64,000 bases of DNA from Prorocentrum cordatum (GCA_963575745.1 CAUYUJ010015750.1:129501-193500), one strand, 5' to 3'; shown: positions 1 through 64,000, counted from the first letter of the stretch. A program made the numbers and translations. The notes: generated by a model from the sequence alone, not told the origin.

Positions 1-342
1 ATCGTTCGTCCCGGACGTCACCCCTTAGACGGACGCGGTCGTTTGGAGGCGGTGGCAAGCCGGAGGCGCAAAACGCCAGTGCACGCACCGATCCCCCAAT
101 CGCGCAGAACCCCACATTACCGCGTTATCTGCGCAACCCAGCCCTGAGGCGCCTCCCGACGAAGATGGGTAAGGGATGCGGAAGGACGAGGGGGAGGGAA
201 GGAAGAGGCCGATCGGACATCTTGAAGGTGGCGGCGCAAACGCTTGGAATATTTGAAAGACATTAAACATGTTCAGATTCACGCATAATTCGCCTCCCGT
301 TTGTTGGACATATGGCGCCTGTTCGGCCCTTCCCGTCAGAAT

Positions 343-373
<31 letters not shown>

Positions 374-645
374 GGAGGGCGAAGAGGAGGAGGAGGAGGA
401 AAAGGAGGAGGAGGGGGGGGAGAAGGTGGAGGAAGAGCATGGCGGGGAGGAGGAGGAGGAGGAGGAGGAGGAGGGGGAGGAGGTGGAGGAGGAAGAGGAG
501 GTGGAGGAAAGGAGCAGGAAGCGAGAAGGTGGAGGAAGGGAGGAGGACGGGAGGAGGACGGGAGGAGGAATGGAGGGGGAATGGAGGAGGGAGACAGGAG
601 GAGGGAGGAGGAAGGGAGGAGGGAGACAGGAGGAAGATAGCAGGA
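343..645 (+). repeat. (GGA)n-rich purine tract
   Basis: About 300 bases are almost purely purine on the plus strand, mostly GGA with GAA, GGG and a few interruptions. The long glycine/arginine/glutamate frames across it are products of the triplet repeat and are not called as genes. Confidence 0.9.
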
Positions 646-779
646 AGGAGGAAAAAGCCTTAAAAGAAACTCAAACAAAATTCGGAAATCTGATTGTTTC
701 TGATGTTTCTTATTGCTTGCATATGTAATGTGAGATATCTCAGTAATCTGGAGACATCTGAATCTAAACGGCAGCCCAA

Positions 780-2120
780 TCACCACCCCCACGTCTCTGG
801 GCCAACACTCAGACCTCGAGTGCACCCCCCGTTGCGCACTTGGCGCAGCCTCTGCTTTCCGTCGCCGACGAAGCACGATTTCAGCGCCTGGCCCTTCTTC
901 GCCGCCGCCTTCATCAGTGCCAGGATTTCCTCGCAAGCGCTGGCGGCCACGAGCGCATCATCGTCCGTCAGGACTTTCTGGTTGATACATTCCGTTTTGA
1001 TGGCGACAAGCTTGGAGTCCAACAGGGCTTCATCGAGGATGCACTGTTTCATGTCGGCCTCGAACTCGCCCCCCTTGGTGACATCGCACTCCCCGCTCTT
1101 GGCGATAAGAGCTTGGTAGTGGCGCTTGGTCCAATCACATTCGCTGTGGGCCTCCCGCACTGATGTGATGGCCTCTTTGCCCCTCTGCTCGTTTGGGTTG
1201 GTCCGCGGCGGCTGCGGGCTGGGGGCCCCGCAAGCCGCCTGGCCAACCTGGCGCGGGGAGGGGAGATTGCTCGATATAGCTCGGACAAGAGGGGTCGGAT
1301 CCCCACTGCGGCCCCTTCCCCCGCCCCCGGCGAACCTTAGGCCTATGGGAAATGGAAAGGGAATCTCAACCAACGAAGCCTCGTTAAGGCTGCTATCGCC
1401 CTTTGCTGTCCCCCCTCCCCCTGGGGCCAAGCAAACTCAGGACTGCTCGTCGCGTGAGCGGTGCTTGTGGAAAGGCCCCTGGTCCTCCCCTTCGTCCTCT
1501 CCTCCTTCTCTTTCGTGGAAGTTTAGCCCCTGTCGCCGTCGACGCCGCGGCAGGGGCACCGAGCTACTTGCTGGCCCGCTGTCTCAACCGGCTGCGGCCT
1601 CCGTCCGAAGCCGCCGCTGTTCCCCGAAGCATTTCGCCATCGGAACTCACGGCCTTCCTGTTGAGGATGTCTTTGGTGAATTCGGTGAATTTGACTAGTT
1701 GGTTACTGGGCCACGGGATTTTCGTGTCGTCGCGCAGCTTGGCGTTGAGGCGGGGCTCGACTGTCGGCGGTTTCGCCTTGACAGCCTCCGGCATCGCCTC
1801 CCCGCCGTGCTCCTCGCAAGCCTCCTTCCAAGACATCCACTCCCCCTCGATCCCCTCCTCCGTGACGTTCGTGATTTTGGTGACTGTCTCGAGCAGGCTA
1901 TCGGGCACCCCCTCCTTCGGCTTGAATGCGAGGATCTCCTCCACTAGCGCGCTGAATTCCTCGCTGCCGGGGTATTTTTTGATTTTGCCGTAGATCGCCG
2001 GATAGCATTTTTCCAAGCGGTAGTTGAGCTCGTTGCGCGTTTCTTTCGGGATCGTCGCATGCCGTAGGAGGTGTGTTGCCCTGGCATCGCAGGCGTTGCG
2101 CCTGCCAACGGTGATTGACC
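780..2120 (-). CDS. Uncharacterised host gene, two joined exons
   Basis: I do not recognise the family. Reading on the minus strand, an exon of about 2120-1654 gives a soluble, mixed-charge protein with segments such as NELNYRLEKCYPAIYGK and KFTEFTKDILNRK. A second exon, 1172-780, gives a helical stretch including SVREAHSECDWTKRHY and ALMKAAAKKGQALKSCF, ending at a stop near 780. The best join is a GC-AG intron at 1653-1173: the donor follows an AAG codon and the acceptor follows AAAGAG, with GGCC repeated at both borders. It fuses the exons in frame as ILNRK-AITSVREAH. The 5' end of the upstream exon is uncertain because its frame stays open for a while above 2060. Codon use (GC-rich third positions, balanced composition) and the absence of repeats set these exons apart from the surrounding DNA. 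No membrane segment or signal peptide is visible. That it is coding is fairly likely; its function is unknown. Confidence 0.55.
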
Positions 2121-2199
2121 ATCTTCAACTCGAGGTGCACGATGCACGATGGTCGCTCGCTGAAGCAACCGCCTCCCGTGGTTGCTCAAGCTCCTCTCC

Positions 2200-2590
2200 G
2201 TCAGCCTCGCGCTTGACACCGCGTGCCCCGAACAGGCACGGCGAAGATGTTGTGTTCAAACTGGAGTTCCATCAGAACGTCGCGCAGCAGCTTGAAGCAT
2301 GGGGGACCAGTTGGTGCAACCTTCGAGAGAGTGAAGAAGGGTCCTTTGTGTTTCAGTAGGCTGTCCTTGTCAGGCGTGCCGGTGCGAGGACTCCTGTCGT
2401 AGAGGCGGCAATCCCACTTGAACCCGGAATCGCGTACTTGGGCAAACGCCGACCATCCACGGACAAGCTCTTTGGAATCGAAGTAACTCGTTTGAGGTCG
2501 TGGCGCACGCGCCTTCGTCTCAGACCACGTCCTTGCGGGCCAAAATGGCGATGGCGACGTGACATGACGAAAACCGTGCTGCGGATACAA
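2200..2590 (-). CDS. Possible further exon of the same uncharacterised gene
   Basis: A minus-strand frame encodes protein-like sequence (for example LVRGWSAFAQVRDSGFKWD and LLRDVLMELQFEHNIFAVPV) directly upstream of the 2120-780 exons in transcription order. Around 2240-2120 a second minus-strand frame also looks coding (KREADGEELEQPREAV), so a splice or a frameshift must lie between them; I could not place it. Function is not recognised. Near 2531-2546 the minus strand reads CCATCGCCATTTTGGC, which resembles the first 16 bases of the dinoflagellate spliced leader at 14 positions; see findings. Confidence 0.4.
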
Positions 2591-2639
2591 GGTGGTTCGC
2601 GACTGTACCGGCTCATGCTATACTAATGCCTACGTTTGC

Positions 2640-2984
2640 TTCACGGCCCGAAACCACGCGAAAGCCCCGCCCGAAGTAGTCCAAAGACCGAAAGGCCACC
2701 TGAATTGGCAAGCGCGTCCCCCCCGCCCTAGTTGACCAAGCGCCTACGGGGACTGGGATACCCTGAAGAGAGCTCCAGACACCACCCACGCACTACATCA
2801 CACTACTCATGATATGACATACACCACAAGTGTTTCTTTCGTTTTCGTGGTACTATCGTTGCTTTTGAACAAGTTACACATCATACCGCTATCCAGCGCA
2901 GCTGTCAACAACTTAGGCTCTAACCTGACATGTATCACGTTGACCGTGCGCAGCTGCGGGGGATGGGGAGGCCGACCAACACCG
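2640..2984. other. No gene recognised
   Basis: Mixed-composition DNA with no convincing frame and no repeat that recurs in the window. Confidence 0.5.
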
Positions 2985-3070
2985 CGAATCCCCCGGGCCT
3001 CTCCCAGGGTGCGTTCTGATCAAAACCTCGAAGCGAACCAAGGAGTGGCGACGAGGGCCAGCCGGGCCCC
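2985..3070. repeat. Dispersed repeat, copy 1 (pair with 4315-4400)
   Basis: This stretch (CCTCTCCCAGGGTGCGTTCT ... GTGGCGACGAGGGCCAGCC) matches 4315-4400 (CCTCTCCCGGGGCGCGTTCT ... GTGGCGACGAGGGCGGCC) with scattered differences. It is a dispersed repeat of unknown type. Confidence 0.55.
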
Positions 3071-3380
3071 AAAATGCAACGAGGCACGGCAGCGACAGTG
3101 GTGCCGTGTCCCAGATGAAGGCCGAGATCGAAGGAAAAAACGCCCCATTTGAAAAACATGCCATTTGACATCTGGTTTTTGGGCAAAAGCCCAGCTTTGT
3201 CTGCCGTTCGGGACGATCTGGGCACCCCCAGAACGCTCTGGACGAGGCGCAGCTTCTGGATAGCGCCAAGAGGCTGTAAAACGCGCCTGGGAACCAACGG
3301 AGGTCTTTGAAAGCGTCCGTCGAAGATCGTCTGAGACCTGGGTTGTTCGCCCCCCTGAGCCACCACCCCACTCTTGGCTT

Positions 3381-3535
3381 AAGTCGGGCGTGTCCCCCTA
3401 CAGGGGGATTTTCAACGAAGAATTAAGAATACACCAAAAATGCTCCAACATGGCCGAAAAATGATCAAACAATAGTCCCCTGACTATTTCTTGACTGTGT
3501 TTGAATATCCCCCCTGTAGAGGGACAGGCCCGACT
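3381..3535. repeat. Foldback element, family A (copy A1)
   Basis: A short element with terminal inverted repeats: it begins AAGTCGGGCGTGTCCCCCTA and ends with GAGGGACAGGCCCGACT. The interior is A-rich then T-rich (CGAAGAATTAAG ... GACTATTTCTTGAC). Six other copies lie at 36646, 39655, 40011, 43159, 46565 and 46877. No open frame: a non-autonomous MITE or introner type. Two copies sit in introns of the aminopeptidase gene at 45-51 kb. Confidence 0.85.
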
Positions 3536-3784
3536 GAAGCCCAGGTCTTCAGGGCACAGAGCACTCCAAGCGCGAAGCCCTTTCTCAATGTGTTCGGCCT
3601 CCGGGGGCCCCCGCCCGGCCCCTGGGCCGTCAGGAAGCCGGAGCCCCCGGGGAAGGGGGGTCGAGGCCTCAAGGGCCCCGACGGGAAGCATCCGCATGGG
3701 CCTCACGAGGACATCGTATAGTGCGATGTGTCCTCCCCGGAGGCGTGCGTCGGCTCGAGCAGGCGACACATTGGCGGCCTAGAA

Positions 3785-3966
3785 GTTGGCACCAACACCA
3801 ACACAGGGGGTTGCCTCCGCAGGGGGAAGACGATCCTAGATTTCGGTGTTGGTGGTAATAGTTTGGCCACCTTGGAAGCCAGAATATTACCACCATCACC
3901 GAGATCGTGATCGTCTTCCCTCGGTGGAGGCACACCGCCGATCTTGGTGTTGGTGTCAACTTCTGG
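3785..3966. repeat. Single-copy foldback, about 180 bp
   Basis: The two ends are imperfect inverted repeats of about 55 bases: GAAGTTGGCACCAACACCAA near 3781 pairs with TTGGTGTTGGTGTCAACTTC near 3963, and GGGGGAAGACGATC pairs with GATCGTGATCGTCTTCCC. No coding capacity. It has the same architecture as the other foldback families but I see only one copy here. Confidence 0.75.
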
Positions 3967-4159
3967 GCCTGCGAAACACAACCCTCTTGTGCTAGATCGC
4001 TGCCCTGACGGCATGGACGGAACACGTCGGCCACTGAGCATATACTAGAAGACCTCTGAGCGCGCGCAGCGCCCCTTTGGGGTTGACGCGCACGTCGTCT
4101 TAGCATGTGTGGGTGATGCCGGCCGATGCATGGGGCCATCGGGTAGCACAGCCAAGTCG

Positions 4160-4270
4160 CACAAGAAGGATGCGCGGTAAGGATGCAAGGGCCTTGGAGG
4201 GCCATGTTGGCGTTCTCGAACGGGGCTGGCCAGCGCAAGTCGACATGGATGGGCCGAAGGGTTGAGTATG
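4160..4270. repeat. Dispersed repeat (copies at 32785-32900 and 54175-54285)
   Basis: The three copies share AAGGGCCTTGGAGGGCCATG-type sequence, a GAGCGGGG-like middle and a GGCCGAAGGG ... AAGGATGCAAGG end. The copies are diverged and none contains an open frame. Confidence 0.5.
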
Positions 4271-4314
4271 CAAGGGTACCCCTTGGGGTCACCAACAGGT
4301 GCCGATACCGCTAC

Positions 4315-4400
4315 TCCACGGACCTCTCCCGGGGCGCGTTCTGAGCAGGACTTCGACGCGACTCCAGCCGTGGCGACGAGGGCGGCCACCCAGGAGGCCC
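4315..4400. repeat. Dispersed repeat, copy 2 (pair with 2985-3070)
   Basis: Partner of the 2985-3070 repeat; same order of conserved blocks. Confidence 0.5.
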
Positions 4401-4723
4401 AAAAGGGCAAGAACGCGAGGAAGGGCGCACGCGAGGAAGGGCAGCGGTGTCGGTACATCTGCGCCGTCCGAGGGCAGCCTTAGAAAATCGCCGAAGGGCA
4501 GCGATAGGGGGGGGGACTGGTGCAGGGGGGGAACACATCGACCTGGCATCGGCAGTGCATCACCGATGGATCGGCGAGAAGTCTCCTGTGGCAACGCCGC
4601 ACGCTCCTGGGTGGGGGTGGGGCTATCAGACCCCTGTCGGCGATCCACGTGGGCGCGTGGGGTCGATGCACTCCCCCCATTCCCATCCCCCGCTATCTCG
4701 GGGGCGCGCAAACATGGGTTAGC

Positions 4724-4763
4724 GATCCATGGATTTGGCGCGCGGTCGCCAAATCCATGGATC
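4724..4763. repeat. Near-perfect 17 bp-arm palindrome
   Basis: GATCCATGGATTTGGCG is followed, after six bases, by CGCCAAATCCATGGATC. This is a compact inverted repeat in otherwise unassigned DNA and could extrude as a cruciform or form an RNA hairpin. Confidence 0.8.
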
Positions 4764-4898
4764 GGGGGAAGTGCCCTCCGCAAAGTGCGGCCGGTGCCGC
4801 CTCGCTCGGCGGCAGAACTCCAGGACTTCCCATGGAGACGGGACCCGTCGCTGATCCACGCCCCCTTGCTCCATGTTGGCGATCGCCTGACATTTGAG

Positions 4899-5118
4899 CA
4901 GGGACCGACCGTCCTGGCATTCCTATAAGTCATACCACGAAATTCTTGGAACCCAAAAATGTTCCAAGAACAAAACACTGTTCTCAGAACAGATTCCCGA
5001 TGTGCTAAAACAAGACGGTCCCAGCCAGAAATGTTCTGAGAGCATCTCCTGGACACCACAGCAGGCTCTCGGAACAGTGCTTCGTAGGGCTATATAGGCG
5101 AGCCAAGCCGCTTCGCCA
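4899..5118. repeat. Repeat family E, copy E1
   Basis: Starts GGGACCGACCGTCCTGGCAT and ends GTAGGGCTATATAGGCGAGCC, with several internal GTTCCAAGAAC/TTCTGAGAAC-type short inverted repeats. A second copy (E2) at about 48545-48800 forms an intron of the aminopeptidase gene. The ends are imperfect inverted repeats (GGCATTCCTATAAGTC against GGGCTATAGGCGAGCC). Confidence 0.75.
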
Positions 5119-5142
5119 CAGCTTGAGACAGACTACTTGGAC

Positions 5143-5478
5143 GCCCGAATTATCCGGGGTAACTCGGGTCCGGGGTAACTCGGGTTTGGGTTCCCGAAAA
5201 ACGAACCCGAGTTAGCCCTGACCCGAGTTACACCTGATGATTCGGGGCTCTGGACGCCCGAAATATCCGGGGTAACTCGGGTCCGGGATAACTCGGGTTC
5301 GGATTCCCGAAAAACGAACCCGAGTTAGCCCTGACCCGAGTTACCCCTGATGATCCGGGGCTCTGGACGCCCGAAATATCCGGGGTAACTCGGGTCCGGG
5401 ATAACTCGGGCTCGGATTCCCGAAAAACGACCCCGAGTTAACCCTGACCCGAGTTACCCCGGATGATCCGGGGCTCTG
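5143..5478. repeat. Tandem triplet of foldback family B
   Basis: Three consecutive units of about 113 bp. Each runs from GCCCGAAWTATCCGGGGTAA through two TAACTCGGG blocks, a CCCGAAAAACGA loop and two CCCGAGTTA blocks to GATGATYCGGGGCTCTG. Each unit folds on itself because the TAACTCGGG blocks are complementary to the CCCGAGTTA blocks. Further units occur at 11592, 12554 and as a tandem pair at 54290-54512. Confidence 0.9.
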
Positions 5479-5547
5479 AACTACCGTTGCCCCCGGACTG
5501 CTCACCCTCCCGGTGCGACCTGACCGCGGCCAGCGGGACCCCGCCTG

Positions 5548-5720
5548 ACTACCTACCAAACCACCCCAACCCAACCCGAAGACCCGAATTTGACCCGAAT
5601 TTCGGGTTGGGGGGGGTACGGGTTCCATGTGTTTTTTCGACGTTCCCCGACCCCCCCCCACTGGAAATGGAGGGCAAATGGAGGCCTTCGGGTTGGGTTG
5701 GGGTGGTCTGGTAGGTGGTG
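5548..5720. repeat. Foldback element, family C (copy C1)
   Basis: Terminal inverted repeats: ACTACCTACCAAACCACCCC at the left, complementary to GGGGTGGTCTGGTAGGTGGT at the right. Inside them is a second inverted pair (CCCGAATTTCGGG). Other copies are at 13470, 14986 and 63142. No coding capacity. Confidence 0.85.
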
Positions 5721-5928
5721 ACCGCCGGCGCCGGCCCGCGCGCGGGGCCCGAGCCCGCGAGGAGGCCGCCCGCTCCAGCGAGCCCGCCGCGGGCGGCGGG
5801 GGCCCCGCCGGGGGGCCCTCGGGGAGCGCCCGCCGCCGCGAGGCGCTCTCCTGCAGGGGGGAGCGGCAGCCCTGACCTTCCAGGAGGGCTCCAACCAAAA
5901 AAAAATCGGCGGCGAGCGAGGGGGTGGG
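5721..5928. other. GC-rich unassigned DNA
   Basis: Very GC-rich sequence; long frames on both strands are compositional. I see nothing assignable. Confidence 0.5.
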
Positions 5929-6092
5929 GAAGCGAGAAGGGGCGGGCCTTCTCAGAAGGCTCGGAAGTCCCTTAGCCTTCTGAGAAGTGTTCTGAGCCTT
6001 CCCCGAAACACACACAAAAGAGTCCTGCGAGGGCCAGAGGGCTTCTGAGAAGTCCCGCCGCCTTCTGAGAAGGCCTTCTCCTTCTCACTTCC
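5929..6092. repeat. Foldback built on CCTTCTCAGAAGG
   Basis: The left end (AAGCGAGAAGGGGCGGGCCT then TCTCAGAAGGC) is inverted relative to the right end (GCCTTCTGAGAAGGCC then TTCTCCTTCTCACTT). Additional CTTCTGAGAAG blocks lie between. Single copy in the window. Confidence 0.7.
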
Positions 6093-6516
6093 CCCCCTGG
6101 CCCGCCGCCGGAAAGAGCACCAGGACCTGGACATCTGAACTCCTGTCGAGGGTGCTAGGCGGCCCAGACGGGTCTGTCGGTCTGAAGGGCTACTTTGTCA
6201 GCACTCTTGGAAGGTCAGGGAGGAGGGCGGGGGGGGGCGACCTGGCCCAGGGAGGGACGAGGAGCCCATGGAGGTTCGAGGTCTCGAGGTCTTCCGACGC
6301 CTTCGCGGGCCCCCGAACAGGTTCCCCGGCCTCGGGATGCCGTCCAGCGGCCGCGCCTCGCCGAGAGCGTTCCAAAAGGGGGTGCCCGCATCCTCCCGCA
6401 CGGCCGCCAGAGGCCCGAGCTGTGGCCCGGCAGCCACCGGAGGGCTGGCTCAGTGGGGGGGGGTCGACCCGAGCCGGGCGGCGCCTCGTCGGGGATCTCC
6501 TGCCTCGGGTCATGGA

Positions 6517-6675
6517 GGGGCCCTGGGACACACACATAAGTGCACACCAATAAAAAGATTCCCCACATTTCCCCGTATCTTCTGGGTTTTCGCCTTCCCC
6601 CCCACTTCCCATATTTTCCCACATTTTCCTGGGGATCGCCGATTAACTGTGTCTGTGTGTTTTTTCCCCTCCTGA
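6517..6675. repeat. Repeat family D, copy D1
   Basis: Starts GGGCCCTGGGACACACACA and ends GTGTCTGTGTGTTTTTTCCC plus CTCCTGA, with a core of repeated CCCATATTTTCCC blocks. Copies at 34588, 40272 and 54650. The core is AT-rich compared with the flanks. No frame; the ends are only weakly inverted. Confidence 0.8.
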
Positions 6676-6899
6676 GGTCAATCCAGACCCGGGTCAACAG
6701 GAACCCAAAAAACGGCCATGCGGGAAGGAAACACTGCAGCGCAGGTCTTCGCAAACCCGGGCGCCCTGGCTGACCCCCGTTTGCACTGACCCCCGTAGGC
6801 CCCGACATCGCCGATGGGCGATAGGACGCTCCCGGCACCGCTGCCCCGGCCTTTCCGGGGAGCTTCCACAGCGCCCCAGGAGGGCCCAAGACGCCTCCC

Positions 6900-7015
6900 A
6901 GGAGCCCCCAGAATTCGAAAGGATGGTCCAGGACGCTCCCAGGCAGCCCAAGTCAGCAGGAGCCCCCAGAATTCGAAAGGGATGGTCCAGGACGCTCCCA
7001 GGCAGCCCAAGTCAG
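6900..7015 (+). repeat. Recent 57-58 bp tandem duplication
   Basis: The block from AGGAGCCCCCAGAATTCGAA to GGCAGCCCAAGTCAG occurs twice back to back, differing by about one base. Confidence 0.85.
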
Positions 7016-7097
7016 CCTTCCGACGGCTCTCGAGGCCCCCGAGGGAGCGACTCCGAGCGTCCCCGGGCGGGCGGGCTACATGTGGGGCCCCCGCGGC

Positions 7098-7570
7098 CGG
7101 GAACGCCTGCTTCGCACGTCGCGCCACGCCGGCTCTGGCCTGCCGTGCTTCGGGGCGGCACGCTGGCTGGACCAGAAAGCAAGCGACAGCACTCGGCGGT
7201 GGACAGACCTCCCCTTAAAGGAAACGGCCTGGGACCGAAACCCGCGGACCTGGACCTACAAAACTGACGGCCGCGACGCCCTCTCGCGACCCGAAAACGG
7301 CGAATTCCTTCATCGACGTGTCAGGGTAGGAGGTCTATCCACCTCCGAACCACCCCACCTGCGGCCCCACGGGCCGCAGCGTGTACCAGGGCGTCTGGCG
7401 TGGGTGTTTGCAGGGTGTACGCGGCGGCCCGCGAGGGGCCGCGGCGCAACATTGGAGGGCCGTATAGGCGGGGTGGTGTCGCTTGCTTTTTGGCCGGCTG
7501 CGGTCGGGAACTCTTGCCTCGCATGCCGCACCACCGGCTCTTGCATGCCATGCTTCGGGGCGACGCTCGG
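7098..7570 (+). repeat. Diverged direct repeat pair around a foldback
   Basis: Sequence at 7098-7160 (CGCCTGCTTCGCACGTCGCG ... CTTCGGGGCGGCACG) recurs in diverged form at 7507-7570 (ACTCTTGCCTCGCATGCCGC ... CTTCGGGGCGACGCT). The pair flanks the family H element. Confidence 0.5.
7195..7347. repeat. Foldback element, family H (copy H1)
   Basis: Ends are inverted: GGTGGACAGACCTCCC at the left, GGTAGGAGGTCTATCCACC at the right. The internal block CGGCCGCGACGCCCTCTCG and the following CGAAAACGG are shared with copy H2 at 51412-51575. Confidence 0.75.
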
Positions 7571-8165
7571 CGGCGACGATCGGGGCGAAAAGCCCAGGGC
7601 TGGCATTACACGCATTCGCCCGGGAGCCTCTTCAAGGACATAGATCATCGGCGCACCTGAATACATGTATTTCTCCCCTGGGCTATTCACCCCTATCGTC
7701 GCCTCTGAGACACGCTGACCACGCCCCAGCCCCCCCCGCGCATCCACGCCCCGAGCCTTGTCCGGCCTCCAGCTCCGAGAAGCGGCACGCTGCCGGCTTG
7801 CGAGGCACAGCGCGTCGCCAGGGCCACCGCCGCGACGCGCGAAGCAAACGCTCATGGCCAGAGATCGTCGATGGGTGGGGGAACAGGGGTCGATGCCTCT
7901 TGGAGGCGGCTGGAGGGGTCTAAATTATTGGATGGACCTCGAGACACTTGGTCAAGAAGAGGGGGTAGGGCAAGTCCGCTAAACATCTGTCCCCAGACCC
8001 CTCCCAAGGCCCAAATGGATAAATGTTTCATTCCGGATCCGTGTTTGACGGCCCCGGGCCCCGAACACGGCCCGCGGAGACTGCCAACGTCAAGCAACTC
8101 GGTGGAACCCAGAGGCCCGCACCTCTCTGCTGACTGGAGCGGGTGCTGGGCCACCTCGGACCCCT
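7571..8165. other. No gene recognised
   Basis: Mixed sequence. No frame here has a recognisable motif or splice-compatible partner. Confidence 0.4.
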
Positions 8166-8325
8166 GGAGGAGGAGGAGGAGGAGGAGGAGGAGGAGGAGG
8201 AGGAGGAGGAGGACGAGGAGGAGGAGGCGGAGGAGGAGGAAGAAGAGGAAGAAGAAAACGAAGAAAAAGAAGAAGAAGAAGGAGGAATAATAATAATAAG
8301 AAGAAGAAGAAGAAGAGGAGTGGAG
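8166..8325 (+). repeat. (GGA)n/(GAA)n tract
   Basis: GGA repeats grade into AAGAAG and AATAAT repeats. The long acidic and leucine-rich frames on the two strands are repeat products. Confidence 0.9.
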
Positions 8326-8647
8326 CGAGTGCTGGGCCACCTCGGACTCCCAGCTGCCTCCAAGGCCCCCCCCTGAGCCAGTCCCTCCCCTGGCGTTGGC
8401 CCGCAACTCCGACAGCGCGGCGGCCAGGCGCGCCGTGGCGGCCTCGAGCGCGGCCCGCTCCGCCTCCAGGCCGCCCCGCTCCCAGAGACCCTGCGGCCGC
8501 AGGGGGGGGGGGGGGGCACGGCCAGGAGCTCGTGCCCGGCGCGGCGCCACGGCGGCCCCGGCGACACGCCATGCCCAGGGCAGCGGATGGCGTCGCGCTC
8601 TCCGCTCCCCGGGCTGGGAGGCCGGGCCAGGAGGTCCAGCCAAAGAG

Positions 8648-8780
8648 GTGGAGTTGGAGGATCGCGCCGCATCGCCGATGCAGCGGGGATGCGCGATCTC
8701 GAGCCCGAATTTCTCCATCCCGACGTTGCCGACGCATCCCCGATGCATCGGCGATGCAGTGCGATCCTGGGACCCCACAC
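8648..8780. repeat. Foldback of CATCGCCGATGCATCGG type, copy J1
   Basis: GGATCGCGCCGCATCGCCGA at the left is inverted to GCATCGGCGATGCAGTGCGA at the right, with further GATGC blocks between. A second, larger copy is at 42950-43130. Confidence 0.7.
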
Positions 8781-9267
8781 ACCCTGGCCCAAATTGGGAG
8801 GCTTCCAGGTGAGCACACGGTCTTGTGAGCAAAATGCCGTTCCTGGGCCCCCTCAATTCGCATCGCGAAGCGCGTAATGCTGCAGTCGTTTGCGCCCTCG
8901 CGCCTCCTCAAGGAGAAACTCTCTGGCCCAGACTTGGAAGATCGATTGCAGTTTCGCCCCTGCGGGTGACCAGAAAACGCGCTCCTGTGGAAATTTCCCC
9001 AGGCGTCTCTGGAGGCTCCTCCGGCGTCGGAGAAAACGGGGTGCCCCGAGACGATCGGGGCACCGACCGCACAGTGAGGCCCTCAAAGTCTGCACGTCAC
9101 TGGGCCGCCCGTCACCTGACGCGGCACTGGGACTCAAAACTCCTGCTGGCCACCAGGGACAAGGGTCCTGATGGACGGGCACGCGTCCTGGACCACCAGG
9201 CTTTCTCCAAGATCAGCTGCTCGTCCAGGGCCGTTACTTGACGGTCCTGGGGCCCAGGAAGGGCCCA
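8781..9267. other. No confident gene
   Basis: A minus-strand stretch near 9240-9112 (LDEQLILEKAWWSRTRARPS) looks somewhat protein-like, but it runs directly into repeat-encoded glutamate/arginine sequence and has no recognisable domain, so I do not call it. Confidence 0.35.
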
Positions 9268-9590
9268 ATGCTCACCCTCCTCATGCTCCTCCTCCTCCAA
9301 TCTCCTCCTCCATCCTTGTCCATCCTCCTCCGCCTCCTCCTCCTCCACAATGCTGGTCCTTCTAATCCTCCTCCTGCTCCTCCTCCACCTCCGACTCCCC
9401 TCTCTCCTCCTCCTCCCCTCTCTCCTCCTCTTTCTCCTCCTCCTCCTCCTTATCCTCCTCCTCCTCCTCCTCCTCCTCCACCTCCTCCTTCTTATCCTGC
9501 TCCCCTTCCTCTTCCTCTTTCTCCTCCTCCTCCTCCTCCTCCTCCTCCTCCTCCTCCTCCTCCTGCTCCTCTCCTCTTCTCCTCTGTCGT
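9268..9590 (+). repeat. (TCC)n pyrimidine tract
   Basis: About 320 bases of TCC/CTC repeats with interruptions, opposite in strand polarity to the tracts at 343 and 8166. Confidence 0.9.
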
Positions 9591-10207
9591 CCCCTGCATC
9601 CACCCCCCCCTCCCGACCCTCTCCTCCTTCTGAATGAAAGCGTGTGTCAACTCGCGGCGGTAACGGTCCTTCGGGGGAGGCGGCGGGGAAGGGGGGGTGC
9701 GCCCGCCCCCCGCCGTGTGAGTCGGGCACAACCGACTGTACCAGACGCACTGCTGCAGTGCCAGGGACACACTGGGGGGGGGGAGCACTACAGTAGCGGG
9801 GGGGAAGGGGGGGAGGGGGGGGGGAGGGGGAGAGGCTGGAACATCACGGGCGCTAAGGCCCAGAGGGTGGACAACAAAAATACTCTCAGACTCTCGATCC
9901 TCCCATCCTCCTCCTCCCCCCTTCCTCGCCTCGGGCGGGTGGAACTGGGGGCTGACCCAAACGGGGGGTGAAGAGAAGGGCCCTGACAGGGACTCTTTAG
10001 AGCCCCTCGCGGGCTCCCGGCGGCTCCAAAAGGGACCCTAAACGGACACCCAGAAGCCCTTTAGGGCCCCTCTGGGGCCCCTGAAATGGGCCCCTGCAGT
10101 GGGCCCCTGCAATGGGCCATTCAAGAGCCCCCTTTAGGCCCTGTTCGGTTTCCTAAGGGCACCTTGTGGGCACCCCAGTGGGCCTTTTTCTTCATCCCTT
10201 TTTGTTG
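9591..10207. other. No gene recognised
   Basis: G-runs (9770-9840) and a block of repeated GGGCCCCT/GGGCCCCTGCA words at 10050-10130. No coding signal. Confidence 0.5.
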
Positions 10208-10398
10208 GCTACCCCCCCCGAGGAGGAGGGGAAGGAGGGGAATGAGGAGGGGGAGGAGGAGGGAGGAGGACGGAGGAGGAGGAGGAGGAGGAGGAGGAGG
10301 AGGAAGAGGAGGAGGAGAAGGAGGAGGTGAGGAGGAGGAGGAGGAGGAGGAGGAGGAGGAGAAGGAGGAGGAGGAGGAGGAGGAGGAGGGGGGAGGAG
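10208..10398 (+). repeat. (GGA)n tract
   Basis: About 190 bases of nearly pure GGA. Confidence 0.9.
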
Positions 10399-10558
10399 GA
10401 CTGCCGACCGCCCCATCCCCCGAGGGGAAGGCAGACCCAGGCCTCGGCCGCGGAGCCGCACGCGGCGTCGACGCCTGCGGGGCGCCGACGCGCGGACGGC
10501 GGCGGCCGCCGACGCAGGAGGCACTCGCCTGCCGAAACGGAGCCCTCGCCTGCAGAGG

Positions 10559-10826
10559 GCCCCCCAGAGCTTTGTGGGCCCTGGAGACGACAGGGCCGTT
10601 TTTTCACCGGTTCCGTTTTGCCGTTGTTTTGCCGCTTCCGACACCGTTTTTTTACCGGTTCCGTCGCCGTTGTTTGACCGGTTCCGGCTCCGGTTCCAAT
10701 CCTGGAGCCGTTTTTTGCCGTTTCCGGTCGCCGTTTTTTTTGCCGTTTCCATTTTCAAGGGACATGTTTTGGAAACGATGAAAAAACGGGTCTGCCGTTT
10801 CCGGGGCCCACAAAGCCCCAGAGCCT
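10559..10826. repeat. Single-copy foldback, about 270 bp
   Basis: AGAGCTTTGTGGGCCC at the left is inverted to GGGGCCCACAAAGCCCCAGAG at the right, and CCGTTTTTTCACCGGTTCC is roughly inverted to GGAAACGATGAAAAAACGG. The interior is a run of TTTTTGCCGTTTCCG and ACCGGTTCCG words. Confidence 0.75.
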
Positions 10827-11396
10827 CCTTTGATGAGCAGCAGAGATGCCCCTCATCTCGGGCCGGGCGAAAGGGGGGGATAGCAAAATGGAGGGGGTTG
10901 AGAATCAGCTTACGTGGCTGATTTTCCCGGCGCCTCCTGGCGCCCGGAGGCGCCCATGTATCGAGGAATGGGCACGGCGGCGGGGCCGAAACCAGCTGCA
11001 TGCAGCAGATTTCGTAGCCCCCCTTTCCCTATCCCCCCCTTTCGAACGGCCCGATAATTCTTCGGGCGGGAGCCTAGGGTAGGAGGGCCAGAAGCATTAA
11101 GGAGAAAGGGGGGTGATTTGCAGATGTCTCGAACGAAAACACCCACACGTTCAGGGATTACACTAAAAAGCCATGACCGAAGTTAAGCCGCGAATTCAGT
11201 GCGTTATTGGGTTAAGAGGTTGTATTACGCTGAATGGTCTTTTCCCAGTTGATTCAGGAAACAACTCTTGGAAGGCCTTCGCAAGATCGACTGGGGACTA
11301 AGGCAGCATTCAGCCAGATTGGCCCAGCGTAGCCCCAGGATTGAGCCCACGACTGAACCAGCTCAATCGGGATCAGCAGGAATTGATGGGACTGTT
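10827..11396. other. No gene recognised
   Basis: Mixed sequence; I see no frame with recognisable content. Confidence 0.4.
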
Positions 11397-11591
11397 TGGA
11401 TGTTCGTTCTGGGGACCTTCCTGGAGCCACTCGCTCCACTCGTGCGTCGAAGCTGCGTGGAACGTCCATCGATCTGGGTCGAACCTGAGTCGAACCTGAG
11501 TCGAACCTGAGTCGAACTTGAGTCGAACTTGAGTCGAACTTGAGTCGAACTTGAGTCGAACTGGGGTCGAACAGATCCGTTAGGTTTGGGC

Positions 11592-11726
11592 GCCCGAGTT
11601 ATCCGGGGTAACTCGGGTCCAGGGTAACTCGGGTTTGGATTCCCGAAAAAGGAACCCGAGTTAGCCCTGACCCGAGTTACTACTGATGATTCGGGGCTCC
11701 GAACGCCCGAGTTATCCAGGGTAACC
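11592..11726. repeat. Family B unit plus truncated second unit
   Basis: One complete family B foldback (11592-11700) is followed by the first 25 bases of a second unit. It is the left border of the insertion in the family K element. Confidence 0.8.
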
Positions 11727-12553
11727 GCATGCCGATGATAATAAAGGGACCCCCCCCCTTCAGTGTTTAGAGTTGATTATCGTCGCCCTGTACAAAATTC
11801 AAATTGGGCGGCGAGCGCTGAGGCCGAACTTCATTATCACCTCGAAACGCTATGTTGAGATAGCAACATCAAGCGATGTTGATATAGCAACATCAAGCGA
11901 AGCGATCACACTTTTTCAGGATGTGTCAAGCGAAACCAATAATTTTGGGAGGCAGACTCAAACGAAACGAGCAATGTTCTTATTATTATTCTACTTTCCT
12001 CTTCTTCTTTTATATTTCTATCTGTCCTCACGCTCGCCTGAACTTTTTTATCCCTGGGGTTGATTATCCATGGAAAATGAAGCACATGAGCTACCCTACA
12101 CGAGCACTTTAAAAAATCAATTTTCATAAAGCGTTTGTGAACTAAAATTGATAGATTTGGAACTTTGGATTTTTCCTTGCTTCGTCCTCTTCTTATTATC
12201 CTCTTCTTCTTCTTTCTTATTATTATTATACTGTATTCTTCTTCTTTTATATTTCTCTCTGTCCCCACGCTCGCCTGAATTTTTGTATCTCTGGGGTTGA
12301 TTATCCATGGAAGTTGAGGCACATGAGCTACCCTACACGAGCACTTACAAAAAACAATTTTCATGAGAGATAAGCCATTGTTGAGGATATTTCTATGAAA
12401 ACTAAACGCCAAGGATGTCTCAAAACGTGCTCGGCTTGGTCTCCTCTTGATCATCTCTTACTTCGAGATTATGCTGAGGTCTGCTGGGCTACTTTTATTA
12501 TCTCTCCCTGAACCCCGAACTTTATTATCCCCTAGTGTTTATTCTCACGGGCA
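11727..12553. repeat. AT-rich core with internal tandem duplication
   Basis: This is much more AT-rich than its surroundings. A block of about 240 bp is duplicated: TTCTTCTTTTATATTTCT near 11999 recurs near 12238, and GGGGTTGATTATCCATGGAA plus TGAGCTACCCTACACGAGCA occur in both. CGCTATGTTGAGATAGCAAC-type short inverted repeats lie at 11849-11905. Frames here are short and show no known domain. Confidence 0.7.
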
Positions 12554-12650
12554 TGAGGTTAACTCGGGTCCGGGGTAACGCGGGTTTGGATGCCCGAAAA
12601 ACGAACCCGAGTTATCCCTGACCCGAGTTACCCCTAATGATTCGGGGCTC
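12554..12650. repeat. Family B unit, right border of the nested insertion
   Basis: A family B unit lacking its first few bases, in the same orientation as the copy at 11592. Confidence 0.8.
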
Positions 12651-12867
12651 TGATAGGTGGGCTCCAGGAAGGTCCCCAAAACGAACATCCAAGACTGTGC
12701 TGGGTCGGGCCGGCTTCGGCCACGGACGTGCCTCCTCGTTCTCCTGCTGGTGTCCGCGCGGGCCCCCAGGGTGCTGCGTGCAGTGGGCGGCCGCCCCTGC
12801 TCCTGGAAGCAGGAGCGCCGGACGAGGGACGGAGCCCCATTCCTTGACCCCAACCCTTACCGGCCTC

Positions 12868-13006
12868 GAACTTATCCCTATCCCTAAGACTGACACGCCA
12901 AAAGGCGATGACAAGCTTAGGGATTCGCCGTCAACTAAGAAGGGGAATCCCTAAGATTGGCATCGTGACGAGGAGATGCCCAGCATAGGGATAGGAAGTA
13001 TGTTCC
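12868..13006. repeat. Foldback, about 140 bp
   Basis: GAACTTATCCCTATCCCTAAG at the left is inverted to GCATAGGGATAGGAAGTATGTTC at the right, with an inner inverted pair around CTTAGGGATTC. Single copy. Confidence 0.65.
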
Positions 13007-13014
13007 AGGCTGGT

Positions 13015-13279
13015 AAAACCCCGCCCGCGCGGACGAGGCACGCTGGAGAAACGGCCGTGGAAGGACCTGATTACTGAATGTGAGGAGCGCAAAGGCCCTT
13101 CCAAACCCGCACGGATCCTCCTTTCGGCGGAGCGCGCCATCATTGCTGAGGCAAAAAGGATGGGTCGCCAGAAAGAGCCATTCTCACGCGCGTCGCCCTC
13201 GGCTTGGCGAAATCTCAAGGTCAACAGAACACTGCATGACAACCGTCATTATCCCTGGCCGTACATGTCCAGGCCCTGA
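13015..13279 (+). CDS. Candidate exon of an unknown host gene
   Basis: A plus-strand frame starting in the foldback's right flank reads RGTLEKRPWKDLITECEERK, then a basic helical stretch (ARILLSAERAIIAEAKRMGR), then YPWPYMSRP and a TGA at about 13279. Composition and the absence of repeats make it look coding. I found no partner exon and do not recognise the family. The foldback immediately upstream could be part of an intron. Confidence 0.4.
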
Positions 13280-13469
13280 CGCCTGTAAGACCTGTGCAGA
13301 TCTGGATCGTCCTCTGGACGGTCGTTGCTGCGGCTGCTGTCCGAGTCCGAGTAGCGCTGGAAGTTGCGATTGCGGCACGAGTCGGAAAGGGCGCTGTGGT
13401 CGAAGGTGCCATCGCTGCGACTGCTGTCCGACTCGTGATCGCTGGTCGACTCGACGGAGTGCCAGTCTG

Positions 13470-13632
13470 ACTACCTACCAGACCACACCAACCCAACCCG
13501 AAGACCCGAATTTCGGGTTGGGGGGGCAAGGATTCCACATGTGTGTTCTCGATGTTTCCCGGGGCCCCCCCCCTTGAAATCGAGGGTAAATCTGAGCCTT
13601 CGGGTTGGGTTGGGGTGGTTTGGTGGGTGGTG
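13470..13632. repeat. Foldback element, family C (copy C2)
   Basis: Same ends as copy C1 (CTACCTACCAGACCACACCA against GGGTTGGGGTGGTTTGGTGG). Confidence 0.85.
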
Positions 13633-13904
13633 ACAGTCGTCGTTACCCTCAAGGTTTAGAAACGGCACCGTCGGCTCCACCAGTGGCCCGCAGCCGGCGA
13701 AGAAGGCCACCGTGCGCACGCACCCTTGTCTGTTGGGCGCAAGCCATAGAGGGGCGCGGCGCGACCATGCTGCGCCGCAGGGGCTGCTCGACGTGGCGCA
13801 GAGCCCAACGAATTCTGCTGCACAGCTGCAGCCGCCAACTCCCCGTCCGCCCTGGGCGTGCAGGCCGCGTACTTCAGCGCGCAGCCCTCGATTCGCACGG
13901 CCTG

Positions 13905-13975
13905 TCCTCCTCCTCCTCCTCCTCCTCCTCCTCCTCCTCCTCCTCCTCCTCCTCCTCCTCCTCCTCCTCCTCCCG
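13905..13975 (+). repeat. (TCC)n tract
   Basis: About 70 bases of perfect TCC repeat. Confidence 0.95.
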
Positions 13976-14116
13976 CAAGTGGGGGGCGGACGGTACAGAA
14001 CGCAACAGGGCAGACGCGCGAGCAGGGTGCCCCCCATCCGAGCCGGGCGGCGCCTTGGTAGCGGCCGCGAGCCTGGACGCCGTCGAGGCCCATGGGCAGC
14101 TGCGGTGGCAGGGAGG

Positions 14117-14165
14117 TCGAGGAGGAGGAGGAGGAGCAGGAGGAGGAGGAGGAGGGGGAGGAGGA
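14117..14165 (+). repeat. (GGA)n tract
   Basis: A short GGA run, opposite in polarity to the TCC tract about 150 bases upstream. Confidence 0.85.
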
Positions 14166-14179
14166 AGCGGCTCAGCAGG

Positions 14180-14985
14180 GACAATGACCACAAGGATGCG
14201 GATGATGAGGCACGGGAAAATGAGGAGGACGAGGAACAACAGGAGGAAGGGGAAAAAGGGAGGGCGGCGACGAAGGCTCGAAGGCAGCCCCTCAGCATCC
14301 TCGCGGCATGCGGTGCTTACCTCCAGAGTTGAGCAATAACTCCACAGAACGAAGGTCGAAGTACTTTCCTTGGAGAACCTTCGAGCTCGGGGTGGAGGAT
14401 CCAGACCTGCCGCCCAAACGTGCGAACCCCAGCAGAAGGCCCCCCGGAGGCCGAACAGACCCCCTCTCGCCCAGAGAGAAGTCGTGACTGCAGCCCGACA
14501 CCAGAGGGTCTCGGGACGGACCCTTCGAGCCTGGCCTCCGTGACCAGCCAACCGAAACCTCCTGGCGAATCTGGCCGTGGCCCGACGCCGGCTGGTCCGA
14601 GCGAGAGGAAGGACTGACCCTTCGAGTCTGGCCCCAGTGATCGGCCAGGATCGGACGTCGGACATCGGCCTGCATCATGCACCGCGAGGGTGCCGCGGGG
14701 CGGGGCCGAAGCGCCCAGAGACTACTGGCTAGCGTGCAACAATTCACACCATCGCACAACGACAACATGCGTGCCAGGTACGACTGACCAGGATCTGCTA
14801 GCGAACATGGCCGCGGCAACGAAGACCCCCTTTCCGTGGCCCGGTGGCCACCCCGAGCCCGCCCCCTGACTCACCGCACGGTGTGGCCACCGCACGGCCC
14901 TGGGGCACCCCGACGGATGACCCCCCCCAGCCGAGAGGCCGCTGGAAAGGCCTCCAGAGGCCTGTCGGCGCGGCCAAGAGAGCTG
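14180..14985. other. No gene recognised
   Basis: Contains a diverged repeat of GACCCTTCGAGCCTGGCC / GACCCTTCGAGTCTGGCC (near 14519 and 14616). No frame with recognisable motifs. Confidence 0.45.
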
Positions 14986-15150
14986 ACCGCCTACCAGACC
15001 ACCCCAAACCAACCGGGAGACCCGAATCTCGGGTTGGGGGGAGGGGGGGGGCTCCATTTGTGTTTTTTTCAAAGTTCCCCGAACCCCCCACACTGGAAAC
15101 GGAAGGCACATTGAGGCCTTCGGTTGGGTTGGGGTGGTTTGGCGGGTGGT
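14986..15150. repeat. Foldback element, family C (copy C3)
   Basis: Left end CTACCAGACCACCCCAAACC, right end GGTTGGGGTGGTTTGGCGGG. Same interior as C1 and C2. Confidence 0.85.
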
Positions 15151-15424
15151 GAAGAGCGCGCACAGCGCGCACACAGCCCTCCCAAATGGGTCCGAGTTAA
15201 CCCGGGCGATAAACCGGGTTATCGGGCTTGCCCCCCCCCCCCCCCCCAGGAGAACCTGACATTGCCAGTTGTGCAGGTCCGCGGGAGGGGGGGGGGGGGC
15301 GCGGACATATGCAGGGCTGCCCACAGCGCGAGGGTTAGGTCATCGGCCAGCCGATTCAAAAAAAACGGTCTCCCGATGGGGTCGGAGGCTCGGCGAGGCG
15401 GCTCGATGCGTGTTTGGAGTCCCC

Positions 15425-15505
15425 AGACGGTGCGGTGACAGACCGTGCGGTGACCTCGAAATCCCCCAAGACCTCACCGCACGGTCCGTCACCGCCCGGT
15501 TTCTT
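15425..15505. repeat. Foldback of GTGCGGTGAC blocks
   Basis: GACGGTGCGGTGACAGACCG and GTGCGGTGACC are inverted in TCACCGCACGGTCCGTCACC. Related CCGCGGTGTGGTCACCG lies at 15599-15615, exactly at the retrotransposon insertion point, so the element inserted into or beside this repeat. Confidence 0.6.
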
Positions 15506-15610
15506 GGGACCCTGGAGGCCCCCGTCGCCCGAGACGTCCTCGGAGAGGGGCTCGAGTCCCAAAACCGTGCGGTGGCCCCGAATCCCCACCGACTCACCCC
15601 GCGGTGTGGT

Positions 15611-15615
15611 CACCG
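15611..15615. other. 5' target site duplication CACCG
   Basis: CACCG immediately precedes the 5' LTR and recurs at 31582-31586 immediately after the 3' LTR. TCACC with a one-base shift is equally possible. Confidence 0.75.
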
Positions 15616-15869
15616 ACTTTGAGGGTAGGTCTTTGGGATATGTTATAGTATCGGGAGCATAGCTCGCGCGCGCCGTTGCCTTTGGCCCAAGGCACGCGCG
15701 CCCTATTTGCCCGGACACCGCGAGTGTTCGCTATGTGCTGGAAAGATCACTACATCGATCTTATCCTATCTTATCCGTCCACCCCTCATACTGTACCTTC
15801 ACAGCAGAGCGATGGACGCAATTTGCCAGGCTATATGCCATATTTCAGCTACCAGGCTCACTTTCGACT
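15616..15869 (+). repeat. 5' LTR
   Basis: 254 bp, matching 31328-31581 at 250 positions. It begins ACTTTGAGGG and ends CTTTCGACT, so it lacks the usual TG...CA ends. It contains a strong GC hairpin around 15663-15701 (GCGCGCGCC ... GCCTTTGGCCCAAGGC ... GCGCGC) and a TTATAGTA word at 15643. The Gag frame is already open inside the LTR. Confidence 0.95.
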
Positions 15870-17388
15870 TGGTAGCGGAGCTGGCCGCACTCTCGTGTGG
15901 TCAGCTCTTGCTCTTCTTAGCCTCATATTCTTCGGCACGATCTTCGTGACCACCTACCACCCTGCGCCACCACTCCCAGTACGTTTACGAGGATCTATCC
16001 AAGAGCAAGAAGCAACACGAGAGGTACGACGTCTAGACGACCAGACTGGTACCATATACGCTTCATCATTGCGTTACCACCAACCGCTCGGCAACGAGCT
16101 AACAGCGCAATACTTGAAGCAGGGGCGGGGAGACCCGCCAGACAGAGCGCCTCGAAGACTCGACAAGGCGCTACCCCAGCGCGACAACGCGCATCATAAC
16201 CGTCCTTCTTTACACATTCTCGGGCTAGTCGTTTTCGCTATTATATGGTTCGCGCTGGGGGCAGCAATCGGACACATGCGTCGTGGAGAAAACAGCACCG
16301 ATGGGCAAACACATGGCCCATATTGGGACCCTCAAGGTAATGTACCTTTTCGTGAGTACATCTACGAGGTCAACGCATGGCTCAACGTTACAAGCGGACG
16401 TATGACGCCACAGGCCCAAGCGGCCGCAATACAACGCGGCCTAGGTGGCCTAGCGAGGACACTCGCCATGAGGGTACCGCCTGACATTATAAACTATGGT
16501 GCTGACATCGATGGGGTCCACACCGACCCAGTGACCTACATCATGTTCCTCCTAAGCATGAAGTTCGAACGCCTGGAAGATGAGCGACAGCTCACTTCCG
16601 GCACACAACTCATCGACTTCCACGTGCCCCACGGGGAACGAATCGATGTCACCCTTACCCGATTCGAAATGGCCCGACTTGAGGCACAGTCGGTGGGATT
16701 CGACCTTCCCAACTTCCAACTGCTAACCACTATCCTATTCCGCGCCTTAGGCGTCGGCAACCAGCGAGCCATGCAACTCTTACAGCCACTCAATCACCAA
16801 ATGCCCCGAACACAACAACAGTATGATGAGTTGCTGGAGAGGATGCGTTCGATAGGCCACCTATCTGAACGGTCTCCTGGTAACATAGGATCTGTGTTTG
16901 GAAGGGGAAGGGGATCTGGTAGTGGAAATTTCTACACTACCTTGACTACTGAAGCCCAGCCTGGAAACGGGCCCTCAAGCATATGGGCCGATGAACCAGG
17001 TGAATCCACTGCGTTACTAGCAGGGGATCGATCACAACCAAGCTGGGCAACCAGCCCTCCTTCTAGAGAACCACAACCACACCGTTCTCTATGGGGGGAA
17101 TCAAACCCCCTAACCGACGGTGTATCCACCTACTTGGGAGACGAGGATTTCGACTCCGGCACCGATACAGACACTATATCATCAGATGGTGTTGAAGCTT
17201 TAGATTGGTCAGATATGATGAACATGGATAACGACAATCAGCGTGCTGAACATTTGTTCTGGTTATTACAACAGGCTAAACGAAGGTGGAGGAGGTTCAC
17301 ACGAAAACCAGTGCGTCGTGTTAGAAGGAGGATACGTAGAAGTTTTAGAGAGGAAAGGGTAAAGGCAAGCGAGGTCGTCGGAGGTTGA
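15733..17388 (+). CDS. gag: Gag-like protein with two N-terminal membrane segments
   Basis: Structural protein of the LTR element. ATG codons at 15733 and 15835 are both inside the LTR; which is used depends on the transcript start, and I prefer 15835 only for economy. Counting from 15733, residues about 53-75 (LVWSALALLSLIFFGTIFVTTY) and about 159-181 (ILGLVVFAIIWFALGAAIGH) are strongly hydrophobic and look like transmembrane helices, which is not usual for Copia Gag. The helical Gag core follows (FREYIYEVNAWLNVTSGR through LLERMRSIGHL), then a GRGRGSGSG stretch, an acidic patch and a basic C-terminus (FTRKPVRRVRRRIRRSFREE). The zinc knuckle is not in this frame; it lies in the next frame, which overlaps this one at 17349-17388. 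Confidence 0.75.
   Translation: MCWKDHYIDLILSYPSTPHTVPSQQSDGRNLPGYMPYFSYQAHFRLGSGAGRTLVWSALALLSLIFFGTIFVTTYHPAPPLPVRLRGSIQEQEATREVRRLDDQTGTIYASSLRYHQPLGNELTAQYLKQGRGDPPDRAPRRLDKALPQRDNAHHNRPSLHILGLVVFAIIWFALGAAIGHMRRGENSTDGQTHGPYWDPQGNVPFREYIYEVNAWLNVTSGRMTPQAQAAAIQRGLGGLARTLAMRVPPDIINYGADIDGVHTDPVTYIMFLLSMKFERLEDERQLTSGTQLIDFHVPHGERIDVTLTRFEMARLEAQSVGFDLPNFQLLTTILFRALGVGNQRAMQLLQPLNHQMPRTQQQYDELLERMRSIGHLSERSPGNIGSVFGRGRGSGSGNFYTTLTTEAQPGNGPSSIWADEPGESTALLAGDRSQPSWATSPPSREPQPHRSLWGESNPLTDGVSTYLGDEDFDSGTDTDTISSDGVEALDWSDMMNMDNDNQRAEHLFWLLQQAKRRWRRFTRKPVRRVRRRIRRSFREERVKASEVVGG
15870..15881 (+). promoter_or_regulatory. Primer binding site, initiator Met tRNA type
   Basis: TGGTAGCGGAGC follows the LTR with no gap. 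A typical animal/protist initiator Met tRNA 3' end would need TGGTAGCAGAGG; 10 of 12 positions agree. It lies inside the open Gag frame. Confidence 0.7.
17349..17388 (+). other. Gag/Pol frame overlap (-1)
   Basis: The downstream frame opens after a TAG at 17346 and overlaps Gag's last 13 codons. There is no ATG in the downstream frame until after the zinc knuckle, so a -1 shift (or splicing) is needed to make Gag-Pol. The overlap contains AAAGGGTAAAGGC, but its AAAGGGT is not in the register of a canonical slippery heptamer relative to the Gag frame. Confidence 0.6.
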
Positions 17389-20300
17389 ACGGACGAGGCA
17401 TCGCGGCATTTCTCCAGAGGCTCTCAGATGAACAACATGATGAGATATTCTTTGGGGGAAAAGGCCGTGGTAAAGGCCGTAGAGAGACCTCAGGAAAAGG
17501 CAAAGGTAGGCGGGGAAACCCGCGAGGTAGAGACGGCCAGGTTCTTAAATGCCATGAATGTGGTAGTTCCGATCATCTTGTGCGAGATTGTCCAGTGAAG
17601 GGAAATGGAAAGGGCAGGTCGACCGAAGTCCATTTTGGCTCAAGTGAACCATCCATTGAGTATCTGAGCCTCCAGGACTTTGAGGCTATGGAGCAGATAT
17701 TTTTCACTTGGGTTGTTGGCATGGACAACGTCGACGAGCTCGAGGCGTATGGTCATGGATTGTACGCGTACTACCTCGAGTACGTCCGCCGGTTCGTTAT
17801 GGGCAATAACGAGCTCACTCCCGTGGACCACGGTGCGCTGGGAAACCAGCCTCTTTCTTTCTTCGACTGGATGTTCGGGAACCCAGGCAACATCATGGCC
17901 TACGAGAGCGACGACGAGGACACCACTATAGAGGCTTCGCCTTCCGAGGTTCAACGAAACCTCGAACCTCCGCCCGAAATCCCGCCTGGAAACAGGCCGT
18001 CTTTGATGGGAGAATATCCCCAGACCACTGAAGACTTAATTGAAATGGAGTCTCAGGCATTTGTTCAGGCCTTCATTGCAGGCGAACCAGATACTCCGTT
18101 CATACCTCCTGGTTCGCTTGCTCCAGGCGAATATGGACCACGCACCCTTTTGCAGACCCTCATGAGGATGCATGAGATACTTATTACTGGTTATCCTGAG
18201 AGTCAAGAACATATCGAAGCTGACATTATGATAGAACAGGATACTGATGCTTGTGGTAGCTCAGAGCTGTTGTTGGCAGCTCTGACTCTCATTGACAGCG
18301 CGCATCCTCAGGACGTGCAGAGACACTTGATATACTCCCGTGGTAGATGGCGTAATGCTCTAGAAATGGCTATTGCTATGCGCGGTCATGATCTTCCTCC
18401 GCCAGGATGGGGTCTCCAGGCGGTGGGAATGAGGCCAAACCATACGGCCATGCGCAACATTGCTGGGCAGCCTGTGCTCGGCAACGAGCCTGAGCCGACA
18501 ACAGTGCCTCCTACCCCGGGACAGCCGAGCGACGCACAGACGCCGGCTATGCAGGGAAACCTGCCTGTACCAGATACGCCAATGGCCATCATCATCGGTA
18601 GTTCGACATCAGAAGAAGTAGAAGGCGATGGTTGCGGGTTAGATGAGGATGACGTCACCATCCTCATGATGGACGTGAATTGTGAGGAAGAGGTTGACTT
18701 CGATCCTGACGAGTCTGAATCATCATCACCATCGGCACAAGCACCATTTGCGCCGAGCTCCACCCAGCAGGGAGACCTGCCTCCATCGGACGATCCATCT
18801 GGGATCGCACAGGAGCCTCCTCAGGCACCTCCACCGGGTGCCGCTCCTGCTGCTTCGGCAGCTTCTTCTGATGAGAACACCAGAAGGTCTCGTTCCCATA
18901 CGCGCGTCAGAGAAGAGCCACATCCACAGGCTCGACTTCCTCGTGAGTGGAGGCAGGCTGGCCCAAAAGAACACGCTCTCAGGAGAGGTGGCCAGCTACT
19001 TCCGTACAACGACCCAAGACGCCGAAAAGGGGAACACTCGGCCTTCGGCAAGGGCAACCCTGCCTGTAGGGACAGTGATGGCAAGGCCATCCGCGGAGGC
19101 TATCAGCTTGCAACAAATATCCGCCGCCCTGAAATTCAAGCAGCGCGGGCTCAGTTGCGAGACATTATCGCGGCGCGCAAGCAGTATAGGCCTCACGCAG
19201 CATGCGGACCTTGTTCCCAGCCGTTCCAGAACCACAGGCCAGGATGCCTCGTTGGCAACAACGAAGGCCTGAGCCCCAACAGGGGCAAAACCCCTCATAA
19301 AGAGGGCCATCCGCAACTTATCCCGATGACACAGGAAGAGATCGCAGAAGTGAATCGTCGTCTCGGGATCTTGAGCCACTTGGATCCGAAAGAAGAAGAG
19401 AAGCCTACTCCGGTTCCACGGGGACTGGTAGCCATGACCCAGGAAGAGAAAGACGCGCTCTTTAGTCTTCCTAGTATGCGAGGAAACTCGCCTGGCGTCT
19501 TTAGCCAGTCCCAACAACCAGAACCGACAATCAAGGATGAGAAAAAGGCTCAACGTGTGGCGGAGGACGAGGAGCGCATGCGGACAGCAGAAGAACGCAC
19601 TCGCGAGGCAACTCGCAAGATGTTGGAGGATTCTAGTAAGATCTACATGAAGAGGGCTCCGAAGCCCCCACTCCCACTAACTTCGAAGGCCAAGAGTGAA
19701 CCCCCGACACCTAAGCCGTCCTCGGTGCCGAAACCGAAGACGAGCCCTCAGGGCCCTGGGCCAGACGTGCAGATGGAGGTGCCTCGAACTGAAACCCCGA
19801 GGCCGCCGATTGGCGCAACTCCTACACAAGCGCCTGAGCCCAAGCAGCAACCTCAGGACCCTATGGAGGAACGAAGACGCCCGCCTAGTCGCAGCAGCTC
19901 CATTGCGAAAAAGGCGGCAGCTTTCGAGCGCAGTGGGTATGCACCTGCGCCAGCTTCGCCTGTGGCGGCCCGTTCCAGGAGGTCCGATGAAGGTGCTATG
20001 TCGAGGGGTACCTGGGTGCCGAAGATCAGGGGCAGCGCCAGTCGCGCATCTCCGCGGGGAAACCCGCCAGGCGCTGCCGCCGCAGCTTCCTCCTCTTCAG
20101 GAGCCGCAGCCTCTTCAGCAACAGAGGTTCCGATGCGGGGAAACCCGCCAGTGGTTCAGCTGCACCACCCAGGTGACACGTCCTTCACTAGTGGGACTCC
20201 GAATGTGATCAGGGATAGACTTGCGCTTCGGAAGCCCCCACCGATACGCTCGGTGGATGAGACATTCATGAAGGAATGCAGGAAAGCTGGAATCCTTCCC

Positions 20301-22724
20301 ACATCCAATGATATTCTCAAACAGCTGAGCAAAGCTCTCAGCAGGATATGCAGACATGCGCCAGACAGGCAACACAATCCTGTGTGGAGCCTGGAATCTT
20401 TCGATGATCATGATGGTTGGGTTAACCTAGTGGAACTCGTGGACCGTTACCCGTGGAACACAGGTCAATCAAGACACACTGGGTATAATCCAAGATATGA
20501 CGAGGCCAAGGTCATCAACGAGCATCTATGTAGGCGCTCGGTTGACCAACTAGCAGCCATCATGATGGAAGTTGTTCATGTTCGTGAACCAGACGGAGAA
20601 GAAAAACAGCGCCTACAGTTCAAGGTGTTGATGCGGGACTCCGGAGAGCCCGCTATCTTCGTCCGCGCCTCTCAGGGGCATTCATGGGAATTGAAAGCTC
20701 CATGGTCGCTGTACAGCTACATTGTGCTGTGCGACCAACCTGCCGGGAGACCGGCCCCATACCCCGATGTTGCTATGCATGGCACTCGATGGCACGCCTT
20801 CGAAGGGATTACGTGGCACGGCCTGTCCTGTAGACCTGAGCATAACACGAAGAAAAAGGGGACAGGCCGGTCGCACATTCATTTCGTGCCGACAGTTCGC
20901 CGCCGTGCCGTGAACAGTGGGTGGGACCCAGACTCAGACATCATCATCTTCGTAGATTGGCGTAAGGCCATACAAGATGGCATGAAGTTCTGTTGGTCCG
21001 ATAACGGAGTCCTCTTGTCCGAGGGAGATAACGGCATCATTGAACCGTATTATATCTCTCATGTAGAGGACCTGTCCACAGGAAGGCACTGGCGTAATCC
21101 AGAGTATCTGGGGAGCCGCCATGCGCGAGTCTCTGTCGCAACGATGTCTGCTCCTGACAGGTGGGCTGACGTTGGCACTGCTAGCGTTAAGTACCAGTGG
21201 TCCCGAGACCAAGGGGGCGTTGACCCCCCTATGGGTTACCTCCACAGGGAAGTTGGGGACCACTACAGCCCCACCAAGCTGGGAAACCAGCCTGAGATCT
21301 ATCGGATCTTCATGATTACCGAGAGTGAGGCCGGGAGCGCGGCTCCAAGCCGTGCCCCAAGCCAAGGGCCTAGTGCCGTGTCTTGGCAGGCCATCAGTAC
21401 CTCGGACCTGGATCAGATCGCAGCCGCGCTGAACCCTGACCAGGTAGAACAGCTGGCGGACAGGCTATACCAGCAGGACCCCTGGGCCGCAGGCCAGGGA
21501 GCAATGTCCGCTATGGCTACGAGAAATCGTCAGGCCATGCAGGGAAACCTGCCTACAAGCGGACCTGCTCGGTTTGAGCCAATGCATGGAAGCCCTACTC
21601 AGAGCATGCACACTCCAAGGGGCATGACTCCATTGGGCACACCACCGGCACAATCCCCAGTCGGGACACCTGTCCGCCCTGCCACAAACGGCACTCTCAT
21701 GGAGAGGATAGCTGCGGCCAGGGCTGAACACAGCACAGCCCTCCTCAACATGATGCCGCCCGGCACGCCAACGAGTCAGCAGGGGAACCCGCCTGGCACA
21801 CCAAGCCACCACAGGGCGGGTGTACCTGACGACTGTCGCTCAAGAGTGGCGGCCGCGGTGCAGCACGTGCAGAGCCATAATCTGCCTCACCCAAGTGGGC
21901 AGAGGTGGAGGCCAGCCTGGTCCTGGGAGCCTGAGGGTCCCAACCCACGGGATCCTGCTCGGCAACGAGCCTTTATCCCGGCGTTCAATGCCCATCCGAG
22001 CATGTCTCAGGGCCAGAGGCCACCACCAGCGCAGATGAACCCGCCATTATACCCTGATGGGTCAAGGGTTCCGAACAAATTTGTTCGTGAATTGGCGGAT
22101 CAGATGCATAACCTCACTAATGTGCGCTGCAGTGACCATTCCATGTACCCGCACATGGCCTTCATGCCTTCACCGACATCACCAGAGGTGGTTGTCCAGC
22201 CCACTGCCCATTCAATATCGTCTGGCAGTAGGGGCGTGCCTGACTACATCAGGCAGACGCACCACACTCAGCAGGCATGCTTCAGGAGAAGGCAGGCGGT
22301 GCAAAGTGTACGGGATCAGTCACGTGCAGCTGCACTTGATGTGGTGAGAAACAGGGGCTCACCTTTGCGAGGAAACTCGCCCGCCGCGATTCCTACCACT
22401 TCCATGCCAAATGTCGACGTGCAGGAGGTGCTGAATCCAACGGGGACACCCCCATCAGCCTTCATGCCCTCCGAGACGGTACTGGAGAGGCAGCGGCGGG
22501 TATATCCCAGGGCAGCAGACGTAGAGGTCTTTACTGGGATGGAAGATACCTGTGCGGTATGCCTCGAAGAATTTCAGCCCAGGGACAGCGTCTACCGCCT
22601 GAGGTGCAACCACTTGTTCCACGAGGGATGCTGGAATTCAGATGTGGTGGGCCACGTTGCAAACCAGCGTGAGGGAGATCCCAGCAGCCACCATGTGCTA
22701 TCTGCCGAGCACCTGGCATCATAG
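17349..22724 (+). CDS. Pol part 1: CCHC knuckle, Tpt1/KptA-like domain, RING-H2
   Basis: A frame of about 1,790 codons with no usable ATG at its start. Residue numbers count from 17385. CHECGSSDHLVRDC (about 57-70) is a CX2CX4HX4C retroviral zinc knuckle. A spliced-leader-like scar follows at DNA level. Residues about 150-970 are proline/serine-rich and low in order. Residues about 975-1230 match the RNA 2'-phosphotransferase family: LSKALSRICRH (the Arg-His pair), DGWVNLVELV, VRASQGHSW, MHGTRWHAFEGI, SHIHFVPT and KFCWSDNGVLLSEG occur in family order. Near the C-terminus, CAVCLEEF ... CNHLFHEGC is the first part of a RING-H2 finger; the last Cys pair (CAIC) is found only in another frame at about 22692-22706, so this frame ends through a frameshift. 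That the Tpt1-like domain is active is inferred only from conserved motifs. Confidence 0.8.
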   Translation, partial: RGKGKGKRGRRRLNGRGIAAFLQRLSDEQHDEIFFGGKGRGKGRRETSGKGKGRRGNPRGRDGQVLKCHECGSSDHLVRDCPVKGNGKGRSTEVHFGSSEPSIEYLSLQDFEAMEQIFFTWVVGMDNVDELEAYGHGLYAYYLEYVRRFVMGNNELTPVDHGALGNQPLSFFDWMFGNPGNIMAYESDDEDTTIEASPSEVQRNLEPPPEIPPGNRPSLMGEYPQTTEDLIEMESQAFVQAFIAGEPDTPFIPPGSLAPGEYGPRTLLQTLMRMHEILITGYPESQEHIEADIMIEQDTDACGSSELLLAALTLIDSAHPQDVQRHLIYSRGRWRNALEMAIAMRGHDLPPPGWGLQAVGMRPNHTAMRNIAGQPVLGNEPEPTTVPPTPGQPSDAQTPAMQGNLPVPDTPMAIIIGSSTSEEVEGDGCGLDEDDVTILMMDVNCEEEVDFDPDESESSSPSAQAPFAPSSTQQGDLPPSDDPSGIAQEPPQAPPPGAAPAASAASSDENTRRSRSHTRVREEPHPQARLPREWRQAGPKEHALRRGGQLLPYNDPRRRKGEHSAFGKGNPACRDSDGKAIRGGYQLATNIRRPEIQAARAQLRDIIAARKQYRPHAACGPCSQPFQNHRPGCLVGNNEGLSPNRGKTPHKEGHPQLIPMTQEEIAEVNRRLGILSHLDPKEEEKPTPVPRGLVAMTQEEKDALFSLPSMRGNSPGVFSQSQQPEPTIKDEKKAQRVAEDEERMRTAEERTREATRKMLEDSSKIYMKRAPKPPLPLTSKAKSEPPTPKPSSVPKPKTSPQGPGPDVQMEVPRTETPRPPIGATPTQAPEPKQQPQDPMEERRRPPSRSSSIAKKAAAFERSGYAPAPASPVAARSRRSDEGAMSRGTWVPKIRGSASRASPRGNPPGAAAAASSSSGAAASSATEVPMRGNPPVVQLHHPGDTSFTSGTPNVIRDRLALRKPPPIRSVDETFMKECRKAGILPTSNDILKQLSKALSRICRHAPDRQHNPVWSLESFDDHDGWVNLVELVDRYPWNTGQSRHTGYNPRYDEAKVINEHLCRRSVDQLAAIMMEVVHVREPDGEEKQRLQFKVLMRDSGEPAIFVRASQGHSWELKAPWSLYSYIVLCDQPAGRPAPYPDVAMHGTRWHAFEGITWHGLSCRPEHNTKKKGTGRSHIHFVPTVRRRAVNSGWDPDSDIIIFVDWRKAIQDGMKFCWSDNGVLLSEGDNGIIEPYYISHVEDLSTGRHWRNPEYLGSRHARVSVATMSAPDRWADVGTASVKYQWSRDQGGVDPPMGYLHREVGDHYSPTKLGNQPEIYRIFMITESEAGSAAPSRAPSQGPSAVSWQAISTSDLDQIAAALNPDQVEQLADRLYQQDPWAAGQGAMSAMATRNRQAMQGNLPTSGPARFEPMHGSPTQSMHTPRGMTPLGTPPAQSPVGTPVRPATNGTLMERIAAARAEHSTALLNMMPPGTPTSQQGNPPGTPSHHRAGVPDDCRSRVAAAVQHVQSHNLPHPSGQRWRPAWSWEPEGPNPRDPARQRAFIPAFNAHPSMSQGQRPPPAQMNPPLYPDGSRVPNKFVRELADQMHNLTNVRCSDHSMYPHMAFMPSPTSPEVVVQPTAHSISSGSRGVPDYIRQTHHTQQACFRRRQAVQSVRDQSRAAALDVVRNRGSPLRGNSPAAIPTTSMPNVDVQEVLNPTGTPPSAFMPSETVLERQRRVYPRAADVEVFTGMEDTCAVCLEEFQPRDSVYRLRCNHLFHEGCWNSDVVGHVANQREGDPSSHHVLSAEHLAS
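17623..17644 (+). other. Dinoflagellate spliced-leader scar inside Pol
   Basis: CCATTTTGGCTCAAG (17630-17644) equals the last 15 bases of the 21-22 base dinoflagellate spliced leader. The six bases at 17623-17628 (CCGAAG) match the leader's 5' part (CCGTAG) with one difference, one extra T separating the two blocks. It lies just after the zinc knuckle and before the disordered region leading to the Tpt1-like domain. Confidence 0.7.
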
Positions 22725-24457
22725 CGTCATCCTTCCCATGGACCGGCTCCTTTAGTCAGACTCCTGAGCAATCAGCGAGAGAGCTGCGGGAGCTGAGGAG
22801 CATGGTGGAGGAGATGACGTCTAGGATGCTAGCTATGCAGACAGCTCCGTCACAACAGCAGGGATACCTGCCTGAAGAGGTAAGGCCGCCTATGGAAACG
22901 GGATATTTTGATCAGCTTATCCCGATGACGGCGCCTCAGCAGGGAAACCTGCATGATACTCCTCAGATGTCTCCCCAGAGTGGAGGCGAGGCTGAGATGT
23001 CACTGGACCCTGATCAGCTGCGTGAATTGCGTGCACGACATTTCCAGAATCAGATGGATAATACGCACACAACATTTATGCTGGATGCCAAGAATCCTGA
23101 AACTGATAGTCCGTCGCTAGACTTATCAGAATCCTCAGTGGCGTCAGTAGCAACAGCAGCCAGGGCCGTCAACATCGCAGCGACGAACGAGGAGTTCGAG
23201 GAGTGGCTGCAATACCGGGATCACATCGCGAACGAGGGGCTGCAAGACATCGCCCTTCACTCGTACCTGACGTTGATAAGGCGCACGACCCGCGAGCAGT
23301 ATAAGAGCATACGTGATGAGTATGCCAACTGGCGGGAGGAGCGTGGCGATCACGCCCAGCACGTGTCGCACTTCCAGTACATCGACCTGGCACGCATGGC
23401 CGAGAGCGAGTCGCATGCCAGTGTCATGCGGGGGAACCCGCCAGGGAGCACGACTGTGCCGCGGGGAAACCCGCCTAACGACACAGCCGACACTTCAGAA
23501 ACTGTGCGCATCAAGCAGCCGAGTAAGACGTTCTTGGATGATGGTGGACATTCCATACTCATCGACGTCGGTTCGAAGATCAACATCATGGGCGAGAACA
23601 CGAGCCGTAACTTCGTCCAGGCTGCCGAGGCACATGGCCGTACTTGTACGTTCGAGCCCCGCTCTCGTTTGAATATCAACGGGGTGGGAGAAGGGTCGGC
23701 CCCAGCGGATGCCGCAGGCACATTCAGTATTGCCTGCGAGTACCAGGGGTCGGCCCAACTCGATTCATACAAGACGAACATTGTGTCAGGCTGTGGCAAG
23801 GACCTGCCAGCCATCCTAGGCCTCGACAGTATGCAGGACAAACGCACGATCATCGTGCTTGAACGAGGCCAGGAGAAGCTGATATTCCCTGGTAAGGGGC
23901 AGGTCAAAATGGAGCTCCCAGAAGGCTCCAAAATCATGCCGACGACAAAGTTGCCGTCAGGGCATCTGTCGATCAGGTGTGATTGTTTTGGAGCTGCGGG
24001 GCAACCCGCCTCGAGCTCAAGCAGCACGTCCTTCCAGACAGTGCTGACAGGCGAGCCGACCCCAGCGCAGGAGCGCAATCAATTGCAGGGAAACCTGCCC
24101 CAGGGGTTGATGGAGACGCTCGCCAAGGCCACCATGCGAGGCGACAACATCGACGATCTCGAGACGTTCGATTGTTTTGTTGCCAGGACACTGGCCCTGC
24201 ATGGTGGTAGTGTACCCATGGGCGCTGTACAGTCCCGCCGTAAGATAGTGATGGGATACACTAACCGTGAATTGCATACGGTCAGCGACGCTAGGTCCAA
24301 AGGCGTGCTGAAACAGCCGATGGATAATCCATCGATGCTGACAGCATTTGCGGAGCAATCCGCCTCTGAGGCCACGGCGCGCTGCAGTGCTGAGCTCCAG
24401 CATCTGAGGGAAGCCCAGATGCTGGCAGATATTGTAGGCACATCTTCTTCATCTTGA
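22690..24457 (+). CDS. Pol part 2: RING remnant and aspartic protease
   Basis: Continues the polyprotein in another frame; upstream of the first ATG (22802) the frame is open back to the last RING Cys pair (CAICR). Residues about 250-265 from 22802, ILIDVGSKINIMG, sit where retropepsins have D-S/T-G followed by the flap-side strand; here the triplet is D-V-G. FSIACEYQG, then KDLPAILGLDSM about 75 residues further on, fits the second half of a retropepsin. The frame ends at a TGA (24455-24457), but the same frame stays open beyond it. The protease would process the polyprotein. The valine at the catalytic triplet is either a family variant or a damaged site. Confidence 0.65.
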
Positions 24458-24479
24458 AGATGGCAGGGCGACGTCGCCC
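24455..24479 (+). promoter_or_regulatory. In-frame TGA followed by a stable stem
   Basis: The TGA at 24455-24457 is followed after 8 bases by the perfect palindrome GGGCGACGTCGCCC (24466-24479). The frame is open on both sides. This could be a readthrough signal or just a stop mutation next to a GC palindrome. Confidence 0.4.
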
Positions 24480-24880
24480 CCTCGTCGTCTTGCCTGTTGG
24501 CTGAAAAGCCGGGGGGTAACAAGGACAGCGGGGTAACCTGCCTTAGTAAGAGGGCTTTTGTCATTGAAGATACGAGGGAGGCATGTGCCGACCTCCGCAC
24601 ACGAGGTTATATTTGTGATCGTATTTCCCACAACGAACTTATGACAAGCGTGGGCACAAACTACCTAGGTGCGGTGATCAGTGGAGATTACACTCTCATA
24701 TGGATCAGTACTCCGAGTGACTGGTACGTAAGAACTCCAGGAAAGAGAGTGGCCCCACATTGGTCACGTATCCAGAACCTGTTGATAAAAGCTAAGAAAC
24801 TCCGCATGAAGATCATAATATTTGTCCCCCAGGATATGTTTGGAAGTTATCTCCAGTACGTGACACCCTGGAAGATCTAA
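24458..24880 (+). CDS. Pol part 3: fragment between stop and frameshift
   Basis: Same frame as the protease part. It encodes a mixed alpha/beta-looking segment (YTLIWISTPSDWYV, KKLRMKIIIFVPQDMFG). The plausible continuation (VRDTLEDLKLSVIRMRLCHF) is in the next frame, so a frameshift lies near 24850-24880. I do not recognise the fold with certainty; it may be the N-terminal half of the domain that continues in part 4. Confidence 0.5.
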   Translation, partial: RWQGDVAPSSSCLLAEKPGGNKDSGVTCLSKRAFVIEDTREACADLRTRGYICDRISHNELMTSVGTNYLGAVISGDYTLIWISTPSDWYVRTPGKRVAPHWSRIQNLLIKAKKLRMKIIIFVPQDMFGSYLQYVTPWKI

Positions 24881-27800
24881 AGTTGTCAGTAATACGGATG
24901 CGTTTGTGTCATTTCGGTATTCGGTTCAATATGCAAGACAGTGCACCAAGCGGTACGTATATGCAGGTAGCATCTTCAATACCGATTAGCTCGAAGCTGT
25001 GGGCATGTACCTGTAAGCAGGCAATGCCACAACATGTGTTGGATTGGTACGGCCATACAGTGCGGCATGCTGAATGGCGAGCTCAGACACGCACTACACT
25101 CATCCGTCATTTGAACGACAACATCCTGGGGAGCACCACCACGCACGGAAACGTGCCTGTATACTTAAATACGTATACACGTACAGACCACAACACCCGT
25201 CACTACGTGACGACCAATAAGGGAGGACCAAAATGGTCTGAAGTCATCCGACGTGTAACAATCAACCTGGATACCAATGCGGTTATTCAGGATATCTCAG
25301 TTACCGATCAACCAACAGGATATGATTGGCATGCACTATTACCCGCAGGGGTTGCCAACATCAGTACTCGGTTGTATTGGCAACCCGAGGAACCGGTCTT
25401 GCTCGGAAACGAGCCGACTCAATCACCACATAAACATCGACGCGTCATCATAGATGACTGTTCTCTCCCCCTCCCGACTCTGGCGATTGACGCATGTACC
25501 CATTCAACCGCGACAATGAGTACACAGACCGACGAACAAGACGAGCAAGCTTTACCCACTGAATCGCGTATAAAGCAGAAGGAGAGGCTCAAAGCCGAAA
25601 AGGAAGCAGGCATCAAGCCTCGCCGCATTAAAAAGCACGTTGAAGGCGGAAACGATGATTGCGGCGACGACTTGTCAGGACTCGGACAGGATCTTATGGC
25701 AACCTGGAGTACTGACGTCCCTGTTGAGCTGATAAGCTCCGACGAGGACGATGACCTGTTCCTTACCCTCCCCACATCTATGCCCGACACACACGCTAAC
25801 ATATACAGCATAGTTGCTACACTATGCTATGGCCATAACAACTGCGTGGATATGTTGGAGCTTTGTGGCGGTGAGGGCGGCATCTCAGAGCTTGCCTTCT
25901 CAAGGGGACTTTCCTCAGGCGGCAACTTGGACAAGACTACATATGTCGACCTGGGAGACCCCTCGGTGCAGCAGGTTATAGACCATTACTTTGCTATATG
26001 CTACGTACGAGTTGCCATACTGCAACCCAGCTGTCGCACCACAGGACCACCATCCTACTACAACTACAAAGTCAACTACAACACTTGGGAACAGCACCAT
26101 AAAGAAGACTTACCACACATAACTTATTGTGGTAAAATTGCTGCAACCCAAGATGACTCTCGGAGGTGGTTTATACGCGAACAACCTACAAGAACATGGG
26201 TAGATGATATTTCTCCATGGAAGAAGCTTGCCAACCGACCACACATTACAACCGTGCGCATTGACCAATGCGCTACGGGACTTAAAGACACGACTGGTGA
26301 CTATATTAAGAAGCCGACAAATACCACCAGCAACGACGAGACAATTCTTAAACCCTTTGAGCGACTCAAGTGTAACGGTCAGCATGTGCACGCACAACCG
26401 TGCAATACCGAGCTTTCACTGGCACAAAAATACACCCGACGACTGCAGTCTGCCTTCGTGGAAGCTGTATATCTGGCGAAAGCCATTGACACCACGCGCG
26501 GAAACGCGCCTATAAGTACCGCACATGCTTATCCTACAGACCTTCCCGATCAAGCTGAACCAGGCGAAGGTATGAGACGCATCGGTGATCGTATCATCCC
26601 AAAGGTGGCTACTTGCCCGGCATGCATCGACAACGTCCGAAAGGACAGTCCTAGCCATAACAGAGACCCTACGCAGTGTAAATATCATGATTCCATCTCT
26701 GTATATTGGCCATGTCCAGCATGTCAGAGGGATCTTACGAGAAGCAAGGGTGTTAAGAACCACCTCGATACCGAACCTGGTAAATGTCGTTTTGCTGAAC
26801 CATTTAAACTACCAGACGACCACGACCCCGAAGGCAAAACCGTGCCAGCTTGGTGGAAACCCTTACCTAAACCTGGTGAGGGCCAAGCTTCAGCTTCAGG
26901 TGGCCGTCAAGGCGCACACGCCAGGCCACCGCGACCACGATCCTTCGGCAACGTCGATCCGACATCTGGTGCCAGCAGCTACGACATGCTACGAGACGCC
27001 CCCGAGCGTGGAAACACGCCTTCTGCGTCTTCTAGCGAAGTGCCACAGGTAGCGGCCCGCCGCGGCCGTCTACAAGGCGTACCACCACCTCCAGACGCAG
27101 TTAACACAGGGGACCAACTACGGAGAGCTACAAGGAACCCTCTTGCCTCCACCGGCTCTGGGGCTCCACGACTACCCGACTGGACGAGATTCGACATCCA
27201 ACACAGTCTACAGAGTCTCCGTAGTCACGAACCTCATGTCGTGAAAAAGGAACTCCGAAAACTGCATCTGCGATGGCATCATGCGAAGGAGCCAAAGATG
27301 AGGCTAATCCTCGAAAAGGTGGGGCTTGATAACGTTCGACTGAACATGATCAAGGAAGTTTGCGATACCTGTCGGGAATGCAGAGCATGGGAACGTCCAG
27401 GAAACTCAACACTAACATCGGTGAGCCTTCCTGGTAACTGGCTCGATGAAGGGGAAATGGACCTCATGTTTTACAAGAAACGGACCATATTTCATATTAT
27501 GGATCGTTGTATTCGCCTGGCAGCAGGCCTAGAAATTTCCGACAGAGAACGTGACACTATCATCGACGCCTACCACTACTGCTGGATTGCCTATCGCGGA
27601 CCCTTCCAAGTTTTATACTCAGACGGAGAAGGCGCCCTGAATAACGATGCCGCTAAAACCAGGATGGCCAATAAGGGCACGGAACTTCGTATCCGAGCAC
27701 CTGGCCAACGCGCGACTTCAATTGAGTCACGAAACGGCATTCTTAGAGGCGTCCTCCACATGATTGAGGAAGAATTGAATAGACACAACATCCCTGTTGT

Positions 27801-29319
27801 ATTCACTAGAGTACTGGCGGAAGGCATCTTCGTTACTAATGCGTTTACGTGTTATAACGGAGTATCGCCATATCAGGCACACGCAGGACGTCAGCCTTCT
27901 TTCCTCCCTGATCTCGATACCCTTGACTTTCCCAAAGGACCCGAGACTTCAGGACACGAACGAGAACGTCGTGTAAGGGAAGTCAGCCTAGCAGCCATAA
28001 CTCAGGCTACTGCTGTGGCCAAGACAAATCGGGCTCTTAGGGCTAAGACGACTCCTGATGGTGCTCGCCTCTACTCATCAGGGGATTTGGTCGATTACCA
28101 CCGACCTACTGCCACCAAGGACGACCATGGAGGCTGGAATGGCCCATTCCCGGTGATCCGAAATGTGCCTGAAAGAGGACATATTGTTGTCAAGGCAGGA
28201 TGTCGTGAAGTAATTGTGATGTATCCTGATGCTCGTCACACACTATACATCGAATGTCTCCTCACACGGGAACTTGGCATGGATAATATGGCCATGCAAA
28301 CCGTCCTTGCTTATGTGGCACACCTCAGCGCAGGGAAACCTGCCAAAATTTTCGGTTATATCCCCGATTACAAGGGAAACCTTAATCTGTCAGACGACAG
28401 CAAGTTTCACCCGCGCGTACACTTAGCACTACAGTATCTCGTACGAAATTACTTCCGAGTAGAACATGTAGTAGCAGTTCGATTGGCTAAGAGTGTGTCA
28501 AGCCTACCTGCAGTAAAGTACGCCACCGGGTCTACGCTGATCCACTATGACAACGACATCAGCCCGGCGTTCCACTATTACGAATGTGTGGGCACCGGCT
28601 TAAACATTTCTCAGATCACTGGTAGCACTCACTCCAGACTTATTCAATGCTTGACTTCACGTGTCCCTTCCTTAGGATTTCACGACGATTTGGCTAAATA
28701 TCAGCATCCAAGCAACACGTCTGGAGAACACGAGTCGCCTGGAAACAGGCCTTCTCCAGACACACCAGATGCTTCATCGCCGAGTGAAGGCCGTCTGTCG
28801 ACAATCTATGAGGAAAATGAGGAACACAATATCGAAGCTATGATGCTGGAAGAGTGGTACGACGAGCTACGTATGGACCTTCATCCTACGACGATTACTG
28901 ATGATTATCTTTATTGCGTCCCAACAACGATGCTGCCCGACCAATGTGTTTTGGTTTCAGCATTTGTGGACGAAGATGATATTATATCATCAGATATGCT
29001 CGGAGACGAGCCGAAATCAAGTGAATCCTATCTAGTCTCTCTTTGTTCAACCACAACCGACGAGAGTTACTCCCTTGACAGTGATGAATATGGTCCTTAC
29101 GTTGAATTATGTTTTACATCGGAAATGTCAAAAATAGTGTTGGATCAGACTCAACTTGCACAGCTCGATACCGATATGGTCGCAACGATGAGAGTATATG
29201 TATCCTCTGCTGCTAAACGTGCTGTGGCTGTCAAAGAAGATGATCTACTGACCAAAGCCGACATAGCAGCACATCCAAAGGAGGTTAGTGAAGCTTTGTA
29301 TACTGAGCTCAAAATCTAG
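24856..29319 (+). CDS. Pol part 4: methyltransferase-like domain, zinc motifs, integrase
   Basis: Residues count from 24883. About 315-545: LELCGGEGGISELAFSRGL, THEN A DLGDP turn and LQPSCRTTGPPSYYN resemble motif I and motif IV of a Rossmann-fold SAM-dependent methyltransferase; the exact class is not clear. About 577-640: CPACIDNVRK ... CKYH and CPACQRDLTRSKGVKNHLD look like zinc ligands. About 794-960: integrase, with HLRWHH ... CDTCREC as the HHCC motif and catalytic acids in EMDLMF, YSDGEG and SIESRN (33 residues between the last two, near the usual 35). A GDLVDYHRP ... GGWNGPFPVI segment follows as the integrase C-terminal part. The last 350 residues are acidic and unrecognised. The frame ends at a single TAG (29317-29319) and stays open after it. 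Confidence 0.8.
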   Translation, partial: VRDTLEDLKLSVIRMRLCHFGIRFNMQDSAPSGTYMQVASSIPISSKLWACTCKQAMPQHVLDWYGHTVRHAEWRAQTRTTLIRHLNDNILGSTTTHGNVPVYLNTYTRTDHNTRHYVTTNKGGPKWSEVIRRVTINLDTNAVIQDISVTDQPTGYDWHALLPAGVANISTRLYWQPEEPVLLGNEPTQSPHKHRRVIIDDCSLPLPTLAIDACTHSTATMSTQTDEQDEQALPTESRIKQKERLKAEKEAGIKPRRIKKHVEGGNDDCGDDLSGLGQDLMATWSTDVPVELISSDEDDDLFLTLPTSMPDTHANIYSIVATLCYGHNNCVDMLELCGGEGGISELAFSRGLSSGGNLDKTTYVDLGDPSVQQVIDHYFAICYVRVAILQPSCRTTGPPSYYNYKVNYNTWEQHHKEDLPHITYCGKIAATQDDSRRWFIREQPTRTWVDDISPWKKLANRPHITTVRIDQCATGLKDTTGDYIKKPTNTTSNDETILKPFERLKCNGQHVHAQPCNTELSLAQKYTRRLQSAFVEAVYLAKAIDTTRGNAPISTAHAYPTDLPDQAEPGEGMRRIGDRIIPKVATCPACIDNVRKDSPSHNRDPTQCKYHDSISVYWPCPACQRDLTRSKGVKNHLDTEPGKCRFAEPFKLPDDHDPEGKTVPAWWKPLPKPGEGQASASGGRQGAHARPPRPRSFGNVDPTSGASSYDMLRDAPERGNTPSASSSEVPQVAARRGRLQGVPPPPDAVNTGDQLRRATRNPLASTGSGAPRLPDWTRFDIQHSLQSLRSHEPHVVKKELRKLHLRWHHAKEPKMRLILEKVGLDNVRLNMIKEVCDTCRECRAWERPGNSTLTSVSLPGNWLDEGEMDLMFYKKRTIFHIMDRCIRLAAGLEISDRERDTIIDAYHYCWIAYRGPFQVLYSDGEGALNNDAAKTRMANKGTELRIRAPGQRATSIESRNGILRGVLHMIEEELNRHNIPVVFTRVLAEGIFVTNAFTCYNGVSPYQAHAGRQPSFLPDLDTLDFPKGPETSGHERERRVREVSLAAITQATAVAKTNRALRAKTTPDGARLYSSGDLVDYHRPTATKDDHGGWNGPFPVIRNVPERGHIVVKAGCREVIVMYPDARHTLYIECLLTRELGMDNMAMQTVLAYVAHLSAGKPAKIFGYIPDYKGNLNLSDDSKFHPRVHLALQYLVRNYFRVEHVVAVRLAKSVSSLPAVKYATGSTLIHYDNDISPAFHYYECVGTGLNISQITGSTHSRLIQCLTSRVPSLGFHDDLAKYQHPSNTSGEHESPGNRPSPDTPDASSPSEGRLSTIYEENEEHNIEAMMLEEWYDELRMDLHPTTITDDYLYCVPTTMLPDQCVLVSAFVDEDDIISSDMLGDEPKSSESYLVSLCSTTTDESYSLDSDEYGPYVELCFTSEMSKIVLDQTQLAQLDTDMVATMRVYVSSAAKRAVAVKEDDLLTKADIAAHPKEVSEALYTELKI

Positions 29320-30960
29320 ATTGATAATCGATGCTTTGAGATGTATGATTTATCCAAAGCTTCCAACATCATGACATCCAGATATGTATACAAGTGGAAG
29401 GTTGTAAAGATGGGTACCGAGAACGTTAAAACCATTCGCCTCAGACTGGTCCTTCGTGGATTTATGGATACTGAGGCTTTTGATGTGGAAACATTTTCGG
29501 GAACCGCCCGAAGGCAGTCCCAACGATTCCTGGCAAGGGAAGCGGCATGCCATCCAGAGTGGATCTTAGCATCCATGGATATCGATAAGGCGTTCCTCAA
29601 GGGTTTGACCTATGAGGAACTTGCCCATGCCACCGGCGAGGAAACTCGCATGGTATGCTTTACTCTTCCACCAGGAAGTGCTCAGGTACTTCGTACATTA
29701 CCCGGCTTCTCATCTTACGACGAAAGTCGACACTGTCTTAGATGCCTCAAACCAGGAACGGGTACAAAGGACGCTCCAAGAGCGTTCCCTCTCAAACTTC
29801 GTACGACCACACGAGCTATAGGACTTACACCGACCAGCTACGATCTTGAATTTGAATTCAGCCAAGACCTTCTGACGGCAAAACATGTCGATGATATTAA
29901 CATGACAGGTCTAGAGAAAAATATAGACGACTATGTACAACGTGTCGAAAAGGTGTTTGGCAAATGCAAGCTCAACAAGCACACATATACGAACTGCGCC
30001 GTTCGCTACACTAAGAATGATCAAGGAGATGTGATCATGGACCAGGACGAGTATATCAAACAACTACGTCCTATCACACACCCAGAACTTACAGGAGCGG
30101 CGGCCGATGCCAAAGCCACGAAACTCATTACCGACATGTTCGTCAGCCTGCGAGGAGCCCTCGCCTATGCCCTTCTTACCCAAATCTGGCTCATGGTATA
30201 CGTGGTCTCTCTTCAGAAAATTCAAGAGCCCACCAATCTGCAAGTCAGACGTTTGAATGCTGTGACGCGAAAGCTGATCAGCAGCCCGAAACGTATCACC
30301 TTCCCTCGGATGAAGCCGACGAATGAAGTTGACATCCATAGCGATTCGGGGTATCGGAAGCTTACCGGGGAGGAGGATGACGAGACCAAGGGCTACGGCA
30401 TACGCGGGGCCAATGTACTACGGCGAGGAAACTCGCCTCAAGGCAAGTCCGTCGTTCACCTTTGTGACGGACTATGCAAATCACACCGATTACAGGTGAG
30501 GTCCAGTTATGCTGCGGAGGCACTTGCAGCTGCACATAACCTTGATGAGTGTTACCCTACGCTCATTACTCTCCACGAGCTTAAGGTAGGAGCTTTGACT
30601 CAACGACAACTACGAGACATGCGTGAAGTTGGGGGCCTAGCCATCAAAGTCTCTCTTACCATAGACGCCGAGTCCGTCTACAAATCTTTATCAAGCAGGG
30701 ATCTCAAGATACCTACAGAACGGACTCTGCTTGGACATATCAGCTGGATACGTGAGCTCATGGATATAGGTATAGTACATAATGTGCAATGGTGTGATAC
30801 TAGGGATATGACCGCAGATGGGCATACAAAGGGAAGCATCGATCGGGAGCTGCTTCTGGAAGTGATGTCAGGCACTCAGTCATTTAAGTATGACGTGAAG
30901 CAATTTGTTCCCTTTCGGGGTCCCGAGGACAGAGACAAACCTAAGTCTAATCAATTTTAG
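29320..30960 (+). CDS. Pol part 5: Copia reverse transcriptase and RNase H
   Basis: In frame with part 4 across one TAG. Residues count from the ATG at 29341. RYVYKWKVVKMG and ETFSGTARRQSQ are the start of the Copia RT (RVT_2) domain; ASMDIDKAFLKGL (about 78) is motif A; KHVDDINMTG (about 181) is the catalytic loop, with HVDD in place of YVDD. RNase H follows: HSDSGYRKL (about 333), SSYAAEALAAA, LTIDAESVYKSL and DTRDMTADGHTK supply the D-E-D-D set. The RT copies element RNA and RNase H removes it. All catalytic acids I can place are present, so this part looks functional apart from the upstream TAG. Confidence 0.88.
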   Translation: MDNRCFEMYDLSKASNIMTSRYVYKWKVVKMGTENVKTIRLRLVLRGFMDTEAFDVETFSGTARRQSQRFLAREAACHPEWILASMDIDKAFLKGLTYEELAHATGEETRMVCFTLPPGSAQVLRTLPGFSSYDESRHCLRCLKPGTGTKDAPRAFPLKLRTTTRAIGLTPTSYDLEFEFSQDLLTAKHVDDINMTGLEKNIDDYVQRVEKVFGKCKLNKHTYTNCAVRYTKNDQGDVIMDQDEYIKQLRPITHPELTGAAADAKATKLITDMFVSLRGALAYALLTQIWLMVYVVSLQKIQEPTNLQVRRLNAVTRKLISSPKRITFPRMKPTNEVDIHSDSGYRKLTGEEDDETKGYGIRGANVLRRGNSPQGKSVVHLCDGLCKSHRLQVRSSYAAEALAAAHNLDECYPTLITLHELKVGALTQRQLRDMREVGGLAIKVSLTIDAESVYKSLSSRDLKIPTERTLLGHISWIRELMDIGIVHNVQWCDTRDMTADGHTKGSIDRELLLEVMSGTQSFKYDVKQFVPFRGPEDRDKPKSNQF

Positions 30961-31327
30961 TCTGTCCTTGTTGCCCTCGCGGTCCAATTTGCCAGCACGG
31001 GCGCCTACTATAAAGGCGCCCCTCTAGTTGCTCGGAAACGAGCCTTATATTTCACGCCTGGCAACGAGCCGGCTTCGTACAACTCAGGCTCTTTGCCTTA
31101 ATACACATTTGCTTGGTGAGGTATGGCCTGTTTGGCTTACCTCTAACTGAGCCGATAGCCCTTCATTGTTTGAAGGGGCTGTCTTGTATTTGCGTGAAAT
31201 GCTTTGCGAGGAAACTCGCCTTGCAGTCTGGTGTTAGGCCAGACTGTACGCACTGTTTTCCTTGTTTGCAAGCAGTCGTGCGCGCGACCGTTGCGTGCGA
31301 CTATGCTCTCCGTCTCCTCCCCTCCCG
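30961..31327 (+). other. 3' untranslated segment of the element
   Basis: No long frame. It holds three of the GNRA hairpins (31030, 31056, 31206). Just before the 3' LTR the plus strand is polypyrimidine (CGTCTCCTCCCCTCCC, 31310-31326) rather than the expected polypurine tract. Confidence 0.75.
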
Positions 31328-31581
31328 ACTTTAAGGGTAGGTCTTTGGGAGATGTTATAGTATCGGGAGCATAGCTCGCGCGCGCCGTTGCCTTTGGCCC
31401 AAGGCACGCGCGCCCTATTTGCCCGGACACCGCGAGTGTTCGCTATGTGCTGGAAAGATCATTACATCGATCTTATCCTATCTTATCCGTCCACCCCTCA
31501 TACTGTACCTTCACAGCAGAGCGATGGACGCAATTTGCCAGGCTATATGCCATATTTGAGCTACCAGGCTCACTTTCGACT
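31328..31581 (+). repeat. 3' LTR
   Basis: 254 bp, four differences from the 5' LTR. It is followed by CACCG (31582-31586), the target duplication. Confidence 0.95.
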
Positions 31582-31768
31582 CACCGCACCGTTTGGGGGC
31601 CCCCGAGCGTGGCCCGACCTGCTCGGACCCCATCCCGGAGGCCTCGAGCGCGGCAGGCGAAGGCCGGCCTCGCCGCTCCCCGCCCCGGGGGCGCGCGAGG
31701 GCGACCGGGCGGAGCGGTCATCCCATCCCACCACCACCACCAACGTCGAAACGTCGAACACCATCAAC

Positions 31769-31862
31769 CTCCTCCTCCTCCTCCTCCTCCTCCTCCTCCT
31801 CCTCCTCCTCTCTCCTCCTCCTCTCCCTCCTCCTCCTCCTCCTCCTCCTCCTCCTCCTCCTC
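31769..31862 (+). repeat. (TCC)n tract
   Basis: About 95 bases of TCC repeat starting about 185 bases after the retrotransposon. Confidence 0.9.
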
Positions 31863-32027
31863 ATCATCATCATCAGCATCATCAGCATCATCATCATCAT
31901 CATCATCATCATCACAACCACCATCGTGATTATCATCATCAGCATCATCATCACCACCACAATCATCCTCATCATCAGCGTTCTCATCGTTAACGTAATC
32001 ATCATGATCACCCAGACCAACAACAGT

Positions 32028-32069
<42 letters not shown>

Positions 32070-32954
32070 AGCAGCATCAGCATCAGCATCAGCATCAGCA
32101 TCAGCATCAGCATCAGCATCATCATCCTCATCATCATCCTCATCCTCATCCTCATCATAATCATCACCACCAGCATCAACATCATCATCGTCATCACCAC
32201 AATCAGCATCATAATCATCAGCATAATCTACCATCTTAATCTTCAACATGATCATCGGCATCAGCATCATCACAATCAACATAAAAATCAGCATGATCAG
32301 CACCACCATCACCATCATGATCATCATCGTCACCATCAGCAGCATCGGCGTCATCATCATGATCATGAACTCGTTATCCTCCTCATCAACATCCTCAACA
32401 TCATCAACTTCACCATCACCATCACCATCACCATCACCATCATCATCATCATCATCAGCATCATCATCATCATTGTATTCAACATCATCATTCTCATCAT
32501 CATCCTCATCCGAATCATCATATTGATCATTATCATCATCAACATCAGTATTACCGCCCTCATCCTCATCATCATGACCATCACGATCTCCATCACTCCA
32601 TCACCCATCGGCACCGTCATCATCATCATTTCCATCACGATCACAATCAATATCCTCGCTATCGTCATCTCAATCCGCATCCTCATCCTCACTGTCATCG
32701 CCATCACCCTCAACAGTATCACCATCAACATGCGCAGCAGCGTGATCACCGTCATCAGCCGCACCATTATCAGTGCAGTCAACCCGTAGGAAGCAAGGGC
32801 CTTGGAAGGCCATGCCGACACTTTGTGAGCGGGGTGAGGCCAGCAAAAGCGGCCGAGAATGGGCCGAAGGGGAAGGATGCAAGGGTAACCTGGGGCAGTC
32901 GCTCATCCGTACTATGCGGGTTGACTGAATCATATGCATAGTAATCGTCACCAC

Positions 32955-32992
<38 letters not shown>

Positions 32993-33287
32993 GCATCATC
33001 ATCACCACCACCACAATCATCTTCATCGTCATCATCATCGTCATCATCATCATCATCACTATCATCGTCATCATCATCACCATCACCATCATCATCACCA
33101 TCACCATCATCATAACAATCATCTCGGTCATCAGTGTCATCATCATCAGCATCTTCGTCATGCTCATTATCTTCATCATGCTCATCACCAGCATCACCGT
33201 CATCATGCTCATCATCACCATCACCCTCATCATCACCACCACAATCAGCATCATAATCATCAGCATAACCTACCATCTCATCATCAC

Positions 33288-33341
<54 letters not shown>

Positions 33342-33370
33342 TATCATCATCACCCTCGTCACCCTCATCG
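31861..33370 (+). repeat. (ATC/TCA)n microsatellite, about 1.5 kb
   Basis: A long field of ATC triplets, with CAG-ATC, CACCATCAC and CGTCATC variants, interrupted at 32,770-32,940 by a copy of the dispersed repeat also seen at 4160. The isoleucine, histidine, serine, aspartate and methionine frames are repeat products. The minus-strand reading GAT/ATG gives the equivalent acidic frames. Confidence 0.92.
32785..32900. repeat. Dispersed repeat inside the ATC field (copy of 4160-4270)
   Basis: AAGCAAGGGCCTTGGAAGGC and GGGCCGAAGGGGAAGGATGC match the 4160 and 54175 copies. It splits the ATC microsatellite, which suggests insertion into it. Confidence 0.55.
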
Positions 33371-33840
33371 ATGCATCATCATCATCCTCCTCTTCCTCTT
33401 CCCCTTCCTCTTCCGCATCATCCCCGTCCTCCTCCCCGTCCCCATCCCCATCTTCCCTCCCCCTCCTACCTGTCCCCCCCCCCCTCCCCCTCCTCCCCCT
33501 ACCCATCCTCCTCCCCCTCCTCCCGCCCCCCCCCCTCCTGCCTGTGGCCGTGCCCGCCGCGCGGCGCGAGCCGCGGCTCGTGCGCGGCCGCCCCCCCCGC
33601 TCGGCGGCTCGGGCCGGTGGAGATGCCGCCCGCGGGCCACGGCGCCGCCGCCGCCGCTGTCGCCGACGTCGTCCGCGTCGTCGCCTCCACCGCCGCCGCC
33701 GTCGCCGACGGCGTCCTCGTCGTCACCGTCCTCATCTTCCTCCTCCTCCTCATCCGCCTCTCCGCCACCAAAGCCGCCTCCTCGCCATTTCCTACTCCTC
33801 CTCAACATTCCTCCTCCTCCACGCCTCCTCCTCTATCCAC
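33371..33840 (+). repeat. Pyrimidine-rich TCC/CCG region
   Basis: Degenerate TCC repeats, then a GCC/GTC-rich segment with GCCGTCGCCGACG words. No convincing coding frame. Confidence 0.6.
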
Positions 33841-34587
33841 AGCCCTTGTCCTGGTCCTCCTACTTACCTGGTGGGGCTGGTTCGAGCGGGCTGCGAGGCG
33901 ACGAGCAACGTGTGATACCACCACTGAGAACGCAATCAACGATACGAGCGCGTGGTTCCCAAACAATGAAAGGAATGTGTAACAATCCAGAACAAGTGCA
34001 ATGCGAATGGAAGCAAGTGGCAGCATCTGGAAGCAAGCCGAAATATCAGCAACGATGCTGAAGCAGTTGGAGATAGTTAGGAGTGGACCCCTGCAATTAG
34101 GCGCAAATGTCGGCGCAAAGAAGCATGCGGAAACAAACGTGAGCAAGCTGACGGCGAACGGGCGACGGCGACGGGGCCAGTCAGCGACAGTGACGGTCGA
34201 CATGAAGGCGCAGGGGCAACGGTGACGAGGCGAGACGACGACGGCGACAAGGCCAGTCGGCATCCCACGACGGCGACGCCAGACCATGCGGCGCAGATGG
34301 CGTAAAGGAAACGGCGGAGACACGAACTTCCAAAACCTCCCACAAACAAATTGGATCGTCGCTGGACCTGGCCCCCCTTCCGTGGCAACGGCACGCTAGC
34401 AGGTCAAATTTCTGGGAAAACCAGCTGGGATCAGAGCTTGAAGGATGCACGCAACCAAGTGAACCCCAGCGGGGGTGTCTTGATACCGCAGCGCCGACTG
34501 GACCCGCAGGGGTCAGGCTCGACAGCGGTTGTACAGTGCGCTTCCTTCTTCGGCTGGAGGCAACGACGAGGCAACGGCCACGTTGAA
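33841..34587. other. No gene recognised
   Basis: Contains GGAAGCAAGTGGCAGCATCT and GGCGACGGCGAC-like short repeats around 34000-34260. The frames show no domain. Confidence 0.4.
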
Positions 34588-34757
34588 GGGGCCCTGGGAC
34601 ACACAAATAAATACACACAAATAAAAGGATCCCCCATATTTTCCCATATTTTCTGGGTGTTTGTTTTCCCCCCCCCCACTCCCCCACTTCCCATATTTTC
34701 CCATATTTTCTGGGGAGTGGGCGATTAATTGTGTCTGTGTGTTTTTTCCCCTCCTGA
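34588..34757. repeat. Repeat family D, copy D2
   Basis: Same borders and CCCATATTTTCCC core as copy D1. Confidence 0.85.
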
Positions 34758-35445
34758 TACACTCAGAGCTGCATGGTTGGGTCGCCGGCGTGCTCAGAGT
34801 ACAGAGCATGAGCACCACGAAAAGCAAAGCCTTCAGGAAGCGCACCCAACGAAGGGATCGAAAGGGCAAGCCTGTTATGTGGGGTCGGGGTGGATGTTGG
34901 GCTAGCAGCGAAACGACACCACCCCACATATGACCCAGCGGTTTTGAAAGTTCAAGCATCTCCGAAACGAGTGTGCGGCGGGGTCGCAACAAATCAACAC
35001 GGCGGGTCGTATGCGGGTGGTGTTGTTTGGTTATTCGTCAAGTTTCTCCTCCTTTGATTGTTCGAGGAGGTGGAGGCTCGCGGCGAGTGGCCGCGCGCGC
35101 TCGTCGAAGCCGAGGGGCTGCTGCCAGCACCTCCAGTGCGAGCGCTGCCTCTGGACGCGCGGAAGCGCGGATGAGCGTGCGTCAAGCCGACACGGCGCGT
35201 CGCAGGAACCGTGAAGTGCTCGGGGGGCCCAGGCGCCCCCAGAGAGGCCCTGACCGGCTCAAGGCCACGAGCTTCACCAGATCCTGGCCGTCAGCAAACA
35301 AGAAATATCCTGGGCTCCCATGAATAGAGTCTTCGGGCGTTGCTAGAAGTGCACCTGGCCCAAGGTGCCCCCAGCTTGTCGCTCCATTTTGGAGCCCCTG
35401 GGGCCCTCTGGGCCTCCTGAGGGGTGCTCTGGAGGCCTTGGGGTA
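34758..35445. other. No gene recognised
   Basis: GC-rich unassigned DNA. Confidence 0.4.
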
Positions 35446-35535
35446 GGGGAACGAAGAATGACATGTACAGAAAAAACTCGGAGGTCCGCGCGGACACCTC
35501 CGAGCTGTTGTGCTCATGCCATTCTTCGTTCCCCC
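35446..35535. repeat. Short perfect-style foldback
   Basis: GGGGAACGAAGAATGACATG at the left is inverted to CATGCCATTCTTCGTTCCCC at the right; the centre is CTCGGAGGTCCGCGCGGACA, itself inverted to ACCTCCGAG. Confidence 0.75.
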
Positions 35536-35845
35536 ATGGGGGGGCCTCCTTGGAAATCCTCAGTGACACCCTGGGACAAGGGCACTTCTGGCAACACCCG
35601 AAGGGAGCCGTGGCAAGCGTCCGGCCGCCACATCTCGGCTGGCTCGACGGGGGCCGCTGCGGCGCGCGCCGCCGCCCGCCATCCCCCTCCGCACAGCTGC
35701 CGGCGGGCGAGGCGGCGCCGCGCGCCCGACGCCGCGCGCCCGAGGCCGCGCGGCCTGGGCCGCCGTGGCCCGGCCTCCGCGCCTCGCGCGCCGCCCCGAG
35801 GCGCAGAGGCGCGGCCGGCCTCGGCGCTGCCGCAGGCTGCCCCCC
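35536..35845. other. GC-rich unassigned DNA
   Basis: Extreme GC content with CGCGCGCC words; no gene recognised. Confidence 0.4.
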
Positions 35846-36058
35846 AGCCCTCCTCCTCCTTCCTCCTCCTCCTCCCCACTCCTCCTCCTCCTCCTCCTCC
35901 TCCTCCTCCTCCTCCTCCTCCTCCTCCTCCTCCTCCACCTCTCCTCCTCCTCGTCGTCCTCCTCCTCCTCCTCCCCCTCCCCCTACTCCTCCTCATCCTC
36001 CCCTCCTCCTCCTCCTCCTCCTCCTCCTCCTCCTCCTCCTCTCCTCCTCCTCCTCCTC

Positions 36059-36090
<32 letters not shown>

Positions 36091-36152
36091 TCCTCCGCCT
36101 CCTCCTCCTCCTCCTTCCTCCTCCTCCTCCTCTCCTCCTCCTCCTCCTCCTC

Positions 36153-36187
<35 letters not shown>

Positions 36188-36200
36188 CCCCCCCCCCCCG
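35846..36200 (+). repeat. (TCC)n tract ending in a C-run
   Basis: About 350 bases of TCC repeat with a C20-plus homopolymer at 36176-36199. Confidence 0.92.
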
Positions 36201-36645
36201 CGCCCCGCGGAGGAGTGAGCCCGTGGGCGGGGGAGGGATGCCACGGGGGTCCGCGCAGGCAGTCGGCGCGAGCGGGCGGCGGATGCTCGCTCCCCGCCTG
36301 GTGGGCGGGGCGCCCACGGACGCCCTCGGAACACCCCCTGCTGCCAGCGGCGCCGCCCCCGCTTTGGGAGCCCCCCGCCCGCGAGGCCGCGGGGCGCGGC
36401 TGGTCCTCGCGGCCCCCGCGGGCGGCCCCCGCGGGCGGCCTCTCGCTGGGGGCCCGCGGCCTGCTCCCTCGCCGCCGCGGCCCCTCGAGGCGCTCCTTCG
36501 GCTGCGCGCAGGCGCGACCCCAGGGGCGCAAGAGTGACCCGTGGTGCGGCGCTGCAGAGGGCCGCGGGGGAGGGCTTGGTCAGATCGCGCACCCTGGTGC
36601 GGGGGGAGTGCTGGGAGGAGGCCCCGGGGTCGCGCACCGACGCTT
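36201..36645. other. No gene recognised
   Basis: GC-rich DNA between the TCC tract and the family A copy. Confidence 0.4.
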
Positions 36646-36800
36646 AAGTCGGGCGTGTCCCCCTACAGGGGGATTTTCGACGAAAAATAAGAAATGCCCC
36701 AAAATATTCCAAAGATGCCCAAAAATACTCAAAATATAGTCCCCAGACTATTTTTGACAATCTTTGAATATTCCCCCCTGTGGAGGGACAGGCCCGACTT
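36646..36800. repeat. Foldback element, family A (copy A2)
   Basis: Starts AAGTCGGGCGTGTCCCCCTA, ends GGGACAGGCCCGACTT; flanked on the left by CGCTT and on the right by AAACC. Confidence 0.88.
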
Positions 36801-37837
36801 AAACCAACGCTCACTCTGTCGAAGACCACCCTTCCGCGCAGCCTATCCCTCCAGGGCGCCCAGAAAGCGGCCTGGCGCGGCCAGCGCATCCCAAGCGCAG
36901 CCTTCCCGCTGAGGCCCCCGTCGCAAAGTACATGCCCCCGGGGGCCAGGGTGGGAACTCGCCTCGGGGGGCCACGCTCGAAAGCGAGAGAGCGAGCGAGA
37001 GAGAGAGAGAGAGAGAGAGAGCGCGCCAGTGCCCTTGCGTGGCAGACGTGCGGCAAGCCTGTGGCCGCCACGAGGAGGCAGCTCGTGCGCGCGGCGGTGG
37101 GGCGCCGGCGCACGAGGCTGCGGCACTAGATGGTCTGGGTACCCAGCCTCCTCTCCGCTCCTGCCCCCTCCGCTCCACGTCGTCACCTCTTCCCCCTGCC
37201 GCGGGCGCCCGATCCCTTCTCCTGCCTCCGCCTCCCGGTGCCCGCACCCCCTCGAGAGCCTCCTCCCCGCCCTCTGCATTGCCGCCTCTTCCCTCGGAAT
37301 CCTCCTGCATGTCACGCGATCGCGCTGCTGGTGCTTCCGCCTCTTCCTGCGTAACCTCCTGCATGTCACGCGATCGCGCTGCCGGTGCTTGAACCCTTTC
37401 CGGAGGCCCCGCTTTTACCCTCCTCCGTCTCCTCGCCGTCCACCTCCTTGACGCCATTTGCACCTCTCCCTGCATTCGATGTTTCTCCCCTCGTCTCCTC
37501 ATTCTGGTGCCCTCGCTTTGTCACAGCAGTCGGAAATGCTGGAGCCCGCAATGAACACCATGACCACTCGCTGGGAACAGACAGCTCAAGCACGAGCTGG
37601 CGAGCGTCACGCCGACATGTGCTAGGGAACTGCATGCTGAAGGCCTGGCGAAAGTCATACGCCCTGTTCAGACAAAAGACACGAACTGGGTGTACCGACG
37701 ACCCCCTCCGCCCAGTGTCCTTTCCGGTCTTCCTGTTGCGCTGGAGGTACTGCCGCATGTCAATCGTGTAGGTCCAGCCCTATCCCACACAAGCCAAGGA
37801 CCCGACATGTGCTGGTCATGCCTTCTACTCATCCTCC
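36801..37837. other. No confident gene; contains a (GA)n run
   Basis: A GA dinucleotide run at 36990-37022 and a repeated TGCATGTCACGCGATCGCGC block (37308 and 37362). The long frames are compositional. Confidence 0.45.
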
Positions 37838-38215
37838 TGCTCATCCTTCTTCTCCTCCTCACCCTCCTCCTTGACATCGTCGTCGTGATCCTCCTCCTGT
37901 TCCTCCACCTGGGCCTCCTCCATCCCGCATCCGCCTTCCACCCTTCTCCCTCCCCCCCGCCTCCGTGTTCGCCTTCTTCCTCCCTCTCGTAGCCACTCTG
38001 GATCAGAATCGATGCTGTCGGGGGGATCTTCGACGGGCTGAACTGGGCTCTACCTTTGTGCAGATGTCAGCTAACCCAGCTTCTGTCATTGAATCAACCA
38101 CGCTCTCTGCATGACGTGCTATCCTCAATGATTCTGGGCAAAAAACCTCCACGCCCCTGTAAAATTCAAACTCCAAACGCCCAAACCGCGCAACGCACAG
38201 CCTTCTGCGAGCGAA
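37838..38215 (-). CDS. Exon of an unknown protein with an acidic C-terminal tail
   Basis: Minus strand. After a CGCTCGCAG acceptor-like site near 38208, the frame reads RLCVARFGRLEFEFYRG, then ESLRIARHAESVVDSM and TEAGLADICTK. A different frame then reads VEDPPDSIDSDPEWLREGGR and continues, through a GGA-like but varied stretch, into a strongly acidic tail (EEQEEDHDDDVKEEGEEE) and a TAG at about 37838. The two frames meet around 38040-38060. The 16-base GT...AG candidate there is too short for an intron, so a small indel is likely. I do not recognise the family; an acidic tail of this kind is common in nuclear or chaperone-like proteins, but that is only suggestive. Confidence 0.45.
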
Positions 38216-38271
38216 GATGAAGACACGGAAACTTGGAAGGTGAGAAGAAGAGGAGGCTGAAGATAAGGAGC

Positions 38272-38401
38272 AAGAGCAGGATGAGGAGGAGGAGGAGGAG
38301 GAGAAGTGTGCTCGGGAGAGGACAGGGGGGCAAAAGATAATCCGCCGACCCTGTCCCAGTAGGCATGTGTGAGAGGCTTTCCCGTTTGAGTCGCCCTCGT
38401 T

Positions 38402-38442
<41 letters not shown>
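38272..38442 (+). repeat. Short GGA run and (TCG)n run
   Basis: GGA repeat at 38272-38302 and about fifteen TCG repeats at 38398-38442. Confidence 0.9.
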
Positions 38443-39654
38443 CGCTCCCGCCTGTCCCTGTCCGTGGGCCCTCCTCGTCAAACGTCCCAACCAAAGAAAA
38501 ATCGAGCAACATCGTAATCGAGGCCGCAAGGGGGGGGAACGTCCTGGAGCGTGGGGGGCAGGGGGAGGGGGTTCCAGTGAAGGAAAGGGGGGGAGGTCCC
38601 AGGGGTTGTGACATCCCCCCCGGGGGGAGCACCCCTCTCTGTGAGAAGCTCTCCCCTTCGATCGCCTTCGATTCCTTGCCTCCCACACGCCTCGGACTCC
38701 CCCTTCACAGTCGGCGGCACCGGCCGCATACCACGATACAAAAACCAAAGGGGAATAGGATGATGAGAGGAGGAGAAGCCGGGCGGTCCGAGCTATGCCG
38801 TCGTAGAGTTCCTCGAAGCCCAAGCCCGTTCTTTACGCCGGCGACAAGACATGCACACTTACATAACTCAAGCTACCTGAACTCAGCCCGAACGCGCGGC
38901 TTCTCTCCTCATCCTCCTCTTCCTCCTAATCCCCTCTTGGACGTTCTGGATGTGCTTACACTACGTTTCTCATAATACGGGGGCCCACCGACCTGCGAAT
39001 CACCTGCGAGCCACCCACGTAGCTTTGACAAGAATGATCGGCGCCTGCGGCGGGCTCGTGGCGTAATGTTAATCAATCGCCGCAGGTGTTCTTTCGAGTC
39101 TTGCAAACTGCGGACGACGACCCCGCCCCCCGCCCCTTTACTCTTCTCCGCAGCTGCGAGGGCTAAGGCAACCTCCGGAGACCTCAGCGGACCGTGGGAG
39201 ACCTCCTGGATGTGCGCTTTCTCCCCTGTTGTAGCTCTGGTCGAGCCGGTGCCCTGCGTGCTGGTCGCTCTCTGTCCGATCGGGCCCTGGCTGACCTGCT
39301 CGCGGTGACGGCGCCAGAAGTGCATGCTCGAGTCGAGCCAGCATGGGGGATAGGAGAACGCTCAGCGTGCAGAGGAGAGAGGGGCGGCAAACGAGCAAGA
39401 GCTCCCAACTTCGCGCTCCGCGCTGCGCGAAGCGCGAAGTGCGAATAACTTCGCGCTCCCGCGCCGCCTCCCAGGGGAGAAGAGGAGGATGAGGAGGAAT
39501 CGGAACCGAACCGCGAAGGGCGAAGCGCGAATAAGTTCGCGCCCTCGAGGGCGCCCTTGCTAAAGAGAGGGCAACTAAGTGCCGAGCCCATGGTGCCTTC
39601 AGCCGCGGCCGGAAGGCGCCCACACCTCTTCACCCCCTCCGAACGGATGGCGTT
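38443..39654. other. No confident gene
   Basis: A minus-strand stretch at 38775-38825 (GFEELYDGIARTAR) looks coding and may be an upstream exon of the 38 kb gene, but I could not place its splice sites. Around 39400-39545 there are inverted AACTTCGCGCTCCGC and GCGCGAAGTGCGAA blocks (a local foldback). Confidence 0.4.
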
Positions 39655-39807
39655 AGGTCGGGCGTGTCCCCCTACAAGCAGTCTCTGGACCAAAAACAAA
39701 GAATACTAAACATTCACAACAAGAATGGAAAGTACTCGAAGAAGCGTCCCCTGACTATTTTTTCTAGTATGTTTGAACATTCTCCCTGTAGAGGGACACG
39801 CCCGACT
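39655..39807. repeat. Foldback element, family A (copy A3)
   Basis: Starts AGGTCGGGCGTGTCCCCCTA, ends GAGGGACACGCCCGACT. Confidence 0.85.
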
Positions 39808-40010
39808 CGACTCGGGAGCGGCCAAGAGGGGGGTGTCCAAGAGGGGGGGGGCAAATCATGACCAGCGGCATGTGCGCGGCCCGGCGGGGGGGCCAAGGAC
39901 GTAATGAAATAAGAAGAGGCGCCATGAAATCTGGGGAAATATCATGGCCCCCGCCATGATATCCAGCCCCCCCTAGTCATCCCCCCCCTAGTCATCACCC
40001 CCCTAGATTT

Positions 40011-40164
40011 AAGTCAGGCGTGTCCCCCTACAGAGGGATTTTGGGCGAAAAATCATAGCTACGCAAAAAAATACCCCCAAAACGCCCCAAAGTGGTCAAA
40101 AAATCGTGCCCAGACTATTTTTGGACTATTTGGGCATTTCCCTCCTGGAGAGGGACCGGCCCGA
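40011..40164. repeat. Foldback element, family A (copy A4)
   Basis: Starts AAGTCAGGCGTGTCCCCCTA, ends GAGGGACCGGCCCGAC. It lies within a run of CCCCCTAGTCATCA repeats (39970-40255), which occur on both sides of the insertion. Confidence 0.85.
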
Positions 40165-40271
40165 CGTGGCCCTAGTCATCACCCCCCCAGTCATCACCCC
40201 GCCTGGAAAGATCATCGCCGCCCCCTGGTCATCAGCCCGCCCCCTCTAGTCCTCACCCCCCTTCTTTTAAA

Positions 40272-40431
40272 GGGAAATTAGGACACACAAATAAATACAC
40301 ACAAATAAAAATAGTCCCCATATTTTCCCATATTTTCTGGGTTTTTGTCTTCCCCCCCAATTCCCATATGTTCCCATATTTTCCTGGGAATCGAGGATTA
40401 ATTGTGTCTGTGTGTGTTTTTTCCCTCCTGA
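40272..40431. repeat. Repeat family D, copy D3
   Basis: Starts GGACACACAAATAAATACAC, ends TTAATTGTGTCTGTGTGTG plus TTTTTTCCCTCCTGA. Confidence 0.85.
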
Positions 40432-40544
40432 TCTTTGCCGCCCCCGAACTCCACGATGGCGGAGAGGAGAGGTGGCGAGCGGCTGGGTGGGCAGCGGGCC
40501 TCGGTGGCCCGAGCGAGGGGGGCGGAGCCCCCCTCCGAGGGCGG

Positions 40545-40835
40545 CGAGGAGGGGGAGGAGGGCGAGGAGGGGGAGGAGGGCGAGGAGGGCGAGGAGGGGG
40601 AGGAGGGCGAGGAGGAGGGCGAGGAGGAGGAGGGAGAGGAGGGGCAGGAGGAGGAGGAGGAGGAGGAGGGCGAGGAGGCGCAGGAAGAGGAGGAGGAGGG
40701 GCAGGAAGAGGAGGAGGAGGGGCAGGAAGAGGAGGAGGAGGCGCAGGACGGGGCAGGGCGAGGAGGGGCAGGAAGAGAAAGCGGAGGGGCAGGACGAGGA
40801 GGGGCAGGACGAGGAGGGGCAGAGGGAGGGAAGGG
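40545..40835 (+). repeat. (GGA)n-rich tract with GGGCGA and GGGGCAGGA variants
   Basis: Minisatellite-like: GGAGGAGGGCGA units give way to GGAGGGGCAGGAAGA units. Frames are repeat products. Confidence 0.88.
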
Positions 40836-41074
40836 GGGTGCACGCAGCTGATTGGGCGCGTCTCGAGGCCTCGTAGACGAGGACCTTCTGATAAACCAGG
40901 GCATTGGCGCGCCCGAGGAGGGCTGCACCTGTGGGTCGAGGCATTCTGTATTCTGCCGTTCACTATGGCTGGAGCTCGCAATACCCTTAGAAACGGCCTG
41001 GTCTGGCCGACTGGCCGCGCCACGTTGCCAGAAGCCGCCGGGTGAGCGCGCCTCGGGCTGGCCCTCGTCGGAGA

Positions 41075-41240
41075 GGAGGGGGAAGAGGAGGAGAAAGAGG
41101 AGGAGAAGGAAGGGGAGGAGAAAGAGGAGGAGGAAGAGGAGGAGCAAGAGGAAGAGGAGAAAGAGGAGAAGAAGGAGGGGGGGAGGAGGAGGGGGAGGAG
41201 GAAGAGGAGGGGAGAAGGGTAGGAGGAGGAGGAGGAGCGC
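41075..41240 (+). repeat. (GGA/GAA)n tract
   Basis: Purine tract; same polarity as 40545. Confidence 0.88.
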
Positions 41241-42507
41241 TGCCGAAAGGCGAGCACAATGACCAACTTCGGGCGTTGGCACGACTGGGTTTAGAGGGAA
41301 CTGGTCCAGTGACTTGTGCCGGGGGACGCCCCCCGCCCCGTTCCACGGATCGAGACTGCCGCCGCTCGAAGAAGCGCCGGCTACGGCAGACCTTGGTTGA
41401 AGTGATTTGGACCAATGTTTTGCGCTTCGGGGCCGAAGCACTGACTGGCTCCCCTTACCTACAGGGTCCTGGCTGCGCGTTGCCCCTGCGGGGATGGTAA
41501 TTTGGACGCCCGCAGAGGGTGCGGGGAAAATGGGCACGATGCCCAGCAGCACGTGGAGACCCGGCGATTCTCAGGATTCACCCACCGGGCGCGACGGCCG
41601 TTCCAGAGCGCTGTGGAATTCTCCGAGAGCGTTCCAGATGGCTCTGGACCGATGGATGCATCTCGGTCCTGGGGCCGCCCGACCTTGCCCCGCCTCCCCC
41701 TTTCAGAGGAGGAGGCACGACAGAGGCGCGTACGCGGGTGCGCGGTATCGAAACTGGAATCGGCATCCGCTCATCGGATCGGAATCGAACGATCGGAACA
41801 CAGAAAGGGCTCGGACCAAGACGGGAATCGGTAGGGGCGCATCGAAACTGGGCTGGCTCTGCGTCGTGTCCACGGTTCCCTGCCCCTCGCTTCTCCCCCC
41901 ATCCTTGGCGCCGATGACCATGTCCACGGTTTGTTTCCCCTGTAGAAACGCCTTCTCTATGCGGATGCTCTCGTTGACACCTCAGACAGGCATCCAGGAG
42001 GGGAATGGGTCGAAGACGGAGGAGGAACGGGGAGAAGTTGTGTATTATGTTACGTCTGCGCTGTGGATCTCCCCTGGAGACTGCAGCCGTGTGCCGTGCC
42101 GCGGTGCCGTGCTGTGGTGCCTTGCCACACCGCGTTGTGTTACACGGGCAGTTGTTAATACATAGGATTTGTTTTTTGAAGTAGAATTGTTCATTCATGA
42201 TGAATGTATGAATAATCGTATGCATGAACTCATCGTTGTTTTGAATACTGCATCCCTGCATTTAAATACATGATCCGCACGCGGAGCATGAATAAAAACG
42301 GCACTGTATGCTGCTGTGATGCATGCCGTGCTGCTGGTGCCCACCTTCGCTGCTCAGGGTCCCTCGGAGAGGTATTGCTCTCGAAAGCGTGCCCGTCTGC
42401 CGTGTGAAGCACGCCCATCCACAAGAGGCCTCTGGTCACTCTGTAGGCCCTGGCAGGGATGGGTAGCGTCCAGGGGACAACAAATCTGCAGCTAGACGTG
42501 AGAAATG
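41241..42507. other. No gene recognised
   Basis: Mixed DNA. A palindromic AT-rich patch lies at 42180-42240 (TTCATTCATGATGAATGTATGAATAATCG). No coding signal I trust. Confidence 0.45.
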
Positions 42508-42773
42508 GTAGACGTGAGAGCCGCCGGAAAAGCTGCAGACCGTTCTTTGAGGAAGAAAAACGGCATATACCATATATTTGTTTGAGGTCCGCGCGGATTT
42601 CTTGGATCTGGGCTGGAACCCCCTCCCTGGCGCGCGGAGCGCGCCAAGGGGGCACTAGCGCGGATCCAAGAAATCCGCGCGGAGCGCCAAAAGCTGATGT
42701 TTATGGCGTGTTTCCTTCTTCGATAGAAGTATGTAACGGTAGACGTGAAAGCCGCCGGAACAGCTGCAGACCA
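42508..42773. repeat. Nested foldback with flanking direct repeats
   Basis: GTAGACGTGAGAGCCGCCGG at 42508 recurs as GTAGACGTGAAAGCCGCCGG at 42739 (about 35 similar bases). Between them, GTCCGCGCGGATTTCTTGGA at 42588 is inverted to TCCAAGAAATCCGCGCGGA near 42667, and outside that GAAGAAAAACGGCATA is roughly inverted to ATGGCGTGTTTCCTTCTTC. Confidence 0.7.
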
Positions 42774-42949
42774 TGCTGTTGAACATGGCTCGAGGGCGCC
42801 GTGTGCAAGCCCACGCCGATCCTGGCCACGCCCAGTCTGTCTGGCCCGAGGACCCGCTTGGAAAAGGCCGGTGCAGGTGCTTTGTGTATATATAGAGGGC
42901 CTTTGTGTATATATACATATATATATATAAAAGAATAGAGGGCTCCTAG

Positions 42950-43130
42950 ATTGGGTCGGAGGACCGCCAATGCATCGCCAATGCATCGCCGATGCATCGG
43001 CGATGCATCGGCGATGCCCGGTCGACATCGGCGATGCATCTGCGCCATCGGCGTGGAGATATTCGGGCTCCACATCGAGCCGCACCACCGTTGCATCGGC
43101 GATACGGCGCGACCCTCCGGCCCCATCTAC
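42950..43130. repeat. Foldback of CATCGCCGATGCATCGG type, copy J2
   Basis: Runs of ATGCATCGCC and ATGCATCGGCG followed by CATCGGCGATGC blocks; related to copy J1 at 8648. Confidence 0.7.
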
Positions 43131-43158
43131 TCCGACCCCATCTGGGAGGCCTAGAATT

Positions 43159-43315
43159 TAGTCGGGCGTGTCCCCCTACAAGGGGATTTTCGCCGAAAAA
43201 TAAAAAGCCCCCCAAAAAATACTCCCAAATGGTCGAAAAATGTTCCAAAAATAGTCCCCATACTATTTTTTTACTACTTTTGAGTATTTCCCCCTGCAGA
43301 GGGACAGGCCAGACT
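43159..43315. repeat. Foldback element, family A (copy A5)
   Basis: Starts TAGTCGGGCGTGTCCCCCTA, ends GAGGGACAGGCCAGACTT. Confidence 0.85.
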
Positions 43316-43384
43316 TCACCTTAGAACCTCGTTGGCGGCGCCCTTCGACAGTACCACCGTCGGGGGCATCAGCCCTGACAGTTG

Positions 43385-43557
43385 GATGCTCGTTCTGGGG
43401 ACCTTCCTGGAGCCACTCGCTCCACTCGTGCGTCGAAGCTGCGTCGAACGTCAGTCGATTTGGGTCGACCCTGAGTCGAACCTGAGTCGAACCTGAGTCG
43501 AACTTGAGTCGAACTTGAGTCGAACTTGAATCGAACTGGGGTCGAACAGATCCGTTA
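43385..43557. repeat. Family K element, one end only (copy K3)
   Basis: Matches the left part of family K up to CAGATCCGTTA, including the GAGTCGAACCT units. I do not see the right end nearby, so this copy is truncated or interrupted. Confidence 0.75.
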
Positions 43558-44150
43558 CGGGGCAGTCAGGATACGTTGCACCGAGGAAGGCATGCTGATC
43601 AGGACGTTGGCGAGTAGGCATGTTGCGAGTAGTGGAACGCGCTCGGTGAGAGGAGGCAGAGGCACCCGCCGTCTCTATCTTACCAGTTCTTCCCAGCTTG
43701 GCTTCTGACGGCAGCTCGCCCATCACTTCGTTGCAGAGGGCGTCCGGGCATCAGGCTCGCGAGACACCTCTGCTCCGGCCCCAGCACCTTCCCCGTGCCA
43801 CTGACAAAGCTCTAGGGCGCGCGCTGTATGGCACCCACTCGCCGTTGTCCTGCATGTGCTGAGGGCCGTTTTTCCGATCGAATCTCATGCCAGCAGGCTG
43901 GAAAACCAAGAGTGAGGGAGGAGGCGCTCACCCTCCCAAAGTTGGGCTAGCGCACCCGCGCGCCCTAGTCAATATTGCTGATGCCGTTGTGGCCGCCCCA
44001 CCATCAACCAGCAACCATTGAAACGCCGCTCGTCCGTGCAACAATCGACTGCGTCGGCATTATTCCACGTCGCTCTCTCCGTCCCTCTGCACCGTTACAT
44101 GCAACCCTCCGCATGGACTTCCGCACTACCTGAGTGTGGGCATCATGAGG
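43558..44150. other. No gene recognised
   Basis: Unassigned DNA without repeats I can match. Confidence 0.4.
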
Positions 44151-44329
44151 CTGGAATCAGAAATGGCTGGACTCACACGTGGAACATACAGAGGCCACTT
44201 GCTGGATACACCTGCGGAGGCCCAGCCTGCACGGCAAAAAGAGGGCTGAGCGCTGGAAATACATCTGGCGGCATGAGTATCCAGCTCTCGCCCACGCCGG
44301 CCGCACCATGTATCCAGCCTCCTGGTAGA
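44151..44329 (+). CDS. Candidate exon of an unknown host gene
   Basis: After an ATGAG acceptor-like site, a plus-strand frame reads GWNQKWLDSHVEHTEATCWI, then RAERWKYIWRHEYPALAHAG and a TAG after YPASW. The Trp/His-rich, non-repetitive composition looks coding. No family recognised and no partner exon found. Confidence 0.35.
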
Positions 44330-44510
44330 GCAAGGAGTTGAATGCCAACCCAGTGCTCGGGCCACTCCGAGGCTCTCCAAGCAGTCGAGCGGTCCAAGGA
44401 CGCGGGGCGAGGAGATGGCCTTCAGGCCATGACTGATGCGCGAGCGAAGCCCGCAATGCCACGGCGCCAACTGGGGCGGAAGGGGAGGGGTGGAGTAGGC
44501 CGCAGGGGGT

Positions 44511-44689
44511 ACCGTCGGGGCGTTGACCTAAGGAACCCTAAATAAGGAACGAGGCCCCTCCTTTCCATAAGTTGAACGTCGATCTCCGATCGAAGACATG
44601 AGGAAAACCTGAGGCAAGCTGTGAATCACTTAAGGAACGCGGAGCCCCTCCCCAACCAAAAGGGTTCCTTCTTCAGGGCCCCGACTGTA
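44511..44689. repeat. Foldback element, family F (copy F1)
   Basis: Starts ACCGTCGGGGCGTTGACCTA, ends AGGGTTCCTTCTTCAGGGCC then CCGACTGTA; the ends are inverted. Copies at 54007 and 57276. Confidence 0.85.
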
Positions 44690-45279
44690 TGGTCGGGAAC
44701 GGTTGCCCAGTGTCTCGTCGCGGCGGCCCCGACACGACATGCCCTGCAAGCGGATGGCGCGCCGCTCCGCTCCGCAGGGCCGGGAGGGCTCGCCGGGCCC
44801 GGGACGTCGACGCCCAGAGGCCAGAGCGCGGACAGCGTGCCGCGCCGCAGCGAGGTGGGCCAGAACCTGCGGAGCGGCACGCGAACCAGCAGCTCCCGAC
44901 TATATCATGGAGAAGGCGGGAGGGTGGGGAGGGTGATGCGGGGAGGGAGGGGAGGGGGCACGAGGAGAGAATGGGAGGAGGCGGGAGGCAGAAACGGAGC
45001 GGAGGGACGGGCATCTGTATCCAGCCTGGTCAGAGCAACTCGACACCCAAATTTGTAATCTCTTCTGCCACTGCGTAAAAACAAAGCAAACGTACCAAGG
45101 CAAGCCGTCGTGCAGAGTCCAACCACGAATGCACAAAATCCCCCTCGGACGCGGCACAGGTCGTGCGGACGACCATGGACACCCCCTCCGAACTGCCCTG
45201 CTCTGCATGCTCCCTGGCGCCGCCCTGCAGTGCACGCCGTAATTTTGCGAAGGCCGCCGGCGCCGCCGCCGCGCCGTCG
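44690..45279. other. No gene recognised
   Basis: GC-rich unassigned DNA downstream of the aminopeptidase gene. Confidence 0.4.
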
Positions 45280-48200
45280 TCACCCGCTCATGGCCCGCAG
45301 GGCGGCCACGAGCTCCCCGCCCTCCGCCTCCGCCCCCAGCGCGGCGACGAACTGGGCCTCGTTGCGGACGGACTCCACCAGCTGCGCCACGCTCCGCTCG
45401 AGGCCCGGGGCGGGGTGCCGCTCGAAGAAGGCCTCCACCTCGCCAGCGCGGGCCGCCTCTGGCACGGACCCGGCGGCCAAGTCCACCACGGCCCCAAAGA
45501 TGCGGACGTTGGCGCCCCGGGTGCGGCGCACGAGGGCGGCGTGCTGCTCCACGAACCTCGAGGGGAAAACAGGCACCGCCGTGCACAAGAGCTTCCTGAG
45601 GCCCGCGCGGACTTCTGGGACAGGCGCATTGGAAATCCCGGCTGGGGGTCCAGCGCCGTGCCACGAAATCTGCAAGGGGGACCTCCGACAGTGTATGTTC
45701 ATGCCCCCGTCTCCTCTTCGAGACCTTGGCGGCGACCAGAGGAGGGTGGCGCGGCGAGGGGGGGGGGGGCCTTCGGAGCAGGCGGAGGGCTTCTCAGAGG
45801 CCGCCATGCCCCTCCAGCTCCCTGCGAGCCGCCAGGGGCCTCCAAAGCAGGCCCCTGCCTTTGCAGACGCCCCTTATCCGCCTTCTCGGACGGCCGCCCC
45901 CCTCGCGCCGCCACTGTTGGCTTGGACGCCCAAGATGGGTACTCGCCATCGCTCGGACGTCCCTTCCCTGTTTTGTTTTCGGTTTGGCGCGTGGTTTTTT
46001 CGCCATACGATCAAGGATGCACCTCGATGGTCCTCGCCGAAGGAAAAATGCACACGTCCGAGCGATGCCAAGGGTAAGGAACAAATGCGCACCGTGCCCA
46101 ACAGCAAATGCTGCCCGAAACCAGCCACGGCCGCTGCCGGGCAGGCGCCCACGGCGACACCCGCGGAGAGCCCTGCTCAGAAGGAGCAGGCGCTGCTGTC
46201 GGCCTTTGCACCCGCTCCTTCTGTGCCCCTTCCGGTCGTCCCGATTCGGGGCGCCGCCGAAGAACCAGCTCCAAGCCCGGCGGGCGCCGCCCGGGCCCGA
46301 CTGCACGACGCCGACCAGCGGGTACATGACATCCTGGAGGCGGACGGCACCGTTGAGGGCCATGGCCAGCGTCTCGTCCTGCAGCCCTTATGAATATCGT
46401 TGCACAGATCCCAGTCCCCAGCGGCGTGTCCTGGGCCCCCCTGGCCGGTTTACTCCCCCTGGATGGGGATATAGGCCGTTCCCTCCGGGTTTCGAGGGGT
46501 GTATCCCCAACTGGGGTGGTAATTTGGTGGGGGTCTCGAAGGGGATGGGGATAGGGATAGGGTTAAGTCGGGCGTGTCCCCCTACAGGGGGATTTTCGAC
46601 GAAAAATTGCAAAATACTCCACAAATGCTCCGAAATGGTTGAGAAAGTACACAACAATAATCCCCAGACTATTTTTTTACCATTTTTGGTTATTCCTCCT
46701 GTAGAGGGACGGGCCCGACTTAAGAATAGGGATCGGTGAAACGGTGCCGACCTTCGTGCGCGCCCAGCGCCTGGTACACGCTCAGGCGCACCGCCTGCCG
46801 CGTCTTCGCCCGGGCCGCCTCGCGGCGCAGCGCCCGGTACTCGCGCTCGCCCTGAGCGCCCGCGAGCACTATCCTTAAGTCGGGCGTGTCCCCCCACAGG
46901 TGGAACTTCGACGAAAAATAAAAAGTACCCCCAAAAATACACCCAAAATGGTCAAACATACTATTTTTGAATATTCCCCCTGTAGAGGGTCAGGCCCGAC
47001 TTAACACTACCCTTGGCGTCACAGGCGATGACATCTGGGTGGCCCAACAGGGGGTCCAGCTGCAAGGGGGTGGTGCAATAGATTTGGGGCAATTGTCTTG
47101 CAAATGTACTGCGCCGGAGAACTGTACTGCACTGCATTGCAACGAACGTATGGCACGCGAGAATAATCCAGCAATACACTTGCGCCCCAGAATGTACTGC
47201 ACGCCCCATACGTATTGCAACCCCACAAATCTATTTCACCACCCCCTTATCGCTGGACCCCCTTTTGGGTCAACGGGAGCACATCAACATGAGCGACGAT
47301 CAAAAACTGGTTTTACCCAAGATGGCATAGCGACCTTACGGCGCGGCTTGCGCGGGCCGCCGGCGTGGCACGTCACCTTGGAGACGAGGTTGCTTACGCG
47401 CGACCCTGAGCGGGCAACTTGCGCGCCAATGTCGGCGCAGACGATCCTGCTCCTTCACATCGCTCACATGGAGCTTCCAGGGGCCCGCGCGGATTTCTCG
47501 GATCGGCGCTGGGCCCCCTTCCCTGGCGCGCGGACCAGGGGCGGCGCCAGAGGCGCCGCCCTGAAGGGGGGCTCCATCGCCGATCCGAGAAATCCGCGCG
47601 ACCTCCGACAGTTTCTGTTCATGCCCTTGCTTGCAAGAAGCCGAAACTCTCTACGCCGACGCTTTCCCGGGCCCGGCACGAAAATCCACACAGGAAAGCA
47701 GATCATGGTGTAAACGGGATCCAGGTGTATACATTTTCCGCTGACTTCCTGGCACGAGGAGGAGCACGTATGCCCCACACCACCCCGACGTCGCCCTCAC
47801 AAAGTCCTGGGATGGAGAGGCAGCCCGCCACCGGTAACGTATACCTGCTCCAGGTGTATACAGGGATCCAGGTGTATACAGGGATCCAGATTTTGGTGTA
47901 AACGGGATCCAGGTGTATACATCTTCCGCCGACTTCCTGGCACAAGGAGGAGCAAGTATGCCCCACACCACCCCGACGTCGCCCTCACAGAGTCCTGGGA
48001 TGGAGAGGCAGCCCGCCACCATGGTAACGCATGCATGCTCCAGCTCCCGAGCTTGGCCCCCAAAAATCCTGAAGACGCTGCCCTTCAGGTCGTCGGGCAG
48101 GTGGCCGTCGCCGCCGGCGAGCGGCGACGCGAGCCACGCGTCGAAGCGGGCCCGCGCCTCGCCGACCACCCCAGCGTCCGAGCCTTAGATGCTCATTCTG

Positions 48201-48668
48201 GGGACCTTCCTGGAGCCACTCGCTCCTCTTGTGCGTCGAAGCTGCGTCGAACCTGAGTAGAACCTGAGTCGAAGCTGAGTCGAATCTGTGTCGAACCTGA
48301 GTCGAACTTGAGTCGAACCTGAGTCGAACAGATCCATTAGAGGTGGGCCCCAGGAAGGTCCCCAAAACGAGCATCGAAAGAGCCCATGAAGCGGGCCGCC
48401 AGCGCCACCACCAGCGCGCGCCGCTGCCGCAGCAGGTCCCCCTCGCCGTCGCCCGGCGACCAGCCGAAGCTCTCCAGCGCCGGGCGGATCAGCGCGCCCG
48501 CGACGGCGGCCTCGAACAGCTCCACAAGCTCGGGCCCTCCTGTGAGCGGGGACCGACCGTCCCGGCATTCCTATAAGTCCTAGCGCGAAGTGTTCTTGTA
48601 GAACCCAAAGATGTTCCAAGAACAAAAACAATGTGCTTAGAACATAAACCCGATGTGTGTGTGTGTTC

Positions 48669-48718
<50 letters not shown>

Positions 48719-50902
48719 CTCTAAGAACAGTTCGTGGAAACCACAAAAGGTTCTTCTAACATTGTTTGGTAGGGCTATAGGCGAGCCAGGACGCTTCGCC
48801 GATGCTTGACTCCTCCCCCGCCGCTGAGCCCGACGTACGACAAGGCCCGGTGCAGGGAGTTCAGCACGCGGGCGATGGCCTCCCAAACGTGCGCGCTCGC
48901 CTCGCCCCGCAGCCCGGCCAGCAGGCGCAGCACCTCCACGGCCGGCAGCTTCCCCGCCCTCGCCAGCGCCGCGCTGTCGAGCAGCAGGCCGATCCGGTCC
49001 GCCACGCCCACCTCGCCGCGCTGGAGGGCGGAGACCAGCGAGTCGCGCAGCGCGGGCGTGGCGTACAGCACCCTGTACGGCGCCACCTGCCCGAAGTTGA
49101 GCTTCAGCCAGCCAGAGCTGCCTCGAGGCAGCGCCAGCGACCCCTCGCCGCGGCCCAGCAGCTGCCCAGACGGCGCCCACAGCCCGCTCGCGCCTCCGGG
49201 GAGCAGCGGTACCTGCCACACCTTCTCGTCGTCCCCCGGGAGCTCGCTGCCGTCCGCGAGGAACCACCGCTGCCGCACGGACAGCTGGCCACGCAAGGAC
49301 CCAGACTCGCCGACGGTGAGCAGGGGGAAGCCCTGCTGCAGTGTCCACGACTGCATCATGGCGCGGACGGGCTGGTCCGACACTTCCTCCCAGCACGACC
49401 ACAGGTCGGCCGAGTCCGTGTTGCCGTAGGCGTGCCTGCGCATGTACAGCACCAGCCCGGCCCTGAAGAGGTCGTGGCCCAGGAACCCGTGCACCATGCG
49501 GACCACGGATCCGCCCTTGGCGTACGAGATCAGGTCGAACACCTCGTCCACCTCCTGCGCCCTGTAGATCGGCACCTCGATGGGGTGGGAGTTGCGGAGC
49601 GCGTCAAGTCCCAGCGCCTGGCTCTGTTCCTGGACAATGTACTGGTCCCAGATGCTCCACTCTGGAAAGAGCACATCCGCGGCGTGCGTCTGCATCCAGT
49701 TTGCGAAGCCCTCGTTCAGCCACAGCTGATCCCACCACTCCATAGTAACAAGGTTACCGAACCACATGTGCGCGAGCTCGTGGGTCACGACGGTTGCAAT
49801 GCGCATTTTTCGAGACACTCCCACGGAGCTGACGTCGCAAAGCAGGTCCACCTCGCGGTAAATGACGAGGCCCCAGTTCTCCATGGCACCCGCTGCGAAG
49901 TCGGGGGCTGCCAGCATGTCCAGCTTGGGCAGGGGGTAAGGCACGCCGAAATACTCGCCATAGAAATCCAGTGCCCGAACCGCCACCTCGAGCGCGAACA
50001 TCCCCGTCGCCTGCTGCCCAGGAGTGGTGAGCACCCTTACCAGCACTCCACCCTTTGTCGCCCTCTGCACCGCGTCGAATCTGCCCACCGCCATCGCGAG
50101 CAAGTACGAGGACATCACCGGCGAGTCCAGGAAGGACACCACCTTCCTGCCGTCCGCCAGCGTCTCCTCCGAGGCCACGGGCATGTTGGACAGCGCGGTC
50201 AGGTGGGCCGGGAAGCTGAGCGTGAGCGCGAAGACGGCCTTCCGACTGGGCTCGTCCCAGCAGGGCAGCACACGCCTGGCTTCTACGGCCTCCAGCTGCG
50301 TCAGCGCCATCGCCTGGCGGCTCCCAGTCACCCCCGTGTACCAGCTGCGGTACAGCCCGGCCATGTCTTCGCCCAGGACGCCGCCGTACGACAGGGAGAG
50401 CACGCCATGACCGAGCGGCAGCGCCGCTGGGAAGGCAAACGTCACCGTCTGCGCGGTCTCGTTCAGCCACATCCTCTGCGCGCGCATGCCGAAGTTTGGG
50501 GGGCCACATGCGAACCCTACCCCTACCCCCCGCGATTTCTGAGGGGGAGGGTGGGGTTCACTTCGCTCGGGAGCTCCCGAGCGAAGTGAATCCCCCACCC
50601 TCCCCCTCAGAAATCGTAGGGGGTAATTAGGAGTAGGGTTCGCACGTGGCCCCCTAGAAGTCCTGCCCCTCCTCCCGATACCGGACGGAGCCCAGCGCGA
50701 TGGACAGGCTCCGGGCGTGCAGGGTGAGGAGCTTGCTGCCCGGGTCCACGACGGCGAGCTCCACGGCCAGGCGGCCAGAGAAGGCGGCCGCCGCTCCCTC
50801 GGGATCCAGCTCCAGGGCCAGCTCGTACCGCCTGGGGATCGCGTGCGCCGGGAGCAGCTCGCGCTCCCTCGCTCGGGCGGAGGTCGCCTGCTGCAGCCGG
50901 AA
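45280..50902 (-). CDS. M1-family zinc aminopeptidase gene, at least seven exons
   Basis: Metallopeptidase that removes N-terminal residues from peptides; closest in layout to puromycin-sensitive/ERAP-type enzymes. Exons on the minus strand that I could join in frame: 50902-50663, 50475-48813, 48539-48384, 48183-48069, 46873-46752, 46386-46266, 45556-45280. The first carries the M1 N-terminal strand (IPRRYELALELDPE). The large exon has GAMENWG and the zinc site HELAH, an 18-residue spacer, then NEGFA (HELAH codons at 49768-49782), so the catalytic set is intact. The later exons build the ERAP1_C-like helical domain, ending RNEAQFVAALGAE ... MSG. Joins give continuous sequence such as RFMGSDAGVVGEARARF and GSVFRIVLAGAQGERE. 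Proposed donors are GC, GA and GT, all acceptors AG. The 5' end above 50902 is not found: a GCAG acceptor (or trans-splice site) precedes it, with no ATG in this exon. No signal peptide can be judged. Confidence 0.88.
45557..46265 (-). other. Aminopeptidase intron 6 (GT-AG) with two foldbacks
   Basis: Borders share GGTTC (donor TG|GTTC, acceptor GAG|GTTC), and the join gives AWSW-FVEQHAAL. It holds an inverted pair at 45932-46078 (CATCGCTCGGACGT against ACGTCCGAGCGATG) and a diverged member of family G at about 46075-46246. Confidence 0.7.
46387..46751 (-). other. Aminopeptidase intron 5 (GT-AG) containing family A copy A6
   Basis: Donor GAAG|GTCGG, acceptor ATAAG|GGCTG, repeated AAGG at the borders. 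The join reads LGAHEGLQDETLA. Confidence 0.6.
46565..46721. repeat. Foldback element, family A (copy A6)
   Basis: Starts AAGTCGGGCGTGTCCCCCTA, ends GACGGGCCCGACTT; inside intron 5. Confidence 0.88.
46877..47002. repeat. Foldback element, family A (copy A7)
   Basis: A shortened copy at the 3' end of intron 4. ACTATCCTT to its left and ACTACCCTT to its right look like a target duplication. Its CTTAAG terminus supplies the AG acceptor of the exon starting at 46873. Confidence 0.8.
47040..47269. repeat. Foldback, about 230 bp, in intron 4
   Basis: GGCCCAACAGGGGGTCCAGC at the left is inverted to GCTGGACCCCCTTTTGGGTC at the right; the next blocks (GGGGGTGGTGCAATAGATTT against AAATCTATTTCACCACCCCC) continue the stem. 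Confidence 0.85.
47485..47600. repeat. Foldback related to the one at 42588
   Basis: CGCGCGGATTTCTCGGATCG is inverted to CGATCCGAGAAATCCGCGCG; the interior is CCCTGGCGCGCGGACC-like, as at 42588-42686. Confidence 0.85.
47705..48030 (+). repeat. Tandem duplication of about 190 bp in intron 4
   Basis: GGTGTAAACGGGATCCAGGT through GCCCCACACCACCCCGACGT to GGCAGCCCGCCACC occurs at 47705-47835 and again at 47897-48020 with few changes. GGTGTATACAGGGATCCA repeats lie between. Confidence 0.85.
48184..48383 (-). mobile_element. Introner: aminopeptidase intron 3 is a family K element
   Basis: The complete family K element (48188-48375; inverted ends GATGCTCATTCTGGGGACC and GGTCCCCAAAACGAGCATC) makes up nearly the whole intron. 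GGCTC is duplicated at the borders. A GC donor (G|GCTC) and AG acceptor (TAAG|GCTC) fall on the two copies, and the exact join restores RFMGSDAGVVGE. Confidence 0.8.
48540..48812 (-). mobile_element. Introner: aminopeptidase intron 2 is a family E element
   Basis: Family E copy E2 fills this intron. GAG is shared at both borders (donor GGAG|GAGTC, acceptor CACAG|GAGGG), and the join is in frame (SGGGGGPELVELF). The element carries an unusual T11-A37 run at 48669-48716 not present in copy E1. Confidence 0.75.
48669..48716 (+). repeat. T11 followed by A37
   Basis: A homopolymer pair in the middle of family E copy E2. It could be a retroposed poly(A) scar or a slippage product. Confidence 0.9.
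50476..50662 (-). mobile_element. Introner: aminopeptidase intron 1 is a 160 bp palindromic element
   Basis: The element (50497-50656) is an almost complete palindrome centred on GGGAGCTCCC. The ends are TGGGGGGCCACATGCGAACC and GGTTCGCACGTGGCCCCCTA, and GAAGT is duplicated on each side. The only AG acceptor that keeps frame is at GCGCGCAG|AGG, with a GA donor (CAG|GACTTC). A join at the duplication itself would also keep frame but would lack an AG. Confidence 0.75.
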
Positions 50903-51109
50903 CTGCGCTCACGAGGATCATGATGTTAGGGTTCTGGGCCGGCTTCCTACAAGTTTCAGAGAACGAGCCCCGGCCAAACTCTGCCGTTCCTGCTGGAAGG
51001 GCGCACGTGCTCGAGAAGCTGGGCTTGCGTGCCGGCAGGTGGGCTAAGTGGCGCTGGCCCAACCTTTCGGGAGGAGGTTTCCTAATCATATAGTTGGACG
51101 CCCGAGATG

Positions 51110-51289
51110 GGTACAGAAAAAATGGGTACAATGCCCAACAACAAATGATGTCCAAAACCAACAGCAGCCGCTGTTGGGCAGGCGGCCTCCTGTCTCAAAT
51201 GGACACAGGCCGCGGCGGCGCGGACAGCGAGTCCTGTTCAGAATGAACAGGAACTGCTGTTGGGCATTGTACCCATTCTTTCTGTACCA
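51110..51289. repeat. Foldback element, family G (copy G2)
   Basis: GGGTACAGAAAAAATGGGTA and CAATGCCCAACA at the left are inverted to TGTTGGGCATTG and TACCCATTCTTTCTGTACC at the right. A diverged relative lies in aminopeptidase intron 6. Confidence 0.88.
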
Positions 51290-51411
51290 ACTTCGTTCGT
51301 GCAGAGTCTGGGGGCGCTGTGCGACGAAGCCGGGCCGAAGATAAAAACCGGGTGTGAGGATAAGTCGAACGTCTCTGAGATCCGGCCCCCTCTGGAGGAG
51401 GTGTATCGGGG

Positions 51412-51575
51412 ATGGACAGACCTCCCTTTAGTAAAACGTGGTTTAGTGAAAACGACCTGAGGCCCAAACCTGGCGGGCGCAAGCCTGGAAAATCACGGCC
51501 GCGGCGCCCTCTCGAGAACCGAAAACGGACAATTCACTGATCGACGCGTCACTGTTGGGGGCTCTGTCCGCCCCC
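51412..51575. repeat. Foldback element, family H (copy H2) with a 10 bp duplication
   Basis: Inverted ends GATGGACAGACCTCCC and GGGGGCTCTGTCCGCCCC. GTGTATCGGG flanks both sides, a likely target duplication. Confidence 0.8.
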
Positions 51576-52247
51576 GAGTGTATCGGGCGCGGCAGCCTCC
51601 TCCGTGCGCTCCAGAACGCTCCGAGAGAGCGTCCGGGAAGCCTCTGCAGACGACGTCCGAGAGAGCGTCTATATCCGTACCCAGCTCCTCCGTGCCGATG
51701 CAGGTGCTCGACCGTATGCGCCGCACCTCCGCGCCTGGCCGGGGGGGGCCCACCCTGGGCCCTGCCTTCGTGCACGCGCCCCCGCGGCCGAGGCCGGGAG
51801 GACCTGCGCGATCGTCCGGGCAGGGCGCGGGAGGGCCTCTCGGCCGGGCACGCCGGCGGGCATCATCCCAGAGCGAGACCCGAGGCACCTTCAGCTGGAG
51901 GCCAGACCACAGGAAACCTTCCGCGAGAGGGAGGCCCAACCCCGAGATCCCAGGGCGTCCGTTGATGTTTGGTGTGGGAACGTCACGCTCCCCATCGCAA
52001 AACCATCGAAACCCGAGAAACGCAAGGTGTTTCTTAGCATGGGCCACCACTGTATGTTGTCCAACACAGGTTTTGCGGAAGTCCCGACCCCCTTCCCCGG
52101 GACCGGCTCGTCCTCCCGAGCGGTGTCTTGGCAGTCCTGGGGTCGGGAGAGGGCCCCCAGAGCCCCCCAGGGGGTGCGGGGGAGGGGAGGTGGAGGAGCC
52201 TTCCCAGCTTGGCGGTCTGGTGGGTGGGGCGAGGGCGCAGGGACAGA
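51576..52247. other. No gene recognised
   Basis: GC-rich unassigned DNA; long frames on both strands are compositional. Confidence 0.4.
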
Positions 52248-52350
52248 GGCAGGAAGGGGAGGAGGAGGAGGAGGAGGAGGAGGAGGAGGAGGAGGAGAAG
52301 GAGGAGGAGGAGGAGGAGGAGGAGGAGGAGGAGGAGGAGGAGGAGGGGGG
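52248..52350 (+). repeat. (GGA)n tract
   Basis: About 100 bases of GGA ending in a G-run. Confidence 0.92.
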
Positions 52351-52939
52351 GGGGGACGCGGAGGAGAAGGGAAGGCCGCTGGAATACTTCAATGCCTTGC
52401 AAGTCTGGTTATGGGTGTCAGGCGCCCTCCGCCGCGCACCTCTGCGGGCCCTCCGCCGCGGCGGCGCCCCCGCCCTCCTGCGGCGGCTCCGAAGGTTTGT
52501 CTTTTGTTTGCAAAAACGCGGCGTGGTTCGCAGCCCGCACACTGGGGGGGGAGGGGGAAACCAAACCTACCTCGCTTTTGACCACCCTCGCTTCCAAGAG
52601 GTACCAAACGATGCCAAATTGCAGCCTGTATTGGTCAGGCCGCTGGACGAGGAGGCGCGTGGTATGGCTTGGTTTTGCCTGGAAGCGAAAGCGGGGTAGG
52701 TAGTTCACGCTCTGAAAAAAGGGCGCGGTTCGCAGCCCGCACACTGGGGGGGGAGGGGGCGGGCGAACCTCGGCAGAGCTCTCCGCCGCGCCCCGACGGT
52801 GCCCCACGAGGGTCGCGCGGTGGCGCCCGGCCGACGCCACCCCGGCGCAGATCACAAACCCACACCACTGCGCAGTGAACCATGCAGTCGCCGACTCCTG
52901 CAGTGCTGGGGTGATCCCTGTGGGCCCGCACCAAAAGGT
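52351..52939. other. Two diverged copies of a short block; no gene
   Basis: CGCAGCCCGCACACTGGGGG plus GGGAGGGG occurs at about 52530 and 52732, and ACCAAACGATGCC-like sequence follows the first copy. Nothing else is assignable. Confidence 0.5.
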
Positions 52940-53031
52940 CATCGTCGTCGTCGTCGTCATCGTCGTCGTTTTCGTCGTCGTCGTCTCTTTCGTCGTCGTC
53001 GTCGTTTTCGTCGTCGTCGTCGTTTTCGTTT

Positions 53032-53063
<32 letters not shown>

Positions 53064-53072
53064 CTGTTCGTC
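52940..53072 (+). repeat. (TCG)n with TTTCGTCG variants
   Basis: About 130 bases of GTCGTC/TTCGTCGTC repeat. GTGATCCCTGTGGGCCCGCA just before it and a CTCCTGCAG block on both sides (near 52900 and 53100) suggest a duplicated flank. Confidence 0.88.
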
Positions 53073-53424
53073 ACGGGGCCACTCTCACGCGTCGCCGACT
53101 CCTGCAGCGCGAAGCACCCTGGGCCCCGGCCTCTCCCGCGCGCGCCCGCCCAGGCCGCCAGCAGCGCCGCCGCCGCCGCGGCGGCCCACCGCCGCCTCCG
53201 CGCGCGCCGCGGGGCCTCCGCGCCGGCGGGCCGCTGGAGGCCGCGCGGGCCCCGGGGGCCCATCGCGGCGGCGCCCTCGCCGCCGCCGCCCCCCCGGGGT
53301 CGCCCCTCGCGGCCTCGGAGCGCTTGCGGCGCCCCCGCCGCTCCCTCCGGCGCGCTTCCTGCCTTTCTCCCCCCCCCCCCCCTCCCTGCAGCTCCTGCTC
53401 CTGCTTCCGCTCCTGGTCTGCCTC
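53073..53424. other. GC-rich unassigned DNA
   Basis: Dense CGCCGCCGC words; no gene recognised. Confidence 0.4.
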
Positions 53425-53597
53425 CTCATCCTCCTCCTCCTCCTCCTCCTCCTCCTCCTCCTCCTTCCTCTTCCTCCCCCTCCTCCTCCTCCTCCTCCTC
53501 CTCCTCCTCCTCCTCCTCTCCTCCTCTTCCTCCTCCTCCTCCTCCTCCTCCCTCCTCCTCCTCCTCCTCCTCCTCCTCCTCCCCCTCCTCCTCCCCA
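53425..53597 (+). repeat. (TCC)n tract
   Basis: About 170 bases of TCC repeat. Confidence 0.92.
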
Positions 53598-54006
53598 TCC
53601 CAATGATCAAGAGATGGGCGACGCACAGACGCTGCAGCACCCCGGGGACATCCACATGGGTACGCGAGGCCTGCACCGACCTGTCGTGAGGGAGGTGAGC
53701 GTCCAGCCAATATGAACCACAGGCTTCGGCAAACGCCCAAATACACCTTTACATGAAAAATCTCTCATCGGAAACATATATATATATATATGTCTTACCG
53801 TTCCGTCGGGTGTGTGTCTTTTGGGGGGGTGGGGTCCTCTGATGTTGGCTGTGCCAGCCCACCCTCGGCTTCCCAGGCCGGGGGGGGAACACCGTCGGCG
53901 GAACTTTGATGACCCGACCTCCCGGCGAGCAGGGCTGCCCGACGCTCTGCCCCCCTCGGGCAGCACTTGCCCCTCCACAGCCAACCAGCATAGCAAGGAT
54001 GCGCGA
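53598..54006. other. No gene recognised
   Basis: Contains a (TA)n patch at 53779-53791 and G-runs. Confidence 0.45.
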
Positions 54007-54187
54007 TACAGTCGGGGCGTTGACCTGAGGAGCCCTAAATAAGGAACGAGGCCCCTTTTTTTCCCAAAGTTAAACTTCGACTTCCGATCGAAAACATCAG
54101 GAAAACCTGAGGCAAGCTGCGAAACACTTCAGGAACACGGAGCCCCTCCCCAACGAAAAGGGTTCCTTCTTCAGGGCCACGACTGCA
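54007..54187. repeat. Foldback element, family F (copy F2)
   Basis: ATACAGTCGGGGCGTTGACC ... GGGTTCCTTCTTCAGGGCCA; ends inverted. Confidence 0.88.
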
Positions 54188-54285
54188 AGGATGCAGGGGC
54201 CCTGGACGCCCATGCCCAAGCTTTCCGAGCGGGGCGCGGCCACCGACAGCGGCGAAGGATGGACCGAGGAGGCAAGGATGTAAGT
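54175..54285. repeat. Dispersed repeat (copy of 4160-4270)
   Basis: AAGGATGCAGGGGCCCTGGA ... GAGGCAAGGATGTAAG. Confidence 0.5.
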
Positions 54286-54289
54286 TGGG

Positions 54290-54512
54290 CGCCCGAGTTA
54301 TCCAGGGTAACTCGGGTCCGGGGTAACTCGGGTTCGGATTCCCGAAAAAGGAACCCGAGTTAGCCCTGACCCGAGTTACCCCTGATGATTTGGGGCTCTG
54401 GCGCCCGAGTTATCCGGGGTAACTCGGCCCCGGGGTATCTCGGGTTCGGAATCCCGAAAAGCGAACCCGAGTTAGCCCTGACCCGAATTACCTCTGATGA
54501 TTCGGGGCTCTG
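54290..54512. repeat. Tandem pair of foldback family B
   Basis: Two units, the second starting at 54403, same blocks as at 5143-5478. Confidence 0.9.
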
Positions 54513-54649
54513 ATCGACTGTGCCCTCCCTCCTTCGGGAGGCTCCCCCTCGTGGGGCACGGGGGGGGCGGCGGCTCGGCATCGGCAGCAACAGTAGTCAG
54601 CAGCGGTCCGGAGGCCTCTGCCTCGCAGGGGCGGCGGGCGGAGACTGAA

Positions 54650-54810
54650 GGGGCCCCAGGATACACAAATAAATACACACGAATAAAAAGATTCCCCATA
54701 TTTTCCCATATTTTCTGGGTTTTTGTCTTCCCCGCCAATCCCCATATTTTCCCATATTTTCCTGGGAGTCGACGATTAATTGTGTCTGTGTGTGTTTTTT
54801 GCCCTCCTGA
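54650..54810. repeat. Repeat family D, copy D4
   Basis: Same borders and CCCATATTTTCCC core as the other copies. Confidence 0.85.
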
Positions 54811-54840
54811 GAGACATCGTGCCCCCACCTGCGGGACGGG

Positions 54841-55016
54841 AAAATGACCACAGCCACTGCTTCTTGTTTGCGTCGCCTTCCAGCCGGCCGAAAAAGAAGC
54901 AGTGGTTGTGGTCATTTCCCTGGCGCCAAGCTCGACTAAAATGACCACAACCACTGCCTTGTTTCTGCGGGCTCGAAGGCGGTAACAAAAGAAAAGCAGT
55001 GGCTGTGGTCGTTTTC
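54841..55016. repeat. Two adjacent related foldbacks
   Basis: AAAATGACCACAGCCACTGC (54841) is inverted to GCAGTGGTTGTGGTCATTTC (to 54919). A second unit, AAAATGACCACAACCACTGC (54938) to GCAGTGGCTGTGGTCGTTTT (to 55016), repeats the pattern with a different interior. Confidence 0.88.
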
Positions 55017-56360
55017 ACGCCCCGTACCAGCCCCTGCCAGAATTCGGACTTCGGTTTCCCGGTGAAAATCACCATTGCTCGAGCTGATAGAACAGCTCAG
55101 ATCACCAGCAAACGTCTCCCCATCTTCCGCGTCGACCTTGTAGTGCAACGGTCTGGACGGGCCTTGACCTTGTTTTTTTCGGCAATGTGCGCAGCACGTT
55201 CTGGCAGAGCCCTGCCGGAACATGCTGGCTCCCACCCGTGCCGTACTGTCTGGTGCGTGGGGCACACCATCGTATGTACAAAATCTTTGTATGTTCGTTG
55301 TTTGCTTTGACGTGCCCTATCAGGTCCTGGTCTCCCCACAAGACGTTGATGTCGGACATCCGCTTCGACCTTCCTGCCCTCTTCCCCACCCCACCCCGGT
55401 GATAACCATCATAGGCCTCACCAATGAGAACCATCATAGGCCTCACACCCTATGCGGCTGCCATCATCGGGGCCGCTTGGGTCGCCATCTCCCACACATG
55501 CACCAATGCATTACGGCGTCAGTTGCCAATGGAGGGGGCCGAGGCCCTCCCTACGGCCCCTCGGCCAACGAAGACGGCCGTAGGGAGGGGTGCCAACGTA
55601 CCTCCACAACTCAGACCTCAGTACTTTACGGCGCCAGTTGCCACCATCCAGCGTTTTCCTCCTCCTCGTGTCCTCCTTTTCTTCCTTTTGCCAGGACCCG
55701 GCCTTGCAAAGCAACGCGCGTGGCGTCTGCACCTCTTCCTCCGCCTCCTCCGCCTCCTCCGTTCCACATACTGCTGCTGCTCTTCCTCCTTCTATGCCTC
55801 CTCCTCCGCCGCCGCCACCTCGTCCCTGCTCCGCCTCCTCCCCTCGCTTCACATCCTCTCCCTTCCCCATTCCCTCCCTTCCTCCACCTTGGCTTGGCCC
55901 AGGTCCGCGGGCCATCCGCGTGTCTCCTGCAGGCAGCAGAGACAGCCTGGGCCAAGCCCAGAGCAGGAGAACCATGGGCCCTCCTCCACATCTACGCTGG
56001 CATCCTTCGTGGGAGCCTGCTTGCACTGACATCGCCGGCCTCGAGATGCGCTGATTCACACTCATACGAAGGGGATGGAAAATGATTGCGCTAAGCGGGT
56101 GGGTGGTTAATGGTCTGCGCTCTCTGTATGTTAAGCGCCTTCTGTCTTCGGCTGTCTGGGGAAGGGTGAAACGACCTTAATCGAAACAAACCATATGCTA
56201 GGTTGATCGTCTCCAGAAAGCGTGTATCACAAAGGCTCCCGTCGAGATGACCCTAACAAAACACACGAATAGCAGCATGTGAAGAGACGGGTCGAGGAGT
56301 AGTAGGTCGGCTACTGGGGGGAAGCAATGACATCGATAGTCGCTCGAAATTGTATCGAAT
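55017..56360. other. No gene recognised
   Basis: A short tandem repeat (ACCATCATAGGCCTCACCA, 55406-55446) and a foldback-like CGGCGTCAGTTGCCA / CGGCGCCAGTTGCCA pair (55517, 55629) with inverted GGCCGAGGCCCTCCCTACGG in between. Pyrimidine-rich stretches follow. No confident coding. Confidence 0.4.
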
Positions 56361-56363
56361 CTG

Positions 56364-56397
<34 letters not shown>
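56364..56397 (+). repeat. (AC)n dinucleotide repeat
   Basis: About 17 AC units. Confidence 0.95.
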
Positions 56398-56398
<1 letters not shown>

Positions 56399-56425
56399 GG
56401 CCCCCAAGGGCGGTAAGGACACGTC

Positions 56426-56660
56426 CTCATCTTCCTCCTCCTCTTCCTCCTCCTCCTCCTCCTCCGCTCTCAATCCTCCCCCTTGTTCACCTTACTCCTC
56501 GTCTTCCCTCATCCATCCCCGTCCCCTTCTTCCTCGTCCCCTTCCTCCTCAATTCCCCCTCCTCCTCCTCATCATATTTGCCCTACCCCTCTTCCTCGAC
56601 TCCTCGCCCTCCTCCTGCTCCTCGTCCTCCTGCTCTTCTCCTTCCTCCGTCTCCTGCACG
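56426..56660 (+). repeat. Degenerate TCC-rich pyrimidine region
   Basis: CCTCCT repeats with interruptions; proline/serine/leucine frames are repeat products. Confidence 0.7.
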
Positions 56661-57275
56661 CCCTCTTATCTCCCGACTCGCGCACCTCTCCCCTGGAGGC
56701 CAAGGACAGCGGAGCCAACGGGGGGGGGGCAGGCTCGCAAGGCATCCATGGAGCTCCCCAAGCCTGACGGAAACAGGTCGAAGAGCGAAGAGGGTGGGAT
56801 CCAGAATCGGGGGTGGAGAACGACCGAGGATCGAGGATCGAGGATCGGGAAGGGCCGAGGAGGAGGAGCAGGACCAGAGGAGATCGTAGCCGAGAGGATC
56901 GAGAATCGGAGACGCAGGAGGATCGCCTCTAGAGGTTCGCCAAGATACTACTCCCTCGCCCTCCTCATTATCCCCTCTCCTTTCGCCACCTCCCCCATCG
57001 CCCTCTCCGCCCTCTCTATATAGTCTGCTCAGCCTCTCGTCCTCCTCTCCTCTCCCTCTTCCTCCTGCCCGAATGCGGCCTTGCTACATGTGCCATCGCG
57101 CGTAGAGGTCATGACGTGCTTGAAGCTCGTTGCTCCGCCCGAACTGCTGTGAAAGGTGCCAGTGCGCAAAGCAGTGGCAGCGCCGAGGTAAGAACCTACT
57201 GTTATGAGCAGCGCGTGGGAACACTCACAGGATGCCACACGCGTCGCAGTCAACAACGAAGGAGCACCCCCAGCA
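56661..57275. other. No gene recognised
   Basis: Short GGATCGAGGATCGAG repeats at 56827-56850; otherwise unassigned. Confidence 0.4.
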
Positions 57276-57456
57276 ATACAATCGGGGCGTTGCCCTAAGG
57301 AACCCTAAATGAGGAACGAGGCCCTTTTTTCCCATAAGTTAAACGTCGATTTCCCATGGAGAATCTTAGGAAAACCGGAGACAAACAGTTAAACAATCAA
57401 GGAACACCGAGCCCCTCCCCAACGAGAAGGGTTCCTTCTTCAGCGCCCCGACTGTA
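57276..57456. repeat. Foldback element, family F (copy F3)
   Basis: ATACAATCGGGGCGTTGCCC ... GGTTCCTTCTTCAGCGCCCC then GACTGTA. Confidence 0.88.
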
Positions 57457-57515
57457 CGAAGCGAGCCGTCAGATGAAGCGAGAGCGTGGAGCCTCCCAGC
57501 GCTTGCCTGTCGGCT

Positions 57516-57733
57516 GGTAGACCGCGCCGCGGGACAACATCGAGGCCTGCGTGGGGCGGCACCAGAGAACGGACAGCAACGACGACGTCTGCCTGGCTTT
57601 GCAAGGCAAAGACGTGCTCTTCTTCGGCATCTCGACACTGGGCAGCAGGGGGGGGGGTCTGGCTCTGGACCTCTGCTTCGTGCGACTGCTTGCAACAGTG
57701 CGCCCCATGGATGGGGAGACCCCGCCTGCCTGA
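57516..57733 (+). CDS. Candidate exon of an unknown host gene
   Basis: After a GGTAG acceptor-like site, a plus-strand frame reads APRDNIEACVGRHQRTDSND, then DVCLALQGKDVLFFGISTLG, a glycine/leucine-rich stretch and a TGA. It looks coding up to about 57640. Family not recognised; it starts about 60 bases after the family F copy. Confidence 0.4.
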
Positions 57734-58007
57734 ACCAGCCAGGCGCCCACAACAGCCAAGAGCCACTCCATGGAGCGGGGGGTGGAAGGGCGAGGGCAGT
57801 GCGAGGGCACGCGCCGATCGGCAGAACCACGAACCAAAAACCTATCACAAGACCTCCGGACGGCTCGATGTGTCCGACTCCGGCCCCATGCATCCCCCTC
57901 GACCCGCCCACGCCCAGGTCGCCCGGCCACGGCGCCGGCGCCCCACATGGGCTGCCAGCGCCATGTGCCTCTCCCGCGGGAGTTGCTGTTGCTGCTGCTG
58001 AGGGGGA

Positions 58008-58092
58008 GGGGGAGAAGGAGGAAAAGGAGGAGGAGGAGGAGGAAGATGATGAGAAAAAGGACGGGAGGATGAGGATGAGGAGGAGGAGGAGC
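58008..58092 (+). repeat. (GGA)n tract
   Basis: About 85 bases of purine repeat. Confidence 0.9.
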
Positions 58093-58439
58093 TATGGCGC
58101 TATGGCCGAAGGCGCAGAAGGGGATCCCGACTGGGCCTCGGAACGAGAAACGGGCGCGGCCACGCACCCGAGAGGAAGGGCCGCCGCTAGTCCGAGTCCC
58201 CTGACTCGGGCTGAAATGGCGGCGCGGCAGCCGAGGGGGGGTGGGGAGCCACGGGCGCTGGCCCGCTCGGCGCCGCTGTACAGGCTCACGGCTCTGGGCC
58301 CCGACCCTCCTCCTCCTCGACTCCGCGAACGACCCCGACCACCCCGTCCGCCACCCCCGCCCCCACGACCTGAAGAGACTGCGCGGCGGCCTCGTGGGCA
58401 ATCGGGGCCAGCATCAGCGGGCCTAGCGCCTCTCCCGTC

Positions 58440-59090
58440 TTGGGGTGGCGCCCTCGCTGGGCCTGCTGCAGCATTCTCTGAACCCTCTCCCCCCGCGCCC
58501 CGCCCACCCCAGCTCCACCGCCGCCCCTCTCTCGACGAGGCAGACAGGCACGGGCGAGGCCGATCGAGAGCCGGTTGGGCCGCGCTGCGCGCGCCACAAT
58601 TGGCACAGATCAGCACACGGTCGAGCTCCTGGACTAGATGCCCTGGGCCGAACTGCTGGGGGTCGCACGCACGGGGCGCGAGGGAATTGAGTGACGAGGG
58701 GGTCGTGGCCTGTCGCCAGCACTGCCGACAGCCGACCGCGCCCTCAGGGAACAGACAGAAGGCGTGGGTGGTCGCCTTGCGCTCTCGGCGCCTTCGAGGA
58801 GCAGGCGGCAGCGGTCGATGGGCGACGGGAGACGCTAGTTTCGCCACCCGCTCGGCCGCGAAGGCCAGACATCGCATCCGCTGCTTCGCCTGTTCCAGCT
58901 CAAACTTAAAACCACGGAGCACTGAGGACGACCCCGCCAAGTCAAGCGCGGCCATCTTCGCGAAGAGATCAGCCCACATGTTACTGGAAAAATTATCCAG
59001 AGGCCCCCCCGAGGACAAGCACGACGCAATGCCTTCTTCCACGGACCTGTGAGCACGAGTCCAGGAAAAACGGGGGAGGCGCTCCAAATC
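58440..59090 (-). pseudogene. LINE C-terminal part: RNase H end and CX2C zinc motifs
   Basis: Follows the RNase H part after one in-frame TAA. It contains WTRAHRSVEEGIASCL and NMWADLFAKMAAL, the region around the RNase H histidine and last aspartate, then GCRQCWRQ and ICANCGARSA, which look like paired zinc ligands. Below about 58440 the frame turns into composition-driven sequence. Confidence 0.65.
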
Positions 59091-59093
59091 ATA

Positions 59094-60005
59094 TTAATAC
59101 AGCTGGTGCAACTGACGCCAAACACTCGCGTGGGGGGCCGTAGGCCGAGCATGCCTGCCAAACCACTGGGCCCCCTCTTGCGCCAGCGCCAGGTGATCGG
59201 TGACGAATTCGGACGGCCTGGTCGCCAATTCGAGGCCTCGGAGCGCAGCGAAACGCTGGGCCCTGGGAACCGTTTGGATGGGGCCTCCGAGGCCTCCGAA
59301 CACGGCTTTGTGCGGCACGAAACTCGGAGTGATGGCCACGACGGCCCATCCACACCGACGGGCCTCGGGGAAATCACTGTCAAAACACGACCCGTCTCCG
59401 TACAGCTTGGAAGGCCATGGTGCCGCACGGGCACCCCATTCTTTTACAAACAAAAGGCTGGGCTCAGGCGGCCGAAACAGCGGCCTCATGGGCAGGGCGT
59501 AGAGCAGGTCGACCGACGAGAAGTCCCACTCCAGGCCCACGCCCGTCTGGCCCTGCTGCCAGATGCCCTTCCTCACTTGCAGGACGTCGTCGGGGCAAGG
59601 GCTGTGCTCCTCATCCTCCTGCGCCTCGTGCACTGAGCAGTAGAACAGCTCGTGCTCAGGGTCCGCTGGGGCGTGTCCGCAAAACTCACACGCCGCGTCG
59701 TCTCTGTATCCTGCCCCCTGCCTCCGAGCTGGGGTCCACATGCCGTGCGACTGCAGCTTGGCCAGCGCCCCTCGCAGGCCGTTGGACATCTTCTGCAGAT
59801 GCCAGTGCCGTAGAGCCCTGATCCAGATGTGCTGCCTACGTCCGCCGGCGTCACGACGCGGGGCTCCAGGGAGGCGGTCCAGGATGCGATGGCTCTGCCA
59901 GCGCTCGAGGCTCAGGTACATGTAGTGCTTAACCTCGCTTGGGCACATCCTGAGAAGGTCGATGCCCGCTCCGAGGTCGTCGACAAGTCTCCTCAGCCAA
60001 GCCAA
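59094..60005 (-). pseudogene. LINE zinc motif and RNase H domain
   Basis: CEFCGHAPADPEHELFYC (CX2C ... HX4C) is a post-RT zinc motif. LYGDGSCF and FVTDHLAL carry RNase H aspartates. VPRAQRFAALRGLEL is at the place of the usual glutamate but reads Q, so activity is doubtful. The frame is entered by a shift near 60000, next to a 19 bp tandem duplication (AGTCTCCTCAGCCAAGCCA). Confidence 0.75.
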
Positions 60006-60480
60006 GTCTCCTCAGCGCGACCCACAGTGCCGAAGGCGGGCCGCGGGCACTGGCCCACGTGACTGGGGAGCTGGCGCCGTCGAACTTCTCCTTCAGCGCC
60101 ATCCGCGCCTTCTGCAGCTGGGCGGTCGATCCTGTTGCCGTCCAGACCCACGACGCATGCTGCATCAGGATGCTGCAGGTCGCGTGGAAGATGGGGTCGA
60201 AGTTGCGCTGTTTCTGCACCGCCAAATACAGGGTGAGGGAGCCTGAGCCACTGAAACCACAGAAACTGCCAGCCATATTTCGCAACTGCTTCAGCTCCCA
60301 GTCATTGATGCCGTTGACCGCGGCTCCGTGACCCACTGAGGGCATCGCTCCTGTAGTCCAGAGCCGCGCGGCGCGCCCACGGCCAGCTCCCTTCTGCAGC
60401 GCCGACAAGCGAGGCCTTCTGGCATGCATCATCTTGAGCCTGCCCTTCCGAACTCCTCGCACCGCGCCATTGGCCGACAT
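60000..60480 (-). pseudogene. LINE thumb/connection region
   Basis: A third frame between RT and the zinc motif, with sequence such as NGINDWELKQLRNMAGSFCG and WVWTATGSTAQLQKARMALK. It follows RT through a frameshift near 60478. Confidence 0.6.
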
Positions 60481-61706
60481 GTCGTGACCCAGTGGCGCTT
60501 GCCCTCGATCCTCAGCACCCTGGCGTACGCCTTGAAGTAGTACTTCGTCGGGCGTGTGACCGCAAGGTGCCCTGACTTGTTCAGCTGCAACACCAGTCCT
60601 AGTGGCCTGACCTCCTCGCAGAAAGCTTTAGCCGTGGCCATGGCTCGTGACCCCCGCGCATCAGCTCCCGCCCAGGAAAGCGCAACATCGTCAACCAGGC
60701 CCCGAGGCCGAACCTCACGAGCGACGGTCTTGGTCCACGTGATGCTGCGCGTGGGCAGCACCATCAGCAGCGTGGTCGCATGAGTGCAACCAGCCAGGAT
60801 GCCCTGGCAGATGACCCTATCCTCTGAGAACGAGTTATACGCGTAGATGGTGCGCGCCTGCTCGTACATCGTCACCAGCATGTAAGCCAGTCTCATGGGA
60901 TATCCGTTGGCCCTGCACTCATCGAGGATCGCCTGGTGCCGAACCAGCTCGTAGAACTTAAGCATGTCCAGGAGCACTATCACCACATGTTGGTCCGACA
61001 GCTGGGCGGTCTCCTTCTCAAGCGCCAGGTCGAACGCTGCGTCCGTCGAGGAGCGGCCTCCGATGTGCCCCCAAAGCTCCTCGGACGCGTTGGCGACCTC
61101 CCACTGCGCCGGGACTGGGCGCCGTGCCCGCCCCCAAACCCTCACCAGGGTGTTGAGGAGGGCGATCAGGCGCTCTCCTCCCCCAGGCTTGGGAAGGCGA
61201 ACGAGCTTTGTGATGAAGCGCGACTGTGGCCAAACCAACAGCTGCTCGCAACGGGAGAACACCTGGGCCATCGCCTCGAGGGCAGTGTCAGACAGGAAAT
61301 CGAGGGCCCGCGGCGCGATCTTGATCTGCCCAGCACCTGAGCGCAAGCTGAAAGCGCGGATCGCTCGACGGACGTCGGCGCCGCTCAGCGGCGGCAGCTG
61401 GTCCCAGTTAGCGGCATCGCTCGGCAGCTGGATCGGGCCATCCTTGTGCGTCCGCCAAAACTCGCTCCAGTAGGACAGCTTGCGGTCGGCCAGCTGGTAG
61501 GCGTGCTGAACCCCTGCGCCAAAGTGGATCACCTCCTGGAGCGCCTGCGGCTTCGAAAACCTGTGGGCGCGGCTGGCCCCTCCAGCGAAGGATGCCACAG
61601 CCCACGCCTGCCACCTGGACGTAACCTGCCTCTCGTGGGACCGCTGCATGGCCTCCGACTTGGCCAGGATGCGATCGATCTGCTGGTCGAACGTGTCCAT
61701 CTCCAT
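60429..61706 (-). CDS. LINE reverse transcriptase domain
   Basis: Non-LTR reverse transcriptase. Motif A is VVIVLLDMLKFYELV, motif B is VICQGILAGCTHATTLL and the catalytic loop is RGLVDDVALSW (LVDD). Upstream RLPKPGGGERLIALLNTLVR is the usual fingers region. All three catalytic aspartates are present. The domain is preceded in frame by a short helical linker and then the GGA tract, so the protein lacks its N-terminal endonuclease. Confidence 0.88.
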   Translation of the reverse strand: MEMDTFDQQIDRILAKSEAMQRSHERQVTSRWQAWAVASFAGGASRAHRFSKPQALQEVIHFGAGVQHAYQLADRKLSYWSEFWRTHKDGPIQLPSDAANWDQLPPLSGADVRRAIRAFSLRSGAGQIKIAPRALDFLSDTALEAMAQVFSRCEQLLVWPQSRFITKLVRLPKPGGGERLIALLNTLVRVWGRARRPVPAQWEVANASEELWGHIGGRSSTDAAFDLALEKETAQLSDQHVVIVLLDMLKFYELVRHQAILDECRANGYPMRLAYMLVTMYEQARTIYAYNSFSEDRVICQGILAGCTHATTLLMVLPTRSITWTKTVAREVRPRGLVDDVALSWAGADARGSRAMATAKAFCEEVRPLGLVLQLNKSGHLAVTRPTKYYFKAYARVLRIEGKRHWVTTCRPMARCEEFGRAGSR

Positions 61707-61755
61707 CTTGAACGCCTCGAGCCCCTGACAGAAGAAGACGATCGCATCGCTGTCC

Positions 61756-62600
61756 AGGAGAAGAGGGGGAGGAAGAGGATGGAGGAGGACAGGATGAGGA
61801 GGAAAAGGAGGAGGAGGAGAAGGAGGAGGAGGATAATGAAGGAGGAGAGGAAGAGGAGGAGGAGGAGGAAGAGGAGGAGGAGGAGGGTGGGGAGAGGTGG
61901 GAGGAGGAGGAGGAGGAGGGGAGGAGGAGGAGGAGGAGGAGGAGGAGGAGGAGGACGGGGAGGAGGAGGAGGAGGACGAGGCGGAGGAGGAGGAGAAGGA
62001 GGAGGACGAGGAGGCTCAGGAGGAGGAGGAGGATGGAGGAGGAGAGGAGGGTAAAGATGGAGAGAGGAGAGGCGAGGGAGGAAGGGGAGGAGGAGGAGGA
62101 GGAGGAGGAGGAGGGAGGAGGAGGAGGAGGAGGAGGAGGAGGAGGAGGAGGAGGAGGAGGAGGAGGAGGAGGCGGAGGAGGAGGAGGAGAAGGAGGAGGA
62201 TGGACGACGAGGAGGCGGAGGAATGAGGAGGAGGAGGACGACGAGGAGGGAGGAGGAGAGGACGAGGGGGAAGGCGGAGGAGGAGGACGAGGAGGAGGAG
62301 GGGGAGGACGAGGAAGCGGAGGAGGAAGGAGGAGGAGGAGGACGACGACGAGGAGGGAGGAGGAGAGGAGGAGGACAGGAGGAGGAGGAGAATGAGGAGG
62401 AGGAGGAGAAGGAGGAGGAGGAGGAGGAGGAGGAAGAGGAGGAGGAGAAGGAGGAGGGACGGAGGATGAGGAAAAGGAGGAGGACGAGGAGGAATAGGAG
62501 GAGGATGTGGAGGAGGAGAAGGAGGAAGAGGAAGAGGAGAAGGAGGAGGAGGAAGATGAGGAGGAGGAGGATGAGGACGGAAAGGGGGAAGGACGAGGAG
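61756..62600 (+). repeat. (GGA)n tract, about 850 bp
   Basis: The longest purine tract in the window, GGA with GAA, GAC and GGG variants. It directly abuts the 5' side of the LINE element on the minus strand. Confidence 0.93.
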
Positions 62601-63141
62601 GAAAGGACGATCACGACAAGGGGCCATGCCCCCGAAGGCGCGGTCCGTCGTTGTTGCTGCTGCGGGGGGAGGTGGCCGTGGCCTCGGCGGCGCGCCGCGT
62701 GGGACCTCGCGCCGCGCCAAGTGCGCGGGCTGCGCCGCGAAGGCCGACGGGGCGCCCGAGAGGCCGCTCGTGCGGCGCGGGGCGCGCGGCCGCCGCAGGG
62801 CCGACCGCCGAGACTCCGAGGCATCGGCCCCCGCCCAACGTCGCGCCCTCGCGCCCCGCGATGCGCGACTGGCCTCGCGCCCTCGCGCGACCCTCGCGCG
62901 GATCCCCCTCTCGGGCGAAGGACCGCCGCTCTGGCCCAGACCGCGGCGCGCGAAGGCGCAGCTGTCTTCGGGCCCCCGCGGGCGATCCAACTTTCCCGCG
63001 CCAGGCAAGCCGCGCCACGAAGCGCGCTCGCCCCGAACCGCGCGCAGGGCGGGAGAGGGCGCGTACAACCCTACCCGTGCTCGCGACCGCCACGGAAGCC
63101 CGCTGACGCTCCTCCCGCGGCATGAGTGACGCACACCGCCT
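62601..63141. other. GC-rich unassigned DNA
   Basis: Dense CGCGCC/GCGCGG words; no gene recognised. Confidence 0.45.
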
Positions 63142-63292
63142 GACTGACCACCTATCGGACCCGAAGATCCAGATTTCGGGATTGGGGGGGGTGCGGGTTC
63201 CACATGTGTCCTTCAATGCTTCCCGACGCCCTCCTCGTGTGAAAAGTTAGTTTGGGCCTTCGGGTTGGCTCCAGGTGGTTTGGCGGGTGGTG
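63142..63292. repeat. Foldback element, family C (copy C4)
   Basis: Left end ACTGACCACCTATCGG, right end CCAGGTGGTTTGGCGGGTGG; more diverged than the other three copies. Confidence 0.75.
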
Positions 63293-64000
63293 ACTGGCAA
63301 GGGCAGGCCCTGCAACGTTCCAGGCGTACCAGCGCATCCTCTGCCCCTAATGCGAGCAGGGGTCCCCTGCCAGAGATTCAACTGAAACCGACTGGCGGTG
63401 CAGCAATCGAACCGTGGCTGAAGTACGCAACTCCGACCCAAGCTCGCTAGCCATGGCTCGCTTGAACAAATTGGCACCCAAGCCCAACTGAAGGCACAGT
63501 GCCGCAGCCTCGTGGGTCTTGCGTTCGTCGGAAGCGAACCTTGGGCGATCGCGAAAAACAGCCCTACCCTGACCTAGGAAAGTGGCATGGAGCGGGGGGG
63601 GGCGACACTTCGCAGCCGAAAGCGGCTGCACAAGTGTAGAAGCGACGGCCGATTGAACATTACAAGACGCTGCCTCCTCCAGGCACCAATTGCTGCCGAG
63701 TGCACGTGCCTTCGAAACGGCGGAATAGCCGACTCTGCGTTGATCGCTGTCGAAGTAGACCAGCTCGTTCGGAGGTGCGCTTACGGGGGCACAGATTCAA
63801 GCGTTGGGGGGTCGACGCATTCGGGGGCGAATGCAAACAATTGTGCCGGTAATGTCAACAAAGGACAGTCAGGAAATCGTCATTGCTCGATGCAAAAAGC
63901 AAAACGGCCCCGAAGGCTGGGTGCAGGCGCCTCCTCTGGAATACCCGGCTGGAATCACCCCATCTAGGTCCGGGTATGTGTTGGGGGGAACCGTGTCGAC
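63293..64000. other. No confident gene
   Basis: A minus-strand stretch (63347-63560; SDERKTHEAAALCLQLGLGA) looks weakly protein-like, but no splice partner or motif is visible. Confidence 0.35.

What the first reader, a model, noticed from the sequence alone, without database searches (positions are those of the whole stretch)
16086..31219. About 41 covarying GNRA-tetraloop hairpins scattered through one retrotransposon
Seen directly: a 14-base unit (five bases, tetraloop, complementary five bases) recurs from 16086 to 31219. There are 13 different stems (e.g. GCAGG/CCTGC, GCTCG/CGAGC, GCGCG/CGCGC, GCGTG/CACGC, GCGGA/TCCGC), nearly all with matching changes in both arms, and the loop is nearly always GNRA (GAAA, GCAA, GAGA, GGAA, GTAA). 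Covariation plus loop constraint is the signature of selection on, or copying of, a structure. It is not protein-driven: five copies are in other reading frames (17042, 23996, 24350, 28330, 29636) and three are in the untranslated 3' part. None lie in the LTRs, and I found none in the other 48 kb. GNRA loops are known to be unusually stable and to dock into RNA receptors. Inference: a distributed packaging, Gag-binding, RNA-stability or template-switch signal, or a self-spreading micro-hairpin that multiplies inside the element.
Basis: partly seen in the sequence, partly recalled or inferred. Interest (0 to 1): 0.94.

Follow-up and report, generated by a model that had tools for sequence, protein, structure and literature searches.

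The report
Forty matching RNA hairpins in retrotransposon
A very abundant jumping gene of a dinoflagellate-like genome carries about 40 copies of one tiny RNA hairpin along its whole message, kept paired by evolution there and in related elements, which looks like a repeated tag by which the element's own protein could recognise its RNA.

Summary
The 16-kb Ty1/copia-type LTR element (15616-31581) has 36 perfect N5-GNRA-N5' hairpins on its sense strand; 200 dinucleotide shuffles average 0.63 (maximum 3), and protein-preserving codon shuffles average 2.4 against 34. Searching GCnnG-GnnA-CnnGC without requiring pairing gives 41 sites, 37 Watson-Crick and 2 G-U. Siblings at 79-85% identity keep them: third codon positions differ at 4% in hairpins, 38% nearby (copy B). 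Double-sided changes occur at five sites. Three further lineages (L015/L016, L017, L018) carry the same hairpins on their sense strand in mixed reading frames; L017 and L018 hold 10 of 23 as G-U, none as A-C. A more distant element has none. This is RNA-level purifying selection, not chance or peptide, and hardly DNA. The self-spreading idea gets little support: positions are shared between copies and no precise insertion was found. Best explanation: dispersed recognition sites for an RNA-binding protein, most likely the element's Gag/nucleocapsid (Arg-rich stretch, zinc knuckle), i.e. redundant packaging signals. The binding protein is inferred, not shown.

The parts
15616..15869 (+). 5' LTR (254 bp), flanked by 5-bp target repeat CACCG at 15611-15615
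   Evidence: 98% repeat pair; ends read
15870..15881 (+). TGGTAGCGGAGC, primer-binding-site-like (initiator tRNA-Met type, recalled)
   Evidence: sequence read; not tested against a tRNA
15871..17388 (+). ORF1, Gag-like; Arg-rich stretch near its end (about 17275-17355)
   Evidence: translation; Arg-rich stretch kept in the 3 siblings examined (one change in C); no Pfam family
17547..17594 (+). CCHC zinc knuckle (nucleocapsid type)
   Evidence: PF00098 E 3.7e-4, residues 67-82 of window:17349-18548
17349..22724 (+). ORF2 with Tpt1/KptA RNA 2'-phosphotransferase domain (about 20319-21026) and RING finger (about 22545-22634)
   Evidence: PF01885 9.2e-23 and PF13639 1.2e-6; PDB 7yw3 1.9e-11
22673..24457 (+). 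ORF3; protease-like ILIDVGSK near 23555 (by eye)
   Evidence: ORF; protease is by eye only, Pfam nothing above cut-off
24796..29319 (+). ORF4, integrase-like part about 27450-27750 (by eye); in other copies one frame with the RT
   Evidence: RT lies in an open frame of 2167 aa in 16 of the 79 copies scored
29320..30960 (+). reverse transcriptase part, Ty1/copia type
   Evidence: PF07727 3.5e-9
16086..16099 (+). hairpin GCTCG-GCAA-CGAGC
16125..16138 (+). hairpin GCGGG-GAGA-CCCGC
16453..16466 (+). hairpin GCGAG-GACA-CTCGC (GNNA loop)
16959..16972 (+). hairpin GCCTG-GAAA-CGGGC (one G-U pair, also G-U in the 3 siblings)
17042..17055 (+). hairpin GCTGG-GCAA-CCAGC, off-frame
17510..17523 (+). hairpin GCGGG-GAAA-CCCGC
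17837..17850 (+). hairpin GCTGG-GAAA-CCAGC; sibling A has GCTCG/CGAGC (double change)
17984..17997 (+). hairpin GCCTG-GAAA-CAGGC
18476..18489 (+). hairpin GCTCG-GCAA-CGAGC; broken in sibling A
18551..18564 (+). hairpin GCAGG-GAAA-CCTGC
18767..18780 (+). hairpin GCAGG-GAGA-CCTGC
19250..19263 (+). CGTTG-GCAA-CAACG, doubtful member: not the class, not kept in B or C
19478..19491 (+). hairpin GCGAG-GAAA-CTCGC; B and C have GCGGG/CCCGC (double change)
19603..19616 (+). hairpin GCGAG-GCAA-CTCGC, off-frame; outer pair broken in C
20054..20067 (+). hairpin GCGGG-GAAA-CCCGC
20135..20148 (+). hairpin GCGGG-GAAA-CCCGC
20742..20755 (+). hairpin GCCGG-GAGA-CCGGC, off-frame
21278..21291 (+). hairpin GCTGG-GAAA-CCAGC; broken in B
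21539..21552 (+). hairpin GCAGG-GAAA-CCTGC; A-C mismatch in C
21779..21792 (+). GCAGG-GGAA-CCCGC, A-C mismatch here; perfect in the 3 siblings
21957..21970 (+). hairpin GCTCG-GCAA-CGAGC, off-frame
22367..22380 (+). hairpin GCGAG-GAAA-CTCGC
22858..22871 (+). hairpin GCAGG-GATA-CCTGC; B and C have GCGGG-GAAA-CCCGC (double change)
22939..22952 (+). hairpin GCAGG-GAAA-CCTGC; absent from A (longer gap), broken in B
23428..23441 (+). hairpin GCGGG-GGAA-CCCGC
23461..23474 (+). hairpin GCGGG-GAAA-CCCGC
23996..24009 (+). hairpin GCGGG-GCAA-CCCGC, off-frame
24085..24098 (+). hairpin GCAGG-GAAA-CCTGC
24182..24195 (+). hairpin GCCAG-GACA-CTGGC (GNNA loop); broken in C
24350..24363 (+). hairpin GCGGA-GCAA-TCCGC, off-frame
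24528..24541 (+). hairpin GCGGG-GTAA-CCTGC (one G-U pair)
25143..25156 (+). hairpin GCACG-GAAA-CGTGC
25401..25414 (+). hairpin GCTCG-GAAA-CGAGC
26496..26509 (+). hairpin GCGCG-GAAA-CGCGC
27006..27019 (+). hairpin GCGTG-GAAA-CACGC
28330..28343 (+). hairpin GCAGG-GAAA-CCTGC, off-frame; GCGGG/CCCGC in L016, GCGGG/CCTGC (G-U) in L017
28737..28750 (+). hairpin GCCTG-GAAA-CAGGC; absent from L016 and L017, broken in B
28998..29011 (+). hairpin GCTCG-GAGA-CGAGC
29636..29649 (+). hairpin GCGAG-GAAA-CTCGC, off-frame; absent from L016 and L017
30423..30436 (+). hairpin GCGAG-GAAA-CTCGC; GCGTG/CACGC in L016 and L017 (double change)
31030..31043 (+). hairpin GCTCG-GAAA-CGAGC, 3' untranslated
31056..31069 (+). 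GCCTG-GCAA-CGAGC, unpaired here and in A; G-U paired in B and C
31206..31219 (+). hairpin GCGAG-GAAA-CTCGC, 3' untranslated; broken in B
31328..31581 (+). 3' LTR, followed by CACCG at 31582-31586

Best explanation
The hairpins are copies of one RNA recognition element, 5'-GC-NN-G-[GNNA, here mostly GNRA]-C-N'N'-GC-3', spread over the whole genomic RNA of a Ty1/copia-type element and held by purifying selection on the folded RNA (shown by sequence comparison). They act as many redundant docking sites for one RNA-binding protein (inferred). The likeliest reader is the element's own Gag/nucleocapsid, whose Arg-rich stretch and CCHC knuckle follow each other (anatomy shown, binding inferred). By multivalent binding it would pick the long element RNA out of the cell's RNA and condense it into the particle (inferred). 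Sites arise and are lost between lineages; any frame will do, with a preference in this family for one frame (pattern shown, cause unknown).
For: Far above chance and above what the protein sequence gives. Pairing without ascertainment: 37 of 41, permutation mean 5.9. Sense strand 36, minus strand 1. Conservation: third codon positions in hairpins differ from sibling B at 7 of 165 versus 270 of 719 nearby; arms 10 of 360. In 30 close copies (the window's own among them), over the 7 hairpins from 28330 on, variability 0.0017 versus 0.0151 outside and 0.0286 in untranslated DNA. Double-sided changes at 17837, 19478, 22858 among siblings and at 28330, 30423 between lineages. RNA rather than DNA: in L017 and L018, 10 of 12 non-Watson-Crick sites are G-U, none A-C; genome-wide G-U forms 800 and 74 versus A-C forms 193 and 37. 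Peptide not conserved: in L016, L017 and L018, of 19 sites with exactly one locally open frame, 9 are in frame 0, 3 in frame 1, 7 in frame 2. Gag-like ORF1 has an Arg-rich stretch kept in the 3 siblings examined, followed by a zinc knuckle.
Against: No binding partner, packaging assay, transcript or particle was examined. Nothing ties the hairpins to Gag specifically; a host protein would leave the same pattern. Retroviral packaging signals concentrate near the 5' end (recalled); these run to the 3' end. Spacing is irregular (33 to 1324 bases). In the other lineages the loop is GNNA, not strictly GNRA, so a GNRA-specific reader is doubtful. In this family the frame bias (26 of 34) is not explained by RNA selection alone. 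Context folding puts 30 of 36 above 0.5, but shuffled flanks give the same 30 of 36. A-C mismatches do occur in this family (21779 in W, 21539 in C). The 800 G-U matches seem in part a standing form of one family, so are not independent.
Confidence: 0.5

Rival explanations
1. The hairpins bind a host RNA-binding protein that exports, stabilises, localises or translates the long element RNA (a distributed transport-type element).
For: All the evidence for an RNA-level recognition site applies equally. Sites reach into the 3' untranslated part.
Against: Of 4 lone GCGWG hits sampled, 3 were the L016 family and 1 a repeat unlike the elements read here; a host site would be expected in host genes too. 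Host genes were not surveyed.
Confidence: 0.25
2. RNA-only role: GNRA loops dock into helices of the same RNA or a partner RNA, compacting or dimerising the genome.
For: GNRA loops are known docking motifs (recalled); 38 of 41 loops in this element are GNRA.
Against: No 11-nt receptor stood out: CCTAAG 3, TATGG 22, one nearby combination (crude count without a control). Loops of the other lineages are often GNYA, which should weaken docking. The stem ends GC...GC are fixed too, which loop docking does not need.
Confidence: 0.08
3. A self-spreading micro-hairpin that multiplies by insertion or duplication inside the element, with no function for the element.
For: High copy number in one element; sibling B has a 16-base tandem gain at 31206 and B and C a 63-base block with a degenerate unit at 21560; some metagenome relatives show tandem HGNV/RGNA units inside inserts (protein only); 28737 lies in a stretch about 12 bases longer than in L016.
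Against: Positions are shared across copies about 20% diverged and some across lineages; no precise gain of one perfect unit among the indels listed; a useless insert would not be held at about a tenth of the neighbouring third-position divergence nor keep G-U pairs.
Confidence: 0.07
4. Templated correction or snap-back copying during reverse transcription makes and keeps the arms complementary, without selection.
For: Would explain perfect arms and double-sided changes.
Against: G-U stems in L017 and L018 should be corrected away. It does not explain the fixed GC...GC ends, the GNRA loop, the sense-strand bias, or low variation of loops as well as arms. Perfect stems with loops other than GNNA number 19, close to the 15.7 that shuffles give for all loops.
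Confidence: 0.03
5. The Tpt1-like domain and the hairpins form one RNA cut-and-repair or splicing pathway (hairpins cut, ends joined, 2'-phosphate removed by the element's own enzyme).
For: Tpt1 domain in the element and a weak relative in hairpin-bearing L018.
Against: No splicing pattern, ligase or nuclease seen; hairpins lie inside open frames and are kept in DNA copies. Association of the two features was not tested across families.
Confidence: 0.04

Closest known systems
Dispersed packaging signals of single-stranded RNA viruses (review PMC6281560, abstract and outline read; PMC5431903 and PMC7793301 seen as listings with the start of the abstract)
   Same: Many stem-loops with a shared recognition motif spread along the genomic RNA.
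   Different: Here a cellular LTR retrotransposon; one 14-nt form at 41 sites, visibly covarying and used in any reading frame; no coat protein contact shown.
Retroviral packaging/dimerisation stem-loops with GNRA or GNRA-like loops (recalled; PMC5874298 seen as listing with the start of the abstract)
   Same: Short stems with purine-rich tetraloops read by a nucleocapsid with zinc knuckle.
   Different: Those are few and near the 5' end; here about 40 over 15 kb.
Phage lambda boxB RNA read by the Arg-rich N peptide (recalled)
   Same: Short stem with a GNRA-like loop fold, target of an Arg-rich peptide.
   Different: Few copies, for antitermination; here no such role is known.
Bypassed inserts (byps) of Magnusiomyces capitatus mitochondria (PMC5009743, passages read; the name byp is recalled)
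   Same: Many short units (81 instances in that text) inside coding sequence of one genome.
   Different: Those inserts are skipped by the ribosome; these hairpins sit in open frames and are fixed in position.

Membership tests
Ty1/copia-type LTR retrotransposon | LTR pair with short target repeat | tested here: met
   257-base repeat pair at 98%; CACCG on both sides read
Ty1/copia-type LTR retrotransposon | RVT_2 (copia-type) reverse transcriptase | tested here: met
   PF07727 3.5e-9
Ty1/copia-type LTR retrotransposon | protease and integrase upstream of RT | tested here: inconclusive
   motifs by eye only; Pfam found none in the window's copy; one homologue carries PF00665 (P0080)
Dispersed packaging signals | several to many stem-loops with a shared motif along the genomic RNA | tested here: met
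   41 sites, 37 Watson-Crick plus 2 G-U
Dispersed packaging signals | conservation of the fold beyond coding need | tested here: met
Dispersed packaging signals | specific binding by the coat/Gag protein and effect on assembly | not testable with these tools
   needs a binding and packaging assay
Mobile micro-inserts (byp-like) | filled versus empty sites between close relatives | tested here: not met
   four copies compared; no precise gain of one perfect unit among the indels of 6 bases or more listed; a 16-base tandem gain in B, a 63-base block in B and C and a larger gap in A involve hairpin-like units
Mobile micro-inserts (byp-like) | unit is skipped in translation | not tested
   no transcript or protein data; frames stay open through the in-ORF hairpins
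Any Rfam family | match at gathering score | tested here: not met
   0 matches in 15000-32000

The most novel reading that the evidence does not exclude
A clade of giant dinoflagellate-type LTR retrotransposons marks its own RNA with a redundant, covarying hairpin code of some 40 sites per molecule, read by a dedicated RNA-binding protein of the element, so that self-recognition is spread over the whole genome instead of resting on one 5' packaging signal.
Probability: 0.45. Interest if true: 0.92.

Novelty: new variant of a known kind. Interest (0 to 1): 0.85.

Why it matters
Dispersed packaging signals in RNA viruses are hard to see because their motifs are loose (recalled). Here one uniform motif recurs about 40 times, with covariation and conservation visible by simple counts, in an element present in very many copies. 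If Gag reads it, this is a clean natural test of multi-site genome packaging and the first such code I know of in an LTR retrotransposon. Full-text searches of open-licence papers gave no report of it: searches found no paper, one search listed 10 of 17 and none by title or abstract start concerns it. It would also give a sequence tag for finding members of this clade in dinoflagellates.

Tried and rejected
Chance: rejected. Peptide repeat xGNxP as the cause: rejected by codon shuffles (34 versus mean 2.4), by 8 off-frame and 2 untranslated copies, and by mixed frames in the other lineages. DNA palindrome: disfavoured by G-U over A-C (caveat above). Mobile micro-hairpin: no precise insertion. 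Tetraloop receptor: crude motif count, nothing. Rfam: none. Relatives in IMG/VR: 4 pattern matches, none confirmed, one of 8 scans used. Protein search with 19800-22721: none at E 0.001. Protein-level test in metagenome relatives, hairpin-compatible pairs around G-N: 16 of 60, shuffled mean 8.3, 1 of 2000 shuffles as high; a second set gave 8 of 48, mean 5.3, 597 of 5000. Around G-D: 6 of 83 (mean 3.7, 280 of 2000) and 6 of 53 (mean 2.9, 219 of 5000). Around G-H: 8 of 85 (mean 5.5) and 1 of 21 (mean 1.7). Around G-Y: 3 of 117 (mean 6.5) and 2 of 32 (mean 0.8). So evidence from other species is weak. My first analysis of the 30 close copies forgot to turn minus-strand loci; one search replaces it. 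Of the first 28 of 100 places listed, 9 are perfectly paired; the rest look like background.

Full report
What is there. The window lies in a 4.13-Gb genome of 21,875 contigs. Its G+C of 59.8% (counts) fits Prorocentrum cordatum (59.7%, but a size of 4,750 in the same table of PMC11453091, passages read); the species is my inference. At 15616-31581 there is a 16-kb LTR retrotransposon: LTRs of 254 bp (repeat pair at 98%), CACCG on both sides, a TGGTAGCGGAGC motif after the 5' LTR, a Gag-like ORF1, a CCHC knuckle, a Tpt1/KptA domain, a RING finger and a copia-type RT. Its RT finds 12,950 first-look candidates; the 79 scored are all at least 98% identical, so the family is young and large.

Chance. 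36 perfect N5-GNRA-N5' units lie on the sense strand of the element, against a mean of 0.63 and maximum of 3 in 200 dinucleotide shuffles. With the protein kept and codons shuffled, 34 in ORFs against a mean of 2.4 and maximum of 8 in 300. Without asking for pairing, GCnnG-GnnA-CnnGC gives 41 sites in the element, 37 complementary; permuting the 3' arms gives a mean of 5.9 and maximum of 14 in 5000. The other 48 kb give 3 sites, none complementary.

Siblings. Copies A (93-96% identical in the two halves), B and C (79-85%) were aligned in halves. Of 164 cells (41 sites in W, A, B, C) 142 are Watson-Crick, 9 paired with G-U, 11 broken, 2 gapped; 2 of the broken are A-C. Third codon positions in hairpins differ between W and B at 7 of 165, nearby at 270 of 719, elsewhere at 1428 of 3950; for C 7 of 161 against 272 of 703; for A 6 of 160 against 82 of 713 (36 hairpins, 19250 and 24350 included). 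In 30 close copies, the window's own among them, the mean non-major fraction is 0.0017 over 98 positions (7 hairpins), 0.0151 over 3303 others, 0.0286 over 309 untranslated ones. Double-sided changes: 17837 (G-C to C-G in A), 19478 and 22858 (A-T to G-C in B and C).

Other lineages. L015/L016 (RT 75% identical to the window's), L017 (59%) and L018 (73% identical in DNA to L017 where they overlap; only its part upstream of the RT was read) carry the same hairpins on their sense strands. At 28330 the stem is GCAGG/CCTGC in the window's family, GCGGG/CCCGC in L016 and GCGGG/CCTGC, a G-U form, in L017. At 30423 it is GCGAG/CTCGC in the window's family, GCGTG/CACGC in L016 and L017. 28737 and 29636 are missing from L016 and L017. 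With pairing not required: L016 10 of 10 Watson-Crick, L052 6 of 6 (a near copy of L016, 99%), L017 4 of 10 plus 5 G-U, L018 7 of 13 plus 5 G-U; the two left over, one in each, are not A-C. Loops there are GNNA rather than strictly GNRA, and the C that follows the hairpin in 30 of 36 cases in the window is not kept. A more distant element, L051 (RT 40%), has none in the 5.5 kb read.

Genome-wide. GCNNGGAAACNNGC: 18,674 and 19,450 on the two strands, reversed-pattern control 3,675 and 3,744. GCGWGGAAACWCGC: 5,855 against 103; of the first 100 listed 99 have matching arms. Most of these look like copies at fixed sites, so they are not independent. G-U forms GCGGG/CCTGC 800 and GCGAG/CTTGC 74; A-C forms one change away from the same paired stems, GCAGG/CCCGC 193 and GCAAG/CTCGC 37 (reversed controls 73, 6, 53 and 18).

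What it is not. The hairpin is read in frame 2 (mostly xGNxP) in 26 of 34 in-ORF cases here. In L016, L017 and L018, of 19 sites with exactly one locally open frame, 9 are in frame 0 (mostly AGxPA), 3 in frame 1, 7 in frame 2; 14 others had none or several. It also stands in the 3' untranslated part. So the peptide is not the conserved thing, though the frame bias within this family remains unexplained. No precise hairpin insertion was found among four copies.

How it likely works. Uniform stem ends and loop, freedom of the two middle pairs, sense strand, many copies, any frame: this is what a protein-binding RNA site looks like. The element itself encodes a fitting reader, a Gag with an Arg-rich stretch kept in the 3 siblings examined and a zinc knuckle. 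I therefore favour dispersed packaging signals, as described for RNA viruses (PMC6281560, abstract). The binding step is inference; a host protein is the main rival.

Other species. RT relatives come from mostly unnamed metagenome records, one Polarella glacialis and one Pyramimonas entry. Some have tandem HGNV/RGNA units in a variable stretch. Hairpin-compatible pairs around G-N are in excess in one protein set (16 of 60, mean 8.3) but not clearly in another (8 of 48, mean 5.3). DNA of these was not available.

Literature. Searches for dinoflagellate retrotransposon hairpins (2 papers), GNRA with retrotransposon packaging (none), dinoflagellate GNRA (none) and LTR retrotransposon GNRA Gag covariation (10 of 17 listed) showed no report of this in titles or abstract starts; the library holds open-licence papers only.

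Mended against the calls: reading frames in the other lineages (earlier 'mostly frame 0'), L017 and L018 kept apart, indels that carry hairpin-like units, sources of the metagenome proteins, and A-C mismatches within the family.

Noticed in passing
window 20319-21026 and about 22545-22634: The retroelement's ORF2 carries a Tpt1/KptA RNA 2'-phosphotransferase domain (PF01885 9.2e-23) and a RING finger; L018 has weak relatives of both (28% at 1e-8, 33% at 1e-7).
   Followed up: partly
window 15871-17388: The Gag-like ORF1 has two long hydrophobic stretches in its first third (read by eye).
   Followed up: no
window 24796-30960: The copy in the window is interrupted; 16 of the 79 copies scored have the RT in an open frame of 2167 aa.
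   Followed up: no
window 31300-31327: The stretch before the 3' LTR is pyrimidine-rich on the + strand where a polypurine tract is expected.
   Followed up: no
L055 401 and 2202: GCGTGGAAACACGC recurs inside a longer repeat unit with no match to the elements read here.
   Followed up: partly
window 13467-13525 and 14983-15041: 59-base direct repeat at 88% with a GGGTTGGGGGG end, in the DNA before the element.
   Followed up: no
P0008, P0012, P0025, P0044: Metagenome RT relatives hold repeated HGN/RGN-type units in an insert just after the place of hairpin 30423, suggesting local multiplication in other species; P0008's are not hairpin-compatible.
   Followed up: partly
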